Below are positions 1 to 56,828 of a stretch of 56,828 nucleotides of DNA, in pieces (the first letter of the stretch is position 1; each line of letters begins with the position of its first letter). A model generated the notes under the pieces. The model was not told where the DNA came from. It saw only the letters and a list, made by a program, of their open reading frames with translations, and did not search any database. Origin of the DNA: Staphylococcus sp. (GTDB lineage Bacteria; Bacteroidota; Bacteroidia; Bacteroidales; Muribaculaceae); the NCBI GenBank assembly GCA_023665865.1, contig JAMPDC010000001.1, forward strand, positions 570,852 to 627,679, read 5' to 3'. The position numbers and the translations under genes are program-made.

Positions 1-574
1 CTACAAGGATTATGAAGGAGATACCATTGCCGATACCGCGGTCAGTGATGCGCTCGCCGAGCCACATGATGAACATTGAGCCGGCTGCAAGGATTACAGT
101 AAGGAAGGCGATAGTCATCCAGTTCATGGTGGCGCCACCTGTTGCGGCGCTCACCTGAACCTGGAGATTTACAAGATATGCAGGACCCTGAAGAAGCAGG
201 ATAAGGACAGTCAGGTAGCGGGTGTACTGACTGAGCTTCTGTCTGCCGCTCTCGCCCTCGCTCTGCATCTTCTGGAAAGAAGGGAGCACCATGCCGAGAA
301 GCTGGATCACGATCGAAGCCGTGATGTAGGGCATGATACCGAGAGCGAAGATCGAGGCCTGAGAGAACGCACCTCCCGAGAACATGTCGAGAAGCTGCAT
401 GAGACCGCTCTTATTGGTGAACTTCGACAGAGCGTCGAGGTCCTCGGGTGAGATGCCGGGAAGTACGACATAACAACCGAGACGATACACGAGCACCAAC
501 AGGAGGGTCACGAGAATACGCTTTCTCAGTTCCTCAATGGTCCAGATGTTACGGATTGTTTCAATAAATCTCAT
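1..574 (-). CDS. secY: SecY, protein translocase channel subunit (partial)
   Basis: This is the N-terminal 191 residues of SecY, the channel subunit of the Sec translocon in the inner membrane; the rest lies beyond the left edge. The ATG is at 572-574. The protein begins MRFIETIRNIWTIEELR, followed by a first hydrophobic helix, the plug-like segment LLDMFSGGAFSQASIFALG and further membrane helices ending with GERITDRGIGNG. It follows rplO by 17 bases on the same strand, the usual end of the spc operon, so it should be co-expressed with the ribosomal proteins. Confidence 0.95.
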   Translation of the reverse strand, partial: MRFIETIRNIWTIEELRKRILVTLLLVLVYRLGCYVVLPGISPEDLDALSKFTNKSGLMQLLDMFSGGAFSQASIFALGIMPYITASIVIQLLGMVLPSFQKMQSEGESGRQKLSQYTRYLTVLILLLQGPAYLVNLQVQVSAATGGATMNWMTIAFLTVILAAGSMFIMWLGERITDRGIGNGISFIILV

Positions 575-591
575 TGCGAGGAGAAGGGGGA

Positions 592-1038
592 TTAAATTTT
601 ATTGATAGAGCCTCCGGCTTCAACGATTGCTTTCTCGGCAGCTGCAGAGAAAGCATTTGCCTCAACGGTGAGCTTTTTGGTGAGCTTGCCGTTGGCAAGG
701 ATCTTAACGGGCTGCTTACCATTGATCATACCTGCTGCGATGAGATCGGCAACAGTGATCTTCTCGAGGTTGGCAGACGTTGCAAGAGTTTCGAGGTCAA
801 CGAGGTTGACAGCTTTGTACTCAGTGCGGTTAAGGGGTTTGAAACCGAATTTCGGGAGGCGACGCTGAAGAGGCATCTGACCACCTTCGAAGCCTATCTT
901 GCGGCTGTAGCCTGAACGAGACTTAGCACCTTTGTGACCGCGGGTAGATGTTCCACCCTTACCAGAACCGGCGCCACGACCGATGCGGGTTTTCTTCTGC
1001 ACAGAGCCTACAGCGGGTTTTAAATTGCTTAAATCCAT
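592..1038 (-). CDS. rplO: 50S ribosomal protein L15
   Basis: L15 is a late-assembling protein of the large subunit that binds 23S rRNA. The 148-residue product has the typical Gly/Arg/Lys-rich N-terminal extension (RIGRGAGSGKGGTSTRGHKG, about residues 19-38) and then the globular domain with GFEGGQMPLQRRLPKFGF. Length is normal. The ATG at 1036-1038 is the only sensible start. It lies between rpmD and secY, which is the standard spc order. Confidence 0.97.
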   Translation of the reverse strand: MDLSNLKPAVGSVQKKTRIGRGAGSGKGGTSTRGHKGAKSRSGYSRKIGFEGGQMPLQRRLPKFGFKPLNRTEYKAVNLVDLETLATSANLEKITVADLIAAGMINGKQPVKILANGKLTKKLTVEANAFSAAAEKAIVEAGGSINKI

Positions 1039-1062
1039 AGTTGTGTTAATGATTTTTAGAAA

Positions 1063-1242
1063 TTAGGCGTTGGTCACTTTTACCAAGTGGCTCACTGCTT
1101 TAACCATACCCATCACTGAAGGGGTGTCTTCGAGGACAACCGAGTGATTCATTTTTCTCAAGCCGAGAGCATCGAGAGTGCGCTTCTGCACGGCAGGAGC
1201 ATTGATGCGGCTCTTAGTCTGGGTGATTTTGATTTTTGCCAT
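1063..1242 (-). CDS. rpmD: 50S ribosomal protein L30
   Basis: This is a 59-residue gene read directly from the sequence: ATG at 1240-1242, TAA at 1063-1065. The protein starts [20 protein letters not shown] and ends near SHLVKVTNA, with the L30 signature of a short beta strand, the helix [19 protein letters not shown] and a final strand. L30 is a small 23S rRNA-binding protein that is absent from some bacteria but present here in its normal place between rpsE (14 bases upstream) and rplO (24 bases downstream). Confidence 0.95.
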
Positions 1243-1256
1243 TTGATATATGGAGA

Positions 1257-1775
1257 TTAGCCGTTAAACACTTGATCGATTGAAATACCACGGTTCTGGG
1301 CTACCTGTGCGGGTGAACGCATCTCGCCGAGGGCGGCGATAGTAGCCTTCACGAGGTTGTGGGGGTTGGAAGAACCCTTTGACTTAGCGAGGACGTCGGT
1401 GATACCTACGCTCTCAAGTACGGCACGCATCGCACCACCGGCCTTGACACCGGTACCGTGGCTTGCGGGCTTGAGGATTACGCGTGAACCGCCAAACTTT
1501 GCGATCTGCTCGTGGGGAATAGTGCCGCGGTGAACGGGAACCTTGATGAGATTCTTCTTGGCAGCCTCAACGCCCTTGGCGATGGCAGCCTGGACTTCAT
1601 TGGCTTTGCCGAGGCCCCAGCCTACGATTCCGTTTTCGTTACCTACGACTACGATGGCAGCGAAAGTGAAGGTGCGACCACCTTTAGTAACTTTGGTAAC
1701 GCGGTTGATGGCAACCAGACGATCCTTGAGTTCGAGATCGTTAGTGGACTTAACTTTATTGTTCTTATTTGCCAT
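1257..1775 (-). CDS. rpsE: 30S ribosomal protein S5
   Basis: S5 (172 residues) acts in decoding fidelity and mRNA entry. The N-terminal double-stranded-RNA-binding-like domain is seen around residues 17-80 ([20 protein letters not shown], then [18 protein letters not shown]). The C-terminal domain has [23 protein letters not shown]. Length matches the family. The start is the ATG at 1773-1775, 6 bases downstream of the rplR stop, consistent with one transcript. Confidence 0.97.
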
Positions 1776-1781
1776 ATCTAC

Positions 1782-2123
1782 TTAGAATTTAAGACCGCCA
1801 TTGCGAGCGGCGTCAGCCAATGATTTTACTCTGCCGTGGAAGAGGTAACCGTTACGGTCGAAAACGACTTCAGTGATACCTGCTGCGAGGGCTTTCTGAG
1901 CGATAGCCTCGCCAACCTTGGCTGCAATTTCACACTTGGTGCCCTCTTCGATGCCTTTTGAAGAAGTAGCGCAGATAGTCTTACCTGCGAGGTCATCGAT
2001 GAGCTGGACATAAATCTGCTTGTTGCTGCGGAAAACCGACATGCGGGGACGGGCGGCGGTGCCGGAAATCTTGCCGCGGATGCGGGCCTTGATTTTATTT
2101 CTACGTTGTATCTTAGAAACCAT
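1782..2123 (-). CDS. rplR: 50S ribosomal protein L18
   Basis: L18 binds 5S rRNA in the central protuberance. I set the start at the ATG at 2121-2123 ([19 protein letters not shown]), giving 113 residues. The open frame extends 12 bases further to a TTG, which would add four residues atypical for the family. Conserved signatures are [20 protein letters not shown] near the N-terminus and [20 protein letters not shown] at the C-terminus. It sits between rplF (17 bases) and rpsE (6 bases). Confidence 0.96.
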
Positions 2124-2140
2124 TGTTTTAATCAATTTAA

Positions 2141-2698
2141 TTATTTAGCACTTGCCGACTTACCCGACTTGCGACGGATAATCTCGCCCACAAACTTGAT
2201 ACCTTTGCCCTTGTAGGGTTCGGGTTTGCGGAGAGAACGGATCTTTGCGCAAACCTGACCGAGGAGCTGCTTGTCGTCGCTCTCAAGGATGATGAGAGGA
2301 TTCTTGTTACGCTCGGTCTTTGCCTCGACCTTGATTTCGGGAGGAAGCTTGATATATATAGCGTGTGAGAAACCAAGCGAAAGCTCAAGCACCTGACCGG
2401 TGGCGGCGGCGCGGTAACCCACACCCACTAATTCCATTTCTTTGCGATAGCCAGTAGAAACGCCGACAACCATGTTGTGGATGAGAGCGCGATAGAGACC
2501 ATGCTGTGCGCGGTGCTCGCGGTCGTCGCTCGGACGGGTCAGCACGATGTGACCGTCTTCAACCTTAACTTCGAGATCGGGGTTTACTTTCTGGGTGAGA
2601 GTGCCTTTGGGACCTTTTACGGTTACTTCATTATCCTTGCCAACGGTGATCTGTACACCTGCAGGGATTTCAATGGGAGCTTTACCTATACGTGACAT
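2141..2698 (-). CDS. rplF: 50S ribosomal protein L6
   Basis: L6 (185 residues) has two tandem alpha/beta domains and lies near the factor-binding site on the large subunit. The N-terminus [19 protein letters not shown] is diagnostic. The C-terminal domain carries the conserved [12 protein letters not shown] segment (about 157-169), followed by a basic tail ([11 protein letters not shown]). The start is the ATG at 2696-2698. It lies 22 bases downstream of rpsH. Confidence 0.97.
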
Positions 2699-2720
2699 AA
2701 TTCTGTATCCTCCTTATTGA

Positions 2721-3119
2721 TTAGTAAACGTAGCAAAGGACCTCGCCACCAATCTTGAGGTCGCGGGCCTTCTTGTTAGTCATCACACCCTTCGAGGTTG
2801 AGAGGATGGCGATGCCGAGTCCGTTCAACACACGAGGCATATCTTTGTAGCCGGTATAACGGCGGAGACCGGGACGTGAAACGCGCTCAAGGCTCTTGAT
2901 TGCGTTGACTTTGTCAACCGGGTCATACTTGAGGGCAATCTTGATGGTGCCCGCGGGATTTTCGCTTTCCTCAAATTTGTAGTTGAGGATGTAGCCTTGT
3001 TCGAAGAGAATCTTGGTGATCTCTCGCTTCAAGTTTGAGGCAGGAATCTCGACCACACGGTGGTTGGCCTTGATTGCATTTCTCAATCTTGTCAGATAAT
3101 CTGCTATAGGATCAGTCAT
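2721..3119 (-). CDS. rpsH: 30S ribosomal protein S8
   Basis: S8 (132 residues) binds helix 21 of 16S rRNA; in E. coli it is also the translational repressor of the spc operon. The N-terminus MTDPIADYLTRLRNA and the C-terminal STSKGVMTNKKARDLKIGGE are family hallmarks. The start is the ATG at 3117-3119. Unlike its neighbours, it is separated from the upstream gene rpsN by 315 bases, so its expression could be set separately within the operon (see the spacer entry). Confidence 0.97.
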   Translation of the reverse strand: MTDPIADYLTRLRNAIKANHRVVEIPASNLKREITKILFEQGYILNYKFEESENPAGTIKIALKYDPVDKVNAIKSLERVSRPGLRRYTGYKDMPRVLNGLGIAILSTSKGVMTNKKARDLKIGGEVLCYVY

Positions 3120-3434
3120 TTTGAAAAATGTTTAAATTGATTGGGATTTTCCCAACAATATTTAATACTCACTGTGATTCTTTGGAGCTTTTGAGGTGAG
3201 AGGGATGAGGGGATAGAGGTTGGATCGCTGCGGCGGGCGGGGGAGGGAATGACGGGAGTTCCTTTTTGTCGGACGGCTGCGGGCCTGACCCAATCGGGAT
3301 TTGAGTAACTTTCAGGGCCGGGATTCCGCTTAGAGGTAACGACTCTCGAGCCGTCGACTGTCAGGAATCTGTCATGGAGACGGGTTTGCGATCCGGAATC
3401 GGACCGATGACCCGGCCGCATGTGTGGGGGCTGC
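3120..3434 (-). other. Long non-coding spacer inside the spc operon (rpsN-rpsH)
   Basis: A 315-base stretch separates rpsN from rpsH, while most other gaps in this operon are under 50 bases. No convincing gene is present: the longest open frame is Pro/Ser/Arg-rich and resembles no protein I know. On the transcribed (minus) strand, about 3187-3260 is strongly C/U-rich and G-poor. Nearer rpsH is a small hairpin, 6-base arms at 3141-3146 and 3150-3155. No TAnnTTTG promoter reading toward rpsH was found. A rut-like site for Rho or a leader acting on rpsH is possible but unproven. Confidence 0.5.
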
Positions 3435-3704
3435 TTACCAGGAAGCTTTCTTCACACCGGGGATGAGACCGGCAGAAGCCATTTCGCGGAACTGAATACG
3501 AGAAATGCCAAACTGACGCATGTAGCCTTTGGGACGACCGGTGATCGAGCAACGGTTGTGGAGGCGTACGGTAGATGCGTTCTTGGGAAGGAGCTGGAGG
3601 GCTTCGAAGTCGCCGGCGGCCTTCAGTTCAGCTTTCTTCTTGGCATACTTGGCAACGAGCTTTGCGCGTTTTACCTCGCGTGCCTTCATTGATTCTTTTG
3701 CCAT
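3435..3704 (-). CDS. rpsN: 30S ribosomal protein S14 (zinc-free type)
   Basis: S14 (89 residues) helps assemble the 30S head. It begins [20 protein letters not shown] and ends with [20 protein letters not shown], the family signature. It has a single cysteine and no CxxC pairs, so it is the longer zinc-independent form. The start is the ATG at 3702-3704, 8 bases after the rplE stop. Confidence 0.97.
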
Positions 3705-3712
3705 ACTGGAGC

Positions 3713-4264
3713 TTAGTTTTTAGCGTTTTTGAAAGGGAGACCGAATTCCTTGAGAAGAGCATAACCTTCCTCGTCAGTGTTGGCTGAGGTGACGAAGGTG
3801 ATGTTCATACCCATGAGCTTGTTGATGGTATCGATGTTGATTTCGGGGAAGATGATCTGCTCTGTGATACCGAGGGTGTAGTTGCCACGGCCATCAAGCT
3901 TGCTTTCGATACCCTTGAAGTCACGGATACGGGGAAGAGCGACGCGGATGAGACGCTCGAGGAATTCATACATTTTCTCACGACGGAGAGTAACCATCAC
4001 ACCGATGGGCATCTTCTTACGAAGCTTGAAGTTCGAGATGTCCTTACGGGAGAGAGTCGCAACGGCCTTCTGACCGGTGATGGCAGTGAGCTCGTTGATT
4101 GCGGTCTCGATGAGTTTCTTGTCCTGAGTGGCAGCGCCAAGACCCTGGTTGATTACAATCTTCTTCAACTTGGGCACCTGCATGGGGGTAGTGTAGTTGA
4201 ATTTCTCGGTCAGGGCGGGAACGATGCGTTCCTTGTAGTCGTTTTTAACTGTTTGGGTGCTCAT
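3713..4264 (-). CDS. rplE: 50S ribosomal protein L5
   Basis: L5 (183 residues) binds 5S rRNA and contacts the P-site tRNA. Recognisable segments are [16 protein letters not shown] (about 28-43), [20 protein letters not shown] and [18 protein letters not shown]. Length is normal. Its ATG (4262-4264) shares one base with the TAA of rplX (TAATG), which suggests translational coupling. Confidence 0.97.
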
Positions 4265-4584
4265 TACTTAATTTCCTCTCCTGATTTTTTTGAGATTCGT
4301 ATTACCTGGCCTTTCTCATCGCGGCGGCAGCTCACGCGGGTGGGCTTGCCTGACTTGGGGTCGATGAGTGAAAGGTTGGAGATGTGGATGGGGGCTTCCA
4401 TTTTGATGAGGCCACCCTGGGGGTGCTGTGCATTGGGCTTGGTAGCCTTGGTCACCATGTTGATACCCTCAACGATGGCTTTCTGCTTCTGCACGAGAAC
4501 CTTGAGCACACGACCCTCCTTGCCACGGTCTTCGCCGGCAAGAACATAGACGATGTCGCCTTTTTTGATATGTGATTTGCTCAT
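4264..4584 (-). CDS. rplX: 50S ribosomal protein L24
   Basis: L24 (106 residues) is an early assembly initiator of the 50S subunit. The N-terminal KOW motif is clear ([20 protein letters not shown], about residues 7-26), followed by the conserved [12 protein letters not shown] and [11 protein letters not shown] segments. The start ATG is at 4582-4584, 31 bases after rplN; the stop overlaps the rplE start by one base. Confidence 0.97.
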
Positions 4585-4615
4585 TACGTTTACTGTTTTT
4601 GACGGTTAAGATTGA

Positions 4616-4984
4616 TTAGAGGACTTCGGGTGCGAGTGAGACGATCTTCATCTGGTTGGCAGCACGGAGCTCGCGGGCAACGGGGCCGAAGATACGGGTG
4701 CCACGGAGTTCGCCTGCGTTGTTGAGAAGCACACACGCGTTGTCATCGAAGCGGATATATGATCCATCGGGGCGGCGGATTTCCTTTTTGGTGCGGACAA
4801 CCACAGCCTTGGACACTGTGCCTTTCTTAACGTCGGATGAGGGGATGACACTCTTGACAGAAACGACAATGATGTCACCTACAGAGGCATAACGACGGCC
4901 GGTTCCACCAAGAACGTGGATGCAGAGCGCTTCCTTAGCGCCGCTGTTGTCGGCTACGGTCAAACGGCTTTCAGTCTGTATCAT
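4616..4984 (-). CDS. rplN: 50S ribosomal protein L14
   Basis: L14 (122 residues) forms part of the inter-subunit bridge and the binding site of the silencing factor RsfS. It opens with [20 protein letters not shown] and contains [16 protein letters not shown] and the C-terminal [13 protein letters not shown], all diagnostic. The start is the ATG at 4982-4984, 3 bases after the rpsQ stop. Confidence 0.97.
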
Positions 4985-4987
4985 AGT

Positions 4988-5245
4988 TTATTTCACTTTT
5001 TCGATGATTTCGACGAGGCGCCAGCGTTTGGTCTTGCTGAGGGGACGGGTCTCCATCAGACGTACAGTGTCGCCGATTGAACATTCGTTCTTCTCGTCGT
5101 GAGCGTGATATTTCTTAGTTTTATTGACAAATTTGCCATAAATGGGGTGCTTCTCTTTCCACTTCACCATAACGGTGATGGTTTTGTCACCCTTGTTGCT
5201 CGAAACAACCCCGATGCGTTCTTTTCTTAAATTTCTCTTTTCCAT
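4988..5245 (-). CDS. rpsQ: 30S ribosomal protein S17
   Basis: S17 (85 residues) is a primary 16S rRNA-binding protein with an OB fold. Signature segments are [19 protein letters not shown] (about 7-25), [19 protein letters not shown] and [20 protein letters not shown]. The ATG is at 5243-5245. It is flanked by rpmC (15 bases) and rplN (3 bases) in the standard order. Confidence 0.97.
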
Positions 5246-5260
5246 TTTATCGTGGGAAGT

Positions 5261-5458
5261 TTATTTGTTATTAAGTTCGCGCTGACGCAACTCAGTCTTT
5301 ACGCGAGCGATAGCCTTGCGTGCATGTGTAATCTTAGCGGGGCTGTCAAGGGGCGAGATTGCGTGGTTGATCTTGAGCTGGGCGTAGTCCTTCTCCATCT
5401 CAGCCAGGCGGTCGCGGAGGTCCTGAGTGCTGACTTCGTTGAATGATTCTTTCTTCAT
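5261..5458 (-). CDS. rpmC: 50S ribosomal protein L29
   Basis: L29 is a two-helix protein near the nascent-chain exit, where it forms part of the docking site for trigger factor and SRP. The 65-residue product shows the expected pattern: ELRxRL-like VSTQDLRDRLAEMEKDYAQL, then SPAKITHARKAIARVKTEL. The ATG is at 5456-5458, 6 bases after the rplP stop. Confidence 0.96.
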   Translation of the reverse strand: MKKESFNEVSTQDLRDRLAEMEKDYAQLKINHAISPLDSPAKITHARKAIARVKTELRQRELNNK

Positions 5459-5464
5459 GACGGG

Positions 5465-5896
5465 TTACACATTTTGAGTTGGGTCATAATCGCGACGCAC
5501 GATGAATTTTGTGGTCACGGGGAGTTTCTGTGCGGCGAGGCGGAGTGCTTCCTTTGCGATATCGTAGGGAACGCCTTCAACCTCTATGATGATACGGCCG
5601 GGAGTAACGGGGGCAACGAATCCTTCGGGAGCACCTTTACCTTTACCCATTCGGACCTCAGCGGGCTTCTTGGTGATGGGTTTGTCCGGGAAGATGCGAA
5701 TCCAGATCTGACCCTGACGCTGCATGTAGCGGGTTACTGCGATACGGGCGGCTTCAATCTGGCGACCGGTGATCCACTTAGACTCGAGGGTCTTGATGCC
5801 GAACGAACCGAAGGCCAACTGGTTGCCACGCTGCGCAATGCCTTTCATGCGGCCTTTTTGCGCGCGGCGAAATTTGGTTTTCTTAGGTTGTAACAT
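5465..5896 (-). CDS. rplP: 50S ribosomal protein L16
   Basis: L16 (143 residues) helps position A-site tRNA. It starts [19 protein letters not shown] and contains the conserved [20 protein letters not shown] (about 66-85) and [18 protein letters not shown] segments. The normal length and the ATG at 5894-5896 leave no doubt about the call. It lies 25 bases downstream of rpsC. Confidence 0.97.
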
Positions 5897-5921
5897 TGTG
5901 TTGTTGAATCAATCTGTGGGT

Positions 5922-6656
5922 TTAACGGTTGTTTTTGGGTTTGCGGAAACCGCCGCGACGGGGAGCGCCATTTGACGAAGCGTTGCGGGAATCCTTCTGG
6001 GGAGCGGTGTACTGGGGAGCGAGATCACGCTTGCCATATACTTCGCCACGGCAGATCCAAACCTTAACGCCGATGACACCGACCTTGGTGTGAGCTTCCA
6101 CGAGAGCGTAGTCGATATCGGCACGGAGAGTGTGGAGGGGAGTACGGCCTTCCTTGAACATTTCAGAGCGGGCCATTTCAGCACCGTTGAGACGGCCTGA
6201 AACCTGAACCTTGATACCCTCGGCACCTGCACGCATGGTTGAAGCGACAGCCATCTTCACGGCACGACGGTAGGCGATCTTGCCTTCGATCTGACGGGCG
6301 ATGGTTGAAGCTACGATCTGCGCGTCGAGTTCGGGACGCTTAACTTCGTAGATGTTGATCTGGACATCCTTGTCGGTGATCTTCTTGAGCTCTTCCTTGA
6401 GTTTGTCAACTTCTGAACCACCCTTGCCGATGATGAGACCGGGGCGTGAGGTGCAGACGGTGATGGTGATGAGCTTCATGGTGCGCTCGATTACGATGCG
6501 CGAAACGCTTGACTTTGCAAGACGGACATTGAGATACTTGCGGAGTTTGGAGTCCTCGAGCAGAGTATCGCCGTATTTCTTACCGCCATACCAGTTAGAG
6601 TCCCATCCACGGATAACTCCCAAGCGATTGCTGATTGGATTTACTTTCTGTCCCAT
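5922..6656 (-). CDS. rpsC: 30S ribosomal protein S3
   Basis: S3 (244 residues) lines the mRNA entry channel and has helicase activity with S4 and S5. The N-terminus [20 protein letters not shown] and the KH domain with GKGG at residues 77-80 are clear, as is the C-terminal S3 domain ([18 protein letters not shown]). The last 30 or so residues form a basic, Asn/Arg/Gly-rich tail, probably rRNA-binding and disordered. The start is the ATG at 6654-6656, 3 bases after rplV. Confidence 0.97.
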
Positions 6657-6659
6657 TTG

Positions 6660-7070
6660 TTAAGCTTTAGCGTTTTTGTTATCAATTGTGTCAACAATCA
6701 ATGTGACGTGGTTTGCACGTTTGCGGATACGGTAGCCACGGCCCTGAGGAGCGGTGCGGAGACGCTTGAGCATAGGAGCACAGTCAACGAAGATAGTGCT
6801 GATGTAGAGCTCGCCGGCGTCAGCCTTGCGTTCGTTTTTGGCTTCCCAGTTGGCGATGGCCGAACGGAGGAGCTTTTCGATGCGGGCAGCGGCTTCCTTG
6901 TTTGAAAATTTCAGGATGCCGAGTGCACGGTTAACCTCTACCCCGCGTACCATGTCAGCGACAAGGCGCATTTTGCGGGGGGAGGTGGGGATGTTGAGCA
7001 GCTTTGCGAAAGCTACCGTTTTCTGTTCGGCTTTCCTGAGGTCGGCTGAATTTCTTTTTCTTACACCCAT
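6660..7070 (-). CDS. rplV: 50S ribosomal protein L22
   Basis: L22 (136 residues) extends a beta hairpin into the exit tunnel. The segments [20 protein letters not shown] (about 31-50) and the tunnel-hairpin region around [20 protein letters not shown] match the family. The start is the ATG at 7068-7070; 54 bases separate it from rpsS. The order rpsS-rplV-rpsC is the S10-operon standard. Confidence 0.97.
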
Positions 7071-7124
7071 TTTATTGTAATTCTTTTCTTTTTTACAAAT
7101 GAATTAGTTATATCAGGGCCCAAA

Positions 7125-7394
7125 TTATTTCTTGCGGTTACCGCTGTGACCACGGAAGGTGCGTGTGGGAGCGAACTCGCCAAGCTTGTGACCAACCATG
7201 TTTTCAGTAACGTAAACAGGGATAAATTTGTTACCGTTGTGAACTGCGAAAGTGTGTCCTACAAACTCGGGGGCGATCATAGAAGCACGGCTCCATGTCT
7301 TGATGACCGACTTCTTACCGCTCTCTTCCATTGCAGCGACCTTCTTTTCGAGCTTCACGCTGATAAACGGGCCTTTTTTTAATGAACGACTCAT
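7125..7394 (-). CDS. rpsS: 30S ribosomal protein S19
   Basis: S19 (89 residues) sits in the 30S head and contacts S13. [19 protein letters not shown] at the N-terminus, then [20 protein letters not shown] and [20 protein letters not shown] are diagnostic. The start is the ATG at 7392-7394, 26 bases after rplB. Confidence 0.97.
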
Positions 7395-7420
7395 GATAAG
7401 TGTTGCTAATTTAAATCAGA

Positions 7421-8248
7421 TTACTTTTTCCTTCTTTCAATAATGTACTTCGAAGAATGTTTCTTCGGGGCACGAGTCTTAAGACCCTTAGAGTAGAGAC
7501 CCTTGCGAGAACGGGGATGACCACCGGAAGCGCGGCCTTCACCACCACCCATGGGGTGATCGACAGGGTTCATAACTACGCCGCGGTTGCGGGGACGACG
7601 TCCGAGCCAACGAGAGCGACCGGCTTTGCCTGAACGCTCGAGAGAGTGCTCTGAGTTGCCGACAACACCGATGGTGGCGCGACATGCTGCAAGGATCTTG
7701 CGGGTTTCACCCGAAGGTAATTTGATGATGGCGTAGGTGCCTTCACGCGAGATAAGCTGGGCGAATGTGCCAGCTGAACGGGCCATGAAAGCGCCCTGGC
7801 CGGGACGCAACTCAATGTTGTGGATGAGCGTACCTACAGGGATGTTTGCGAGCGGGAGGCAGTTGCCTACTTCGGGCTGCGCTTCGGGGCCTGAGAGGAG
7901 TTCATCACCAACCTTTAAGCCGTTGGGTGCAATGATGTATGCTTTAGCACCGTCTTTGTAGTAAAGGAGGGCAATACGGGCCGAACGGTTAGGATCGTAC
8001 TCGATGCTCTTCACTACTGCGGGAACACCGTCTTTAGTTCTCTTAAAGTCAATGATGCGATATTTGCGCTTGTGGCCACCACCAAGGTAGCGGGTGGTGA
8101 GATGGCCTTCGGCGTTACGTCCGCCGGAGGCCTTTTTGCCGACTGTAAGAGATTTTTCCGGTGTAGTAGCAGTGATGGTACCTTTAAATACACCGATAAC
8201 TTTGTGTCTCTGCCCAGGTGTTGTGGGCTTGAATTTTCTTACTGCCAT
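7421..8248 (-). CDS. rplB: 50S ribosomal protein L2
   Basis: L2 (275 residues) is a core 23S rRNA-binding protein needed for subunit joining and the peptidyl transferase centre. The N-terminal OB-fold region has [20 protein letters not shown] (about 43-62). The C-terminal region has [20 protein letters not shown], in which His231 matches the conserved histidine linked to peptidyl transfer. The ATG is at 8246-8248, 8 bases after rplW. Confidence 0.97.
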
Positions 8249-8256
8249 TTTTATAT

Positions 8257-8547
8257 TTAGATATTGCTATAGAAGTCAATATTCTGTCCTTCAGCGAGGG
8301 TTACAAGCGCTTTCTTCCAAGCGGCGGTCTTACCACGGAGGAGGCCGCTCTTGGTCCAGCGAGACTTGTTCTTGCTGCGGACGTTGATAGTGTTTACACG
8401 AACCACTTTCACGCCGTAAAGATTCTCAACGAGCGACTTGATCTGATACTTATTGGCCTCGGGAGAAACGGCGAAGGTATAGCGGTTAAGCTTCTCGATG
8501 AGATTGCTTGCCTTCTCGGTTACGATGGGTTTGATTGAAATTTCCAT
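8257..8547 (-). CDS. rplW: 50S ribosomal protein L23
   Basis: L23 lies at the tunnel exit and docks trigger factor and SRP. I set the start at the ATG at 8545-8547 ([19 protein letters not shown]), giving 96 residues, the family length. The open frame runs 48 bases further upstream, but that would overlap the end of rplD and add residues unlike L23. The conserved [20 protein letters not shown] segment (about 38-57) is present. Confidence 0.95.
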
Positions 8548-8572
8548 TGTCTTGCTGTTTTCTCTGGTGAGC

Positions 8573-9193
8573 TTAAAGTTTATTAATGAAATCAAGGCTG
8601 CTCTCGGTGAGGATCACAGCGTTGGAGTTCATGAGCGCGTAAGTGTTGATCTCCGATGCTGACATGGTTTCAGCCTCGGGGATATTTCGGGCTGACAAAG
8701 TTACGTTTTTATTTTGACCCGGTAAAACGAGCAGGATTTTTTTGCCGTCAACTTTAAGATTTTTAGCAAAATTTACAAAATCTTTAGTTTTCGGAGCCTC
8801 GAAGTTGATATCTTCAACGACGATGAGCTGAGAATCCTGTACTTTGTAGGTCAACGCACTTCTACGCGCGAGCTGTTTCACTTTCTTATTCAACTTGAAG
8901 CGATAGTCACGGGGACGGGGACCGAACACGCGGCCACCACCTACGAGAACGGGTGAGTTGATATCACCGATACGGCTGCCGCCGCCACCCTTCTGCTTGT
9001 GGAGCTTGCGGGTTGAACCCGAAACTTCGCTGCGTTCCTTGGACTTGTGAGTACCCTGGCGCTGGTTGGCGAGATACTGCTTCACATCGAGATAAACGGC
9101 GTGCTCGTTTGCATCTACTGCAAAAACTTCGTCGCTGAGCTGAGCTTTGCGACCGGTGTCTTCACCTTTGATATTGTAAATTGCGACTTCCAT
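8573..9193 (-). CDS. rplD: 50S ribosomal protein L4
   Basis: L4 (206 residues) extends a loop into the exit tunnel; in enterobacteria it also represses the S10 operon. The tunnel loop is visible as [20 protein letters not shown] (about 61-80), followed by [20 protein letters not shown]. The C-terminal part holds the Rossmann-like domain. Its ATG (9191-9193) overlaps the rplC stop by one base (TAATG). No S10-type attenuator was recognised upstream. Confidence 0.97.
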
Positions 9194-9810
9194 TATTTCT
9201 CAATTAAAACGATTGAACCTTTACTTCCGGGGATTGAGCCCTTGATGAGGAGCAGATTGTGGTCTGCGATCACTTTGAGCACCTGGAGGTTTTGAATTGT
9301 CACTTGCTCGTTGCCCATCTGGCCTGCCATGCGCATTCCTTTGAACACTTTAGCGGGATAAGAGCAGGCGCCGACCGAACCGGGGGCGCGGAGGCGGTTG
9401 TGCTGACCGTGAGTGCTCTGGCCGACGCCACCGAAACCGTGACGCTTGACCACACCCTGGTAGCCTTTACCTTTTGACACACCCTGGATGTCGACGAAGT
9501 CGTTTTCGTTGAAGAAATCGACTGTGATGGTGTCACCGAGTTTGTACTCGCCGTCAAATCCTTTGAACTCGGCCAAGTGGCGCTGGGGAGCTACTCCGGC
9601 TTTCTTGAAGTGTCCGGCCATAGGAGCGGTGGTGTGCTTCTCCTTCTTCTCGATGAAGCCGAGCTGCACTGCCTCATAACCGTCCTTCTCAGTCGTTTTC
9701 ACTTGAGTAACTACGCAGGGGCCTACTTCGATAACAGTGCACGGCACATTCTTGCCGTCGGCACTGAAAACGGATGTCATTCCGATTTTCTTTCCTAATA
9801 ATCCTGGCAT
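9193..9810 (-). CDS. rplC: 50S ribosomal protein L3
   Basis: L3 (205 residues) initiates 50S assembly and approaches the peptidyl transferase centre. [20 protein letters not shown] at the N-terminus and the central [20 protein letters not shown] followed by [17 protein letters not shown] are diagnostic. The ATG is at 9808-9810. A 95-base AT-rich gap separates it from rpsJ upstream, larger than most gaps here, but no promoter with both boxes was seen in it. Confidence 0.97.
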
Positions 9811-9905
9811 TTCTCTTTGATTTAAAAAATGTGAACTGTTTGGGAGTTGTTTTTGTGATTACTTAATCTTTTGGTAAATTTCTTTTATTGATATTCACCG
9901 GGCGA

Positions 9906-10211
9906 TTACACCTTGATTTCCACTTCGACGCCTGAGGGAAGTTCGAGCTTCATCAGAGCATCCACGGTCTTGCCGGTGGAGTTGTGAATGTCGATCAGAC
10001 GCTTGTAGGACGAGAGCTGGAACTGCTCGCGTGACTTCTTGTTGACGAAGGTCGAGCGGTTGACAGTGAAGATGCGACGGTGGGTGGGCAGGGGAATAGG
10101 TCCGCTGATCACAGCGCCGGTTGCTTTTACGGTCTTCACAATCTTCTCGGCCGACTTGTCAACCAAGTTGTAATCATAAGATTTAAGTTTGATTCTGATT
10201 GTTTGGTCCAT
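9906..10211 (-). CDS. rpsJ: 30S ribosomal protein S10
   Basis: S10 (101 residues) is a 30S head protein and the NusE transcription antitermination factor. It starts [20 protein letters not shown] and contains [20 protein letters not shown], the signature region. In many bacteria tuf precedes this gene; here fusA precedes it directly (26 bases), the Bacteroidetes arrangement that fuses the str and S10 operons. Confidence 0.97.
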
Positions 10212-10237
10212 ATCTTTGTTGAATGAAAGTGTTTGTC

Positions 10238-12364
10238 TTACTTGATGAGGTCAACGCGGCCCTGGCACTCGGTGAGCACATTCTTGGCGATTGAGCTGCT
10301 TACCTCTGCATAGTGGCTGAATGTCATGGTTGAGGTCGCACGGCCTGAAGTGATGGTACGGAGGGCAGTCACATAACCGAACATCTCGGCAAGAGGAGCC
10401 TTAGCCTTCACGATGCGCGCACCGCTGCGGCTTGTTTCCATACCTTCAACCTGACCACGACGCTTGTTGAGGTCACCAATAACGTCGCCCATGCTCTCTT
10501 CGGGAGTAACGACCTCTACCTTGAAGATAGGCTCGAGGAGCACGGGACCTGCCTTCTCAGAAGCCTTCTTGAAGGCCTGGATGGCACAGAGCTCGAATGA
10601 AAGCTGATCCGAGTCAACCGGGTGGAACGAACCGTCGATGACAGTCACCTTGAGACGATCAAGGGGATAGCCTGCGAGGACACCGTTCTTCATTGCGGTT
10701 GTGAAACCCTTCTGGATCGAGGGGATGAATTCCTTGGGAATGTTACCACCCTTGACCTCGTCAACAAACTGGAGTGAGCCATCGAAGTTTTCGTCGGCAG
10801 GTTCAACGCGGACGATGATGTCGGCGAACTTACCGCGACCACCGGTCTGCTTCTTGAAGACTTCACGGAGTTCAACGGGTTTGGTGATGGCTTCCTTGTA
10901 GGTTACCTGGGGACGGCCCTGGTTACATTCAACCTTGAACTCACGACGGAGACGGTCGATGATGATGTCGAGGTGAAGCTCACCCATACCTGAGATGACA
11001 GTCTGACCTGTTTCCTCATTGGTCTCAACGCGGAATGTGGGGTCCTCCTCAGCAAGCTTCTGGAGGCCGACGCCGAGTTTGTCAAGGTCCTTCTGAGTCT
11101 TGGGTTCAACTGCGATACCGATAACGGGCTCGGGGAATTCCATAGCCTCGAGAACGATAGGATGGTTCTCGTCGCAGAGAGTATCACCTGTGCGGATATC
11201 CTTGAAGCCTACACCTGCGCCGATATCACCGCAGTCGATTGACTCCTTGGCATTCTGCTTGTTTGAGTGCATCTGGAACAGACGGCTCACGCGCTCCTTC
11301 TTGCCGGAACGGCTGTTGAGAACGTAGCTACCGGCAACGACGTCACCTGAGTAAACACGGAAGAATGTGAGACGGCCAACATAGGGGTCGGTTGCGATCT
11401 TGAATGCAAGAGCACACATAGGAGCGTCTGAAGAAGGCTCACGGGTCTCAACCTGTTCGGGATCATCGGGGTTTGTTCCCTCGATTGCACCTGAATCGAC
11501 AGGGCTGGGAAGGTAAGCGCAGACAGCGTCGAGAAGACACTGAACACCCTTGTTCTTGAATGAAGAACCGCAGATCATGGGGACAACTTCCATCTTGAGG
11601 GTTGCATTGCGGAGAGCGCGGCGGATCTCATCCTCAGTGATAGTGGAGGGATCGTCGAAATATTTCTCCATGAGAGCGTCGTCGAATTCGGCGATCTTCT
11701 CAAGCATCTTGTCACGCCATTCCTCTGCTTCGTCAACGAGGCCTGCGGGGATATCCTCAATAGAGTAGTCGGCACCCATTGATTCGTCATGCCAGAAGAG
11801 AGCCTTCATGCGGATAAGGTCAACCACACCCTTGAATGTCTCCTCAGCTCCGACAGGGATCTGAATGGGACAGGGATTGGCACCGAGAACATCCTTGAGC
11901 TGACGGACAACCTCAAAGAAGTTTGCGCCTGAACGGTCCATCTTGTTGACGTAACCGATACGGGGCACATTATATTTGTCAGCCTGACGCCAAACAGTCT
12001 CAGACTGGGGTTCTACACCACCTACGGCGCAGAAAGTTGCGACAGCGCCGTCGAGCACACGGAGCGAACGCTCTACCTCGACAGTAAAGTCGACGTGTCC
12101 CGGAGTGTCAATAAGGTTGATTTTGAACTGATCGCCGGCATACTTCCAGAAAGTGGTAGTTGCGGCAGAAGTGATTGTGATACCACGTTCCTGCTCCTGC
12201 TCCATCCAGTCCATGGTAGCAGCACCGTCGTGCACCTCACCGATTTTGTGAGTAAGACCGGTGTAGAAGAGGATACGCTCGGAAGTGGTGGTCTTACCGG
12301 CATCGATGTGAGCCATGATACCGATATTACGCGTATATTTTAAATGTGCGTCTGATTTAGCCAT
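10238..12364 (-). CDS. fusA: Translation elongation factor G
   Basis: EF-G (708 residues) is the cytosolic GTPase that drives ribosomal translocation. The G domain has the P-loop AHIDAGKT (18-25), switch region RGITIT (60-65), DTPGH (86-90) and NKMD (140-143). Domains II to V follow, including [18 protein letters not shown] and the C-terminal [20 protein letters not shown]. Length is normal and the domain set is complete. The start is the ATG at 12362-12364. It lies in the ribosomal operon between rpsG and rpsJ. Confidence 0.97.
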
Positions 12365-12415
12365 TTTGTAAGTTGTGAATCTAAATATTCAATGAAAAAT
12401 ATTCTATAGGTAGGC

Positions 12416-12892
12416 TTAGAAACGGAAGTGAGCGAAAGCACGGTTGGCCTCGGCCATCTTGTGCATATCTTCTTTGCGCTTGTAAGCACCGCCCTGGTCA
12501 TTGAAAGCGTCTACGATCTCGGCAGCGAGCTTCTCAGCCATAGTCTTACCGCCGCGCTTGCGGGCGTAGAGGATAAGGTTTTTCATCGAGATAGATTCCT
12601 TACGGTCGGGACGGATTTCGGTAGGCACCTGAAAGGTTGCACCGCCCACACGACGTGATTTAACTTCCACCTGGGGAGTCACATTCTCGAGAGCTTTCTT
12701 CCAGATCTCAAGTGCAGTCTTCTCCTCATTGGGGAGCTTGTTCTTCACGAGATCGAGAGCGGAATAGAAGATTGTGTATGAAGTGTTCTTCTTACCGTCA
12801 TACATGAGGTGATTGACAAACTTCGATACTCTCACGTCATTAAACACGGGATCGGGGAGGATCACCCGCTTTTTAGGTTTTGCTTTTCTCAT
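12416..12892 (-). CDS. rpsG: 30S ribosomal protein S7
   Basis: S7 nucleates assembly of the 30S head and lies at the E-site exit. I chose the ATG at 12890-12892 ([20 protein letters not shown]), giving 158 residues. The frame is open for 26 more codons upstream, but that extension ([16 protein letters not shown]...) is not S7-like. Conserved parts are [20 protein letters not shown] and [17 protein letters not shown]. It lies 51 bases upstream of fusA. Confidence 0.96.
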
Positions 12893-13068
12893 TTTTTGAG
12901 CAAATGTTTTGTTTTTGGTTGCTTGGTTGCTGCATCTTTCATCTTCAACGGCATCCCCTCCGGGAGCCATTTACTCAACCTGTGATTTAGCCTTCCAATC
13001 AAATCAAAAACGAGAGGTTAACGACTCGGTTTTAATTTAATTAATTGTTTTCAGAAAAGGAGCGTGGA

Positions 13069-13452
13069 TTATTTCTTAGCTGCTTTGGGACGCTTGGCAC
13101 CGTACTTGCTGCGACGCTGAGTGCGATCCTTCACGCCGCTGGTATCAAGAGTACCGCGAACGATGTGGTAGCGCACACCGGGGAGGTCTTTCACACGACC
13201 ACCGCGAACGAGCACGATTGAGTGTTCCTGAAGATTGTGACCCTCACCGGGGATGTAGCTGTTGACTTCCTTGCCATTGGTGAGGCGCACACGAGCCACC
13301 TTACGCATAGCCGAGTTAGGCTTTTTGGGGGTGGTGGTGTACACACGCACACACACGCCGCGACGCTGCGGGCATGAATCAAGTGCGGGTGACTTGCTCT
13401 TATCTTCAAGAGCCACACGTCCTTTTCTTACTAATTGCTGAATAGTAGGCAT
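13069..13452 (-). CDS. rpsL: 30S ribosomal protein S12
   Basis: S12 (127 residues) monitors decoding at the A site and is the first gene of the long ribosomal operon. [20 protein letters not shown] and [20 protein letters not shown] are diagnostic. The lysine pair at 43-44 (TPKKPNS) and Lys88 (GGRVKDL) are the sites whose replacement gives streptomycin resistance in other bacteria; here they have the ordinary residues. The ATG is at 13450-13452. A promoter lies about 130 bases upstream. Confidence 0.97.
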
Positions 13453-13589
13453 CTTAGTTTATTTTGGTTATTGAAATAATGATTAGTATTTTAATTCTTT
13501 ACCTAATTTACACACTTTATTACCACTAACAGCGCTGATTTTCAAATAATTAGCACTGTCGTGACGACGGATTGCTCCTAAAAGCGTTG

Positions 13590-13621
13590 CAAAATTACAA
13601 CTTATTTTCCTAATTGCCAAA
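13590..13621 (-). promoter_or_regulatory. Promoter of the rpsL ribosomal operon
   Basis: On the minus strand TTTG (13621-13618) is followed after about 20 bases by TAATTTTG (13597-13590), matching the Bacteroidetes sigma-ABfr pattern TTTG / TAnnTTTG. Transcription would start near 13584 and give a leader of about 130 bases before rpsL. Confidence 0.75.
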
Positions 13622-13820
13622 TATTTCCAAGTATTTGTGACATATTTTTTCCAACAGATTTTCCTAACAAATCAGGCCGGCCGGCAAAAGACTCACCCAA
13701 CGTACCGCCGGCCACCAGACATCGGAAAACGACACCCTTCCGCAGCGACGGGCAACAGCCGTTTCGCGGCCGTTTTTCATCATTATATGTGAGATCATCA
13801 CAATTTTCATCGCCTCATCC

Positions 13821-13851
13821 TATGTTTTTTCCCTGATAAGCACTAATTTTG
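13821..13851 (+). promoter_or_regulatory. Probable metG promoter
   Basis: TAATTTTG at 13844-13851 is a perfect -7 box; the -33 box is weak (TATG at 13821-13824, 19 bases away). It lies 74 bases upstream of the metG ATG. Confidence 0.5.
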
Positions 13852-13924
13852 CAAATTAAAACCGAGAGTACCGCCAAAGGCACTCTAAAAGATGAAAAAA
13901 TAAACAAGTTCATTCATATACAGC

Positions 13925-15967
13925 ATGGAAAAGAAATTCAAGCGAACTCTCATCACCACTGCCCTGCCCTATGCCAACGGGCCTGTCCACATCGGACACC
14001 TCGCAGGAGTCTACGTCCCGGCCGACATCTACGCACGCTACCTGCGTCTGCGCGGTGAGGACGTCGTGATGGTTGGCGGCAGCGACGAGCATGGTGTGCC
14101 CATCACCCTGCGTGCGCGCAAAGAGGGCATCACACCTCAGGAAGTGGTAGACCGTTACCATAAAATCATCAAAGATTCACTCGAAGAACTCGGCGTCAGC
14201 TTCGACATATATTCACGCACAACTTCAAAACTTCACCACGAGACTGCGTCTGAATTTTTCCGCCGTCTCTACGACAAGGGTGAATTCACAGTGCAGACAG
14301 CCGAGCAGCCCTACGACGAGAAGAGCGGAGAGTTTCTTGCTGACCGCTACGTCGTCGGTACATGCCCGCGCTGCCACAACGAGAATGCCTATGGCGACCA
14401 GTGTGAGGCATGCGGTTCATCGCTCAACGTGACCGACCTCATCAATCCCCGCTCGGCTCTTACAGGAGAGCCCGTCAAGATGCGCGAGACAACCCACTGG
14501 TATCTCCCGCTCGACAAATGGGAACCGAAACTCCGCGAGTGGATACTCGAAGGACACAAAGAATGGAAAACCAACGTCTACGGCCAGTGCAAATCATGGC
14601 TCGACGCAGGCTTGCAGCCGCGCGCTGTCAGCCGCGATCTCAAGTGGGGTGTCCCCGTCCCGGTCGAAGGCGCCGAAGGCAAGGTGCTCTACGTATGGTT
14701 TGACGCTCCCATCGGCTACATATCCAACACCAAAGAGCTTTTTCCCGACTCCTGGGAGAAATATTGGAAGGATCCTGAAAGCCGCATCATCAACTTCATC
14801 GGCAAAGATAACATCGTCTTCCACTGCATCGTCTTCCCCTCGATGCTGATGGCCTACGGCGACAACTTCCAGCTTCCCGACAACGTACCGGCCAACGAAT
14901 TTCTCAATCTTGAAGGAGACAAGATTTCCACTTCACGCAACTGGGCCGTGTGGCTCCACGAATATCTCAAGGACTTCCCCGGCAAGCAAGACGTGTTGCG
15001 CTACGTGCTGACAGCAAATGCGCCCGAGACCAAGGACAACGATTTCACCTGGGCTGACTTCCAGGCCCGCAACAACAACGAGCTTGTAGCCATCCTCGGC
15101 AACTTCGTCAACCGCGCCGTTGTTCTCACCCACAAATACTTCGGCGGAGTGGTTCCCGTCAGAGGTGAGCAGACCGAGGCCGACAAGGAAGTCTTTGCTG
15201 AACTCACCCGCATCAAAGCCTCACTATCCGAGGCACTCGACACGTTCCACTTCCGCGAAGCCCTGAAACAGGCTATGGAGATCGCGCGCCTCGGCAACCG
15301 CTACCTTCAGGAGACCGAACCCTGGAAGCTCGCCAAGACCGACCTCGCCCGCACCGGCACAATCCTCAATATCGCCCTCCAGCTCTGTGCAAACCTTGCG
15401 ATCGCATTCGAGCCCTTCACACCCTTCACCTGCCGGCGCCTCGCCAAGATGCTCAACCTCGACAATCTCAGCTGGGATATGCTCGGCAACACCGACCTCG
15501 TCGCCGACGGCTGCGAGATCGCTCCTGCTGAACTCCTCTTTGAAAAAATCGAGGACAGCGACGTGCAGGCTCAGGTACAGAAACTTCTTGACACGAAGAA
15601 AGCCAATGAAATCGCAGCATGGAAGGCTGCTCCTCAGGCTGAGACAGTGGAATTTGACACCTTCGCAGCCTGTGACCTCCGCGTCGGCACCGTCCTCGAA
15701 TGTGAGAAAGTGCCCAAGGCCGACAAGTTGCTCCGTTTCCTGATCGACGACGGTCTTGAAAAACGCACCATTGTCTCTGGCATCGCTAAATACTACAAAC
15801 CGGAGGATCTTGTCGGCAAGCAGGTATGCTTCATCGCCAACCTTGCTCCCCGCAAGCTCAAAGGAATCGTCTCTGAAGGCATGATCCTGTCAGCCGAAAA
15901 CTCCGATGGCTCCATCGTGCTTCTCTCCCCGTCGGCAGCGGTAGCGCCCGGCGCTAAAATCGGTTGA
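13925..15967 (+). CDS. metG: Methionyl-tRNA synthetase
   Basis: This cytosolic enzyme charges tRNA-Met with methionine (680 residues). The class I HIGH motif is at 22-25 ([11 protein letters not shown]). A zinc knuckle has cysteines at about 146/149 and 159/162 (CPRC...CEAC). The KMSKS loop appears as KISTSR near residue 332, a known variant. The C-terminal 100 residues form an EMAP/Trbp-type tRNA-binding domain ([20 protein letters not shown]), giving the full dimeric form. The ATG at 13925 fits the conserved N-terminus. Confidence 0.97.
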
Positions 15968-16023
15968 TCTATATAGCGGACCCGAAACTGGGCCACATCA
16001 AAGGATTCAAAGATCATTTGGCT

Positions 16024-16065
16024 CGCCGGGATGGAGTGAGGTCACTCCCCCACTCCATCCCGGCG
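16024..16065 (+). terminator. Hairpin after metG
   Basis: A perfect 15-base stem (16024-16038 with 16051-16065) encloses a 12-base loop, 57 bases after the metG stop. It is not followed by a T-run, so it may act as an mRNA-stabilising or Rho-assisted end rather than a classic intrinsic terminator. Confidence 0.6.
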
Positions 16066-16150
16066 ACCATATCCTAAAAAATGACATCAACCACCGTCAT
16101 AAGAAAGTTAACCTTACCATTTTTTTCACACAGACACACGTTTCCTGACC

Positions 16151-17188
16151 ATGATTCAAACACATCGCCCACGCCTCCTGATCATATATACGGGAGGTAC
16201 GATCGGGATGATTGAAAATCCCGAGACACGCGCCCTACAGCCGTTTGATTTCAGCCATCTGATTGACAACGTGCCCAAGATCAAGAAACTCGACTACGAC
16301 ATCGACAACATCCAGTTTGATCCTATCGACTCAAGCGACATGGATCCCAAAGGATGGGCCGAGATCGCAAATGCCATCGCCGAGCACTATGACCGCTATG
16401 ACGGATTTGTAGTCCTCCACGGCACCGACACAATGGCCTATACAGCCTCGGCACTGTCGTTCATGCTCGGCAACCTCAACAAACCCGTCATCATCACCGG
16501 CTCGCAGCTCCCGATCGGCGAAGTGCGCACAGACGGAGAGGAAAACCTTATCACAGCCCTACAGATCGCAGCCGCCACTACATTCGACGGCTCGCCGATG
16601 GTGCAGGAGGTCGCCATTCTCTTCGAGAACTATCTGTGGCGCGGAAACCGCTCTACCAAAATGAGCGCCGACAATTTCAACGCCTTCAAGAGCAACAACT
16701 ACCCTCAGCTGGCCAAGATCGGTCTCGGCATCCACTATGCCGAAGAAGCATTGTGGCGCTCAAAAGAGCGGAAGCCTCTTCAAGTCAACACAAAAATGGA
16801 CAGAGGTGTGATGTTTATCGACCTTCATCCGGGCATGCTACAGTCAACCCTCCACCATCTGCTCTCGACGCCTGAAATCAAGGGTGTGGTTCTCCGCACC
16901 TATGGTGCCGGCAACGCCCCTACCGCAAACTGGTTTATTGAGGAAATTGCCGAAGCCATCAAGCGCGGCATGGTGATCGTAAACGTGACGCAATGTGTCA
17001 ACGGAGGAGTGCACCACCGCCGCTACGTCGCAGGCGACAAGCTCGCCAATGCCGGGGTCATCTCCGGCCACGACATGACTTCCGAAGCGGCCATCACAAA
17101 ACTTATGTATCTCTTCGGTCTCGGGCTGACACCGTCGGCAGTCGCAACGCGTCTCAACACCGACATCTGCGGTGAAGTGACGCTCTAA
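16151..17188 (+). CDS. ansA: L-asparaginase, cytoplasmic type I
   Basis: The enzyme hydrolyses asparagine to aspartate and ammonia. The 345-residue product has the two catalytic motifs of the asparaginase family: TGGTIGM (14-20) with the nucleophilic Thr, and HGTDTMAYTASALSF (90-104) with the Thr-Asp pair. There is no signal peptide, and the spacing of the motifs fits the cytoplasmic AnsA type rather than the periplasmic type II enzyme. The start ATG at 16151 gives MIQTHRPRLLIIYTGGTIG. It stands alone between metG and the convergent cysK. Confidence 0.93.
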   Translation: MIQTHRPRLLIIYTGGTIGMIENPETRALQPFDFSHLIDNVPKIKKLDYDIDNIQFDPIDSSDMDPKGWAEIANAIAEHYDRYDGFVVLHGTDTMAYTASALSFMLGNLNKPVIITGSQLPIGEVRTDGEENLITALQIAAATTFDGSPMVQEVAILFENYLWRGNRSTKMSADNFNAFKSNNYPQLAKIGLGIHYAEEALWRSKERKPLQVNTKMDRGVMFIDLHPGMLQSTLHHLLSTPEIKGVVLRTYGAGNAPTANWFIEEIAEAIKRGMVIVNVTQCVNGGVHHRRYVAGDKLANAGVISGHDMTSEAAITKLMYLFGLGLTPSAVATRLNTDICGEVTL

Positions 17189-17199
17189 GATGGGATTCA

Positions 17200-17259
17200 A
17201 TACCAGACAGACAGGAGTGACACCGATTTACCTCAGTGTCACTCCTGTCTGTCTGGTAT
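17200..17259. terminator. Bidirectional terminator between ansA and cysK
   Basis: A perfect 24-base inverted repeat (17200-17223 with 17236-17259) with a 12-base loop lies in the 89-base gap between convergent genes. It is followed on the plus strand by a T-rich stretch (ATATCTTTTT). It can serve both transcripts. Confidence 0.85.
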
Positions 17260-17277
17260 AATATCTTTTTGATAAGA

Positions 17278-18207
17278 TCACTCGAAGAGAGAGGTCGACA
17301 GATAGCGTTCGCCTGTATCCGGCAGCAGCACAACGACATTTTTGCCGGCGTTTGCGGGATCACACGCGATGGCAGAGGCTGCGTGGAGAGCAGCCCCGGA
17401 TGAAATACCGACAAGGATACCCTCGGTAGCCGCCAGACGACGCGCCGCCTCAAAGGCATTTTCAGTAGTCTCGGTCATCACTTCATCGACAATCCCCGCG
17501 CAATATGTATCCGGCACAAAACCTGCACCGATACCCTGCAACTTATGTGCCCCGGGCTTCCCTCCACTCAACACGGGAGAATCGGCCGGCTCGACGGCAA
17601 TAATGCGCACCTCAGGATTCCGCTCCTTCAGATAGCGGCCCACACCACTGACGGTACCACCGGTACCGACGCCTGCCACGAAGTAGTCGACCTTACCATC
17701 AAGCGCACTCCAGATTTCAGGGCCGGTTGTGAGATAGTGTGCCTCCGGATTGGCCGGGTTGACAAACTGACCGAGGATAATGGCTCCCGGAGTTGACTCA
17801 CAAAGGCGTTCGGCTTCCGCGATGGCACCCTTCATGCCGGAAGCTCCCGGAGTCAGAACTATGGTTGCACCGAGAGCCGACAGCAATTTACGGCGCTCGA
17901 CACTCATGGTCTCGGGCATTGTGAGAATGACCTTGTAGCCTCTGGCCGCACCGACAAGAGCAAGCCCGACCCCCGTGTTGCCACTCGTCGGCTCGATGAT
18001 GGTAGCGCCAGGTTTCAGACGCCCCTCCGCTTCGGCACGGTTGATCATGTTGAGAGCCACACGGTCTTTGACAGAACCTCCGGGGTTGAAAAATTCCACT
18101 TTCGCATATATATTTCCTGCGGCACCGACTTCTTCGGCAAATCTGCCAAGCCGTACCAACGGTGTGTCTCCGATAAGTTCGGTGACTGACGTTACGATCT
18201 TTTTCAT
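17278..18207 (-). CDS. cysK: Cysteine synthase (O-acetylserine sulfhydrylase)
   Basis: This PLP enzyme makes cysteine from O-acetylserine and sulfide. The PLP lysine is Lys47 in NPGGSVKDRVALNM, and the phosphate/substrate loop is TSGNTG at 74-79; GVGTGGTVSGVGRYL is the second glycine loop. I set the start at the ATG at 18205-18207 (MKKIVTSVTELIGDTPLVRL, 309 residues), the family length. The frame is open 18 codons further, but those residues are not family-like. It is the last gene of a five-gene minus-strand run from pcrA. Confidence 0.95.
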   Translation of the reverse strand: MKKIVTSVTELIGDTPLVRLGRFAEEVGAAGNIYAKVEFFNPGGSVKDRVALNMINRAEAEGRLKPGATIIEPTSGNTGVGLALVGAARGYKVILTMPETMSVERRKLLSALGATIVLTPGASGMKGAIAEAERLCESTPGAIILGQFVNPANPEAHYLTTGPEIWSALDGKVDYFVAGVGTGGTVSGVGRYLKERNPEVRIIAVEPADSPVLSGGKPGAHKLQGIGAGFVPDTYCAGIVDEVMTETTENAFEAARRLAATEGILVGISSGAALHAASAIACDPANAGKNVVVLLPDTGERYLSTSLFE

Positions 18208-18267
18208 AAATAATGACAGCTTATAAAAACGTGATTTGTATTTATACACACTGACGGACATGAAGGT

Positions 18268-18975
18268 TCATAAGCGACCTTCATCATTGTATGAATACAT
18301 CCTGTGGCGCGCTATTATCACATGGTCAAGCACGCGCATGCCAAGGATGCGGGCACCATCCTTGATCTGTCCGGTGAGCCTGTCATCTTCAGGACTCGGA
18401 CGGTTGGCGCCCGACGGATGGTTATGGACGAGCACAAGACCTTCGGCGAGACAATCGATCGCCCGCTTCAGCAGCAACTTCACGTCAACCACCGTCGCTG
18501 CCGTGCCACCCTGGGAGATGCATCTTTTATACATGACCTCATTGCTTCTCGAAAGCATCAGCACCCAGAACTCCTCATAGTCAAGCCCCTCGAGAAGCGG
18601 GCGCATGATCCTCACGACATCATCACTCGAACGGATCACGGGACGCACGTTGGACTCACCCTGCTCGCGGTTGCGGCGGCCGAGCTCAAAGGCGGCGGCA
18701 AGACTGACAGCCTTGGCCTCCCCCACCCCTTTATATTTACTGATGAGCTCATTCATGCTCATGCGGGCAAGATTGTCGACCCGATTGTCGCAGTCGCGGA
18801 GTATCTTACGCGCAAGATCGACAACCGACATGCCCGGCAGACCGCCACCGAAAAGTATGGCAATCAACTCAGCGTCGCTGAGCGAGCGTATCCCACGGGC
18901 CAATGCCTTTTCGCGCGGCTTGTCGTCGTCGCCGAGATCCTGGATGCGTATTGAGGAGAAAGGATTGTCTGGCAT
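18268..18975 (-). CDS. radC: RadC family JAB/MPN-domain protein
   Basis: The protein has 235 residues. The N-terminal third has a helix-hairpin-helix-like segment (YKGVGEAKAVSLAAAFELGR, about 81-100). The C-terminal MPN/JAB domain has the metal-binding set His184, His186, Ser194 and Asp197 in HNHPSGANRPSPED. RadC was once named as a recombination-repair protein, but its real role is unsettled; the domain suggests a metal-dependent hydrolase. It is 60 bases upstream of cysK and 14 bases downstream of the glycosyltransferase gene. Confidence 0.93.
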   Translation of the reverse strand: MPDNPFSSIRIQDLGDDDKPREKALARGIRSLSDAELIAILFGGGLPGMSVVDLARKILRDCDNRVDNLARMSMNELISKYKGVGEAKAVSLAAAFELGRRNREQGESNVRPVIRSSDDVVRIMRPLLEGLDYEEFWVLMLSRSNEVMYKRCISQGGTAATVVDVKLLLKRAIDCLAEGLVLVHNHPSGANRPSPEDDRLTGQIKDGARILGMRVLDHVIIARHRMYSYNDEGRL

Positions 18976-18989
18976 ATCTGTATTGTGTT

Positions 18990-19991
18990 CTATTTACCTT
19001 TTCTGATTAGGACCTCCTCCTCCACGTCACGTCCACGTCCGAGAAGGATTTTAATGAAGTAGGCTTTCAGGAAACCGTAGCCGTAGCCGCATATCTGGAT
19101 GACACTTGCCGGCAGAGCCTTGCAGGCAATGACAAGCGATTTCGTCGACAGCAAGGCGGAGATGAAGAGCGCCACGAGGTAGAGCCCCAGCGGAAGAAGA
19201 AACCAGGGTGAGACAAAGATTGACAGCAGCAACAACGCCAATCCGATAATCACCGCCAATGCCGGGAGAGCATGCACAGCCTTCAGCGATCCCGGATAGA
19301 GGAGCTTGAGGGTGATACGCGACATCCCGAACACATAGACCTGACGAAGAAATTTGCGGAAATCCACACGACGCTTGTGATAGACGTATGCCGGACGGAT
19401 GAGTTCAATCTTAAAACCGGCCTCGCGGATGCGTGTCGACATGTCGATATCTTCCGAAAACATCTCCCTGAATCCACCGACCTTCTCATAGACCTTGCGT
19501 GAGAAACCCATGTTGAACGTACGGGGAACAAATTTTTCAAGACTCACCTTACCGCCGCGGATCCCACCGGTCGTCAGAAACGATGTCATGGCGAAATTGA
19601 TGGCCTTCTGCGTTGAGGTGAAAGACTCATGGGCCGCATCGGGGCCTCCGAAACAGTCGACCGGATGGGCATCAAGTTCGCGGGTCAGTGTCTCGAAGTA
19701 GCCCGGAGGGATGACACAGTCGCTGTCAAAGAAGATGAAATAGTCACCGGCAGCCCGCTCCATGCCATGATTGCGTGCTATCGACCGCCCCTCGTTCTCC
19801 TTATAGAAGTATTTCACGTCTATGCCACGGTCCACCTCAGCCACGTCACGACACGGCTCCGTCGATCCATCCTCGACGAGGATAAGCTCAAAGTTTTTCA
19901 GCGTCTGCTCCCGGAGGCTGTCGAGGAGATCCCTCACCTCATCAATACGGTTGTAGACAGGTACTATAATTGAAAAGCGTGGTCTTTCCAT
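18990..19991 (-). CDS. Family 2 glycosyltransferase with C-terminal membrane segments
   Basis: The protein (333 residues) transfers a sugar from a nucleotide donor to an unknown acceptor. The GT-A fold starts with FSIIVPVYNRIDEVRDLLDS and has the DxD metal motif DSD at 89-91 and the later acidic site EDIDMSTRIREAGF. From about residue 240, two to three hydrophobic helices (LPALAVIIGLALLLLSIFV, then FLLPLGLYLVALFISALL) anchor it in the inner membrane. Substrate cannot be told from sequence; cell-envelope glycan synthesis is likely. It has 30-base and 14-base gaps to nspC and radC. Confidence 0.85.
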   Translation of the reverse strand: MERPRFSIIVPVYNRIDEVRDLLDSLREQTLKNFELILVEDGSTEPCRDVAEVDRGIDVKYFYKENEGRSIARNHGMERAAGDYFIFFDSDCVIPPGYFETLTRELDAHPVDCFGGPDAAHESFTSTQKAINFAMTSFLTTGGIRGGKVSLEKFVPRTFNMGFSRKVYEKVGGFREMFSEDIDMSTRIREAGFKIELIRPAYVYHKRRVDFRKFLRQVYVFGMSRITLKLLYPGSLKAVHALPALAVIIGLALLLLSIFVSPWFLLPLGLYLVALFISALLSTKSLVIACKALPASVIQICGYGYGFLKAYFIKILLGRGRDVEEEVLIRKGK

Positions 19992-20021
19992 GTCATCAAA
20001 GCTTGGTTACGCCGACTTGCA

Positions 20022-21152
20022 TCAGCTCATTCTATGTTTGTAATCCTCGTAGTCGAAACGACGCAGGTAGGTGCAGTCGCCATTGGCGTCACACATCACC
20101 ATCGCCGGGTGCTGGATGCCGTTGAACATTGTGGTCTTCACTGTCGTGTAGTGGTTCATGTCCTCCAGAGTAAGCCGGTCGCCGGCTTTCAGCGATTCCC
20201 GGAACCACCAGTCACCCACATAGTCACCGCTCAGGCAGGAATTGCCGCCAAGACGGTATTTAGGCAAGCCCTCGGCCTCGGGCACAGATTCAGTGATGGC
20301 CGGCTGATAGGGCATCTCCAGACAGTCGGGCATGTGGCAGGCAAAACTTGCGTCGATAATAGCGGTTTTTATGCCCTCATTGTCGACCACATCAAGGACC
20401 TCGGTGACAAGATCACCGGTGCGCCACATCCAGGCGCTTCCGGGCTCAAGAATCACCTTCAGCCACGGATAGCGTGTACGGAAATCCTTGAGAAGTCCGA
20501 TGAGATGAGCCGTGTCATAGCCTTCGCGTGTCATCAGATGCCCACCGCCGAAGTTCACCCACTTGACCTGCGGAAGGAAAGCCCCGAACTGTTCCTCAAA
20601 AGCTCTCAACACCTTCTCCAGATCATAGCTCGAACTCTCGCAGAGCGCATGGAAATGCAATCCCTCTATCCCATCGGGGAGATGTCCGCCGAGCTGAGTG
20701 GCAGTGACACCGAAACGTGATCCCGGAAGTGCCGGATTGTAGATCTCGGTGTCGATGACCGAACACTGAGGGTTGACGCGCAGTCCGGGCGACACTCCGG
20801 CAGCAAGGGTGCGTCGGCCATAGCGTTCCCATTGGCTGAGTGAATTGAAAGTCAGATGTGTCGCACGGTTGAGAAACTCGCCGATTGTGGCCTCGGTATA
20901 TACGGGACAATAGACATGAGCTTCGCCGCCAAGCTCCTCGTTGCCGAGACGGAGCTCATTGAGAGAACTGGCTGTGAAATCGCGGTTATACTCGCGGACA
21001 ATCCCAAACGAGCGCCATAGGGCATTTGCTTTGAAGGCCATGATGATATTGACTCCGGCCTCACGCTCCACTCCTGTGATCAGTTCAAGATTACGGCGCA
21101 TACGGTCTTCGTAGACGATATAGAACGGCGTAGGGAGATCTGTTGCTTTCAT
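20022..21152 (-). CDS. nspC: Carboxynorspermidine decarboxylase
   Basis: This PLP-dependent enzyme decarboxylates carboxynorspermidine or carboxyspermidine in the alternative polyamine pathway common in Bacteroidetes. The 376-residue product has the alanine-racemase-type fold III barrel with the PLP lysine at Lys41 (NIIMAFKANALW), GLHFHALCESS in the barrel and the C-terminal GNSCLSGDYVGDWWF cysteine motif. The start ATG is at 21150-21152. The partner dehydrogenase gene is not in this window. It lies 36 bases after pcrA. Confidence 0.93.
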   Translation of the reverse strand: MKATDLPTPFYIVYEDRMRRNLELITGVEREAGVNIIMAFKANALWRSFGIVREYNRDFTASSLNELRLGNEELGGEAHVYCPVYTEATIGEFLNRATHLTFNSLSQWERYGRRTLAAGVSPGLRVNPQCSVIDTEIYNPALPGSRFGVTATQLGGHLPDGIEGLHFHALCESSSYDLEKVLRAFEEQFGAFLPQVKWVNFGGGHLMTREGYDTAHLIGLLKDFRTRYPWLKVILEPGSAWMWRTGDLVTEVLDVVDNEGIKTAIIDASFACHMPDCLEMPYQPAITESVPEAEGLPKYRLGGNSCLSGDYVGDWWFRESLKAGDRLTLEDMNHYTTVKTTMFNGIQHPAMVMCDANGDCTYLRRFDYEDYKHRMS

Positions 21153-21188
21153 ATACCTTATTATACTATATATGGTTTCTTCTTTTGA

Positions 21189-23546
21189 TTAATCAATGAT
21201 TGCAAACTTTGCAAATTTCAGCATGAGAGTGCGCTGGTCGGTGGAGTCAAACACCACAGTGATGCGGGCATCGGGCCCGGAATTGTCAATGTTGACGATC
21301 GTTCCCAGACCAAACTTGGCATGCTCGATCCTCATGTTCTCCATTAGCTCTGTCGGCGTATGGAGAGAATAATGACCGCTTGCACCACCCTGTGCTGCCG
21401 GAGCAGAGACCTGCCCGGGCCGGACAGGAGCTGAAAATCCGCCCCGCTCAACCGGTGGGGCGACATCCTTGCGGCGCAATGAGCTCAGGCTGCGGGCACT
21501 TCCTGTCATCGATGCTGAATAGTTGACGGTCGGACGGGTGAAACGCGGTTGCTGCGTAGCCTCAAGATCATCGTTTGTCGCCAGATGGAGATACGTCCGG
21601 TCTATGTCTCCCAGAAAGCGCGAGGGCCGGCACGTCACGGTCTGCCCGTTGCGGAAACGGGAACCGGCATAGCTGAGCATGCAGAACTTGCGCGCACGGG
21701 TGATAGCCACATACATCAGGCGGCGCTCCTCCTCGATCTGCGACGGTGATTCCTGCGCCATGGCCGACGGAAACAGCTCCTCCTCAACTCCCACGACAAA
21801 GACATTGTTGAATTCAAGCCCCTTGGCCGCGTGTACAGTCATCAGCGTCACACGCTCGTCACTCCCCTCGGTATCTGAGTCCTGGTCGGTGGCCAGCGAG
21901 ACCTCGGCCATAAATGCACCGAGCGACACATCGGTATTACCCTCCTCAGTCCTGTTTTCGACAAACTCTCCCACACCTTTGAGGAGTTCCTGCAAGTTCT
22001 CCTGCTTCGATATGCTTTCAGGTGTGCGGTCATGGATAAGCATTGAGAAGAGCCCGGTACGGTCAATGATCATCTTGGCGAGTGTCAGAGCGTCGGCACC
22101 TTTGCGGTTGGCCTCGGTAAAAGATGTGATCAGGCCTGCAAACTCGTCAATGCGTTTGAGAGTGGGTGCGTTGAGTCCCGCCGGGTGCTTATCCGGCTCC
22201 TGAATGACAGTCCATAGACTCACATTGTCGTCAATGGCACGGCGGATGAGTTTGTTGACAGTCGTGTCGCCAATCTTTCGTGCGGGAAAATTGATGATTC
22301 TCTTCAGAGCCTCATCGTCGTCGGGGTTGAGAGCCATGCGGAAATAGGCTATGGCATCCTTGACCTCCTTCCGCTGATAGAACGAGAGACCACCGTAGAT
22401 ACGGTAAGCCACATTGCGTTTGCGCAGCGCCTCCTCAAGCACACGGCTCTGGGCATTCGTGCGGTAGAGGATCGCAAACTCCTCGGCGCTGTCGCCCGAG
22501 CGCATCTTCAGCTGCGAGACCCTCGAGGCCACCTGATAGGCCTCTTCAAAATCGCTGTAGCATTTGACAACCTCGATCGGCGCACCAGTCTCGTTTTCCG
22601 AATAGACCTGCTTAGGTATCTGGTCACGGTTTTTGTCTATGAGCGAGCCGGCGGCGTTGATGATGTTGCGCGTCGAGCGGTAGTTGCGCTCAAGCTTGAA
22701 GGTCGACAACTGCGGATATGTCTTCCGCAGGTCGAGAATGTTGCGGATATTGGCACCGCGAAACGAGTAGATGCTCTGTGCATCGTCGCCGACCACACAC
22801 AGCTTGCCGCTCTCTCCGGTGAGCATCGTCACGATCAGATGCTGCGCGAAATTGGTGTCCTGATACTCATCGACCAGGACATATCTGAAAAATTCCCTGT
22901 AGTGGCGAAGCACGTCGGGATTGTCGCGCAACAGGACGTTGGTATAATAAAGCAAATCGTCAAAGTCCATCGCTCCAGCCACGGCGCAGCGGTCGCGGTA
23001 GGCACGATAGACCTCATACAGTTCAGGACGGCGGGCCTGGCGGTCAGCTTCGAGAATGTCGCGGCTCATGGCATATTGCTCGGGAGAGACAAGCGCGTTT
23101 TTAGCCGACGATATAGCTGAAAGGACAGCCGACGGCTTGTAGATCTTCTCATCGAGCTGCATATCCTTGACTATCGTCTTGACCAGTGACTTGCTGTCGG
23201 CTGAATCATAGATCGTGAAGCTGCTTTTGAAGCCGATGCGCTCTGCGTTTGAGCGGAGTATGCGGGCGAAAATCGAGTGGAATGTCCCCATCCAGAGTTT
23301 CGAGGCGGTCTCTGCCCCGACAAGCTGCTCGATACGCTCGCGCATCTCCCTCGCAGCCTTATTGGTGAAAGTCAACGCCAGGATGCGCCACGGCTCATAG
23401 CCCAGGTTGAGGAGATGGACGATCTTATAGGTCAGCACACGGGTCTTGCCGGAACCCGCACCGGCAATCACCAGCTGCGGGCCCTCGCAGTATTCGACAG
23501 CAGCCCGTTGCTGCTCATTGAGTTTATCAAGATAGGATTCGGTCAT
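21189..23546 (-). CDS. pcrA: UvrD/PcrA-type superfamily I DNA helicase
   Basis: This 3'-5' DNA helicase acts in nucleotide excision repair and fork maintenance. I chose the ATG at 23544-23546 (MTESYLDKLNEQQRAAVEYC), giving 785 residues; the frame is open 27 codons more. Walker A is GAGSGKT at 29-35, followed by LALTFTNKAAREMRERI, DEYQDTN (motif II), GDDAQSIYSFRGA (motif III) and VTLMTVHAAKGLEFNNVFVV. A linker precedes the C-terminal Tudor-like PcrA domain (IEHAKFGLGTIVNID). UvrD and PcrA cannot be separated firmly. Confidence 0.93.
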   Translation of the reverse strand: MTESYLDKLNEQQRAAVEYCEGPQLVIAGAGSGKTRVLTYKIVHLLNLGYEPWRILALTFTNKAAREMRERIEQLVGAETASKLWMGTFHSIFARILRSNAERIGFKSSFTIYDSADSKSLVKTIVKDMQLDEKIYKPSAVLSAISSAKNALVSPEQYAMSRDILEADRQARRPELYEVYRAYRDRCAVAGAMDFDDLLYYTNVLLRDNPDVLRHYREFFRYVLVDEYQDTNFAQHLIVTMLTGESGKLCVVGDDAQSIYSFRGANIRNILDLRKTYPQLSTFKLERNYRSTRNIINAAGSLIDKNRDQIPKQVYSENETGAPIEVVKCYSDFEEAYQVASRVSQLKMRSGDSAEEFAILYRTNAQSRVLEEALRKRNVAYRIYGGLSFYQRKEVKDAIAYFRMALNPDDDEALKRIINFPARKIGDTTVNKLIRRAIDDNVSLWTVIQEPDKHPAGLNAPTLKRIDEFAGLITSFTEANRKGADALTLAKMIIDRTGLFSMLIHDRTPESISKQENLQELLKGVGEFVENRTEEGNTDVSLGAFMAEVSLATDQDSDTEGSDERVTLMTVHAAKGLEFNNVFVVGVEEELFPSAMAQESPSQIEEERRLMYVAITRARKFCMLSYAGSRFRNGQTVTCRPSRFLGDIDRTYLHLATNDDLEATQQPRFTRPTVNYSASMTGSARSLSSLRRKDVAPPVERGGFSAPVRPGQVSAPAAQGGASGHYSLHTPTELMENMRIEHAKFGLGTIVNIDNSGPDARITVVFDSTDQRTLMLKFAKFAIID

Positions 23547-23567
23547 ATTGAAAATCATATACATTGA

Positions 23568-23625
23568 GACGCGGCGTGTGGTGTATGCTGACGGTAGATC
23601 CTTCGCATACGATACGCGCCGCGTC
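23568..23625 (-). terminator. Long hairpin between the C69 peptidase gene and pcrA
   Basis: Arms 23568-23576 and 23617-23625 pair perfectly (9 bases), and inner arms 23583-23588 and 23605-23610 pair too. With a few G-U pairs and one mismatch, they join into a stem of about 21 bases. It lies 50 bases past the dipeptidase stop and in the pcrA leader. No strong T-run follows, so it may be a terminator or an attenuating leader structure. Confidence 0.5.
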
Positions 23626-23674
23626 ACTATGGGGGAATCAGTCTACGGCACGCGCAGACTGCCTGTCAGTCCGG

Positions 23675-25315
23675 TCAATCCTTCTCCTTCTCAGTGTTGA
23701 TGAGGAGATGGTCGCCTGTCTGGTCGGCGATAGAGCGGTAGTAGTGCTCGTCATATCCACCATAGACAGGTGAGACGGGCATACCCTCGGGTGTGCGTTC
23801 GAACTTTCCATCCTTCTCGCGCTTGATGTTGCCATCCATATACTTGACGAGGAGGTAATCACCAAGATTCTTATAATTCTTGACCATGCGTGTCGAAGCC
23901 TGGGCAGAGTGGAGGTTGAGGCGTTCGCGGGCAGTGGCGGTATCGAGAGCCGGAACCTCGGCGAGCATTTCCTTCACTTCATTCTCAAGGGTCGACTCTT
24001 CGGCCATCTGCACACGGCGGATATCGTCGATCATCTTGCTGTACTGATGATAGGCCTGGTTTGCGACATAGCTGGTCACCCAGAAGGCCGCATCCCATGA
24101 AAGAGTGAGGAGGTCACCGTTGCCGACAGCAAACTCGTGGGGGATAGAGGTGAGGCCGCAATACATGGGGACATAGACACTGGTGTTAGCGTCGTCAACA
24201 CCAAACCAGAGGATGCCGCGCATGAGTTCGGGATGAGCATTGTTCATCTGCGATACGAACGAGAATCCGGTCTGCTGTGTGGCGATGGCGCGCTCGTTGA
24301 GATAAGTCTTACCATCGACCTCGAAGGTCATCGGACGCCAACGGTAGGGCACCTTGTAGGGACCTGCACCGATATCCTGGGTCATATCCATGGGCGTACC
24401 CTCGAAATGGTCGCGCATCATCCACTTCATATCGTTGAGGCTGACCTTCTTGCTGGGCTTGACCCACAGGGGGAAGGGTTCGCCCTCTGCATCGAGCACC
24501 CAGGGAAGATAGGCATCCATTCCGTCTGAATACTTGTTGAAGAAGCTCCAGACACGGCCGTCGCAACCACGGGTAGAGGTGGGCTTGAGCACACCATAGG
24601 CCAGCGAGAAGCTGAAATCCTCATCCTTGCCGTTGAAATAGCCCATCTTGCGGGCGAAGTCGATCACGTCGGGCGAATAGAGAGTGTTTTCCTTATCCTT
24701 GAGGGGGAATTTGTGGATGCGTGGATGGTTGGCATGGCCGGAGATGCAATCGTCGGGGATGCGGCGGGCAACCCACACAGCACCTTTCTCCTTACCGCCC
24801 TTGCCGATGAGCTCCATGATCCATGCCTCGTTAGCGTCAGCGATAGAGAATGACTCACCGCTTGAATGGTATCCATACTCATTAACGAGGTCAGTCATGA
24901 TCTTGATAGCCTCACGTGGAGTCTTGGCACGTTCGAGTGTCACATATATGAGCGAACCGTAGTCCATGATGCCGGTAGTGTCCTCCAGTTCCTTGCGGCC
25001 GCCCCATGTGCTCTCGGAGATAGTGAGACCATGTTCGTTCATATTGCCGATGGTGGTGTAGGTCTCCGCCACCTGAGGAATCTCGCCGAGATACTTGCCT
25101 GTATCCCATTCGACAATCTTGCGCATCTCACCGGGTGCATGCTTGCCGCCGGGACGGTTGTAGAGTTCACCATAGAGAGTATGGCTGTCAGCTGCGTATG
25201 TCACGAGAACCGAGCCATCGGGGGTAGCGTTTTTGCCCGCGATAAGGCTGGTGCAGGCGAATACCTCCACCGGAAGCAGGGCCAACATCGCAATGAAAAG
25301 TGATTTTATTTTCAT
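23675..25315 (-). CDS. Secreted C69-family dipeptidase
   Basis: This is a peptidase of the C69 (PepD-like) N-terminal-nucleophile family, 546 residues. A signal peptide spans about residues 1-20 (MKIKSLFIAMLALLPVEVFA). The catalytic cysteine is Cys21, which would become the new N-terminus after cleavage (CTSLIAGKNATPDGSVLV). Family segments include SESTWGGRKELEDTTGIMDY and GESFSIADANEAWIMELIG. It likely trims peptides in the periplasm. It is divergent from aqpZ, with its own promoter, and may be read through weakly into pcrA. Confidence 0.9.
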   Translation of the reverse strand: MKIKSLFIAMLALLPVEVFACTSLIAGKNATPDGSVLVTYAADSHTLYGELYNRPGGKHAPGEMRKIVEWDTGKYLGEIPQVAETYTTIGNMNEHGLTISESTWGGRKELEDTTGIMDYGSLIYVTLERAKTPREAIKIMTDLVNEYGYHSSGESFSIADANEAWIMELIGKGGKEKGAVWVARRIPDDCISGHANHPRIHKFPLKDKENTLYSPDVIDFARKMGYFNGKDEDFSFSLAYGVLKPTSTRGCDGRVWSFFNKYSDGMDAYLPWVLDAEGEPFPLWVKPSKKVSLNDMKWMMRDHFEGTPMDMTQDIGAGPYKVPYRWRPMTFEVDGKTYLNERAIATQQTGFSFVSQMNNAHPELMRGILWFGVDDANTSVYVPMYCGLTSIPHEFAVGNGDLLTLSWDAAFWVTSYVANQAYHQYSKMIDDIRRVQMAEESTLENEVKEMLAEVPALDTATARERLNLHSAQASTRMVKNYKNLGDYLLVKYMDGNIKREKDGKFERTPEGMPVSPVYGGYDEHYYRSIADQTGDHLLINTEKEKD

Positions 25316-25368
25316 ACGGATTTTCTGTTAATTGGTTTTTATTTGGTTTTCATGGTTGTTATATTACG

Positions 25369-25401
25369 CAAAGTTAATCATAAATTTCCGTTTTCTGCAA
25401 A
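25369..25401 (-). promoter_or_regulatory. Promoter of the C69 dipeptidase gene
   Basis: On the minus strand TTTG (25401-25398) and TAACTTTG (25376-25369) are separated by 21 bases, a good Bacteroidetes promoter. It overlaps the facing aqpZ promoter. Confidence 0.65.
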
Positions 25402-25416
25402 TTTTGTCTATCTTTG
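25385..25416 (+). promoter_or_regulatory. Probable aqpZ promoter
   Basis: TATCTTTG at 25409-25416 is a perfect -7 box. The -33 box is imperfect (TTTC at 25385-25388, 20 bases upstream). The ATG of aqpZ is 90 bases downstream, so the mRNA leader is fairly long. Confidence 0.55.
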
Positions 25417-25506
25417 TCAACATAAGCCTAATGTAAATCGTTAGAAAACAAAAAGACCACCTAAACAACCACAACATTTACGTTCAACTAAATTCTCATC
25501 ATTCTA

Positions 25507-26214
25507 ATGAAGAAGTATCTTGCAGAGATGATCGGTACGTTTGTACTGGTTCTCATGGGTTGCGGCAGCGCAATCTTCGCCGGCATCGGGCTCGGCACCA
25601 CCGGTTATGGAGTCACCACCCTTGGCGTTGCCATGGCATTCGGTCTATCAGTAGTGGCAATGGCCTACACAATCGGGAATATCTCCGGCTGCCACATCAA
25701 TCCCGCCATCACCCTCGGCGTATGGTCAAGCGGCCGCATGAGCGGCAAGGAAGCCGGCGGCTACATGCTCTTCCAGTGCATCGGCGCTCTGATCGCCTCT
25801 GCTGTCCTCTGGATTCTTGTCCACACAGGCAATGAAGCAGGCATCGAGGCAGTGTTTAACGACACTACCACCACCGGAGCCAATACTTTTATGGAAGGCA
25901 ATATCGTCCCGGCGTTTATCGCTGAGTTTATCTTCACCTTCATCTTCGTCCTCGTGGTGCTCGGCTCTACCGACGAGAAGAAAGGCGCAGGCAATTTCGC
26001 CGGTCTTGCAATCGGTCTGACCCTCGTGCTCGTCCACATTGCATGTATCCCCATCACAGGCACGTCAGTCAATCCTGCACGCTCATTCGGTCCCGCCATC
26101 TTCTCGGCCATCGAGGGCAATTCACTCCCCATCCAGCAGCTTTGGCTCTTCATCGTCGCTCCTTTCCTCGGCGCGCTGACAAGTGCAGGTGTCTGGAAAG
26201 CTATCCGCAACTAA
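25507..26214 (+). CDS. aqpZ: Aquaporin Z-type water channel
   Basis: This inner-membrane channel has 235 residues and six hydrophobic helices. The two pore-forming NPA motifs are at 65-67 (GCHINPAITLGVW) and 189-191 (TGTSVNPARSFGPAIF). His177 and Arg192 match the aromatic/arginine filter of water-selective AqpZ, whereas glycerol facilitators lack the His; water transport is therefore more likely than glycerol. The ATG at 25507 begins MKKYLAEMIGTFVLVLMGCG. It is a single gene followed by a hairpin terminator. Confidence 0.93.
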   Translation: MKKYLAEMIGTFVLVLMGCGSAIFAGIGLGTTGYGVTTLGVAMAFGLSVVAMAYTIGNISGCHINPAITLGVWSSGRMSGKEAGGYMLFQCIGALIASAVLWILVHTGNEAGIEAVFNDTTTTGANTFMEGNIVPAFIAEFIFTFIFVLVVLGSTDEKKGAGNFAGLAIGLTLVLVHIACIPITGTSVNPARSFGPAIFSAIEGNSLPIQQLWLFIVAPFLGALTSAGVWKAIRN

Positions 26215-26236
26215 CAAACGGGAACTAAGATCTAAC

Positions 26237-26297
26237 GGCACAGAAGAAGCGCCATGGGTATAGAAATACTTATCGACGGTGTCTTCTGTGCCATTTT
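26237..26297 (+). terminator. Terminator after aqpZ
   Basis: An 11-base perfect stem (26237-26247 with 26282-26292) is followed by ATTTTC, starting 23 bases after the aqpZ stop. The loop is long (34 bases). Confidence 0.6.
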
Positions 26298-26319
26298 CAT
26301 GTAAATTAATGTCTGAAAT

Positions 26320-27195
26320 ATGAGACTTGACGGACGCAGAGAGAGCTCTAATGTCAACGACCGCCGCGGAAGCGGCGGGGGCGGCCCCGGACTGAAGATC
26401 GGAGGCGGCATAGGCGCGGTGATAATCGCGGCTCTCATAGCTTGGTTTTCAGGAGGGAATCCTCTTGACGTACTGACATCAAACGTGGGCACCATCGTCG
26501 GTGGACAGGAATCAACATCCGGTCCCTACACTCCAACCGAGGAGGAAGAGGAACTCGCCCGCTTCTCGCGCCAGATCCTGGCCGGAACGGAGGATGTGTG
26601 GACTCAGCTATTCGCATCGATAGGCAAAGAATATGAGGCGCCGACACTGGTGTTCTACACCGATGCGGTCAGAAGCGCCTGCGGTGACGCCACCGCCTCG
26701 GTCGGACCATTCTACTGCTCGGCTGACCAGTCGCTCTACATCGACCTGTCCTTCTTCCGCGACATGCGCAAAACCCTCGGCGCTGACGGGGATTTTGCCT
26801 ATGCCTACGTCATCGCTCATGAGGTCGGTCACCATGTGCAGTATCTTTTAGGCACACTCGACAGCGCCCACGCAGCCATGAACCGCGTCGACGAGACCGA
26901 GGCCAACAATATCAGCGTACGCATCGAGCTCCAGGCCGACTTCCTCGCCGGAGTATGGGCCCACCACGACAATGCGATGTTCAATTCAATCGAAGATGGT
27001 GACATCGAAGAGGCTCTCGACGCCTCAATGAAAATCGGCGATGACTATCTGCAAAAGAAAGCCAGAGGATACTCCGTGCCCGACTCGTTCACCCACGGGA
27101 CTTCCGAGCAACGCTCACGTTGGTTGAAACGGGGACTCTCCACCGGCGACATCACCAAGGGCGACACATTTTCAATACCCTATTCCAACCTGTAG
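26320..27195 (+). CDS. YpfJ-type neutral zinc metallopeptidase
   Basis: The protein has 291 residues. A Gly-rich N-terminal stretch (about 18-30) leads into one membrane helix (about 29-44), so the catalytic domain is probably outside the inner membrane. The zinc motif HEVGH is at 167-171, with a further conserved ELQADFLAGVWAHH that should provide the third ligand. This matches the family of putative neutral zinc metallopeptidases typified by E. coli YpfJ, whose substrates are unknown. It is convergent with lpxB, with only a 5-base gap. Confidence 0.88.
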   Translation: MRLDGRRESSNVNDRRGSGGGGPGLKIGGGIGAVIIAALIAWFSGGNPLDVLTSNVGTIVGGQESTSGPYTPTEEEEELARFSRQILAGTEDVWTQLFASIGKEYEAPTLVFYTDAVRSACGDATASVGPFYCSADQSLYIDLSFFRDMRKTLGADGDFAYAYVIAHEVGHHVQYLLGTLDSAHAAMNRVDETEANNISVRIELQADFLAGVWAHHDNAMFNSIEDGDIEEALDASMKIGDDYLQKKARGYSVPDSFTHGTSEQRSRWLKRGLSTGDITKGDTFSIPYSNL

Positions 27196-27200
27196 CTCCG

Positions 27201-28397
27201 TCAGTTTTCACGACCTGACGTGAGATTGGCATAGATCAGACGCGCGACATTGGAGGCTGCCGACGAATCGGTGTGGAGTATTTCCCTCACCTTCCGGTAG
27301 CCTTCAAGCTGTCTGTCACGAGCCTCTCCTGAGGGTATGATGCGCGACAGCTCGCGGTCGACATTGTCGGGAGTACAGTTGTGGACAAGCATCTCCGGCA
27401 CCACGCAACCTCTGACACCTGTCCGGACAGCCTCACGGTTGACCTCATCGCGTGTCTTGCGGTCTATTTTGCCACCGATGAGATTGGGCAGCGAGGCATA
27501 GGGGATTTTAAGTATGTGGAGGAATATATCATGGGCCCACTTCCACCCGACGGCCCTGTAGCAGACCACCTGAGGACATCCGGCAAGGGCACATTCAAGC
27601 ACAGCCGTCCCCGATGTCACAAGGGCGACACGCGCGCTGGCCATCAGTTCGAGCGTCACCGCGTCGATCACCGGATAGTCGGAATAGCGGCTGTATAATT
27701 CCCTCGGCAGAGATGGCGCACCCGCTATGACCGGCTGCAATTCGGGATGGCGCCGGGCCACTGCATCCATCACCGGAAGGTTGGCCTTGATCTCTCCCAC
27801 CCTGCTGCCGGGCACAAGGGCAAGCACCGGTTTGCCGGTCAACGAATGGCGCCGCAGAAACTCATCGCCCGGAGGCAGCTGACTGACCGCCGCCTCCACC
27901 TCCTCGACCGATGGATTGCCGACATAGTCGACCTTGACTCCACGCTCGCCGAACCAGGCCGGTTCAAAGGGCAATATGGAAAAGATGACATCCACATAGC
28001 GACGCAGCTGCTTGATGCGATACGATTTCCATGCCCAGAGTTTTGGAGCTATGTAGTAGAAGACTTTGATACCAAGTCCTTTGGCAAACTTAGCCAGCTT
28101 CAGGTTGAAACCCGGATAGTCCACCAATACGACTGCATCGGGACGCATCGAGCGTATGGCCTCCTTGGCCACACGCAGATTGCCGAGCACTTCGGGCAGA
28201 TGCGTGGCCACATCGATGAACCCCATATAGGCCATACGGCTGAAATGGATGAGCGGCTCACGGCCCGCAGCCGCAGCCATATTGTCACCGCCGAGAAAAC
28301 AGATATCGGCTTCAGAGTCTATCGTCATCAGAGCCTTTATCACCTGGGAGGCATGGAGATCGCCGGAGGCTTCGCCGGCTGAGAAAAAGTATTTCAT
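27201..28397 (-). CDS. lpxB: Lipid-A-disaccharide synthase
   Basis: LpxB is a GT19 glycosyltransferase that joins UDP-2,3-diacylglucosamine and lipid X in lipid A synthesis at the inner face of the inner membrane. The ATG at 28395-28397 gives 398 residues starting MKYFFSAGEASGDLHASQVI; a GTG nine bases upstream is less likely. Family segments include DAVVLVDYPGFNLKLAKFAK, KVFYYIAPKLWAWKSYRIKQ and LVPGSRVGEIKANLPVM. Length is normal. It stands without other lipid A genes. Confidence 0.95.
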   Translation of the reverse strand: MKYFFSAGEASGDLHASQVIKALMTIDSEADICFLGGDNMAAAAGREPLIHFSRMAYMGFIDVATHLPEVLGNLRVAKEAIRSMRPDAVVLVDYPGFNLKLAKFAKGLGIKVFYYIAPKLWAWKSYRIKQLRRYVDVIFSILPFEPAWFGERGVKVDYVGNPSVEEVEAAVSQLPPGDEFLRRHSLTGKPVLALVPGSRVGEIKANLPVMDAVARRHPELQPVIAGAPSLPRELYSRYSDYPVIDAVTLELMASARVALVTSGTAVLECALAGCPQVVCYRAVGWKWAHDIFLHILKIPYASLPNLIGGKIDRKTRDEVNREAVRTGVRGCVVPEMLVHNCTPDNVDRELSRIIPSGEARDRQLEGYRKVREILHTDSSAASNVARLIYANLTSGREN

Positions 28398-28538
28398 AAT
28401 ATTCACATAAGTAGCTCCGGAAGTCGCCTGACAGTGTCAACACCGGCATTGTCTGCAAAATTAATGATTTTTTCGTCACAATCCTTTCCGCCCGGACATT
28501 TGTTGTATAAATATCAATATATACACATACAACCGACT

Positions 28539-28988
28539 ATGAAAAAATTATTTCTATCTCTTTTCCTCACCCTGACTGCGGCAGGAGCTGCCAATGCAAT
28601 CATTGACTCATATACCATCAACCGCGAGCAACTTCCCGATCAGGCCAAGGAGATGCTTGACGAATATTTTCCGAAAGCAAAAATAGGCATGATCAAGATC
28701 GACCGCCACCTTCTGAAGAAAACCGACTACGACGTGAGGCTCGTCAACGGCACTACCATCGAATTTTCAAACTCAGGCAAATGGACGTCAGTCGACTGCA
28801 AGAACAAAGAAGTGCCCGAAGGACTGGTCATGAAAACCATCCGCAATTACATCGCCAAGAATTTCAAGGGCACAAAGATCACCAAGATCACTAAAAAGAC
28901 AACCGCCTATGAGATCGGACTGTCGGACGGCGTAGAGCTGACATTCAATCTCCTCGGCCAATTCAAGAAAGCTAAAATTGAAGATTGA
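28539..28988 (+). CDS. Exported PepSY-like protein
   Basis: The 149-residue product starts at the ATG at 28539 with a clear signal peptide (MKKLFLSLFLTLTAAGAANA). The mature part has two similar repeats of the PepSY-like type: YFPKAKIGMIKIDRHLLKKT then YDVRLVNGTTIEFSNSGKWT, and KNFKGTKITKITKKTTAYEI then GLSDGVELTFNLLGQFKKAK. Such proteins are abundant in the Bacteroidetes periplasm and resemble the fold of beta-lactamase-inhibitor-like proteins; their role is unknown. Confidence 0.8.
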   Translation: MKKLFLSLFLTLTAAGAANAIIDSYTINREQLPDQAKEMLDEYFPKAKIGMIKIDRHLLKKTDYDVRLVNGTTIEFSNSGKWTSVDCKNKEVPEGLVMKTIRNYIAKNFKGTKITKITKKTTAYEIGLSDGVELTFNLLGQFKKAKIED

Positions 28989-29053
28989 TTTTATCATCTG
29001 AAGGATTTTTATTAACTTGCGCTTCAAATTTCATGCGGCATCCGATCATCACT

Positions 29054-29743
29054 ATGCACCGTCACACACTTCTATACCTGCTCTTCTTCCTGCTCCCGGC
29101 GTTCGCTTTCGCTAAAACTCCTATTTTCGGAAAGGCGGAAGTGGAGGTCGACCAGATGTATGCCTACGTCAGCAGGCACAATTCCGAGTTTCCACGTGAA
29201 GTAGCCGAAGCCTTCTACAAGATAGGCGAGCGCTACGGCATCCGCGGTGACATCGCCATCTGCCAGGCAATCATCGAGACCGGTTGGTTTCGTTTTGACA
29301 ACGGCACAGCCGTCAAGCCGGAAGCCCACAACTACTGCGGTCTCGGGGTTAAAAAGCGCGGCGACAAAGGATGTGAGTTCGCAACCGTAGAGGAAGGTGT
29401 GACAGCCATGATACAGCACCTCTATGCCTATGCCTGCTCCCATGGACTACCGCACGGAGAAAAGATGGTGGACCCACGCTTCACCTACGTCAAACGCGGC
29501 TGCGCACCGACATGGGAAAAACTTGCCGGACGCTGGGCCATGAATCCCCGCTACGGCAAAAACATACTTCAGCTCTATTCCAACCTGTCGCTCAGCGCAA
29601 AGTCGGGAAAAACTGTCAACCTGATTGAAGTCAACATCCCCGACGAGCTCTTTGACATCGACGATCTTGACTACACCGATCTTGACTACCGGCACGATGT
29701 GGAGCAGAACAAGGAAGTTGCCAATAAAGACCTATTCAAATGA
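29054..29743 (+). CDS. Exported glucosaminidase-type peptidoglycan hydrolase (GH73-like)
   Basis: This likely endo-beta-N-acetylglucosaminidase cuts peptidoglycan glycan strands. From the ATG at 29054 (229 residues), a signal peptide spans about 1-20 (MHRHTLLYLLFFLLPAFAFA); another ATG at 29033 would add seven residues. The catalytic-domain segments AICQAIIETGWFRF (with the likely catalytic Glu) and HNYCGLGVKKRG are typical of GH73. An acidic tail (DELFDIDDLDYTDLDYRHDV) follows. Its stop overlaps the start of the helicase gene by four bases (ATGA). Confidence 0.85.
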   Translation: MHRHTLLYLLFFLLPAFAFAKTPIFGKAEVEVDQMYAYVSRHNSEFPREVAEAFYKIGERYGIRGDIAICQAIIETGWFRFDNGTAVKPEAHNYCGLGVKKRGDKGCEFATVEEGVTAMIQHLYAYACSHGLPHGEKMVDPRFTYVKRGCAPTWEKLAGRWAMNPRYGKNILQLYSNLSLSAKSGKTVNLIEVNIPDELFDIDDLDYTDLDYRHDVEQNKEVANKDLFK

Positions 29744-31059
29744 AAGAAAAAGATATCCTACATAACATAGCATCGCGCCTCTCCATCACGGAGCTAAATC
29801 CAATGCAACGCCGCATGGCTGATCTACAGACCAAAGGCACCGTCACCCTAATCTCCCCGACCGGTTCCGGCAAGACGATAGCCTTCGCTATCCCGCTGCT
29901 CAAAAGCCTCGGTCCGGCCGACGGACGGGTGAGAGCCGTGGTGATGGCTCCGTCACGCGAACTGGTGCTCCAGATTTTCGAAGTCATCCGTCCGATAGCC
30001 ACAGGCCTGAAGACTGTCGCCTTCTACGGCGGACACCCCATGCAGGAAGAGGTCAATTCGCTTGCCGTCACCCCCGACATCATCGTTGCGACCCCAGGCC
30101 GATTGCTCGACCATATCAAGCGCGGGCAGATTGACCTCTCAGGCGTCAGGACTCTCGTGCTCGATGAATATGACAAAGCACTGGAACTCGGATTTGCCGA
30201 CGAGATGAAACGCGTCTGCCGGAAGCTCACATCCGTCTCTTTCGTCACACTCACATCTGCGACCTCACTGGCTGAACTTCCGGCCTATCTACCGGTCAAC
30301 AAGCCTGTGGTGACTCTCGATTTCAGCGACACCACATCGCCGCGCAAGCAGATGCAGATCGTCCATGTCCCCTCGCCGGTCCGCGACAAACTCGACACTC
30401 TTATTGACCTCCTGCGCTCGCTCCCCGACGGGCGCGTCATAGTCTTCGCCAACCACCGCGAGAGCGTCGAGCGAATCCATGCCGCTCTGCGCAAAGCCGG
30501 CCTTCCCGCCGGACTCTACCACGGAGGTCTTGAACAGAATGAGCGCGAAAACGCTGTGGAACTCCTCAACAACGGCACCACTCCCATTCTCGTCTCGACC
30601 GATCTGGGATCTCGTGGCCTCGACATCGCCGAACTCTCGGCTGTGGTCCACTATCATCTTCCACCCTCGGCTGAGGCATGGACCCACCGCAACGGCCGCA
30701 CCGCGCGCCAGGATGCCGATGGCGAGGTCTATGTCATCACCACTGACGATGAGACTATCCCCGACTATGTGGAGTGGGACCGCGACTATGTCCCGCAGGG
30801 CAAATCCGACGACCCGATCAGATCGTCGGCAGCCACACTCTATTTCAACGTCGGGAAAAAGGAGAAAATCTCCCGCGGCGACATCGTCGGCTTCCTGATA
30901 GCCAAAGGTGGTCTCGAAGCCGGGCAGATCGGACGTATCGCACTCAGAGACCACTGTGCGTTAGTAGCTGTCCCCCGCTCCGAAGCCCCACGTCTGGTCA
31001 AAGATCTTGCGACCGAACGAATCAAAAACACACGCGCTAAAATCTCCCGCCTCGGGTAG
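29740..31059 (+). CDS. DEAD-box-family RNA helicase with DEYD motif II
   Basis: This ATP-dependent RNA helicase has 439 residues. Motifs in order are the Q-like LNPMQRRM (19-26), Walker A SPTGSGKT (39-46), PSRELVLQIF, ATPGRLLDH, motif II DEYD (142-145) in place of DEAD, SAT (173-175), VIVFANHRES, STDLGSRGLDI and HRNGRTARQ. The C-terminal 75 or so residues look like the DbpA-type RNA-binding domain (KISRGDIVGFLIAKGGLEAG), pointing to ribosome assembly. The ATGA overlap with the glucosaminidase gene suggests coupled translation, an odd pairing. Confidence 0.9.
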   Translation: MKEKDILHNIASRLSITELNPMQRRMADLQTKGTVTLISPTGSGKTIAFAIPLLKSLGPADGRVRAVVMAPSRELVLQIFEVIRPIATGLKTVAFYGGHPMQEEVNSLAVTPDIIVATPGRLLDHIKRGQIDLSGVRTLVLDEYDKALELGFADEMKRVCRKLTSVSFVTLTSATSLAELPAYLPVNKPVVTLDFSDTTSPRKQMQIVHVPSPVRDKLDTLIDLLRSLPDGRVIVFANHRESVERIHAALRKAGLPAGLYHGGLEQNERENAVELLNNGTTPILVSTDLGSRGLDIAELSAVVHYHLPPSAEAWTHRNGRTARQDADGEVYVITTDDETIPDYVEWDRDYVPQGKSDDPIRSSAATLYFNVGKKEKISRGDIVGFLIAKGGLEAGQIGRIALRDHCALVAVPRSEAPRLVKDLATERIKNTRAKISRLG

Positions 31060-31089
31060 AGCGGAGAGTATAGATGCCCGAAAACGATT

Positions 31090-31126
31090 ACGGCCATGAT
31101 GATTATCTGCTAATCATCATGGCCGT
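31090..31126. terminator. Bidirectional terminator between the helicase and nitroreductase genes
   Basis: A perfect 16-base stem (31090-31105 with 31111-31126) with a five-base loop sits in the 91-base gap between convergent genes. T-richness is modest on either side. Confidence 0.75.
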
Positions 31127-31150
31127 CTATATATCTGATAAGATGTATTT

Positions 31151-31903
31151 CTATCTTGATACGTCAAAGCCTCGGCGCTGGAGAGCACGGAGCATACGGT
31201 AGTTCATCGCCTCACGGTAGTAGCCGATGATGTGGCTTGCCCAGTCGTTTTCGGTCTTAGCGCCCTCGCGCGTACGGTTATACTCCGAGACTGTCACATC
31301 ATACTCGCGCAACTCATCCACCATGGCCTCATCATCCGTGCGGTAGGTATTTTTGAAAACCACAAGCCCGGTCGGCTGTTTCGGTTTCAGATCAGGCATC
31401 TCCCTGGGAACGCCGAGAGCAAGTCCGCAGACAATAAACGTCTTCGGCGGCAGTTTCATCATTGTCGACAAAGCTTCGGGAGCCACCGTGCGCGCGTATC
31501 CGATAGGGCATGTGCCGAGCCCCAGCGACTCAGCCATCGTCACCGCGCTCATCATCGCAAGCGTGGCATCGACCACTCCGACAATCAACCCGTCGGCAGT
31601 ATGGCTGAATTCCGGCATATCAATATCCTTGGCCTCGGCAATCATCGAAATCTTGTTGTAGTCAGCGAGAAACAGGAGGAAGTGGTTGCAGGTCTTGATC
31701 TGCTTCTGGCCTGTGAGGGCATAGATCTGTTCCTTCAGATCCTGGTCGGTTATGTCGATCACAGAAAACTGCTGGCCGTTATAGCTCGTTGGTGTATTAC
31801 GTATGGCCTCATAGATGAGATCCATCTGTTCTTCCGGAATAGCTTCGCGCTCATATCGACGGATACTGCGCCGGTTGAGCAAACTGTCTTTAACGCTTTT
31901 CAT
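31151..31903 (-). CDS. NfsA-like nitroreductase / flavin reductase
   Basis: This FMN-dependent NAD(P)H oxidoreductase of the nitroreductase superfamily has 250 residues from the ATG at 31901-31903 (MKSVKDSLLNRRSIRRYERE). NRRSIRRY is the FMN-phosphate-binding signature, TPTSYNGQQFSVIDITD contributes to the FMN site, and LGLGTCPIGYARTVAPEALS fits the NfsA/FRP branch. The C-terminal extension (VSEYNRTREGAKTENDW) also fits NfsA. The physiological substrate is unknown. The frame is open 21 codons upstream, but that segment is not family-like. Confidence 0.85.
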   Translation of the reverse strand: MKSVKDSLLNRRSIRRYEREAIPEEQMDLIYEAIRNTPTSYNGQQFSVIDITDQDLKEQIYALTGQKQIKTCNHFLLFLADYNKISMIAEAKDIDMPEFSHTADGLIVGVVDATLAMMSAVTMAESLGLGTCPIGYARTVAPEALSTMMKLPPKTFIVCGLALGVPREMPDLKPKQPTGLVVFKNTYRTDDEAMVDELREYDVTVSEYNRTREGAKTENDWASHIIGYYREAMNYRMLRALQRRGFDVSR

Positions 31904-31952
31904 CACAAAATGGGGGATTATTGGTTGGCAGGTGGCACTATGCCATGGAGTT

Positions 31953-31968
31953 TTGTGTAATAACACAA
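31953..31968. promoter_or_regulatory. Possible operator upstream of the nitroreductase gene
   Basis: TTGTGT and ACACAA form a 6-base inverted repeat around AATA, about 50 bases upstream of the nitroreductase start. It could bind a dimeric regulator, but the repeat is short and could be chance. Confidence 0.2.
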
Positions 31969-32089
31969 TAGCGGGCGAATTTGTTCACCATCCCTTGATT
32001 TTTTTCTCTCAGAAACCGAACAATCCTCTCTGCCGCCAAGTTATATTAACGTATCAGTCTCAACAATATTTACCACACATATAACCATC

Positions 32090-32473
32090 ATGGACTTTAA
32101 ACTTCACTTCGACCACTACAACATCAACGTGGCTGACCGCGACCGCAGCATCAACTTCTATGCCAAAGCATTAGGATTGAAAGAATCTCACCACATCAAC
32201 GCCGCCGACGGATCTTTCACCATCACCTATCTCACCGACGGTGTCTCCCCTTTCCTACTTGAGATCACCTGCATGAAAAATCACCCGCAGCCCTACGATC
32301 TCGGCGAAAACGAGACACATCTCGCGCTCCGCCTCTCCCCGGCCCAGGATTTCGAGGCCGTCCGCGCCTACCACCGCGAGCTCGGCATCATCTGCTACGA
32401 AAACCACGACATGGGCATCTATTTCATCGAGGATCCCGACGGATACTGGATTGAAATTCTCCCTCCGAGATAG
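32090..32473 (+). CDS. VOC-superfamily (glyoxalase I-like) protein
   Basis: The 127-residue protein has two beta-alpha-beta-beta-beta modules of the vicinal oxygen chelate fold. The first begins KLHFDHYNINVADRDRSINF, with the metal-ligand-type His8; the second ends GIYFIEDPDGYWIEILPP, with the conserved Glu. It resembles lactoylglutathione lyase, but since Bacteroidales usually lack glutathione the substrate is uncertain. The ATG at 32090 is the natural start. It stands alone between nitroreductase and antiporter genes. Confidence 0.85.
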   Translation: MDFKLHFDHYNINVADRDRSINFYAKALGLKESHHINAADGSFTITYLTDGVSPFLLEITCMKNHPQPYDLGENETHLALRLSPAQDFEAVRAYHRELGIICYENHDMGIYFIEDPDGYWIEILPPR

Positions 32474-32571
32474 CCACGACCTCTTAATTTACATTACACC
32501 ACCGAGTTTCCGCAGAAAAATGGTAACTTTGTGGTGTAATTATAATTATCTATCACGCTAAACTGAACTCA

Positions 32572-34062
32572 ATGGAGCTCATCACAACTGAAAACGTCCT
32601 TCTTATCGGCTCTCTCCTCCTTATAGCCGGTGTGCTCGTCGGCAAATCAAGCTATCGTTTCGGCCTGCCGCTGCTTCTGATATTCCTACTTGTCGGCATG
32701 GCCTTCGGCACAGACGGTGTCGGCATACAGTTCAGCGACATGCACACCGCCCAATTCATCGGCATGATAGCCCTCTGCATCATCCTCTTCTCGGGTGGTA
32801 TGGGGACAAAGCTATCCTCCATACGTCCCGTGATTCTGCCCGGCATGGCGCTCTCGACAGTCGGTGTCCTTCTCACGGCGCTCATCACCGGACTTTTCAT
32901 CTGGTGGCTGTCTGACATGAGCTGGACAAACATTCATTTTGCCTTTCTGCCCTCGCTACTGCTGGCAGCGACAATGTCGTCGACCGACTCCGCCTCGGTG
33001 TTCGGCATCCTCGGGAGTCAGAAGGTAGCGCTGCGAAATCATCTGAGGCCCATGCTCGAGCTTGAAAGCGGATCCAACGACCCGATGGCATATATGTTGA
33101 CCATCATTCTTATCCAGGCCATCACAATGGGTGGCGGTCTCTCGGCCGGAAGCATCATTGTCGAGCTCCTGCTGCAATTCGGCATCGGTGGCGCCGGCGG
33201 TTTCATCATGGGAAAGACCACACTCTGGCTCATCGGGGCCTACCGCCGTATCGGGCGCAATGCCGACGCTAAGGAAGACCCCGCACAAGCCACCTCAATG
33301 ATCTCGATACTGATGATCGGTTGCGTCTTCTTCACCTTTGCAATCACGACAGCACTTGCCGGCAACGGCTATCTCGCGGTCTACGTCTGCGGCATCATTC
33401 TTGGCAATGCGACACTCCCCAACTCTCGTGGCATCACGAAATTTCTCGACGGGATGACCTGGCTCGCACAGATAGTTGTCTTCCTGATGCTCGGTCTCCT
33501 CGTCAACCCTCATGAGATGATCGATGTTGCCGCCGTCTCCCTCCTCATCGGTATCTTCATGATACTCGTCGGGCGTCCCTTGAGTGTCTTCCTATCGCTG
33601 GCTCCGATGCGCAGGATTTCCACACGTTCAAAACTGTTCGTTTCGTGGGTGGGACTGCGCGGTGCCGTCCCCATCATCTTTGCCACCTATCCGGTGGTCT
33701 CACAGATCGAAGGTGCCGGACAGATTTTCAATATCGTCTTCTTCGTCACCCTGATATCACTGCTCGTGCAGGGTACGACGGTCATCGCTGCCGCCAGGCG
33801 CATGAAACTCATCGACCCTCATGGCGAGGAGGATGATGATTTCGGCGTAGAGCTCGCCGACGAACTCCCCACATCTCTCCAGACAATCACCCTGACCGAA
33901 AAGCATCTTGCCGATGGCAACACACTGCGCGAGATGCAGCTCCCCGCCGGATCTCTCGTCATGATGATAAGAAGAGGCAGCCGTTACATCGTCCCTAACG
34001 GAACGCGACGGCTGCATCCGGGCGACACCCTCCTCATCATAAAAGAGGAAAAGGAGTCGTAA
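32572..34062 (+). CDS. CPA1-type cation/proton antiporter (NhaP2/CvrA-like) with TrkA_C domain
   Basis: This inner-membrane exchanger of K+ or Na+ for protons has 496 residues. It has about 12 hydrophobic helices in residues 5-390, with TMSSTDSASVFGILGSQ and ESGSNDPMAYMLTIIL carrying the conserved Asp residues of the ion site. The last 80 or so residues form a cytosolic TrkA_C-type domain (LADGNTLREMQLPAGSLVMM, HPGDTLLIIK) that may sense a ligand. A -7 box (TAACTTTG, 32524-32531) lies upstream without a clear -33 box. It is convergent with the YeiH-type gene. Confidence 0.88.
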   Translation: MELITTENVLLIGSLLLIAGVLVGKSSYRFGLPLLLIFLLVGMAFGTDGVGIQFSDMHTAQFIGMIALCIILFSGGMGTKLSSIRPVILPGMALSTVGVLLTALITGLFIWWLSDMSWTNIHFAFLPSLLLAATMSSTDSASVFGILGSQKVALRNHLRPMLELESGSNDPMAYMLTIILIQAITMGGGLSAGSIIVELLLQFGIGGAGGFIMGKTTLWLIGAYRRIGRNADAKEDPAQATSMISILMIGCVFFTFAITTALAGNGYLAVYVCGIILGNATLPNSRGITKFLDGMTWLAQIVVFLMLGLLVNPHEMIDVAAVSLLIGIFMILVGRPLSVFLSLAPMRRISTRSKLFVSWVGLRGAVPIIFATYPVVSQIEGAGQIFNIVFFVTLISLLVQGTTVIAAARRMKLIDPHGEEDDDFGVELADELPTSLQTITLTEKHLADGNTLREMQLPAGSLVMMIRRGSRYIVPNGTRRLHPGDTLLIIKEEKES

Positions 34063-34094
34063 GAAAAAAATCATCAAAAAAATCTACCTCACGA

Positions 34095-35132
34095 TCAAAG
34101 CCACAGCGGGGCGAGATGCTTGGCGAGGATATAACCTCCGGCAATGAGCCAGATGTCGAGACAGAAGGCGAGAATAAACGGCTTTGCACCGGCCTTCTTA
34201 AACTTATCGATACTTGTCTCGGCTCCAAGGGCTGCCATAGCCATGGTCAGCAGGAAGGTGTCGAAATAGTTGATCGCATCGACAAAGGCTGTCGGAAGGA
34301 GATTGAATGAGTTAAACGCTATGACGGCGAGGAAGCCGACGGCAAACCATGGAATATTTACCTTGCCCTTCTCTCCGGTGGCTCCTTCAGAGGCCTTGCG
34401 GCGTGCCACCCAGAACCCGAGGATGAGAAGAACAGGCACGAGAAGCATCACACGGATCATCTTGACGATAATCGCCACGTTGGAAATCTCGGTACCCATA
34501 GCGTTGCCGGCACCGACGGCATGGGCCACCTCGTGGAGTGTTGAACCGGAGTAAATACCCATCTCCTGTGGTGTGAGGTCAAGGATGCCCGAACGGTAGG
34601 CAATCGGATAGAGGAACATGGAGATAGTTCCGAAAATGACAACAGTAGCTACAGCCACCGCAGTTTTATAGGGCTGGGTGCGGATGGTGGATTCCGCGCC
34701 AAGCACAGCCGCCGCTCCGCAGATACCGCTGCCGACAGAGGTAAGAAGCGCTGTGTCACGGTCCATTTTCAACAGCTTGCCTATCCATATACCGCCGAGG
34801 ATGGTGACGGTCACGATGATGGCATCGATGACAATACCGGCCACACCGACATTGACAATGTCCTGAAACGTCAGACGGAAACCATAGAGAATGATGCCCA
34901 GACGAAGGATTTTCTTCGAACAGAACTGAATACCCGGCACCCAGGTCTCCGGCAGATTGTTGCGCAGGGAATTGGCATAGAGCATACCGAGGATGATACC
35001 TATGATCATCGGGCTGAATGAGATCTCTTTGAAAAATTGAGCCTCGCCGATATAGAACGCGGCACAGGCAAAGAGCGCGATCAGCAGAATGCCGTGGAGC
35101 ATGCTGACTCTTGATTCTGATAGATTTGGCAT
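34095..35132 (-). CDS. YeiH/UPF0324-family membrane protein (putative sulfate exporter)
   Basis: The 345-residue protein has about 10 hydrophobic helices. Family segments are SFSPMIIGIILGMLYANSLR, KKILRLGIILYGFRLTFQDI and TSVGSGICGAAAVLGAESTI, then SGSTLHEVAHAVGAGNAMG. The family is annotated as putative sulfate exporters (PSE) on limited evidence. The start ATG is at 35130-35132; the gene lies 41 bases downstream of the FKBP gene, perhaps as an operon. Confidence 0.85.
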   Translation of the reverse strand: MPNLSESRVSMLHGILLIALFACAAFYIGEAQFFKEISFSPMIIGIILGMLYANSLRNNLPETWVPGIQFCSKKILRLGIILYGFRLTFQDIVNVGVAGIVIDAIIVTVTILGGIWIGKLLKMDRDTALLTSVGSGICGAAAVLGAESTIRTQPYKTAVAVATVVIFGTISMFLYPIAYRSGILDLTPQEMGIYSGSTLHEVAHAVGAGNAMGTEISNVAIIVKMIRVMLLVPVLLILGFWVARRKASEGATGEKGKVNIPWFAVGFLAVIAFNSFNLLPTAFVDAINYFDTFLLTMAMAALGAETSIDKFKKAGAKPFILAFCLDIWLIAGGYILAKHLAPLWL

Positions 35133-35173
35133 AATGAGTTTGTTATAGTAATGTAGTTTTTACACTTGTAACC

Positions 35174-35572
35174 TCAGGCAACTCCCAACAGCTCGATTTC
35201 AAACACCAATGTCGACCCTCCCGGGATGCCGGGTTGGTTGAGGCGACCATAAGCTTTATCGGCCGGGATATAGATCTCCCACTTGTCACCGACCTTCATC
35301 TGCTGGAGGGCAATGATCCAGCCGGTGATCAGATCGCGCAGACGGAACGCCGGTGCGACACCTCCGCGGCTGCTGTCAAATGTCTTGCCATTGATAGTCT
35401 TACCGGTATAGTGAACAGTCACGACACTACCTCGGTTCGGACTCTTTCCGTCTTTGGGGCCGGATTTTATAACTTTGTAATACAGTCCGCCCTCGAGTGG
35501 CTTGACTCCCGGCTCCTTGGATTTCTCCTCAAGCCATGCGCGGTTTTTCTCTATATATTCCTGTTTTGCCAT
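35174..35572 (-). CDS. FKBP-type peptidyl-prolyl isomerase
   Basis: This 132-residue isomerase has an N-terminal helix (about 1-20) and one FKBP domain. VTVHYTGKTINGKTFDSSRG (about 47-66), WIIALQQMKVGDKWEIYIPA and YGRLNQPGIPGGSTLVFEIE hold the active-site residues. No signal peptide is present, so it should be cytosolic. It has its own good promoter. Confidence 0.92.
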   Translation of the reverse strand: MAKQEYIEKNRAWLEEKSKEPGVKPLEGGLYYKVIKSGPKDGKSPNRGSVVTVHYTGKTINGKTFDSSRGGVAPAFRLRDLITGWIIALQQMKVGDKWEIYIPADKAYGRLNQPGIPGGSTLVFEIELLGVA

Positions 35573-35596
35573 AGATTAATGGGGATAAATACTGTG

Positions 35597-35626
35597 CAAA
35601 GGTAGATATTATCGGTGAAAAACAAA
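35597..35626 (-). promoter_or_regulatory. Promoter of the FKBP gene
   Basis: On the minus strand TTTG (35626-35623) and TACCTTTG (35604-35597) are 18 bases apart; the ATG is 25 bases downstream, so the leader is short. Confidence 0.7.
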
Positions 35627-35691
35627 CGTCTTGCCCTCGAAGATAGCGAGTTTTTGAGTAATTTTGCAGTGCAACTCGACCACTGTCATCC

Positions 35692-37161
35692 ATGAATCAC
35701 CTATATCCCATAATGCTCGCAGGCACGGGCAGCGATGTCGGAAAAAGCTTGATCGCCACAGGTCTGTGCAGGATATTTCTTCAAGACGGCTATTCGCCGG
35801 CTCCGTTCAAGGCCCAGAACATGGCGCTCAACTCCTATGCCACCCCCGACGGCTTTGAGATCGGACGCGCTCAGGCTGTGCAGGCCGAGGCTGCGGGCAT
35901 CCCATGCTCGACCGATATGAATCCCATCCTGCTGAAACCATCGGGCGGACACACTTCGCAGATAGTCATCAACGGGCGTCCTGCCGGCAACTGCAATGCC
36001 TATGAATATTACCGCAAGGAGGGCCGGGAGCAACTGCGCGAAGTGGTCCATCGGGCGTTCGACCGGTTGTCGCAACGCTACAACCCGATCGTGATGGAAG
36101 GTGCGGGCAGTATCTCCGAGATAAATCTGCGTGAGAGTGACCTCGTCAACATGCCGATGGCCAGATATGCGGATGCCGATGTCATCCTCGTGGCCGACAT
36201 CGACCGCGGTGGTGTCTTTGCGAGCGTCTATGGCTCTGTCATGTTGCAGACTCCTGACGACCGCCGACGCATCAAGGGAATAATAATCAATAAATTCCGC
36301 GGCGACATGAGGCTCTTCGACTCAGGCCGCAGGATGATGGAGGAGCTCTGTGGCGTCCCGGTCCTCGGCGTCGTCCCCTTCGATCCCGATATCCATATCG
36401 AGGAGGAAGACTCCGTAGCCCTCGGGATGAAATCGGCGGCGCTCGCTCGCAATAAGGTCAACATTGCTGTCGTCCTGCTCAGACACATCTCGAATTTCAC
36501 AGATTTCAACGTGCTTGAACGCCATCCCGATGTCAACCTTTTCTACACAGACAATGCCCGCGATCTCCATGAGGCTGACATAATCATCATTCCAGGCAGC
36601 AAGTCGACCCTTGACGACCTCTATGAACTGAGGCGCAACGGCCTTGCCGACGAGATCGTCAGTTCACACCGCGATGGCAAGACGGTCATAGGCATCTGTG
36701 GCGGCTATCAGATCATGGGCCGCGAGGTCTGCGACCCCGATGGTGTCGAAGGCCCGATCGGCCGCCTCCCGGGACTCGGACTGCTCCCTGTGACGACGAC
36801 TCTGACAGGCGACAAGGTGACACGCCAGGTCAGCTTCTCGTTTCTCGGCTCAGACCCAACGTGTCAAGGCTATGAGATCCACATGGGCCGCTCGCTATCC
36901 GACACGGGAGCCCGTCCGCTCTGCCTCATCGACGGCAAGCCTGAGGGTTGCATAGTAGGCGAAAACTGCTTCGGAAGCTATATCCACGGCCTGCTCGACA
37001 ACAGCAGCGTCATCGACTACGTGCTTCGCCCCTATCTCGGACGGCTCAGCAGCTCAACCTTTGACTATGCTTCATATAAAGAGGAGCAATACGACCGCCT
37101 TGCCAGACATCTGCGTGAACACATCGACATTGACAAACTCTATTCAATCATGACCCGCTGA
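35692..37161 (+). CDS. cobQ: Cobyric acid synthase
   Basis: CobQ amidates the side chains of adenosylcobyrinic acid a,c-diamide using glutamine, in late cobalamin synthesis. The 489-residue product has the P-loop-like GTGSDVGKS (about 11-19) and KAQNMALNSYATPDGFEIGR. The C-terminal type 1 glutamine amidotransferase domain has its nucleophile near Cys336 (GICGGYQIMG) and SYIHGLLDN. The ATG at 35692 is used. A -7-like box (TAATTTTG, 35659-35666) lies just upstream. The next gene starts 1 base after its stop. Confidence 0.95.
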   Translation: MNHLYPIMLAGTGSDVGKSLIATGLCRIFLQDGYSPAPFKAQNMALNSYATPDGFEIGRAQAVQAEAAGIPCSTDMNPILLKPSGGHTSQIVINGRPAGNCNAYEYYRKEGREQLREVVHRAFDRLSQRYNPIVMEGAGSISEINLRESDLVNMPMARYADADVILVADIDRGGVFASVYGSVMLQTPDDRRRIKGIIINKFRGDMRLFDSGRRMMEELCGVPVLGVVPFDPDIHIEEEDSVALGMKSAALARNKVNIAVVLLRHISNFTDFNVLERHPDVNLFYTDNARDLHEADIIIIPGSKSTLDDLYELRRNGLADEIVSSHRDGKTVIGICGGYQIMGREVCDPDGVEGPIGRLPGLGLLPVTTTLTGDKVTRQVSFSFLGSDPTCQGYEIHMGRSLSDTGARPLCLIDGKPEGCIVGENCFGSYIHGLLDNSSVIDYVLRPYLGRLSSSTFDYASYKEEQYDRLARHLREHIDIDKLYSIMTR

Positions 37162-37162
37162 T

Positions 37163-38176
37163 ATGCTTGAGGGACACGGAGACGATTCTTACCGCTACGA
37201 CAGGCCGATCCGCCACAATTTCAGCACCAACATCTGCTCGGATTTCGACCACACGCCCTTGTTGGCCCACCTCGCCGGACTCGAAACCGGCGTCAAATGC
37301 TATCCCGAACCGGCTCCTGCATCTGTAGAGATTCTGCTCGGTAAGCAACATGGTGTCAGCCCTGACTGCATCATTGTCACCAACGGTGCGACTGAAGCGA
37401 TCTATCTCATCGCACATCTGTTCGGCAGCTGCCACTCGACCATAGTCAGCCCGACGTTCAGGGAATATCAGGACGCGTGTGCCATTTTCAACCACACGGT
37501 TTCGTTTATAAGCGATATAGACAGCATCCCGCAAGGCTGTCGGCTGGTGTGGCTGTGCAACCCAAACAATCCTACCGGCATCGTCGTGGATAAGCGCCGA
37601 CTGCTCAAGTGCATCCGCAGTAATCCGTCCGTGACTTTTGTCATCGACCAGGCATATTCCGACTATACCCGCCTCCCGCTCATTAGCCCGGATGAGGCCG
37701 TCGACTGTGGCAATGTCATCCTGCTCCACTCGCTCACCAAACGCTTTGCCATCCCCGGACTGCGCATCGGCTACGGTATCGGGTGTAATGATCTGCTCGG
37801 ACGCCTGCGCCGCCTGCGCATGCCCTGGTCTGTCAACCACTTTGCCATTGAAGCGGCCAAATATCTCATTGCATGCAGCGCAGAGTATGTCATCCGGACT
37901 GACTCCCTCCACAATGAAGCCCTACGCATAGCCGCCACGCTCCGCGGCATGGGCCTGGAGGTATCGGAGACCGACTGCAATTTCATGCTTTGCCGGCTGC
38001 CGGCCGGAAGTGCTTCCGACCTCAAAGCTTTCCTAATTGAAAAATATGGTATTCTAATCCGCGACGCATCTAATTTCGAAGGGCTCGGCAAGAGTCATTT
38101 CCGGATCGCTGTCCAGTCAGCGGCCGAAAACGATGCGCTCACAACTGCAATCAAAGAATGGATGTCACACTCATAG
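37163..38176 (+). CDS. cobD: L-threonine-O-3-phosphate decarboxylase (CobD type)
   Basis: This PLP enzyme makes (R)-1-amino-2-propanol phosphate for the cobalamin nucleotide loop. It is a 337-residue class I/II aminotransferase-fold protein, with PLP Lys193 in LTKRFAIPGLRIGYGIG and upstream TNGATEAIYLIAHLFG and WLCNPNNPTGIV. The cobalamin-gene neighbours support the decarboxylase role over histidinol-phosphate aminotransferase. It starts 1 base after cobQ and overlaps cbiB by 19 bases, so the three form a compact operon. Confidence 0.85.
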   Translation: MLEGHGDDSYRYDRPIRHNFSTNICSDFDHTPLLAHLAGLETGVKCYPEPAPASVEILLGKQHGVSPDCIIVTNGATEAIYLIAHLFGSCHSTIVSPTFREYQDACAIFNHTVSFISDIDSIPQGCRLVWLCNPNNPTGIVVDKRRLLKCIRSNPSVTFVIDQAYSDYTRLPLISPDEAVDCGNVILLHSLTKRFAIPGLRIGYGIGCNDLLGRLRRLRMPWSVNHFAIEAAKYLIACSAEYVIRTDSLHNEALRIAATLRGMGLEVSETDCNFMLCRLPAGSASDLKAFLIEKYGILIRDASNFEGLGKSHFRIAVQSAAENDALTTAIKEWMSHS

Positions 38177-39102
38177 CCACACTTCCCCTGCTCCTCGCGT
38201 GGACCCTTGATCTGGCTTTCGGCGACCCCTCCCGTCTGCCCCACCTCATCGTCGGCTTCGGAAAAGTCATCTCCACCGGCGAACACCGTCTCAACCATGG
38301 CTCCCGGCGCAAACAGAAAGGCGCGATCCTGGCCATCGGCCTGATCGTGTCGGCTTTCGCACTGACCCTCCTTCTGCAAAGCGCACTCTCGCCATGGATA
38401 TGGCTGAAAATAATTGTCGATACGATGCTGATCTTCTACTGCCTCGCAGGGACGACACTCATACGCGAAGTCAGGATGGTGTTCAGAGCACTCGACAGAT
38501 CTCTTGACGCCGGACGCCGTCAGGTGGCACGTATCGTCGGCCGCGACACCGCGCGTCTTGATGCCAACGAGATCCGCACGGCAACCCTCGAGACCCTGGC
38601 TGAAAACCTGAGCGACGGCGTGGTGGCACCCCTCTTCTGGTATGCGCTGCTCGGAGTCCCCGGGATGGTCGCCTATAAGATGATCAACACTCTTGACTCA
38701 ATGATCGGCTACCGCAACCAGCGATATAAGGAGTTCGGTTGCGTTGCCGCACGTATTGACGATATCGCAAACTATATACCTGCCCGGCTCACCGCACTGC
38801 TGATGGTGATCGCCGCAGGTCGTCCGGGGCTGCTCTCGTTTGTAAAGAAATTCGGCCGACAGCACGCCAGCCCTAACAGCGGCTATCCGGAAGCAGCTCT
38901 TGCCGGAATACTTGACTGCCGTTTCGGTGGCCCGCACGACTATTTCGGCGAGTGTGTCGACAAGCCCTACATAGGGACCAACAACCGCCCCCTCACCACC
39001 CCCGACGTCACCACCGCCATCCGCATCAACCGCATAGCCGAAACCATCGCCATAATCCTCGCCGCCACCACCCATTGGCTTATCCTCTCCACCCTCAGCT
39101 GA
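38158..39102 (+). CDS. cbiB: Adenosylcobinamide-phosphate synthase
   Basis: CbiB is an inner-membrane enzyme that attaches the aminopropanol arm to adenosylcobyric acid. The 314-residue product starts MDVTLIATLPLLLAWTLDLA, with the signature GDPSRLPHLIVGFGKVI, then ETLAENLSDGVVAPLFWYAL and the conserved NTLDSMIGYRNQRYKEFG. Several hydrophobic segments fit a membrane protein. The start ATG lies inside the end of the decarboxylase gene. Known partners cobU, cobS and cobC do not follow; the operon stops here, about 185 bases before the genomic island. Confidence 0.93.
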   Translation: MDVTLIATLPLLLAWTLDLAFGDPSRLPHLIVGFGKVISTGEHRLNHGSRRKQKGAILAIGLIVSAFALTLLLQSALSPWIWLKIIVDTMLIFYCLAGTTLIREVRMVFRALDRSLDAGRRQVARIVGRDTARLDANEIRTATLETLAENLSDGVVAPLFWYALLGVPGMVAYKMINTLDSMIGYRNQRYKEFGCVAARIDDIANYIPARLTALLMVIAAGRPGLLSFVKKFGRQHASPNSGYPEAALAGILDCRFGGPHDYFGECVDKPYIGTNNRPLTTPDVTTAIRINRIAETIAIILAATTHWLILSTLS

Positions 39103-39247
39103 TCAATCCCCCCTTAGCCACAGTTCTATATATAACTGAAGTTAATGCACCTCAAATTGTAATTGCAATCTATAAAACCGTATATGAAAAAATACAGATG
39201 GACGCAATCCTGTCTGTCCCCGAGCCTTACAGATGAGATTTAGACAT

Positions 39248-39279
39248 AAAAAAAGTAGTCAGCAACATGCCAACTACTT
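39248..39279 (-). terminator. Displaced tRNA terminator outside the island
   Basis: On the minus strand AAGTAGT pairs with ACTACT-T, followed by a run of seven T (plus-strand A-run at 39248-39254). It lies 9 bases beyond the 15-base copy of the tRNA end, where the terminator of the tRNA gene would be if the island were removed. Confidence 0.75.
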
Positions 39280-39287
39280 GATTTCCA

Positions 39288-39302
39288 GTGGTCCCACTTG
39301 GG
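39288..39302 (-). repeat. Attachment-site copy (distal end of island)
   Basis: The 15 bases GTGGTCCCACTTGGG are identical to 55474-55488, which is the 3' end of the tRNA gene plus one base. Matches stop at once on both sides. This is the direct repeat left by site-specific integration. Confidence 0.85.
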
Positions 39303-39552
39303 AAAACCCACTTCGGAAATATCCTTTATATCAATGATTTGCAAAGGTTGTCTTCGCTATCTCCAACATTTGAGCCTTGTATGGCCTTCCGCATTCTTCC
39401 GCATATTGCTTCCGGCTCCGCCTTCAAATTGCTAATCGGCACACGATGCTCTCCATCTTGTCTCTGCAAATATAACGGGAATTTCCTTACATATAGCGCA
39501 AATGGATTGTTAAAAAAGCCATCTCTTTTCTTGTTCACCATTGTCTTCGATT

Positions 39553-41097
39553 TTATTCATTGACTATCCACTCCCCATTTTTATTTGCGCCTTTCCGACT
39601 AAGTCTTCCGGTTTCTTGAAGTCTGTTAGTGATTTTAATCACCCCTCTCTTTGTCATTTTTATCAATGAGGCAACTTTTTCCAGTGTTAAAGAGGGATAA
39701 GATTTTAGCAATATCAAAACTTTTGTTTCTGATGAACTATTGGTGAATTCCGGTGTACTCGCAAGAATTTCCGGTGAACTTTCTGGTGAACTGTTTTGAT
39801 TTTCTGGTGAACTCTCCTGAAATTCTTGTGTGCTTTCTTGTGAACCTTGACTATTTTGAGTTACATCGGTGTCGTTCTGAGCGACATTTCGAGAGACATG
39901 GCCCTCTAATGATGATTTTGTAGGTCGTCTGAAGGTCACATAAACAAAACCACCCTCCCGTCGCCATATTGGCTCTTCAATTCCTTGTTCACAGCATGCC
40001 TCAATGATGCGCTTGGCACCGGTGCCCCAGTTCTCGAGCCACGTGGTGCGATATAAAGCTTCGGCAATCTTGGGATTATACGGATAGGAGTCGTGCGGAT
40101 TCTTGATGGTTTCAGGCGTTATCTCCGGAGGGAAAACACCGGGATTGCCAATCTCGATTCGGTCATCGTAGATGGCGATACTGTTGGTGAGATTATATCT
40201 CTCCCATTGGCGATGACAAAGCGAATTAATCAATGCCTCTCGTAAGGCTTTGTATGGCACTTCAAGTCTCTCCTCGCGCTGAAGACTGTGATTCGTTATC
40301 TTACCACTGAGATTAAGATGCTTGAAAAAGAATGCCATTCCGGCATCCAACAAGTCAAAGAAACTGCCTTCGACCCGTTGGTTGTCGATAAACTCATCTT
40401 TTTCTGTTCCAAGGAAACGTGCGAGTCTCAACTGGAAATTGGGATACTCATCCACCTTGTCGGAAAAAAGCATAGCAGCTCCATTTGTCGGCACACCATT
40501 CTTCATGAGTTTCCACTTTGACAATGTCTCCTCAATAGGAGCGGTCAAAGCACTCGCCGGAATCCTGCCACCCTCGACACCCATGCGGATACAACCCTCA
40601 ATGCGTTGCCTGTTGAGATCTTCCAAGGCGACCCCGTCAGCAGGCTGTAGTTCCCATGCGTAAGATTTCGGTGTATATGCCCTGATGCGCTCGTCATACA
40701 TATCATGCGGCATGACCTTCGTAGTGCTTTCCACCTTATAATAAGGACGTCCATGGAAAGTATGCGGACGTTCGCCCCATACCCAACCGTCGAAGTGCAT
40801 GGCGATGACCTTATGCCCCGGATACTCCGGCACATCGACATATTCAACATTCACATCCACTGTCGGCTCCAATCCGGCGAGAGCCTGCGCAATCTCCTGC
40901 TGCGTCCTGTCGGTCACCTCCTGCCCTACAATCTTCAGCGACCTCGGTGTAACCCCGAAAATCAGCCAGCCACCCTCCGTATTCAGAAACGCGCACGCCG
41001 CATGCATCCCGTCTTTCAACTCGCCGGTACTCTTCTTCAGCTCCAGAGTCCTCGACTCATCCGCCGCCACCAAAGTTTTTATATCGTCAATAGTCAT
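39553..41097 (-). CDS. Schlafen/AlbA_2-domain ATP-binding protein with wHTH tail
   Basis: The 514-residue protein starts at the ATG at 41095-41097 (MTIDDIKTLVAADESRTLEL). Residues about 15-130 form the AlbA_2 (Slfn-like) nucleic-acid domain with ESRTLELKKSTGEL and NTEGGWLIFGV. The middle resembles the RecG-like/COG2865 ATP-binding region, with EALINSLCHRQWERYN and WGTGAKRIIEACCEQGI. A Gln/Ser/Glu/Pro-rich linker with repeated SSPE/STPE units follows, then a winged helix (SLTLEKVASLIKMTKRGVIK). The family acts as regulators or defence accessories; the role here is unknown. A 167-base gap separates it from the R-M operon. Confidence 0.8.
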   Translation of the reverse strand: MTIDDIKTLVAADESRTLELKKSTGELKDGMHAACAFLNTEGGWLIFGVTPRSLKIVGQEVTDRTQQEIAQALAGLEPTVDVNVEYVDVPEYPGHKVIAMHFDGWVWGERPHTFHGRPYYKVESTTKVMPHDMYDERIRAYTPKSYAWELQPADGVALEDLNRQRIEGCIRMGVEGGRIPASALTAPIEETLSKWKLMKNGVPTNGAAMLFSDKVDEYPNFQLRLARFLGTEKDEFIDNQRVEGSFFDLLDAGMAFFFKHLNLSGKITNHSLQREERLEVPYKALREALINSLCHRQWERYNLTNSIAIYDDRIEIGNPGVFPPEITPETIKNPHDSYPYNPKIAEALYRTTWLENWGTGAKRIIEACCEQGIEEPIWRREGGFVYVTFRRPTKSSLEGHVSRNVAQNDTDVTQNSQGSQESTQEFQESSPENQNSSPESSPEILASTPEFTNSSSETKVLILLKSYPSLTLEKVASLIKMTKRGVIKITNRLQETGRLSRKGANKNGEWIVNE

Positions 41098-41264
41098 AAG
41101 CAATAATATTTAGCGTAAGTAAAACCATGAGAAGAAAAATATATAATTATACAATATTACACTTCAAGGGAGTAGTATTGTAAAAAGTCAATCTATTTTC
41201 TTGACCTTTTTGCAACGGGGTAATCAAGTAATTATATGAATCGATTATGATAATATCCATATAC

Positions 41265-43133
41265 TTAATTGTTTAAGTTTACGCCATATAAGTTCTCAAT
41301 GTAAAAATTTAGGTCTTCTTCTTTGAGACTCAAAATTATGTCTTCCTCTGTTTTAGAGAGTTTAGGGATACCAAAATTTTTTACATAGTTTTTTGCTAAC
41401 GCGAAATAGTTTCCACCATAAGGTTTACTGGTATGTTTAATATAATACCAGAAAACTGAAGACTGCAATATTCGGCGTAATACTTTAAGTTTGCGGCTTG
41501 AATCGCTAACGATGGCATATCCATTATAAAAAAGCAGCGTCTCGTCTTCCGATAAAACAAAGTACGGCTTGTCAGCTAGATATGGAAAAAGTAATTTTTT
41601 CCCAACAATATTCAAAGCCTGAGTACGACCAAAAGCATACCATGAAGCATAAGTTCTCGACTCTTTGTCACGTTTTTTCAGTACCTTAAATTTTTGTTTC
41701 AAATAGTCTAGAGCATAAGGAAAGTCTATTCTCATTCTATCTTCATCAATAAGAATAGCTCTATTGTCAGTAGATATTCTGTAAGGGAATATAATATATT
41801 CCAACTCTTTATCAATGTCTGCGTCTTCTTTCAATATATTGGGTTTAATAGCTTTCCGACAGATACTTTTTTCTATTCTACGCTCTACGCCATCATCTCT
41901 AATAATAAAATATTTCTTTGTTTCTCGAATGGGAGTAAGTAGATATACCTCATTCTTTAGTGTAGCAAATCCGTTTTTTATGTCAAAAAGTTTACCCAAT
42001 GGATTCCCAATGGATTCAATTATTTTAATATTCTTAGTGGTTACTGCATCACATAAAGTCCAACCTAAAAAGTCATCTAGATTCGGGTATTCAATACGAA
42101 TAAAATCTGAAAGTGAAATTTTATCCAAGTCATGACTTTTCTTTTTACAATATTCAATACTGCCCTCAGATCGAGATATTAAGCAAATGCATGTGTATGT
42201 GGAACGGCCTCTAAAAACTTGTTCAGATCCGAAATCAACCATTTTAAGTTTGTAGCAATGTTCGGACATGTAGGCTCTAAATGCTCTTCCATTCAGGCTT
42301 CGATAAAAATTATTCACTGTAATATAGCCTAATATTCCGTCCGGCTTTAATGCTTCTATGGCAATCTGGAAGAATGGTAAATACAGATCTGTCTTACCAG
42401 TAGAAGCCACAGACCACTTACCTAATAACAGTTTGCTCTCTTCTGAAATTTTAGATGAACTAACATATGGAGGATTACCGATTATAACATCGAGTCCATT
42501 ATTATATCCTATCTCATCTACACTACGAATGTCAAACTCTAATGAATTAGCTTGGAATAAATGGGGTTGATTGATAATATCTTCACCGTGAATCAAGCAC
42601 AGTAGATTTAATATAATTTGAGTTCGTTCGATGCTGTATGCGGCAATATCTACACCATAAAAATTTAAGATTATGTCATTAATTGGTGTATTTGTCTTTT
42701 GATGTATGTATAGTGCCGCTGTGATAAAGAATCCTCCACATCCACATGAAAGATCTCCAATTTTAATCTTCGTAAGTTCTAAATCTGAATATCTTTTTAA
42801 GACTTCTTTAACTATATATTCTCGTATATATAAAGGAGTATATACAGCTCCATTAACCTCTTTCTCGGCAGGGGAAATAACGAATTCAAACAGTTCAAGA
42901 ATATCTTCTATTGATAGTGTTACATTATTTTTTTTAAGAACATTAATAAAGTCTATAAAAAAAATGTTTTGGTTATCTATATAATCTGATAGAAAATCAG
43001 TCTTTAAAATGTCTATGTTATGTTGACGTAGAAAGGTCGTGATAATAAGGCGATCAACGAATTGACTATCTTTACCATCACAACATTTTTTGAAATATGT
43101 CAATATTTGTCTGCTCAGCATAGATGAGGGCAT
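41265..43133 (-). CDS. Gamma-class N6-adenine DNA methyltransferase (TaqI-like)
   Basis: The 622-residue protein has a methyltransferase core: GAVYTP (95-100), SAM-binding motif I DLSCGCGGF (127-135) and catalytic NPPY (220-223), an order typical of gamma-class adenine methyltransferases. Residues about 370-620 look like a TaqI-type target-recognition domain (IGNPLGKLFDIKNGFATLKN; KPYGGNYFALAKNYVKNFGI). I see no PD-(D/E)xK nuclease motif, so it is probably methylation-only or needs a partner. The ATG at 43133 overlaps the preceding gene by 19 bases. The DNA is strongly AT-rich compared with the chromosome. Confidence 0.88.
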   Translation of the reverse strand: MPSSMLSRQILTYFKKCCDGKDSQFVDRLIITTFLRQHNIDILKTDFLSDYIDNQNIFFIDFINVLKKNNVTLSIEDILELFEFVISPAEKEVNGAVYTPLYIREYIVKEVLKRYSDLELTKIKIGDLSCGCGGFFITAALYIHQKTNTPINDIILNFYGVDIAAYSIERTQIILNLLCLIHGEDIINQPHLFQANSLEFDIRSVDEIGYNNGLDVIIGNPPYVSSSKISEESKLLLGKWSVASTGKTDLYLPFFQIAIEALKPDGILGYITVNNFYRSLNGRAFRAYMSEHCYKLKMVDFGSEQVFRGRSTYTCICLISRSEGSIEYCKKKSHDLDKISLSDFIRIEYPNLDDFLGWTLCDAVTTKNIKIIESIGNPLGKLFDIKNGFATLKNEVYLLTPIRETKKYFIIRDDGVERRIEKSICRKAIKPNILKEDADIDKELEYIIFPYRISTDNRAILIDEDRMRIDFPYALDYLKQKFKVLKKRDKESRTYASWYAFGRTQALNIVGKKLLFPYLADKPYFVLSEDETLLFYNGYAIVSDSSRKLKVLRRILQSSVFWYYIKHTSKPYGGNYFALAKNYVKNFGIPKLSKTEEDIILSLKEEDLNFYIENLYGVNLNN

Positions 43134-43870
43134 AGTAGATTGCTACTTTTCCATTGGAGTTTGCTGTCATCACAATCCCAATGAGATGCGATATTCAAAA
43201 AATATGGCTTAAGGATCTTATTTTTTGCTTGATTATATAAACGGTTAAATAATGGGTCCTTTAGATATTCTTCGAATACTCCCTTATAATGGAAATTCGT
43301 CAAATAAAAGCCTATTCCCAGTACAATATCCATTGGGTGATGAACTATTCTTGGACTATCCAAATACACAAGATGCCCCCAATCAAAATCGGTATTTGAT
43401 TTTCCTAAAAGACTGCAACCGTTCGAATATTGCAAGTGATATAAGGGATGATGTTCATCTGAATCATCTCCAGAATCTTTGTCAACATGCCAACAGATAG
43501 AATATTTGATGTTATCTTTTTCTCCAAAAATTATTGCAGCAAAATTATATGATATAAAGGGGTCCTCAAGTTGATTCCAATGCTCCACATTGCATCTCAC
43601 ATTACAATCAATTCGAACCCTTAAAGTTCTTATTCCGGATGGTTCTATATGTTTGTTTATACCTAAAGGTAACACAAGATTTGTTATGTTATAACCCCAT
43701 GTTGGATTTCCATCCTTTAGTTCTGCTTCTTTCATTAATTCAGTGGCTGCCACCCTTAACGGCTCCAATGCCTGAGTTGCGTTTTTTATCTTCCTTTGAA
43801 GAAAACTGTGGAGTCGAGTCAGTTCTTGTGCTCGTTGTATCTTAAAGGTACTAATTTGTGAAACATTCAT
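43115..43870 (-). CDS. Unrecognised 251-residue protein in the R-M/GHKL operon
   Basis: I cannot place this protein in a named family. The N-terminal 50 residues are helical and possibly coiled (QELTRLHSFLQRKIKNATQA). The middle is beta-rich (SGIRTLRVRIDCNVRCNVEH). A His-rich core follows: WHVDKD, then HHPLYHLQYSNG and DSPRIVHHPMDIVLGIGFYL. The tail carries several Cys and His (HWDCDD, LLCPHLC), so metal binding is possible. Its start overlaps the receiver-gene stop by 4 bases and its end overlaps the methyltransferase start by 19 bases, so it is probably made in step with both. Confidence 0.75.
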   Translation of the reverse strand: MNVSQISTFKIQRAQELTRLHSFLQRKIKNATQALEPLRVAATELMKEAELKDGNPTWGYNITNLVLPLGINKHIEPSGIRTLRVRIDCNVRCNVEHWNQLEDPFISYNFAAIIFGEKDNIKYSICWHVDKDSGDDSDEHHPLYHLQYSNGCSLLGKSNTDFDWGHLVYLDSPRIVHHPMDIVLGIGFYLTNFHYKGVFEEYLKDPLFNRLYNQAKNKILKPYFLNIASHWDCDDSKLQWKSSNLLCPHLC

Positions 43871-44979
43871 TTTTTTAGATCTTCTCGATTAATCTTGAAA
43901 CGGTTCAATTCGGACTCCTTTACAGTAATTCTATCGTGATAATCATCCTGCGCAATACCCAAAAATGAAATATACTTGGGATCTTGCCACGGTCTAAGTT
44001 CATACGACTCATATACTTCGTAACCTTCCATTGAATCCAATGGCTTTTTGGTAGCTTCACAGATAGTGTCAAAATATGAACTATTTGCAAATTTTAATGG
44101 TGTAGCTGGTTTAATACCGCTAAGACCATAATTTTTAACTATGATTTCTACTCGTTCCTCTGCGTTTAACGATACCCAAGATGCTCCGCCTGATATTTTT
44201 TGGAAAAGATCGTTTAGACGATGGCTCCAGAATCTCTGCCAGCCGCTTGCAAATACACCTGTATATCTCAAAGATGGCTTCAGGATTTCAAGTAATCTGA
44301 ACCATTCAGGTGATTGATCAATGTCAATTCCTAATCTAGCAGCCAATGTCTTTTCTTTAATTAATATACCAGGGTGTTGTAGTATGTCTTTAATAATGAA
44401 TTGAGCATATTCGTGCGGCGCGTGTTCTTTTCCTGATATAAATCTGTCAAAAATACGGGAATCGAAATCTTTTATTTCCTCATTAGGCAGATCGAGAATG
44501 GCTGTAAGATCTCCATCAACAAGAATAGGATATCCTTCAGCTAATGAACACATTTTAGCTCTCACTTTCTCCCATTTAATATCCTGACTTTTTACAAACT
44601 TATAATCGTATAAATCATGGGATACTTTATCGGCATTATACGTATGTTTTAGTTTCTCATCAGTAGAACAGAGTATAATTGGAAGACTCTGCAAGCTCTT
44701 GTCTGATGCTAAGCTTCGTATATGTTGCGCAATGGGGGCAGCTGTAAAATTAAGTCTGTTTACCCCCTCACCGTTGAGGCAAAGGTCAATCAAGATTCCA
44801 TTTACATTATTATCTGAAACAGACTGACGTATTTTATCCGTTAACGAGTCGAAGGTCTCACCATGAGATAGATTGAATAATTCAACACAGACCTTTTGGG
44901 TATCATTGAGTCCATGAATCAACGATGTGATTGAATTATCTCTCTCATCATCAATGTAAATATAATGCGGAATGTTCAT
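43867..44979 (-). CDS. Receiver-like protein with unknown C-terminal domain
   Basis: Residues 1-135 of this 370-residue protein look like a response-regulator receiver: acidic pair Asp10-Asp11 (YIYIDDE), candidate phosphate acceptor Asp65 (GILIDLCLNG), Ser105/Thr106 (IILCSTDE) and Lys130 (YKFVKS), at the relative positions expected. The C-terminal 230 residues match no output domain I know and show no DNA-binding motif. It follows the kinase-like gene by 10 bases, so it is the natural partner of that protein. Phosphotransfer is inference. Alternatively it is a degenerate receiver used only for binding. Confidence 0.75.
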   Translation of the reverse strand: MNIPHYIYIDDERDNSITSLIHGLNDTQKVCVELFNLSHGETFDSLTDKIRQSVSDNNVNGILIDLCLNGEGVNRLNFTAAPIAQHIRSLASDKSLQSLPIILCSTDEKLKHTYNADKVSHDLYDYKFVKSQDIKWEKVRAKMCSLAEGYPILVDGDLTAILDLPNEEIKDFDSRIFDRFISGKEHAPHEYAQFIIKDILQHPGILIKEKTLAARLGIDIDQSPEWFRLLEILKPSLRYTGVFASGWQRFWSHRLNDLFQKISGGASWVSLNAEERVEIIVKNYGLSGIKPATPLKFANSSYFDTICEATKKPLDSMEGYEVYESYELRPWQDPKYISFLGIAQDDYHDRITVKESELNRFKINREDLKK

Positions 44980-44989
44980 ATAGTTTTTA

Positions 44990-47284
44990 TTATAGCTTGG
45001 GAATTTCTATTCTAAATGTAGTTTTATATCCGGGATTAGGATTTTCTTTAAGACGAATAAATCCGTTATAACTAGATAATATATCTGATATTATTTTTAG
45101 ACCTAAGCCTGTTCCTGTATGTACATCAACATCTGAACTATTTTGTGAAGCAACACCTGTTGTAGTAACAAAAGCATCGAATATTCTATCTTTGATATTT
45201 GGGTCTACTCCACATCCATTATCAGAAAAATCAATAAATATATTTGAATCATTCTCCCCACATTCAATCTTGATATGACCGGAATTCAGACCACTTTTCC
45301 TAATTGCTTTTTTAGAGTTTGTATATAAGTTGAATAGAATGGAAGCCCATTCTGAAGGATGCATAGGTACGGTAGTCATATCTGATAGCAGAATGACATC
45401 ATCATCTAAATTGGTATTTATCTTTATATGAGCTTTTAAAGCATTTCGCTCGATAATATTTAAAAACGTACTTATTCGTTCTTTAATATGGACCGGTTCA
45501 AGATCTCTATTCACATTCCTAGAAATACTTTTGTCGAAATAGAGAGTATAACTAGAAAAAGCATCTACATTGTTTTTTAACAGTGAGATTCGCTCCATTG
45601 CGGCGTTATTATCTGCTAACAAATCGTTTAGATATGATATCTCAGCATCAAATCCAGGAAGGTAATTTTTGATTTCATGTACGAATTCTCCAATAACTAA
45701 ACCGAGGGCAGCAAAAATTCGCAACATATTATTTTCATCAATCAATGCTTGCGTTTCTGAAGAATCTTCATCTAGACCCTCTGATATCTTCTCATATATA
45801 TCGCGATATTGCTGTTGTCTATCATTATCAGAGGTTCGTTCAGAATCTTGTGCAGACTCTGAGCCCGTTAATCTTTTGAGATCATCTAATCCTTCTTTAA
45901 TTTTGTCCTTACCTCGTTTAGACCAGTTCTTTTGATTCGCGGTCTTCTTCTTTTGACGGATTGAAGCTATTTCAAGTCCCGCTGAAATTATGGCTCTATA
46001 CAAAAAATCTGTCATTTCCTGATATGCTTCATTTTCTACAAGTCCCTCTCGGCTAGATGTTTCTTCAAATAAATCTGTAGAAACATCACCGATCTCTACG
46101 AATCCAAAAAAACTTTGATTCTGATGAGGGAAAATATATGTACGTCTTCGCACAGATTCATCTAATCCGATCCAATCATTTCCACTTTCTCCGTAAGGCG
46201 GAACCCTGAATCCATTACGATACAATTTAATTCCTCCAGATTCATTGCCTAATCTCTTTACATATGAGAATATAGATTTTGGAATTAAGTCGGAGTCGTA
46301 AATAAAATAATATGTTTTAAAATATATGTCATGAATATGAGAAAATTCACAGGAATCATTTTCTCTACATTTCCCAATAGATTGATATTCTGTATTTGTA
46401 ATATCTAGTTTAGCACTAGACATACGCCAAAAGCCATTACCTTTATGGTTAACATATCCTTCAATCACAGCCAAGGCGTGATTAAAGAATGCACTATCTT
46501 CATCAATTATGCAGTTATTAACTGAGATAGAATCTCGATAAATATTTGCCTTAAATCCAGGATCATTACGTTCCATATCCCATTTTTTTCTTTCGGAAGA
46601 TAGTGGTTCTGGAATAAGTAGATTCTCTGTATATTTATATGCACGTTTGATTGCAGCATCAGACCAGCCGTCATTTAAGGAGTCAATAATAAGTGTCGTG
46701 CCATTTTTCTTTGTTTTCGGTATAAAGTCGATCGAAAAACAGATATCGGTCAAATTTCTATCGGTTAAAAATTCATCCCATTTAATAAAAGCTCGAATGG
46801 CTAAATCCATATCATTAGTTTGCGTTATGATGGTCAATTCACGACCAAGACGCTGAGTTGCAAATCGACCAATTCCTTTACGTCCTGCTTTACGACGTTT
46901 GTATTTATGAGAAACTGGATTGTGAATTTTGTCAGAAGATGATATTCTCATAAATCCATTTATAAGCTCTTCATACGACATTCCGACACCATCATCATCA
47001 ATGATTAGAGTGCCACCAGGCTTTAATGCATTTTTAAACACTAAGTCAACTTTGGTTGCATCGGCATCATAAGCATTTTTTATTAATTCAGATATTGCGG
47101 TTTCTCCTTTCCCAACAAGTTCTTTCCCGAGCCTATTTATTAGTCCAGCATCAACACTAAAGCGTACATGCTCCTTATCCAATTGAGCGAGCTCATTGGA
47201 TAAGGATAGGATTGCAGAATAATCTGGTTTTTCTGATTTAAGTAATAGGGAAAGTTCCTCCTTGATTTTTTGTTCTGTTCTCAT
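44990..47284 (-). CDS. Dual GHKL ATPase: MORC/Hsp90-like N-terminus, histidine-kinase-like C-terminus
   Basis: The 764-residue protein has two GHKL ATPase domains. The N-terminal one, of Hsp90/MutL/MORC type, shows ETAISELIKNAYDADA (Glu66, Asn70), DDDGVGMS (96-103) and GRKGIGRFA (134-142). The C-terminal one, of histidine-kinase type, has N-box Asn652/Asn656, G1 box DNGCG (688-692) and G2 box GTGLGLKI (724-731). Between them is an H-box-like IGEFVHEIKN with His536, after a charged linker (about 445-515). No membrane segment is seen. It is 2 bases after mod and 10 bases before the receiver-like gene, so kinase signalling within the R-M operon is likely. Confidence 0.88.
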   Translation of the reverse strand: MRTEQKIKEELSLLLKSEKPDYSAILSLSNELAQLDKEHVRFSVDAGLINRLGKELVGKGETAISELIKNAYDADATKVDLVFKNALKPGGTLIIDDDGVGMSYEELINGFMRISSSDKIHNPVSHKYKRRKAGRKGIGRFATQRLGRELTIITQTNDMDLAIRAFIKWDEFLTDRNLTDICFSIDFIPKTKKNGTTLIIDSLNDGWSDAAIKRAYKYTENLLIPEPLSSERKKWDMERNDPGFKANIYRDSISVNNCIIDEDSAFFNHALAVIEGYVNHKGNGFWRMSSAKLDITNTEYQSIGKCRENDSCEFSHIHDIYFKTYYFIYDSDLIPKSIFSYVKRLGNESGGIKLYRNGFRVPPYGESGNDWIGLDESVRRRTYIFPHQNQSFFGFVEIGDVSTDLFEETSSREGLVENEAYQEMTDFLYRAIISAGLEIASIRQKKKTANQKNWSKRGKDKIKEGLDDLKRLTGSESAQDSERTSDNDRQQQYRDIYEKISEGLDEDSSETQALIDENNMLRIFAALGLVIGEFVHEIKNYLPGFDAEISYLNDLLADNNAAMERISLLKNNVDAFSSYTLYFDKSISRNVNRDLEPVHIKERISTFLNIIERNALKAHIKINTNLDDDVILLSDMTTVPMHPSEWASILFNLYTNSKKAIRKSGLNSGHIKIECGENDSNIFIDFSDNGCGVDPNIKDRIFDAFVTTTGVASQNSSDVDVHTGTGLGLKIISDILSSYNGFIRLKENPNPGYKTTFRIEIPKL

Positions 47285-47286
47285 GA

Positions 47287-49281
47287 TTATTCTGTTAATA
47301 CTATTATTGTTTCGTCGCCGCAGATGTTGCGGATTTTAAGGCGTAGGGGCTTGGTGTCGGAATGGATGGTACCGTCCCAGAAGTCGGAGGTTTTGCGACC
47401 ATTGATTGTTACGGTACTGTCTTTCTCGATTTTGATTTCAGAATCGCTATGCCAAGGTGCATTTAATTCGGCATTGGTACAGTCAAGGGAAATCATTTCG
47501 ATCGCCTCCAATCCTTCAAGACTTATTTCAATTGGCGTGAACTTCTTTTTTGAGTTTGCCATTGCTTTCTGGTTGAAATCATTTATTTTATGACTCACCC
47601 TGTCACTGTAGAACCGCCTGATTGCAACAGTGAAAATATCAACCATCTTAGTGGTGTCTTCTAAAAGCGTATATTCTACTTCGTCTTGCAAAATTGCATT
47701 GTCGAGCAATTCTTTAAGGTCGCGGAGTTCTACTTCAATGACAGTGTCGTTATTGTCTTTGATGAAGGTGTCTAATTCCTGACGATCAACCATGTCAATA
47801 TAATATACAATGACACGCTTTGTTGTCGGAGGCAATTGTGGCATAGCATCATTGATGATACGGTTGAGAGTCACGATGTCAAGTACTCTTGATGAGGAGT
47901 CCATTAAATCGGGGATATATACCGGTGATGAACCGTAAGTAGAATCTCCTATGCTGCCAATCCACATTGAGCCAATTGAAGCATCGACACGTAACCCAGG
48001 GATAATTCGGGTGATTGCATCTTTGGTCTGAATTGGATTACGATACAGTGTTACTCCATCCTGCACCTTCTTTACGGTAAAACTTGCGCCGCTGGTTTTA
48101 AGACGGTCACGGGCGGTCTGAATACTGTTGATATTTACATCAGCATGAATGAAGTTTCGACCGGATTTAGCTGCTACGGCAGATGTGACACCGCTACCAC
48201 CGAAGAAGTCGGCAACAATCATCCCCTCGTTGCTACTTGCCTTGATTATGCGTTCAAGCAATGCCTCAGGCTTCTGAGTGGCGTAACCCTCCTTTTCTTT
48301 GGCTTGTGAATTTATTGGCTTAATATCAAGCCACATGGATTGAGAAGGCATACCTGGTAATTCATCAAGTGATCGGATACCACCATTTTTTGTAAAATGA
48401 AGTCGACCGTCTCTATCCATCTTCTCCATTGTCTCCAGTGGCATTCTCCATAAAGAACGACATCCCTTGTAAGTATAATCATATCCACCTCCACTAAGAC
48501 CTTTCGCTGTGAGATTTCCACTTTCCCACTTACGACCATCTTTATCGACTTGCGTAAATCGAGCTAAATAAGACTCATCATATGGTTGAAAAATCGTGTT
48601 GAAATTGTAATCTATTTGGGACTTAGTGTAGAAATAAATACAATCAAAATTGTTCCCATAAAATTCAGCATCGCTATGGGCTGTAGCGCGTTTCCATATA
48701 ATCTCATTTCTAAAATTATCTTCTCCGAAGATTTCGTCAAGCAGAATCTTCACATAGTGGCCGATGTGATAGTCAAGATGAACATAAATCGAGGCATTCT
48801 CGCTCATAACGGAGCGGATTGCCATTAGATTCTCGTACATCCAGTTGAGATATTTCTCTTTGTCCCAGATGTCGCCATACATCTTCTCCTCAAAAGCCTT
48901 CAGTTCGTCATCGTCGAGTTCCTGTTGGGCTTGTTTGATAGCTTTGGCCACAAGCGGATTCCGGCGTATATAAACCTTCTTAGCATAGTCGGCACCGCTG
49001 GCAAAGGGTGGGTCAATATATACCAAATCAACTTTTATGCCCTTCTCCTTGAGATAGGCACAAGCTGAGACACATTCTCCGTGAATTATCATATTGTCTG
49101 ACTCAACCTCACCGACACGCTCAATGTCAGTGACTTCATAAAGCGGCATACCACGAACGATACGCTCCGTCACCTTGTCGCTTTCGCGATAACGGAGAAT
49201 GCGTTGGGTGCGCACAAAATTATCGAGAACTGCTTGTCCGGATACCGGGTCGGGGAAATATGGAACATATTTTATAGCCAT
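47287..49281 (-). CDS. Type III restriction-modification methyltransferase (Mod)
   Basis: Mod methylates adenine in one strand of a short asymmetric site and gives the Res-Mod complex its specificity. The 664-residue protein has the catalytic DPPF (90-93, VDLVYIDPPFASGADYAKKV) before the SAM-binding FFGGSG (359-364), the beta-class order typical of Mod. KINSQAKEKEGYATQKPEALL-like residues precede motif I. The region between is the likely target-recognition domain. The C-terminal 300 residues carry the Res-contacting part. The start ATG is at 49279-49281, 7 bases after res. Confidence 0.93.
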   Translation of the reverse strand: MAIKYVPYFPDPVSGQAVLDNFVRTQRILRYRESDKVTERIVRGMPLYEVTDIERVGEVESDNMIIHGECVSACAYLKEKGIKVDLVYIDPPFASGADYAKKVYIRRNPLVAKAIKQAQQELDDDELKAFEEKMYGDIWDKEKYLNWMYENLMAIRSVMSENASIYVHLDYHIGHYVKILLDEIFGEDNFRNEIIWKRATAHSDAEFYGNNFDCIYFYTKSQIDYNFNTIFQPYDESYLARFTQVDKDGRKWESGNLTAKGLSGGGYDYTYKGCRSLWRMPLETMEKMDRDGRLHFTKNGGIRSLDELPGMPSQSMWLDIKPINSQAKEKEGYATQKPEALLERIIKASSNEGMIVADFFGGSGVTSAVAAKSGRNFIHADVNINSIQTARDRLKTSGASFTVKKVQDGVTLYRNPIQTKDAITRIIPGLRVDASIGSMWIGSIGDSTYGSSPVYIPDLMDSSSRVLDIVTLNRIINDAMPQLPPTTKRVIVYYIDMVDRQELDTFIKDNNDTVIEVELRDLKELLDNAILQDEVEYTLLEDTTKMVDIFTVAIRRFYSDRVSHKINDFNQKAMANSKKKFTPIEISLEGLEAIEMISLDCTNAELNAPWHSDSEIKIEKDSTVTINGRKTSDFWDGTIHSDTKPLRLKIRNICGDETIIVLTE

Positions 49282-49288
49282 AGCTGAA

Positions 49289-52138
49289 TCAGTTTTTCAA
49301 GAATGTATTAATTACTGCGATTGTTTTCCGAAGACGAGCTTCTTGGGACATCGTATCTTCGATATAAAGAAATGAAAATCTGTCTCTACCATATTTCTCA
49401 TTATTGAGCCGGATGAACATTTCTTCCATAAATTGCTTGCGCGGTTCAAACTTGGCTGCAAATCCTTCGCCCTTAGTCTCGACAATCACAAGTTTATTGA
49501 TAGAATTATCTTCATTACGGGTGAGCAGAATGAAATCAGGGAAATAATATCCGAGCATTTTCCATGTCCTGCCACGTTTGGCGTAGCACCGAATCTTGAA
49601 ATCGGTGAGCGTATCATCGCCATTGAAATAGAACTCTATACCCGGTTCAGACTTCAAGTGATTGATGACACTTTTGAGATATTCATCTTCCAAATTGCTG
49701 TCAAGATGGTACGGAAGATAATGATAAGTACGGTCGTTAATAGACTGTTCCATTTCGGGAAGCGGCAGATTATTCTCAATCAAATATCTGCGTACTTCTT
49801 CGGAGATTGTTTTTACAGGTTCGCTGTCCTTTCTTACAATTTCAGCGACCTTATCCTGCGAAGGAACGTAGGTGGAATTAGACGGCACTTCGATTGGCGA
49901 ACGTAGAACATTAACTTTAAGCAAAGATGCTTCTTCTGGCACAAGTTCTTCTGTGACGGTGAAACTGCGTTTTGCAACAAACACACAACGGATATCAGTC
50001 CGAACTTTGCGCTGGTCAATGTCAGGGTTGAAAATCTTTGTGCCATCTTCTCTTGTTCCCGTTATCTTTTCAAAGAGGTTTTGAAGTTCATTCTCATATT
50101 TCAAGATTTCAGACAAGCGCAATGTGCCAAAACTCTCTTTGATGATATGGTCAATCCATCCTCGGAAAGTAGCTACATCAACCATGCCGTAGATTGACGC
50201 ACTCTCAGACACCTGATTGTCCGTATCAAAACCTTGTGTGTATATCACAGCCGCGTCCTTCATTGGAATCTGATACCCGTTGATAAATTTTGCAATATCA
50301 ACAACATTTTCAGTTTCAATGGTCTTGTAGTTAATCTGAACTTGATAGAAATCGACAGGTGGTATCTTCAATTTCTCCATACGCGAGTGACGATAGATTG
50401 TCACCAGATTGTCGGGTGACTTACCTCCAAATTCGTGTATGGTCGTATATTGTTGTTCCTGCAATTGCTGATTTAACTTGTCAACATTGAATTTATTGAG
50501 CCAGATTAGAGCAGTCTCTTTTCGGGCATCATCTACTCCACGCAGACAGCGGCAGCTGATCTGAAGCACCATGTTCTGCGGACAAGAATTGCGCTGTGAC
50601 AGAATAACTCCGGTCAGACTTTTGCAGTTCCATCCTTCACGTCCTATGCCTACAAGTAGAATGATACGTTTCTTTGAGATCGGAGAGTCAAGTTGTGCAA
50701 ATTCAAACTGAGCATCCTCAGCCACTGAATAATCTTTATTGCCTTTATGGTATTTCAGGATTGCCTCAGATGGATTGATGCCTAATTCAGCACAAATATT
50801 ACATGCTTCTGGAAAAATTTCCTCCTCGAGTACTTTGATAGAAGGCGAATAGACTGCAATTTTAGCAGATGTGCCATTATGATAGGTCGTAGTAGCATAA
50901 TCCTCAAAGAATTCCTTAAGTCCTTTGCTGATAATCTCTGATGAATCAAGATTGGCATAACGCACTTTCGGTATTTTCAAGAAATTTCCGATACCCTTAA
51001 TCAGAGGATAGTATGTTACGACATTGGCATACTGTGTGCATTTAATGGAGAGTTCGTCTGAAATCTGTATGCGAGTAGCGGGATCCATATTGGGGGTGCC
51101 CGAAAAGCCAAGCACTGAGTTAAAGTTGCTTTGCTCCATCCATTTGTCTACCACCTGTCGCAATTTCTGGTCATCGCTTGCATGATGCACCTCATCTATC
51201 AAAACGCATAATCCGGGAATCTTGCCGATTTGCTCACGTAATTCGTTCGCCTGTCTTGCAGCCTCATACTCCTTACGGTCCTCTTCGCTCAATAATTTTA
51301 GAAGTGAGTTATCAAGATTGGTCTCTTTATCAATCTTGTCAAGAATCACTTTCTCAGCATTAGTTACAGCAACCAAACCCATCAAATCAGGATTTGCTGC
51401 ATGCATACTGATTTTGCGGGCATTCGGATTTTTTACGATATTGCTTTTTGAGGCAGACGAAGTATCCTGCAACCATTCATATTGAATGAGGTTTCGTAAT
51501 TGTGAAGCCACCGGATCCGGAAGAATCCAAGTGGGGTCGAAATTCTGTATATCCCGCAGGCTCGGGACTATCGATGACTTTAATCCCGAAGGCACAAAAA
51601 TTATGAAGTTGTGTGCGAATACAGGATTATCAGGCTCTGACAGGGCAAAATATAGATTGAGATATATCAAAGCTGCCATCAAGTATGTCTTACCAGCACC
51701 CATTGGTATGCTGAATAGATAGTCGGGATAACTTACATTGAAGAACAGTCCTTTAAGAACTTTAGGATAATCAATTGAACGTGGTGCACGTTTTATTTCG
51801 GCAATAATTTTTGGAGAATTAACATTCCCTTTCTCATCTGAGATAGAGGCGTACTCCCACAGCGCCAATGCCGCTGGATTGGACTGCAATTCTTCTCTTG
51901 TAGTCCGATTTATTTCAAGAGTGTCGACATCAGTGGAATTAAACACACCGGAAGCAAACAACTCCCATAATGGGCGGTTTTTACATTCAATCTTAAGAAA
52001 CAAGTATGTCTTTATAGAGTCAATCTGGGCATCACGCATCATGTGCTGCCTTTCAATATAAGATATAAGATCAGAAACGACACAGCCTCGGGAACTGAGC
52101 CATTCATCTCTTTTTCGTTCAATTATCTTATAAAACAT
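49289..52138 (-). CDS. Type III restriction enzyme (Res) helicase-nuclease
   Basis: Res is the ATP-dependent motor and nuclease subunit of type III R-M systems (949 residues). Superfamily II helicase motifs are Walker A GAGKT (147-151), DEVH near 315, GFSGTPNMDP and the C-terminal LVGIGREGWNCKSL with QISCRCLRG. The PD-(D/E)xK nuclease at the C-terminus has Asp868 in PDFILL and Glu887-x-Lys889 in VIVETKG, so cleavage ability looks intact. The ATG is at 52136-52138, 1 base after the XRE gene stop. Gene order res-mod is reversed from the common mod-res order. Confidence 0.93.
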   Translation of the reverse strand: MFYKIIERKRDEWLSSRGCVVSDLISYIERQHMMRDAQIDSIKTYLFLKIECKNRPLWELFASGVFNSTDVDTLEINRTTREELQSNPAALALWEYASISDEKGNVNSPKIIAEIKRAPRSIDYPKVLKGLFFNVSYPDYLFSIPMGAGKTYLMAALIYLNLYFALSEPDNPVFAHNFIIFVPSGLKSSIVPSLRDIQNFDPTWILPDPVASQLRNLIQYEWLQDTSSASKSNIVKNPNARKISMHAANPDLMGLVAVTNAEKVILDKIDKETNLDNSLLKLLSEEDRKEYEAARQANELREQIGKIPGLCVLIDEVHHASDDQKLRQVVDKWMEQSNFNSVLGFSGTPNMDPATRIQISDELSIKCTQYANVVTYYPLIKGIGNFLKIPKVRYANLDSSEIISKGLKEFFEDYATTTYHNGTSAKIAVYSPSIKVLEEEIFPEACNICAELGINPSEAILKYHKGNKDYSVAEDAQFEFAQLDSPISKKRIILLVGIGREGWNCKSLTGVILSQRNSCPQNMVLQISCRCLRGVDDARKETALIWLNKFNVDKLNQQLQEQQYTTIHEFGGKSPDNLVTIYRHSRMEKLKIPPVDFYQVQINYKTIETENVVDIAKFINGYQIPMKDAAVIYTQGFDTDNQVSESASIYGMVDVATFRGWIDHIIKESFGTLRLSEILKYENELQNLFEKITGTREDGTKIFNPDIDQRKVRTDIRCVFVAKRSFTVTEELVPEEASLLKVNVLRSPIEVPSNSTYVPSQDKVAEIVRKDSEPVKTISEEVRRYLIENNLPLPEMEQSINDRTYHYLPYHLDSNLEDEYLKSVINHLKSEPGIEFYFNGDDTLTDFKIRCYAKRGRTWKMLGYYFPDFILLTRNEDNSINKLVIVETKGEGFAAKFEPRKQFMEEMFIRLNNEKYGRDRFSFLYIEDTMSQEARLRKTIAVINTFLKN

Positions 52139-52139
52139 T

Positions 52140-52352
52140 TTACAACTCTATAATTTTACTGTTTATCAAATCATCAACTGTAACTTCCAAAAGCCTGGCA
52201 ATTTTAACAAGGGTAGGTAAATCAGGTTGGGAGCTGTTCGTACACCACTTTGAAACGGTTGAAGGGTTTACTTCCAATTGCTCACATAACCATTTATTCG
52301 TCCTCTTTTTCTCTGCTAAAACTACTTTCAAACGGTTTATATCAGTTTCCAT
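52140..52352 (-). CDS. XRE-family regulator, first gene of the R-M operon
   Basis: This 70-residue protein is almost entirely a Cro/C1-type helix-turn-helix: INRLKVVLAEKKRTNKWLCE, QLEVNPSTVSKWCTNSSQPD (recognition helix STVSKWC) and LPTLVKIARLLEVTVDDLIN. Such small regulators act as controller proteins of R-M operons, delaying restriction until DNA is protected. It is first in the operon, with a strong promoter 26 bases upstream, so self-control of the whole operon is likely. ATG at 52350-52352. Confidence 0.88.
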   Translation of the reverse strand: METDINRLKVVLAEKKRTNKWLCEQLEVNPSTVSKWCTNSSQPDLPTLVKIARLLEVTVDDLINSKIIEL

Positions 52353-52377
52353 GTCAATAAAATTTGTTATCCGTCCA

Positions 52378-52407
52378 CAAATTTAGTGAAAGTTTTTCAC
52401 ATGACAA
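52378..52407 (-). promoter_or_regulatory. Promoter of the island R-M operon
   Basis: On the minus strand TTG (52407-52405) and TAAATTTG (52385-52378) are 19 bases apart, an almost perfect Bacteroidetes promoter. The XRE ATG is 26 bases downstream of the -7 box. Confidence 0.75.
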
Positions 52408-52659
52408 TAAAACCAGTCAAGAATTTTCGGAATTTTCGGGGGTCTTATATTTTTGAAGTCAACATTGACTTTGCAAATTATGTTACCAGGCACTGGAAAC
52501 CGGATTGGTGCCCGATAACCCTTGCAAGTAGAGGGGTGGCAAAACTCCGAAGTCGTTTTGTTCAAAGACTATTTCTCAGGGCAGATTCTTTTTTATTTGG
52601 ATATGGTAACAAAAAAAGCCAATGGGAAGAACGACTTTGGAGTTCTTCCGGGTATATCA

Positions 52660-52714
52660 TGCAAGGGTGGTATGCAGCAAATCTGATTTGATGCTGCATA
52701 CCACATAACTTGCA
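52660..52714. repeat. Large two-part inverted repeat
   Basis: Inner arms 52667-52679 and 52692-52704 pair over 13 bases (GTGGTATGCAGCA / TGCTGCATACCAC) with a 12-base loop. Outer arms TGCAAG (52660-52665) and CTTGCA (52709-52714) add 6 pairs. No T-run follows. It may be a terminator, protein-binding site or nicking-site structure. Confidence 0.6.
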
Positions 52715-53382
52715 ATGAACAGGCGTTAATCAATAAAATAAAGACTCCGATAGAACCTATGGAAAGAAATATTGAGCAATGTTGGGAAACTATATGGAAA
52801 GGTCGGGAAACGACTGAAAATCAGAAAACTTTATTGATTTGATTACAGTTGTATAGGCAGAGACGGATAGATATTGATACCCCCGTAGGTTACTATGGAA
52901 CTTTATATGGAAATAGGTATCAACATCGGTATATAGCCATAGACGTATAACGATATATGCCTATGTCAATCCATAACTCTATATACACATGTATATGGTT
53001 AAGCCTGCAATCTTGATTGCAGCGTATGGTCAAACATGGATATATGATGGTTCAATATGGTGTATTTGAGATGAGCAGGGAACTATGATACAAAATCAGA
53101 TGTTTCTTTTATACAATGGATTAGGTATCCTATCGTTGAATCACATCAATTCATTTATTCAATCATGTGTTTGAACGTTTAATCGATCAAACGTTTAAAC
53201 ATTTCAAGAATCAAATGATTAACTGAATGATGAGTCATTCAAATATACATACAGTCGATTGATTAGTCGATTACTTACATGGCTTTTGATTGCAGGTCCA
53301 GAATTGCAGTCGAGGCGATTATTATATGCGGCCCACGGTCGCGCCACTGAATCCTATTTTCAAATTCTAAACAAAAACATTT

Positions 53383-53694
53383 ATGGATTACGTTATTATC
53401 GAACGTGTCGTTTACGATGCGATCCTGGCACGTGTTGACGAATGTGCCAGAGGGCTGGAGGCTCTGATGAGGCTCTATGCTCCGAGAAATCTTGATGACT
53501 GGGTGGATAATGAGTCGGCCCGATCTATTCTGAAGCATGGTCTGCGCTCCATGCAGACCATGCGTTCATCCGGCAAAATCGGTTACTCTATCATCGACGG
53601 TAAGGTTTTCTATCCGATGAGCGAGATTGACCGTTTGCTGAAACTGTCCTACGTCGAGGATGGCGGACAGATTCCATGTGCTGACGTCGGATGA
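53383..53694 (+). CDS. Small HTH (excisionase-like) protein 1
   Basis: This 103-residue protein is of the MerR/excisionase-like helix-turn-helix kind common beside Bacteroidetes integrases. A helical N-terminus (VDECARGLEALMRLYAPRNL) leads to DDWVDNESARSILKHGLRSM, then QTMRSSGKIGYSIIDGKVFY and PMSEIDRLLKLSY, the pattern of a winged HTH with a short wing. Its end overlaps the next HTH gene by 35 bases. It likely controls excision or island genes; direct function is not shown. Confidence 0.75.
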   Translation: MDYVIIERVVYDAILARVDECARGLEALMRLYAPRNLDDWVDNESARSILKHGLRSMQTMRSSGKIGYSIIDGKVFYPMSEIDRLLKLSYVEDGGQIPCADVG

Positions 53695-53947
53695 GGTCAG
53701 CAGCATCTTATCAAAACTGAGAGGCGTGAGTGATGGCATTGAAATGCTGTCGGAACAGGCCATTCAACCAAGACAATATCTTACGGATACAGAACTGTCA
53801 GCAGAGTTGAAGGTCAGCAAGAAGACACTCGCCAATTATCGGGCGAACGGAGAATTTGGTTACTATGCCTTACCGGGTAAGATTCTCTATGACACCGTAG
53901 AAATAGACGTCTTCTTGCAGAAGCATTATCTGCCGCCATTCCGCTGA
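53660..53947 (+). CDS. Small HTH (excisionase-like) protein 2
   Basis: This 95-residue protein has the same layout as its upstream neighbour: an N-terminal helix (EVSSILSKLRGVSDGIEMLS), then the HTH LTDTELSAELKVSKKTLANY, the wing RANGEFGYYALPGKILYDTV and a final helix EIDVFLQKHYLPPF. This matches the helix_turn_helix_17/excisionase type. It is read in another frame and overlaps gene 1 by 35 bases; the two may be diverged duplicates. It faces the convergent integrase, 54 bases away. Confidence 0.78.
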   Translation: MADRFHVLTSDEVSSILSKLRGVSDGIEMLSEQAIQPRQYLTDTELSAELKVSKKTLANYRANGEFGYYALPGKILYDTVEIDVFLQKHYLPPFR

Positions 53948-54001
53948 AAATTTTCGTCCCTGCCGGAGTTGTTCCGGTCGGGACGAATTTTCATTTGGCC
54001 G

Positions 54002-55232
54002 TCACTTTTGAGAACCGAATTTGGCAGCCAGAGAGCCAATCTGCTCAGCGATGGATTTATCCACCACTTTCGCATAGATTTTTGTGGTGCGTATATCGGA
54101 ATGGCCCAACATTCGGGCGATGACCTCCATCGACACTCCGTTTGCGAGTGCGAGGCAGGCGAAACTATGTCGGGCGATGTGCATTGTTAACGGCTTGTTG
54201 ATGCCGCATATTCCGGCTATCTCACCGAGATATGAATTCATCCGCTGATTGGATATGACCGGGAGCAATACTCCACGAGACTCGCACAGTGGATGGTCCT
54301 TATATTTCTCGGCAATGGCACGTGCCGATTCCAGATAAGGAATGCTGCAAAGATTTTTGGTTTTCTGACGAGCCTTGTGAATCCAGTAGTTGCCTTCTTC
54401 ATCGACTGATACGTGCTCCGGCTTCAATCCCTCAACATCAGAAAATGAAAGACCTGTCAAGGCGCAGAATACGAATATGTCGCGAACCACATTCAGCCGT
54501 TCAAGCGTGAATATCTTGTTCATGATTGTTGACAATTCTTTTTCAGTGAGGAACTGGCGGTTGGTAGCCTTAGCTTGAAAGCGCATCCCTTGGAATGGAT
54601 TTATTTCCATCCATTTATTGTCGAGTGCGAGGACAACAACCTTTTTCAGAATCTTGCAATACTTGTTGGCTGTGTTCTGCTCCAGACCCTTGTCGACTCT
54701 GAGGAAAAGATGGTAATCGCGAACGAAGGCAGTGTCTATGGAAGAGAATGGAAGATCATCTGCATTATACTGTTTCTTTATGAACTCGCCGAGATAACGT
54801 TCTGCACGCTCATTGCGGAGAACGGTGTTCAGCACCACATCTTCCTATAGCGAGTCGCTGACGATACTTTTCGTTCTCCTGCTGAAATACCTCGCGGAGC
54901 ATTTTCGGACGTTCGATGCGTCCGGCGTAAGCGTCAAGTATTGTCTTGGGGTTGATGAGTTTCTTCTCATCAATGAAACGCTGGTGGATTTTCAGAATCC
55001 TTGCGAGGGTGTCATCGAGATAGTCGTTCAGTTCGAGCGACAGGCGGTCGCGCCCGGTGGAGCGTTGACGTTTCTCATTCCACGTCTTAGGATTAACACC
55101 GCGCTTCATGGAGATTTCAAGGAAACGGCCATCAATGGTGACGCGCATATACACCGGCGCATCCCCATTCTTCAACAGCTTCTTTCTCTTGATAAAGAAA
55201 AGGACGCTGAAAGTCGATTTTCTCTGTTGCAT
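54002..55232 (-). pseudogene. Tyrosine integrase of the island, split by a frameshift
   Basis: This is a phage-integrase-family recombinase of the Bacteroidetes type. The N-terminal part begins at the ATG at 55230-55232 (MQQRKSTFSVLFFIKRKKLL; another ATG at 55257-55259) and covers the Arm-binding domain. The frame is lost near 54841, after REVFQQENEKYRQRLAIG, and resumes one frame over as VVLNTVLRNERAERYLGEFI. The catalytic part keeps HIARHSFACLALANG (HxxR) and LGHSDIRTTKIYAKV (Tyr nucleophile); the first Arg site reads TGLSFSDV, as in CTnDOT-like integrases. A one-base gain or two-base loss explains the split; a sequencing error is possible. Confidence 0.85.
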
Positions 55233-55316
55233 GTCAAATAAACATTTAGGGTTCAACATAAGTTTTTCGACAAGATGAGAAAATTGTGTGCAACCACGCC
55301 TGAATCAAATCCTTGC

Positions 55317-55370
55317 GTCCAATCCGTTGGACATTTTCGGCAGAAAATCAAGTCCAACGGACAGTCCAAC
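55317..55370. repeat. GTCCAA repeat cluster and hairpin near the integrase
   Basis: GTCCAA occurs at 55317-55322, 55352-55357 and 55364-55369, plus inverted at 55327-55332. Arms 55323-55332 and 55352-55361 pair over 10 bases, and ATTTTC/GAAAAT (55333-55338 with 55343-55348) adds 6, with a three-base bulge. The cluster lies between integrase and attachment site, where integrase or excisionase sites would be expected. Confidence 0.55.
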
Positions 55371-55416
55371 GCGAAACTCCACATTCTTCCGGATTCTGCG
55401 CTCCGCCCTAAACGCA

Positions 55417-55451
55417 AAGAATCCTGAAAATCATTGATTTTCAGGATTCTT
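55417..55451. terminator. Island-borne hairpin downstream of the tRNA
   Basis: Arms 55417-55433 and 55435-55451 pair perfectly over 17 bases with almost no loop. On the minus strand it lies about 23 bases after the tRNA end and is followed by TGCGTTT. It could replace the terminator that the insertion moved away. Confidence 0.65.
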
Positions 55452-55473
55452 CCACGAATTGCTTTCGTATGTT

Positions 55474-55488
55474 GTGGTCCCACTTGGG
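55474..55488 (-). repeat. Attachment-site copy (tRNA end of island)
   Basis: GTGGTCCCACTTGGG forms the acceptor and T-arm 3' end of the tRNA plus one base. It is identical to 39288-39302. Confidence 0.85.
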
Positions 55489-55548
55489 CTTGAACCAAGG
55501 ACTCCCTGATTATGAGTCAGGTGCTCTAACCAACTGAGCTATAGGACC
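55475..55548 (-). tRNA. tRNA with anticodon CAT (elongator Met or Ile2)
   Basis: The gene is 74 bases including the discriminator A at 55475. The acceptor stem GGTCCTA pairs with TGGGACC, with one G-T pair. The D arm is GCTCAGTTGGTTAGAGC. The anticodon arm is CCTGA-CTCATAA-TCAGG, with anticodon CAT. The T arm is CTTGG-TTCAAGC-CCAAG. CCA is not encoded. It is not an initiator tRNA, because the first pair G1-C72 is Watson-Crick. Elongator Met and lysidine-modified Ile cannot be told apart here. It is the integration target of the island. Confidence 0.93.
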
Positions 55549-55612
55549 GTGCGATGTCTCGCAGCTATTCATTACATGGCGACGCCGTAGCCTGCCTGAA
55601 CTTTTAGCGATG

Positions 55613-55643
55613 CAAAGGTAGGCAATATTTTTTTCCCTGACAA
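55613..55643 (-). promoter_or_regulatory. Promoter of the tRNA gene
   Basis: On the minus strand TTG (55643-55641) and TACCTTTG (55620-55613) are 20 bases apart. The tRNA 5' end is about 65 bases downstream. Confidence 0.7.
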
Positions 55644-55847
55644 TAGTACCGACACCTTTTTTTGCTCCTGCCTGCGCATTTTCTTACTTTTCATATCACC
55701 ATGTCAGCGCACCGTGTGGGCAAGCTGTAGTGCAAAGCGCATAATACTATATTTATTCCGTCGCTCTTGTCCCTCATACACTTTTTCATTCATTTTTTCA
55801 GACTTACGACGTATTCCCGGATTGTGACGCACAGCGACTGGTTGCAA

Positions 55848-55879
55848 TTTGACAAGCAGCACCGAAAACGCTATCTTTG
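55848..55879 (+). promoter_or_regulatory. Promoter of the alkD-like gene
   Basis: TTTG (55848-55851), 20 bases, then TATCTTTG (55872-55879) is a consensus Bacteroidetes promoter. The ATG is at 55918, so the leader is about 30 bases. It also argues for that start over earlier in-frame codons. Confidence 0.8.
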
Positions 55880-55917
55880 TAGTTGACAAAATACGATTCA
55901 AAATACATACTAAAACA

Positions 55918-56649
55918 ATGACTGAACCATTAACAGATATATGGAAGGAGATGCTTGCCGACGAGGTGGTCGAAGGTAAACGCGAGATCCTGCAACGATT
56001 TTTCAAGACAGGGCCCGGCGAATATGCCGAAGGTGACGTTTTCCTCGGCATAACAAATCCATCGGTGCGGAAAGTCTCGAAACTGGTTGCCGATGCCCCG
56101 GCCAAGGCTATCGAGGAGATGCTGTGCTCCGGGATACACGAATACCGCCTCTCGGCCCTCCTCGTTTTGGTGAGGCAATATCATGCGGCACGAAAAAAGC
56201 CGGAGGAGCGGCGCAGGATAGTGGAGTTTTACCTTTCCCACACACGCCATATCAACAACTGGGATCTCGTAGATCTCACCGCACCGAAAATCATCGGAGA
56301 GTATGTCTTTGAGACCGGAAAGACCGAAATCCTATCCGGACTCTCACGCTCTACCGATCTGTGGGAGCAACGCATAGCCATCGTCGCAACATATACGCTG
56401 CTGTGCCATGGGATCACAAAACCCACCCTGGAGATTGCAACACTCTATCTCAACCACAACCACGATCTTATCCATAAAGCCTCCGGCTGGATGCTGAGAG
56501 AGATGGGCAAACGGGTGGACGAAAAGCTCCTGACCGATTTTCTTGACCTCAACACTCCCGTGATGCCACGCACCATGCTGCGCTACGCAATCGAAAAGCT
56601 TTCTCAAACCCAACGTCAATACTATCTGAATTTGCCTCGCCGAAGATAG
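55918..56649 (+). CDS. AlkD-like DNA alkylation repair protein
   Basis: This is a HEAT-like-repeat DNA glycosylase of the AlkD/AlkC family, which removes positively charged alkylated bases. The ATG at 55918 gives 243 residues (MTEPLTDIWKEMLADEVVEG); upstream codons overlap the promoter. Segments typical of the family are FFKTGPGEYAEGDVFLGITN, EYRLSALLVLVRQYH, NNWDLVDLTAPKIIGEYVFE (Trp and Asp of the active site), LWEQRIAIVATYTLL and KASGWMLREMGKRVDEKLL. It lies just outside the island. Confidence 0.93.
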   Translation: MTEPLTDIWKEMLADEVVEGKREILQRFFKTGPGEYAEGDVFLGITNPSVRKVSKLVADAPAKAIEEMLCSGIHEYRLSALLVLVRQYHAARKKPEERRRIVEFYLSHTRHINNWDLVDLTAPKIIGEYVFETGKTEILSGLSRSTDLWEQRIAIVATYTLLCHGITKPTLEIATLYLNHNHDLIHKASGWMLREMGKRVDEKLLTDFLDLNTPVMPRTMLRYAIEKLSQTQRQYYLNLPRRR

Positions 56650-56749
56650 AGAGGTCTAATAGTGAACGCTATCGCACACGGCGAAACAGACGATATTCTG
56701 TCCTGTTTTTCGCAAAAAGCTATCTCAATCAAAATTTATTGCAAAAATA

Positions 56750-56781
56750 TTTGCACACTTCTGCAAACATCCATAACTTTG
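56750..56781 (+). promoter_or_regulatory. Promoter for a gene beyond the right edge
   Basis: TTTG (56750-56753), 20 bases, then TAACTTTG (56774-56781) is a consensus Bacteroidetes promoter. Downstream, ATGCTT and AAGCAT (56807-56812, 56817-56822) form a small hairpin. The ATG at 56807 is open to the window end but is only seven codons, so no gene is called. Confidence 0.7.
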
Positions 56782-56828
56782 CACTCGCAAAACAGCGATA
56801 ACCGCTATGCTTAGCGAAGCATCCACAA

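Follow-up and report, generated by a model that had tools for sequence, protein, structure and literature searches.

A conserved kinase, receiver and P251 triad with exchangeable DNA-modification partners, a candidate restriction module beside a type III-like pair in a tRNA-Met island

Do the seven tightly packed genes of this operon form one restriction system, or more than one? In the window, i.e. the whole stretch of 56,828 nucleotides that was analysed, a type III-like Res-Mod pair headed by a small regulator gene is followed by a histidine kinase (HK), a receiver-like protein (REC), a 251-residue protein (P251) and a second methyltransferase (Table 1). The open reading frames confirmed the seven minus-strand genes with the coordinates and spacings given in the first-pass annotation (gaps of 1, 7, 2 and 10 bases and overlaps of 4 and 19 bases). 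Our best explanation, held with slightly better than even confidence, includes a composite operon, with two independently travelling units within a single integrated island. One unit, Res-Mod, is a restriction-modification pair of the ordinary type III-like kind, to which the XRE gene may or may not belong. The other is the conserved triad of HK, REC and P251 together with an exchangeable DNA-modification partner, which in the window is, by its sequence, an Eco57I-type adenine methyltransferase. The cargo sits in a 16-kb tRNA-Met island, the integrase of which is divided between a frame with the SAM-like and catalytic domains (54002-54838) and one with the arm-binding domain (54810-55259).

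Table 1 Features of the island and its operon (window positions)
Feature	Position	Strand	Basis
Probable left attachment site, a 15-bp direct copy of the tRNA-Met 3' end	39288..39302	.	Repeat
Adenine methyltransferase of Eco57I/N6_Mtase type, 622 aa, with NPPY motif; the triad's modification partner	41265..43133	-	Pfam, PADLOC
P251, 251 aa, distantly DUF2290-like, candidate effector	43115..43870	-	Conservation; hhalign
REC, receiver-like protein, 370 aa	43867..44979	-	Receiver aa ~2-156; D10, D11, D65, S105, K130
HK, GHKL/histidine kinase, 764 aa	44990..47284	-	Pfam; residue conservation
Mod-like N6/N4 methyltransferase, 664 aa, Res-Mod unit	47287..49281	-	Pfam
Res-like SF2 helicase/nuclease, 949 aa, Res-Mod unit	49289..52138	-	PF04851 above cut-off
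Small XRE/Cro-type regulator, 70 aa, first gene of the operon	52140..52352	-	HTH_26/HTH_3
TAAATTTG, possible Bacteroidota -7 promoter element, ~25 bases ahead of the XRE start	52378..52385	-	Pattern match
Tyrosine integrase, two overlapping ORFs in different frames	54002..55259	-	ORFs, domains
tRNA-Met; 3' end (55474-55488) is the second repeat copy	55474..55548	-	tRNA and repeat

Type III enzymes need ATP to cut, and they do so at two asymmetric sites in inverse orientation. Mod matched PF01555 at 141 bits (above cut-off); in PADLOC it matched MTase_III (3.3e-42), but MTase_II scored higher (5.7e-57). The endonuclease domain of Res, PF19778, scored 15 bits, below its cut-off of 23.4, and a PD...ExK-like stretch was spotted by eye near the C end. 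Seven relatives of Res, with identities of 44-47 %, were found among 383 other genomes of the same order; Mod was near Res in all seven, and the kinase module was absent from the fetched region of every one. When the window Res was compared with the loci of the triad relatives (phmmer, E <= 1e-5) no other match was obtained, and the window Mod matched in a single locus, L034. The G+C content of Res and Mod is 41-43 % compared to 33-37 % in the kinase unit. The first-pass annotation had made the type III pair integral to the system, which these results do not support, and Res-Mod as the system core was rejected on the Res relatives without the kinase and the phmmer null in the triad loci. With a G+C content of 36 %, the XRE gene cannot be assigned to either unit on this basis; an XRE-like gene lies immediately ahead of Res in L126 and L127 (two of the seven Res relatives) and immediately ahead of the kinase in L020, L038, L039 and L089. 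TAAATTTG fits the -7 consensus of Bacteroidota promoters, but this pattern has 47 occurrences within the window.

The triad was followed in the 80 loci most similar to the window's kinase, obtained by a kinase-led scan of genome contigs after removal of the own-genome copies (L001-L003 and L008). ORFs were called mechanically, genes were labelled with profiles trained on those very loci, and many of the records are metagenome bins, the organism names of which may be wrong. Both REC and P251 were present in 68 of the 69 loci in which HK exceeds 600 aa and the downstream flank measures 2.3 kb or more, and the triad genes overlap or nearly do so across loci. In L084, too short for inclusion in the 69, a 458-aa ORF stands in the place of REC. 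Other genomes of the order yielded eleven kinases, six with the whole triad and five without it. Evolutionary distances over 68 loci, chosen so that no triad protein was short or missing, correlated between HK and REC (r = 0.91) and between REC and P251 (r = 0.85). The tree of HK relatives, built without kinases below 600 aa, showed a patchy spread across phyla, and the scan of viral contigs with the kinase gave no relatives. When REC and P251 were used as queries against 296 Bacteroidota genomes, the own genome alone matched, which reflects rarity and sequence divergence; the private gene set that these nulls suggested was overturned by the kinase-led scan. Neighbours that rarely travel together, which the first-pass annotation had named as evidence against its proposal, were thus found for Res-Mod; this was false of HK-REC-P251 and mostly false of the methyltransferase.

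The histidine-kinase core and the receiver, both proposed earlier, were borne out by the alignments, in which the phosphotransfer residues are retained and nearly invariant. HK has an N-terminal paraMORC-like HATPase_c_3 domain (aa 61-159) and a C-terminal HATPase_c domain (aa 647-763), and its H-box reads FVHEIKN. H536 of this box, N652 and N656 were each present in 100 % of 92 aligned kinases, and the N-terminal residues E66, N70, D97, G99 and G101 in 97-100 %. REC has the predicted receiver fold, the acid pair, the phospho-Asp, the S/T and the Lys of a receiver, and beyond these a C-terminal region of ~210 aa which may act on DNA or transcription. H536 and D65 are invariant within every partner class. 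Against PADLOC 2023, HK gave three partial GHKL matches (best 6.2e-12 across 105 residues) and no specific match, and REC gave no match.

P251, the likely effector of the proposed module, has conserved H128xD130, H141PxxH145, P173R174 and P179 (alignment of the window protein with 70 of the 71 listed relatives, L092 being excluded). The window protein matched no Pfam family, DUF2290 included, and no PADLOC family, and gave no clear match to PDB folds. In a profile comparison (hhalign) the P251 family resembled DUF2290 with a probability of 84-90 over 67 aligned columns, while two controls gave 0.06 and 0.1. When the 71 members were scanned singly, one matched DUF2290 in Pfam, at 0.063; in PADLOC eight families were matched by one member each (best 0.00059, DUF2290 0.0077). 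Some of the one-member hits in these scans were stronger than DUF2290 (AbiTii, a Cas13 C-terminal model).

The proposed tie between the kinase-receiver pair and DNA modification held across many genomes. Beside the triad kinase an N6 methyltransferase was encoded downstream in 36 and upstream in 19 of the 80 loci, and phosphorothioate Ssp genes were near the triad or its kinase in 14, directly downstream on the same strand in 11 of these; a methyltransferase and Ssp genes occurred together in none of the 80. The HK tree requires at least five changes among the three partner states; all Ssp loci form one group on it and thus represent one exchange within the sample. The window methyltransferase matched PADLOC MTase_II nearly over its full length (1.7e-108), N220, P221 and P222 were present in 100 % of 60 aligned sequences, and all three partner enzymes scanned (window, L004 and L045) matched methyltransferase models. 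In the downstream class the methyltransferase co-evolves with HK (r = 0.92); in the upstream class (17 loci) the triad genes correlate mutually with r = 0.91-0.94, and with the methyltransferase at just 0.31-0.44. HK, REC, P251 and the methyltransferase are the sole genes of at least 100 aa of the run in 35 of the 80 loci, so no separate nuclease gene is present there. Some Ssp loci also contain PbeA/PbeC, an alternative restriction part, and no SspE was found among ten large neighbours scanned singly.

Excerpts of PMC12421847 mention an A. baumannii kinase and suggested a second Ssp link in Moraxellaceae. The kinase matched in nine of 169 genomes of this family, one being that of L032. Among the other eight, four had HK-REC-P251 and a methyltransferase (on the opposite strand in L165), and four, including L168 with its weak match to REC, had a more distant kinase and no P251. 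No Ssp gene was labelled in these eight loci (fetched regions of 11-19 kb), and a further, independent exchange to Ssp was not seen.

We consider it a little more probable than its contrary, on sequence evidence, that the triad and its partner are a phosphorelay-controlled restriction module with P251 as the likely effector, alongside a separate Res-Mod. The modification partner would mark the host DNA. The paraMORC-like GHKL domain at the N terminus of HK, by itself or together with a partner, would use its ATP cycle to sense invading DNA, recognising either sites without the mark or some other state of the DNA, and sensing would alter autophosphorylation at H536. The phosphate would move from H536 to D65 of REC, phospho-REC would release or activate P251, and P251 would then damage DNA or another nucleic acid. 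Which way the signal runs, whether phosphate is transferred in the cell, P251 as the effector and a role in defence are what we infer.

An alternative that we regard as unlikely is a cytoplasmic two-component system which merely regulates the neighbouring modification genes, the C-terminal region of REC binding DNA to tune transcription of the methyltransferase or Ssp genes and P251 being accessory. The predicted receiver fold and intact phosphosite fit it, and control of restriction-modification or SspE expression is proposed by the authors in the excerpts of PMC8011034 and PMC7464106; however, P251 is as constant as REC (68/69 each) and keeps its polar H/D/H/H/R set, the triad occurs with unrelated partners, and a small XRE regulator is already first in several operons. 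That the triad is a sensor of DNA state or damage, or a maintenance element punishing partner loss rather than an anti-phage device, appears quite improbable to us: GHKL ATPases of the MORC/MutL kind work in DNA remodelling and repair according to the excerpts of PMC2292703, and modification genes are common as partners, but the patchy phyletic spread, the AbiEii, Pbe, AlbA and pAgo genes among the neighbours of some loci and the island location suggest defence. The single seven-gene system of the first-pass annotation, in which the phosphorelay would act as a switch either on type III restriction or on the second methyltransferase, has the shared strand and tight spacing of all seven genes, which are thus probably co-transcribed, in its favour; with Res-Mod occurring without the triad in its seven relatives, the window Res lacking relatives in other triad loci and the units differing in G+C, we consider it very improbable.

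Beyond the restriction-module reading itself, we propose more tentatively, with somewhat less than even confidence, that HK-REC-P251 is modification-agnostic, i.e. that a phosphorelay-gated effector reads the mark of its partner as self, the mark being adenine methylation in most of the loci examined and phosphorothioation (SspBCD) in one Bacteroidota group. If so, a histidine-aspartate phosphorelay, usually a device of gene regulation, would gate DNA restriction, and a single relay would serve two chemically different self-marks; to our knowledge, no restriction system under the control of His-Asp phosphotransfer has been described before. The suspected effector would be encoded by a third gene; its polar site is conserved, and Pfam and PADLOC models do not recognise the window copy.

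Judged by the open-licence literature searched, the four-gene set appears to be a bacterial defence unit that has not been described before. Detocs is a two-component anti-phage system with a histidine kinase, a receiver and a purine nucleoside phosphorylase as its effector; as far as we know, no DNA modification is involved. The claim that no described system resembles this one was too strong, since kinase-like and regulator-like pairs beside restriction-modification genes have been in print since 2021 (HEF_HK, PF19191, and Response_reg_2, PF19192; PMC8011034); P251, as a third gene, is absent from the excerpts of that paper. The shared features are a kinase with HATPase_c_3, a DHp-like part with the conserved His and HATPase_c, an adjoining receiver and DNA methyltransferases nearby. 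However, the published pairs lie above all beside C5 cytosine methyltransferases and Vsr, as far as the excerpts of PMC8011034 go, and the regulators of HEF_HK loci have 525-575 aa compared to 370 aa in REC. None of the seven HEF_HK-kind loci fetched has a P251 gene, and in two of them the gene after the regulator, in the position of P251 in the window, encodes an HNH nuclease. PF19191 did not match the window kinase at E <= 1 and reached 0.0079, under cut-off, in the distant relative L005; PF19192 did not match REC at E <= 1, the own genome being also negative, and in a profile comparison only part of the receiver aligned with it (probability 84).

With MORC/paraMORC proteins, as described in the excerpts of PMC2292703 (2008), HK shares the N-terminal GHKL domain, the intact ATP site and the vicinity of helicases, nucleases and methyltransferases, but HK also contains a complete histidine-kinase core in the same polypeptide and is paired with a receiver. 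A further feature of paraMORC proteins is an S5-fold domain that follows GHKL. In the Helicase+DUF2290 anti-phage system (PMC9122126, Rousset 2022) DUF2290 is the second gene, and its protein shares the HPxxH and R..P..P signature with P251. The excerpts of that paper name no kinase or receiver, the window P251 falls below the DUF2290 model, and in all six DUF2290 loci fetched the preceding gene is for an 'ATP-binding domain-containing protein' rather than for a kinase. P251 has no adjacent helicase; it is flanked by REC and the methyltransferase, and Res lies beyond REC, HK and Mod, in the other unit. The relation to the Ssp systems, SspBCD-SspE and SspBCD-SspFGH (PMC8092258), lies in the Ssp modification genes near the triad in the 14 loci, and the window HK, REC and P251 matched no SspE or SspFGH model. 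According to the excerpts of PMC8092258, 2,211 of 2,678 sspBCD sets occur without sspFGH or sspE; if the modification-agnostic reading is true, HK-REC-P251 would be one missing restriction counterpart of such sets, and the restriction partner of part of the unpaired SspBCD sets would become testable.

The wider pattern is a conserved triad of kinase, receiver and DUF2290-like protein with changing DNA-modification partners, which the first-pass annotation overlooked. That annotation had claimed a single seven-gene system joining type III restriction-modification (R-M) to GHKL/receiver signalling. The seven minus-strand genes at 41265-52352 were confirmed as open reading frames (ORFs) with the spacings it had proposed: an XRE gene, Res, Mod, kinase, receiver, a 251-aa protein (P251) and an adenine methyltransferase (MTase), the modification partner of the triad. 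P251 matched no Pfam family, and neither it nor the receiver matched any family in NCBIfam or PADLOC. The suggested phosphotransfer agrees with the conserved residues, as far as residues can tell; the cellular function is only predicted.

Features of the window and of related kinase loci (positions are those of the respective sequence)
Sequence	Feature	Position	Strand	Match or remark
Window	XRE gene, first of operon		minus	HTH_26/HTH_3 (Pfam)
Window	Res		minus	ResIII (Pfam)
Window	Mod		minus	N6_N4_Mtase (Pfam)
Window	Kinase		minus	HATPase_c_3 + HATPase_c (Pfam)
Window	Receiver		minus	iREC below threshold (Pfam)
Window	MTase, last gene of operon		minus	Eco57I/N6_Mtase (Pfam)
Window	AlbA_2 (Schlafen-like) + HATPase_c_4 gene	39553-41103	minus	directly downstream of operon
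Window	Tyrosine integrase	54002-55259		two overlapping ORFs, different frames
Window	tRNA-Met	55474-55548		3' end recurs exactly, 15 bp, at 39288
L004 (Hymenobacter plasmid)	Piwi-domain protein + large DNA methyltransferase	5866-11503		divergent, adjoining kinase module
L094	ORFs of 240 and 328 aa	12081-13786		after kinase
L084	ORF of 458 aa	12308-13684		after kinase
L087	DpdB/DndB-like gene	8644-9882		beside kinase
L073	HNH gene	8937-9980		before kinase
L070	PbeA + PbeC	4856-9497		beside kinase

A contig scan with the window kinase gave at least 508 relatives, of which the best 80 loci, the nearest relatives of this kinase, were analysed using mechanical ORFs and profiles trained on those same loci. 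According to the record labels, these best 80 are chiefly from Bacteroidota, with others from Pseudomonadota, Campylobacterota, Thermodesulfobacteriota, Verrucomicrobiota, Chloroflexota, Planctomycetota, Acidobacteriota, Bacillota and one haloarchaeon. Of the 80, 69 were eligible, having a kinase longer than 600 aa and a downstream flank of 2.3 kb or more; the receiver was present in 68 of them and P251 likewise in 68, L094 having neither. In L094 and L084 other ORFs stand where the receiver and P251 genes usually do. In the window's own order the kinase was matched at E ≤ 1e-30 in 11 of 392 other genomes, with the whole triad in six (G391, G439, G478, G545, and G591 and G645, examined as L047 and L056) and without it in five (G321, G519, G613, G682 and G555, the last yet having a receiver-like gene and an MTase). 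As the triad is not complete with these five more distant kinases, it marks the subfamily of the window kinase and not all distant kin. A more distant dual-GHKL kinase family in Moraxellaceae (L167-L170) stands beside other ORFs, without P251. When a plasmid collection was searched by tblastn with the receiver and then with P251, each found one record, the same Hymenobacter plasmid (L004), which carries kinase, receiver, P251 relative and N6 methylase in the window's order; the N-terminal part of the kinase matched 94 further plasmid records.

Partners were called when gene centres lay within 6.5 kb. In the best 80 loci, taken from at least 508 relatives, an MTase was downstream in 36, upstream in 19 and on both sides in 1, while phosphorothioate DNA-modification (Ssp) genes were found in 14 and no partner in 10, 7 of which have less than 1.6 kb downstream. 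Restricted to the 52 loci with flanks of 5 kb or more upstream and 4.5 kb or more downstream, the corresponding numbers were 24, 14, 1, 11 and 2. MTase and Ssp genes occurred together in none of the 80 loci, and in 35 of them the run consisted of kinase, receiver, P251 and MTase genes only, disregarding XRE and ORFs below 100 aa. The Ssp genes, labelled by reference to three genes of L058 (PADLOC: SspB 5e-100, SspC E 0, SspD 1e-88), were directly upstream of the kinase and in the same direction in 11 of 14 loci; in L066 and L067 they are close to it on the opposite strand, and L091, a short contig, has SspD alone. AbiEii-type genes were seen in kinase loci L027, L042, L061 and L090 (profile matches) and upstream of the kinase in L035 and L061 (Pfam matches).

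Over 68 loci, pairwise distances correlated between kinase and receiver (r 0.905), receiver and P251 (0.850) and kinase and P251 (0.780), none of 500 permutations being as high for any pair. In the upstream-MTase class (17 loci) the triad genes correlated mutually at 0.91-0.94 and with the MTase at 0.31-0.44 (1, 4 and 10 of 500 permutations as high). For the 33 loci of the downstream class, the correlation of the MTase was 0.92 with the kinase, 0.84 with the receiver and 0.67 with P251. The triad is thus what stays constant, and clear signs of MTase exchange are confined to the upstream class. A kinase tree of 78 rows, made by a quick method and midpoint-rooted for drawing only, needs five or more switches between the three partner states. 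The 13 Ssp rows all sit in one 17-row group (SH-aLRT 100) drawn within MTase rows, indicating one exchange to Ssp in this sample. The four Ssp-less rows of this group are L068, a short contig, and L070, L073 and L087, whose neighbours are listed in the table. The window kinase is in a 14-row group, the other 13 rows of which are all MTase-downstream.

The type III genes did not hold up as a system component. A search of 383 other genomes of the order found relatives of Res (44-47 % identity) in 7; all seven fetched regions have Mod near Res, two have an XRE-like gene directly before Res, and none has a labelled kinase, receiver or P251 gene. There was no overlap between these 7 genomes and the 11 with the kinase; the two samples differ in size (383 and 392). 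Res and Mod have a G+C content of 41-43 %; the kinase unit lies lower, at 33-37 %, and the XRE gene has 36 %. Res-Mod is a passenger R-M pair, separate from the triad. The region 39288-55488, bounded by the 15-bp direct repeat of the tRNA-Met 3' end, has 39.8 % G+C (left flank 53.1 %, right flank 47.8 %) and appears to be an integrated element of 16.2 kb with stacked defence-like cargo: it contains the integrase, two HTH_17 ORFs, the operon and the AlbA_2/HATPase_c_4 gene, and 15-mers recurring on the strand of the tRNA repeat start at only 6 of 56,814 window positions. Being split over two frames, the integrase may be inactive or mis-assembled. A profile relative of the AlbA_2/HATPase_c_4 gene follows the MTase in L004.

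The predicted P251 model (pLDDT 89) had no clear match in the PDB comparison. In single-protein scans of the family every match was limited to one member; DUF2290 was one of these (Pfam 0.063, PADLOC 0.0077), and some others scored better, e.g. AbiTii (0.0025, 0.0017). A shared motif prompted the comparison with DUF2290: the P251 profile and eight DUF2290 proteins aligned over 67 columns with a probability of 90 in one direction and 84 in the other, HxD standing opposite RxD and HPxxH opposite HPxxH, with subsequent R/P/P and NF positions paired. Against one DUF2290 sequence the probability was 69, and two controls gave 0.06 and 0.1. Judged from these alignments, P251 is likely homologous to DUF2290. 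DUF2290 is preceded by an ATP-binding-domain gene in all six fetched plasmid loci, and an excerpt of PMC9122126 describes a T7-inhibiting system of a helicase and a DUF2290 partner. We consider phosphorelay-gated restriction the most likely function of the triad, with somewhat more confidence than doubt.

According to part of PMC8092258, sspFGH and sspE are absent from 2,211 of 2,678 sspBCD sets, for which other restriction counterparts or orphan roles are raised. When 108 neighbour proteins from 15 loci were scanned with PADLOC, the 25 families listed of 149 included PbeA (6), PbeC (5) and SspA (4); an SspE with three or fewer matches would fall outside this list. Ten large neighbour proteins scanned singly contained no SspE. 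A kinase beside Ssp genes has already been remarked on, in A. baumannii (PMC12421847, in part). The triad is not described in the available part of PMC12839542, and the text of PMC10853773 has no GHKL, receiver, HATPase, MORC, SspBCD or DUF2290.

MORC/paraMORC ATPases are placed in R-M loci in an excerpt of PMC2292703. The window kinase and receiver do not match the HEF_HK and Response_reg_2 models of the kinase/regulator pairs beside R-M, as given in the available part of PMC8011034. Response_reg_2 was matched in 14 of 296 Bacteroidota genomes, 7 above the cut-off. In these seven loci the kinases measure 966-1001 aa and the regulators 525-575 aa, and no gene was labelled P251. Five neighbours scanned there comprised two upstream C5 MTases, two downstream HNH nucleases and one without a family. 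In two of the seven loci a nuclease follows the regulator, in the slot that P251 fills in triad loci, and by analogy, which is not proof, the two may correspond.
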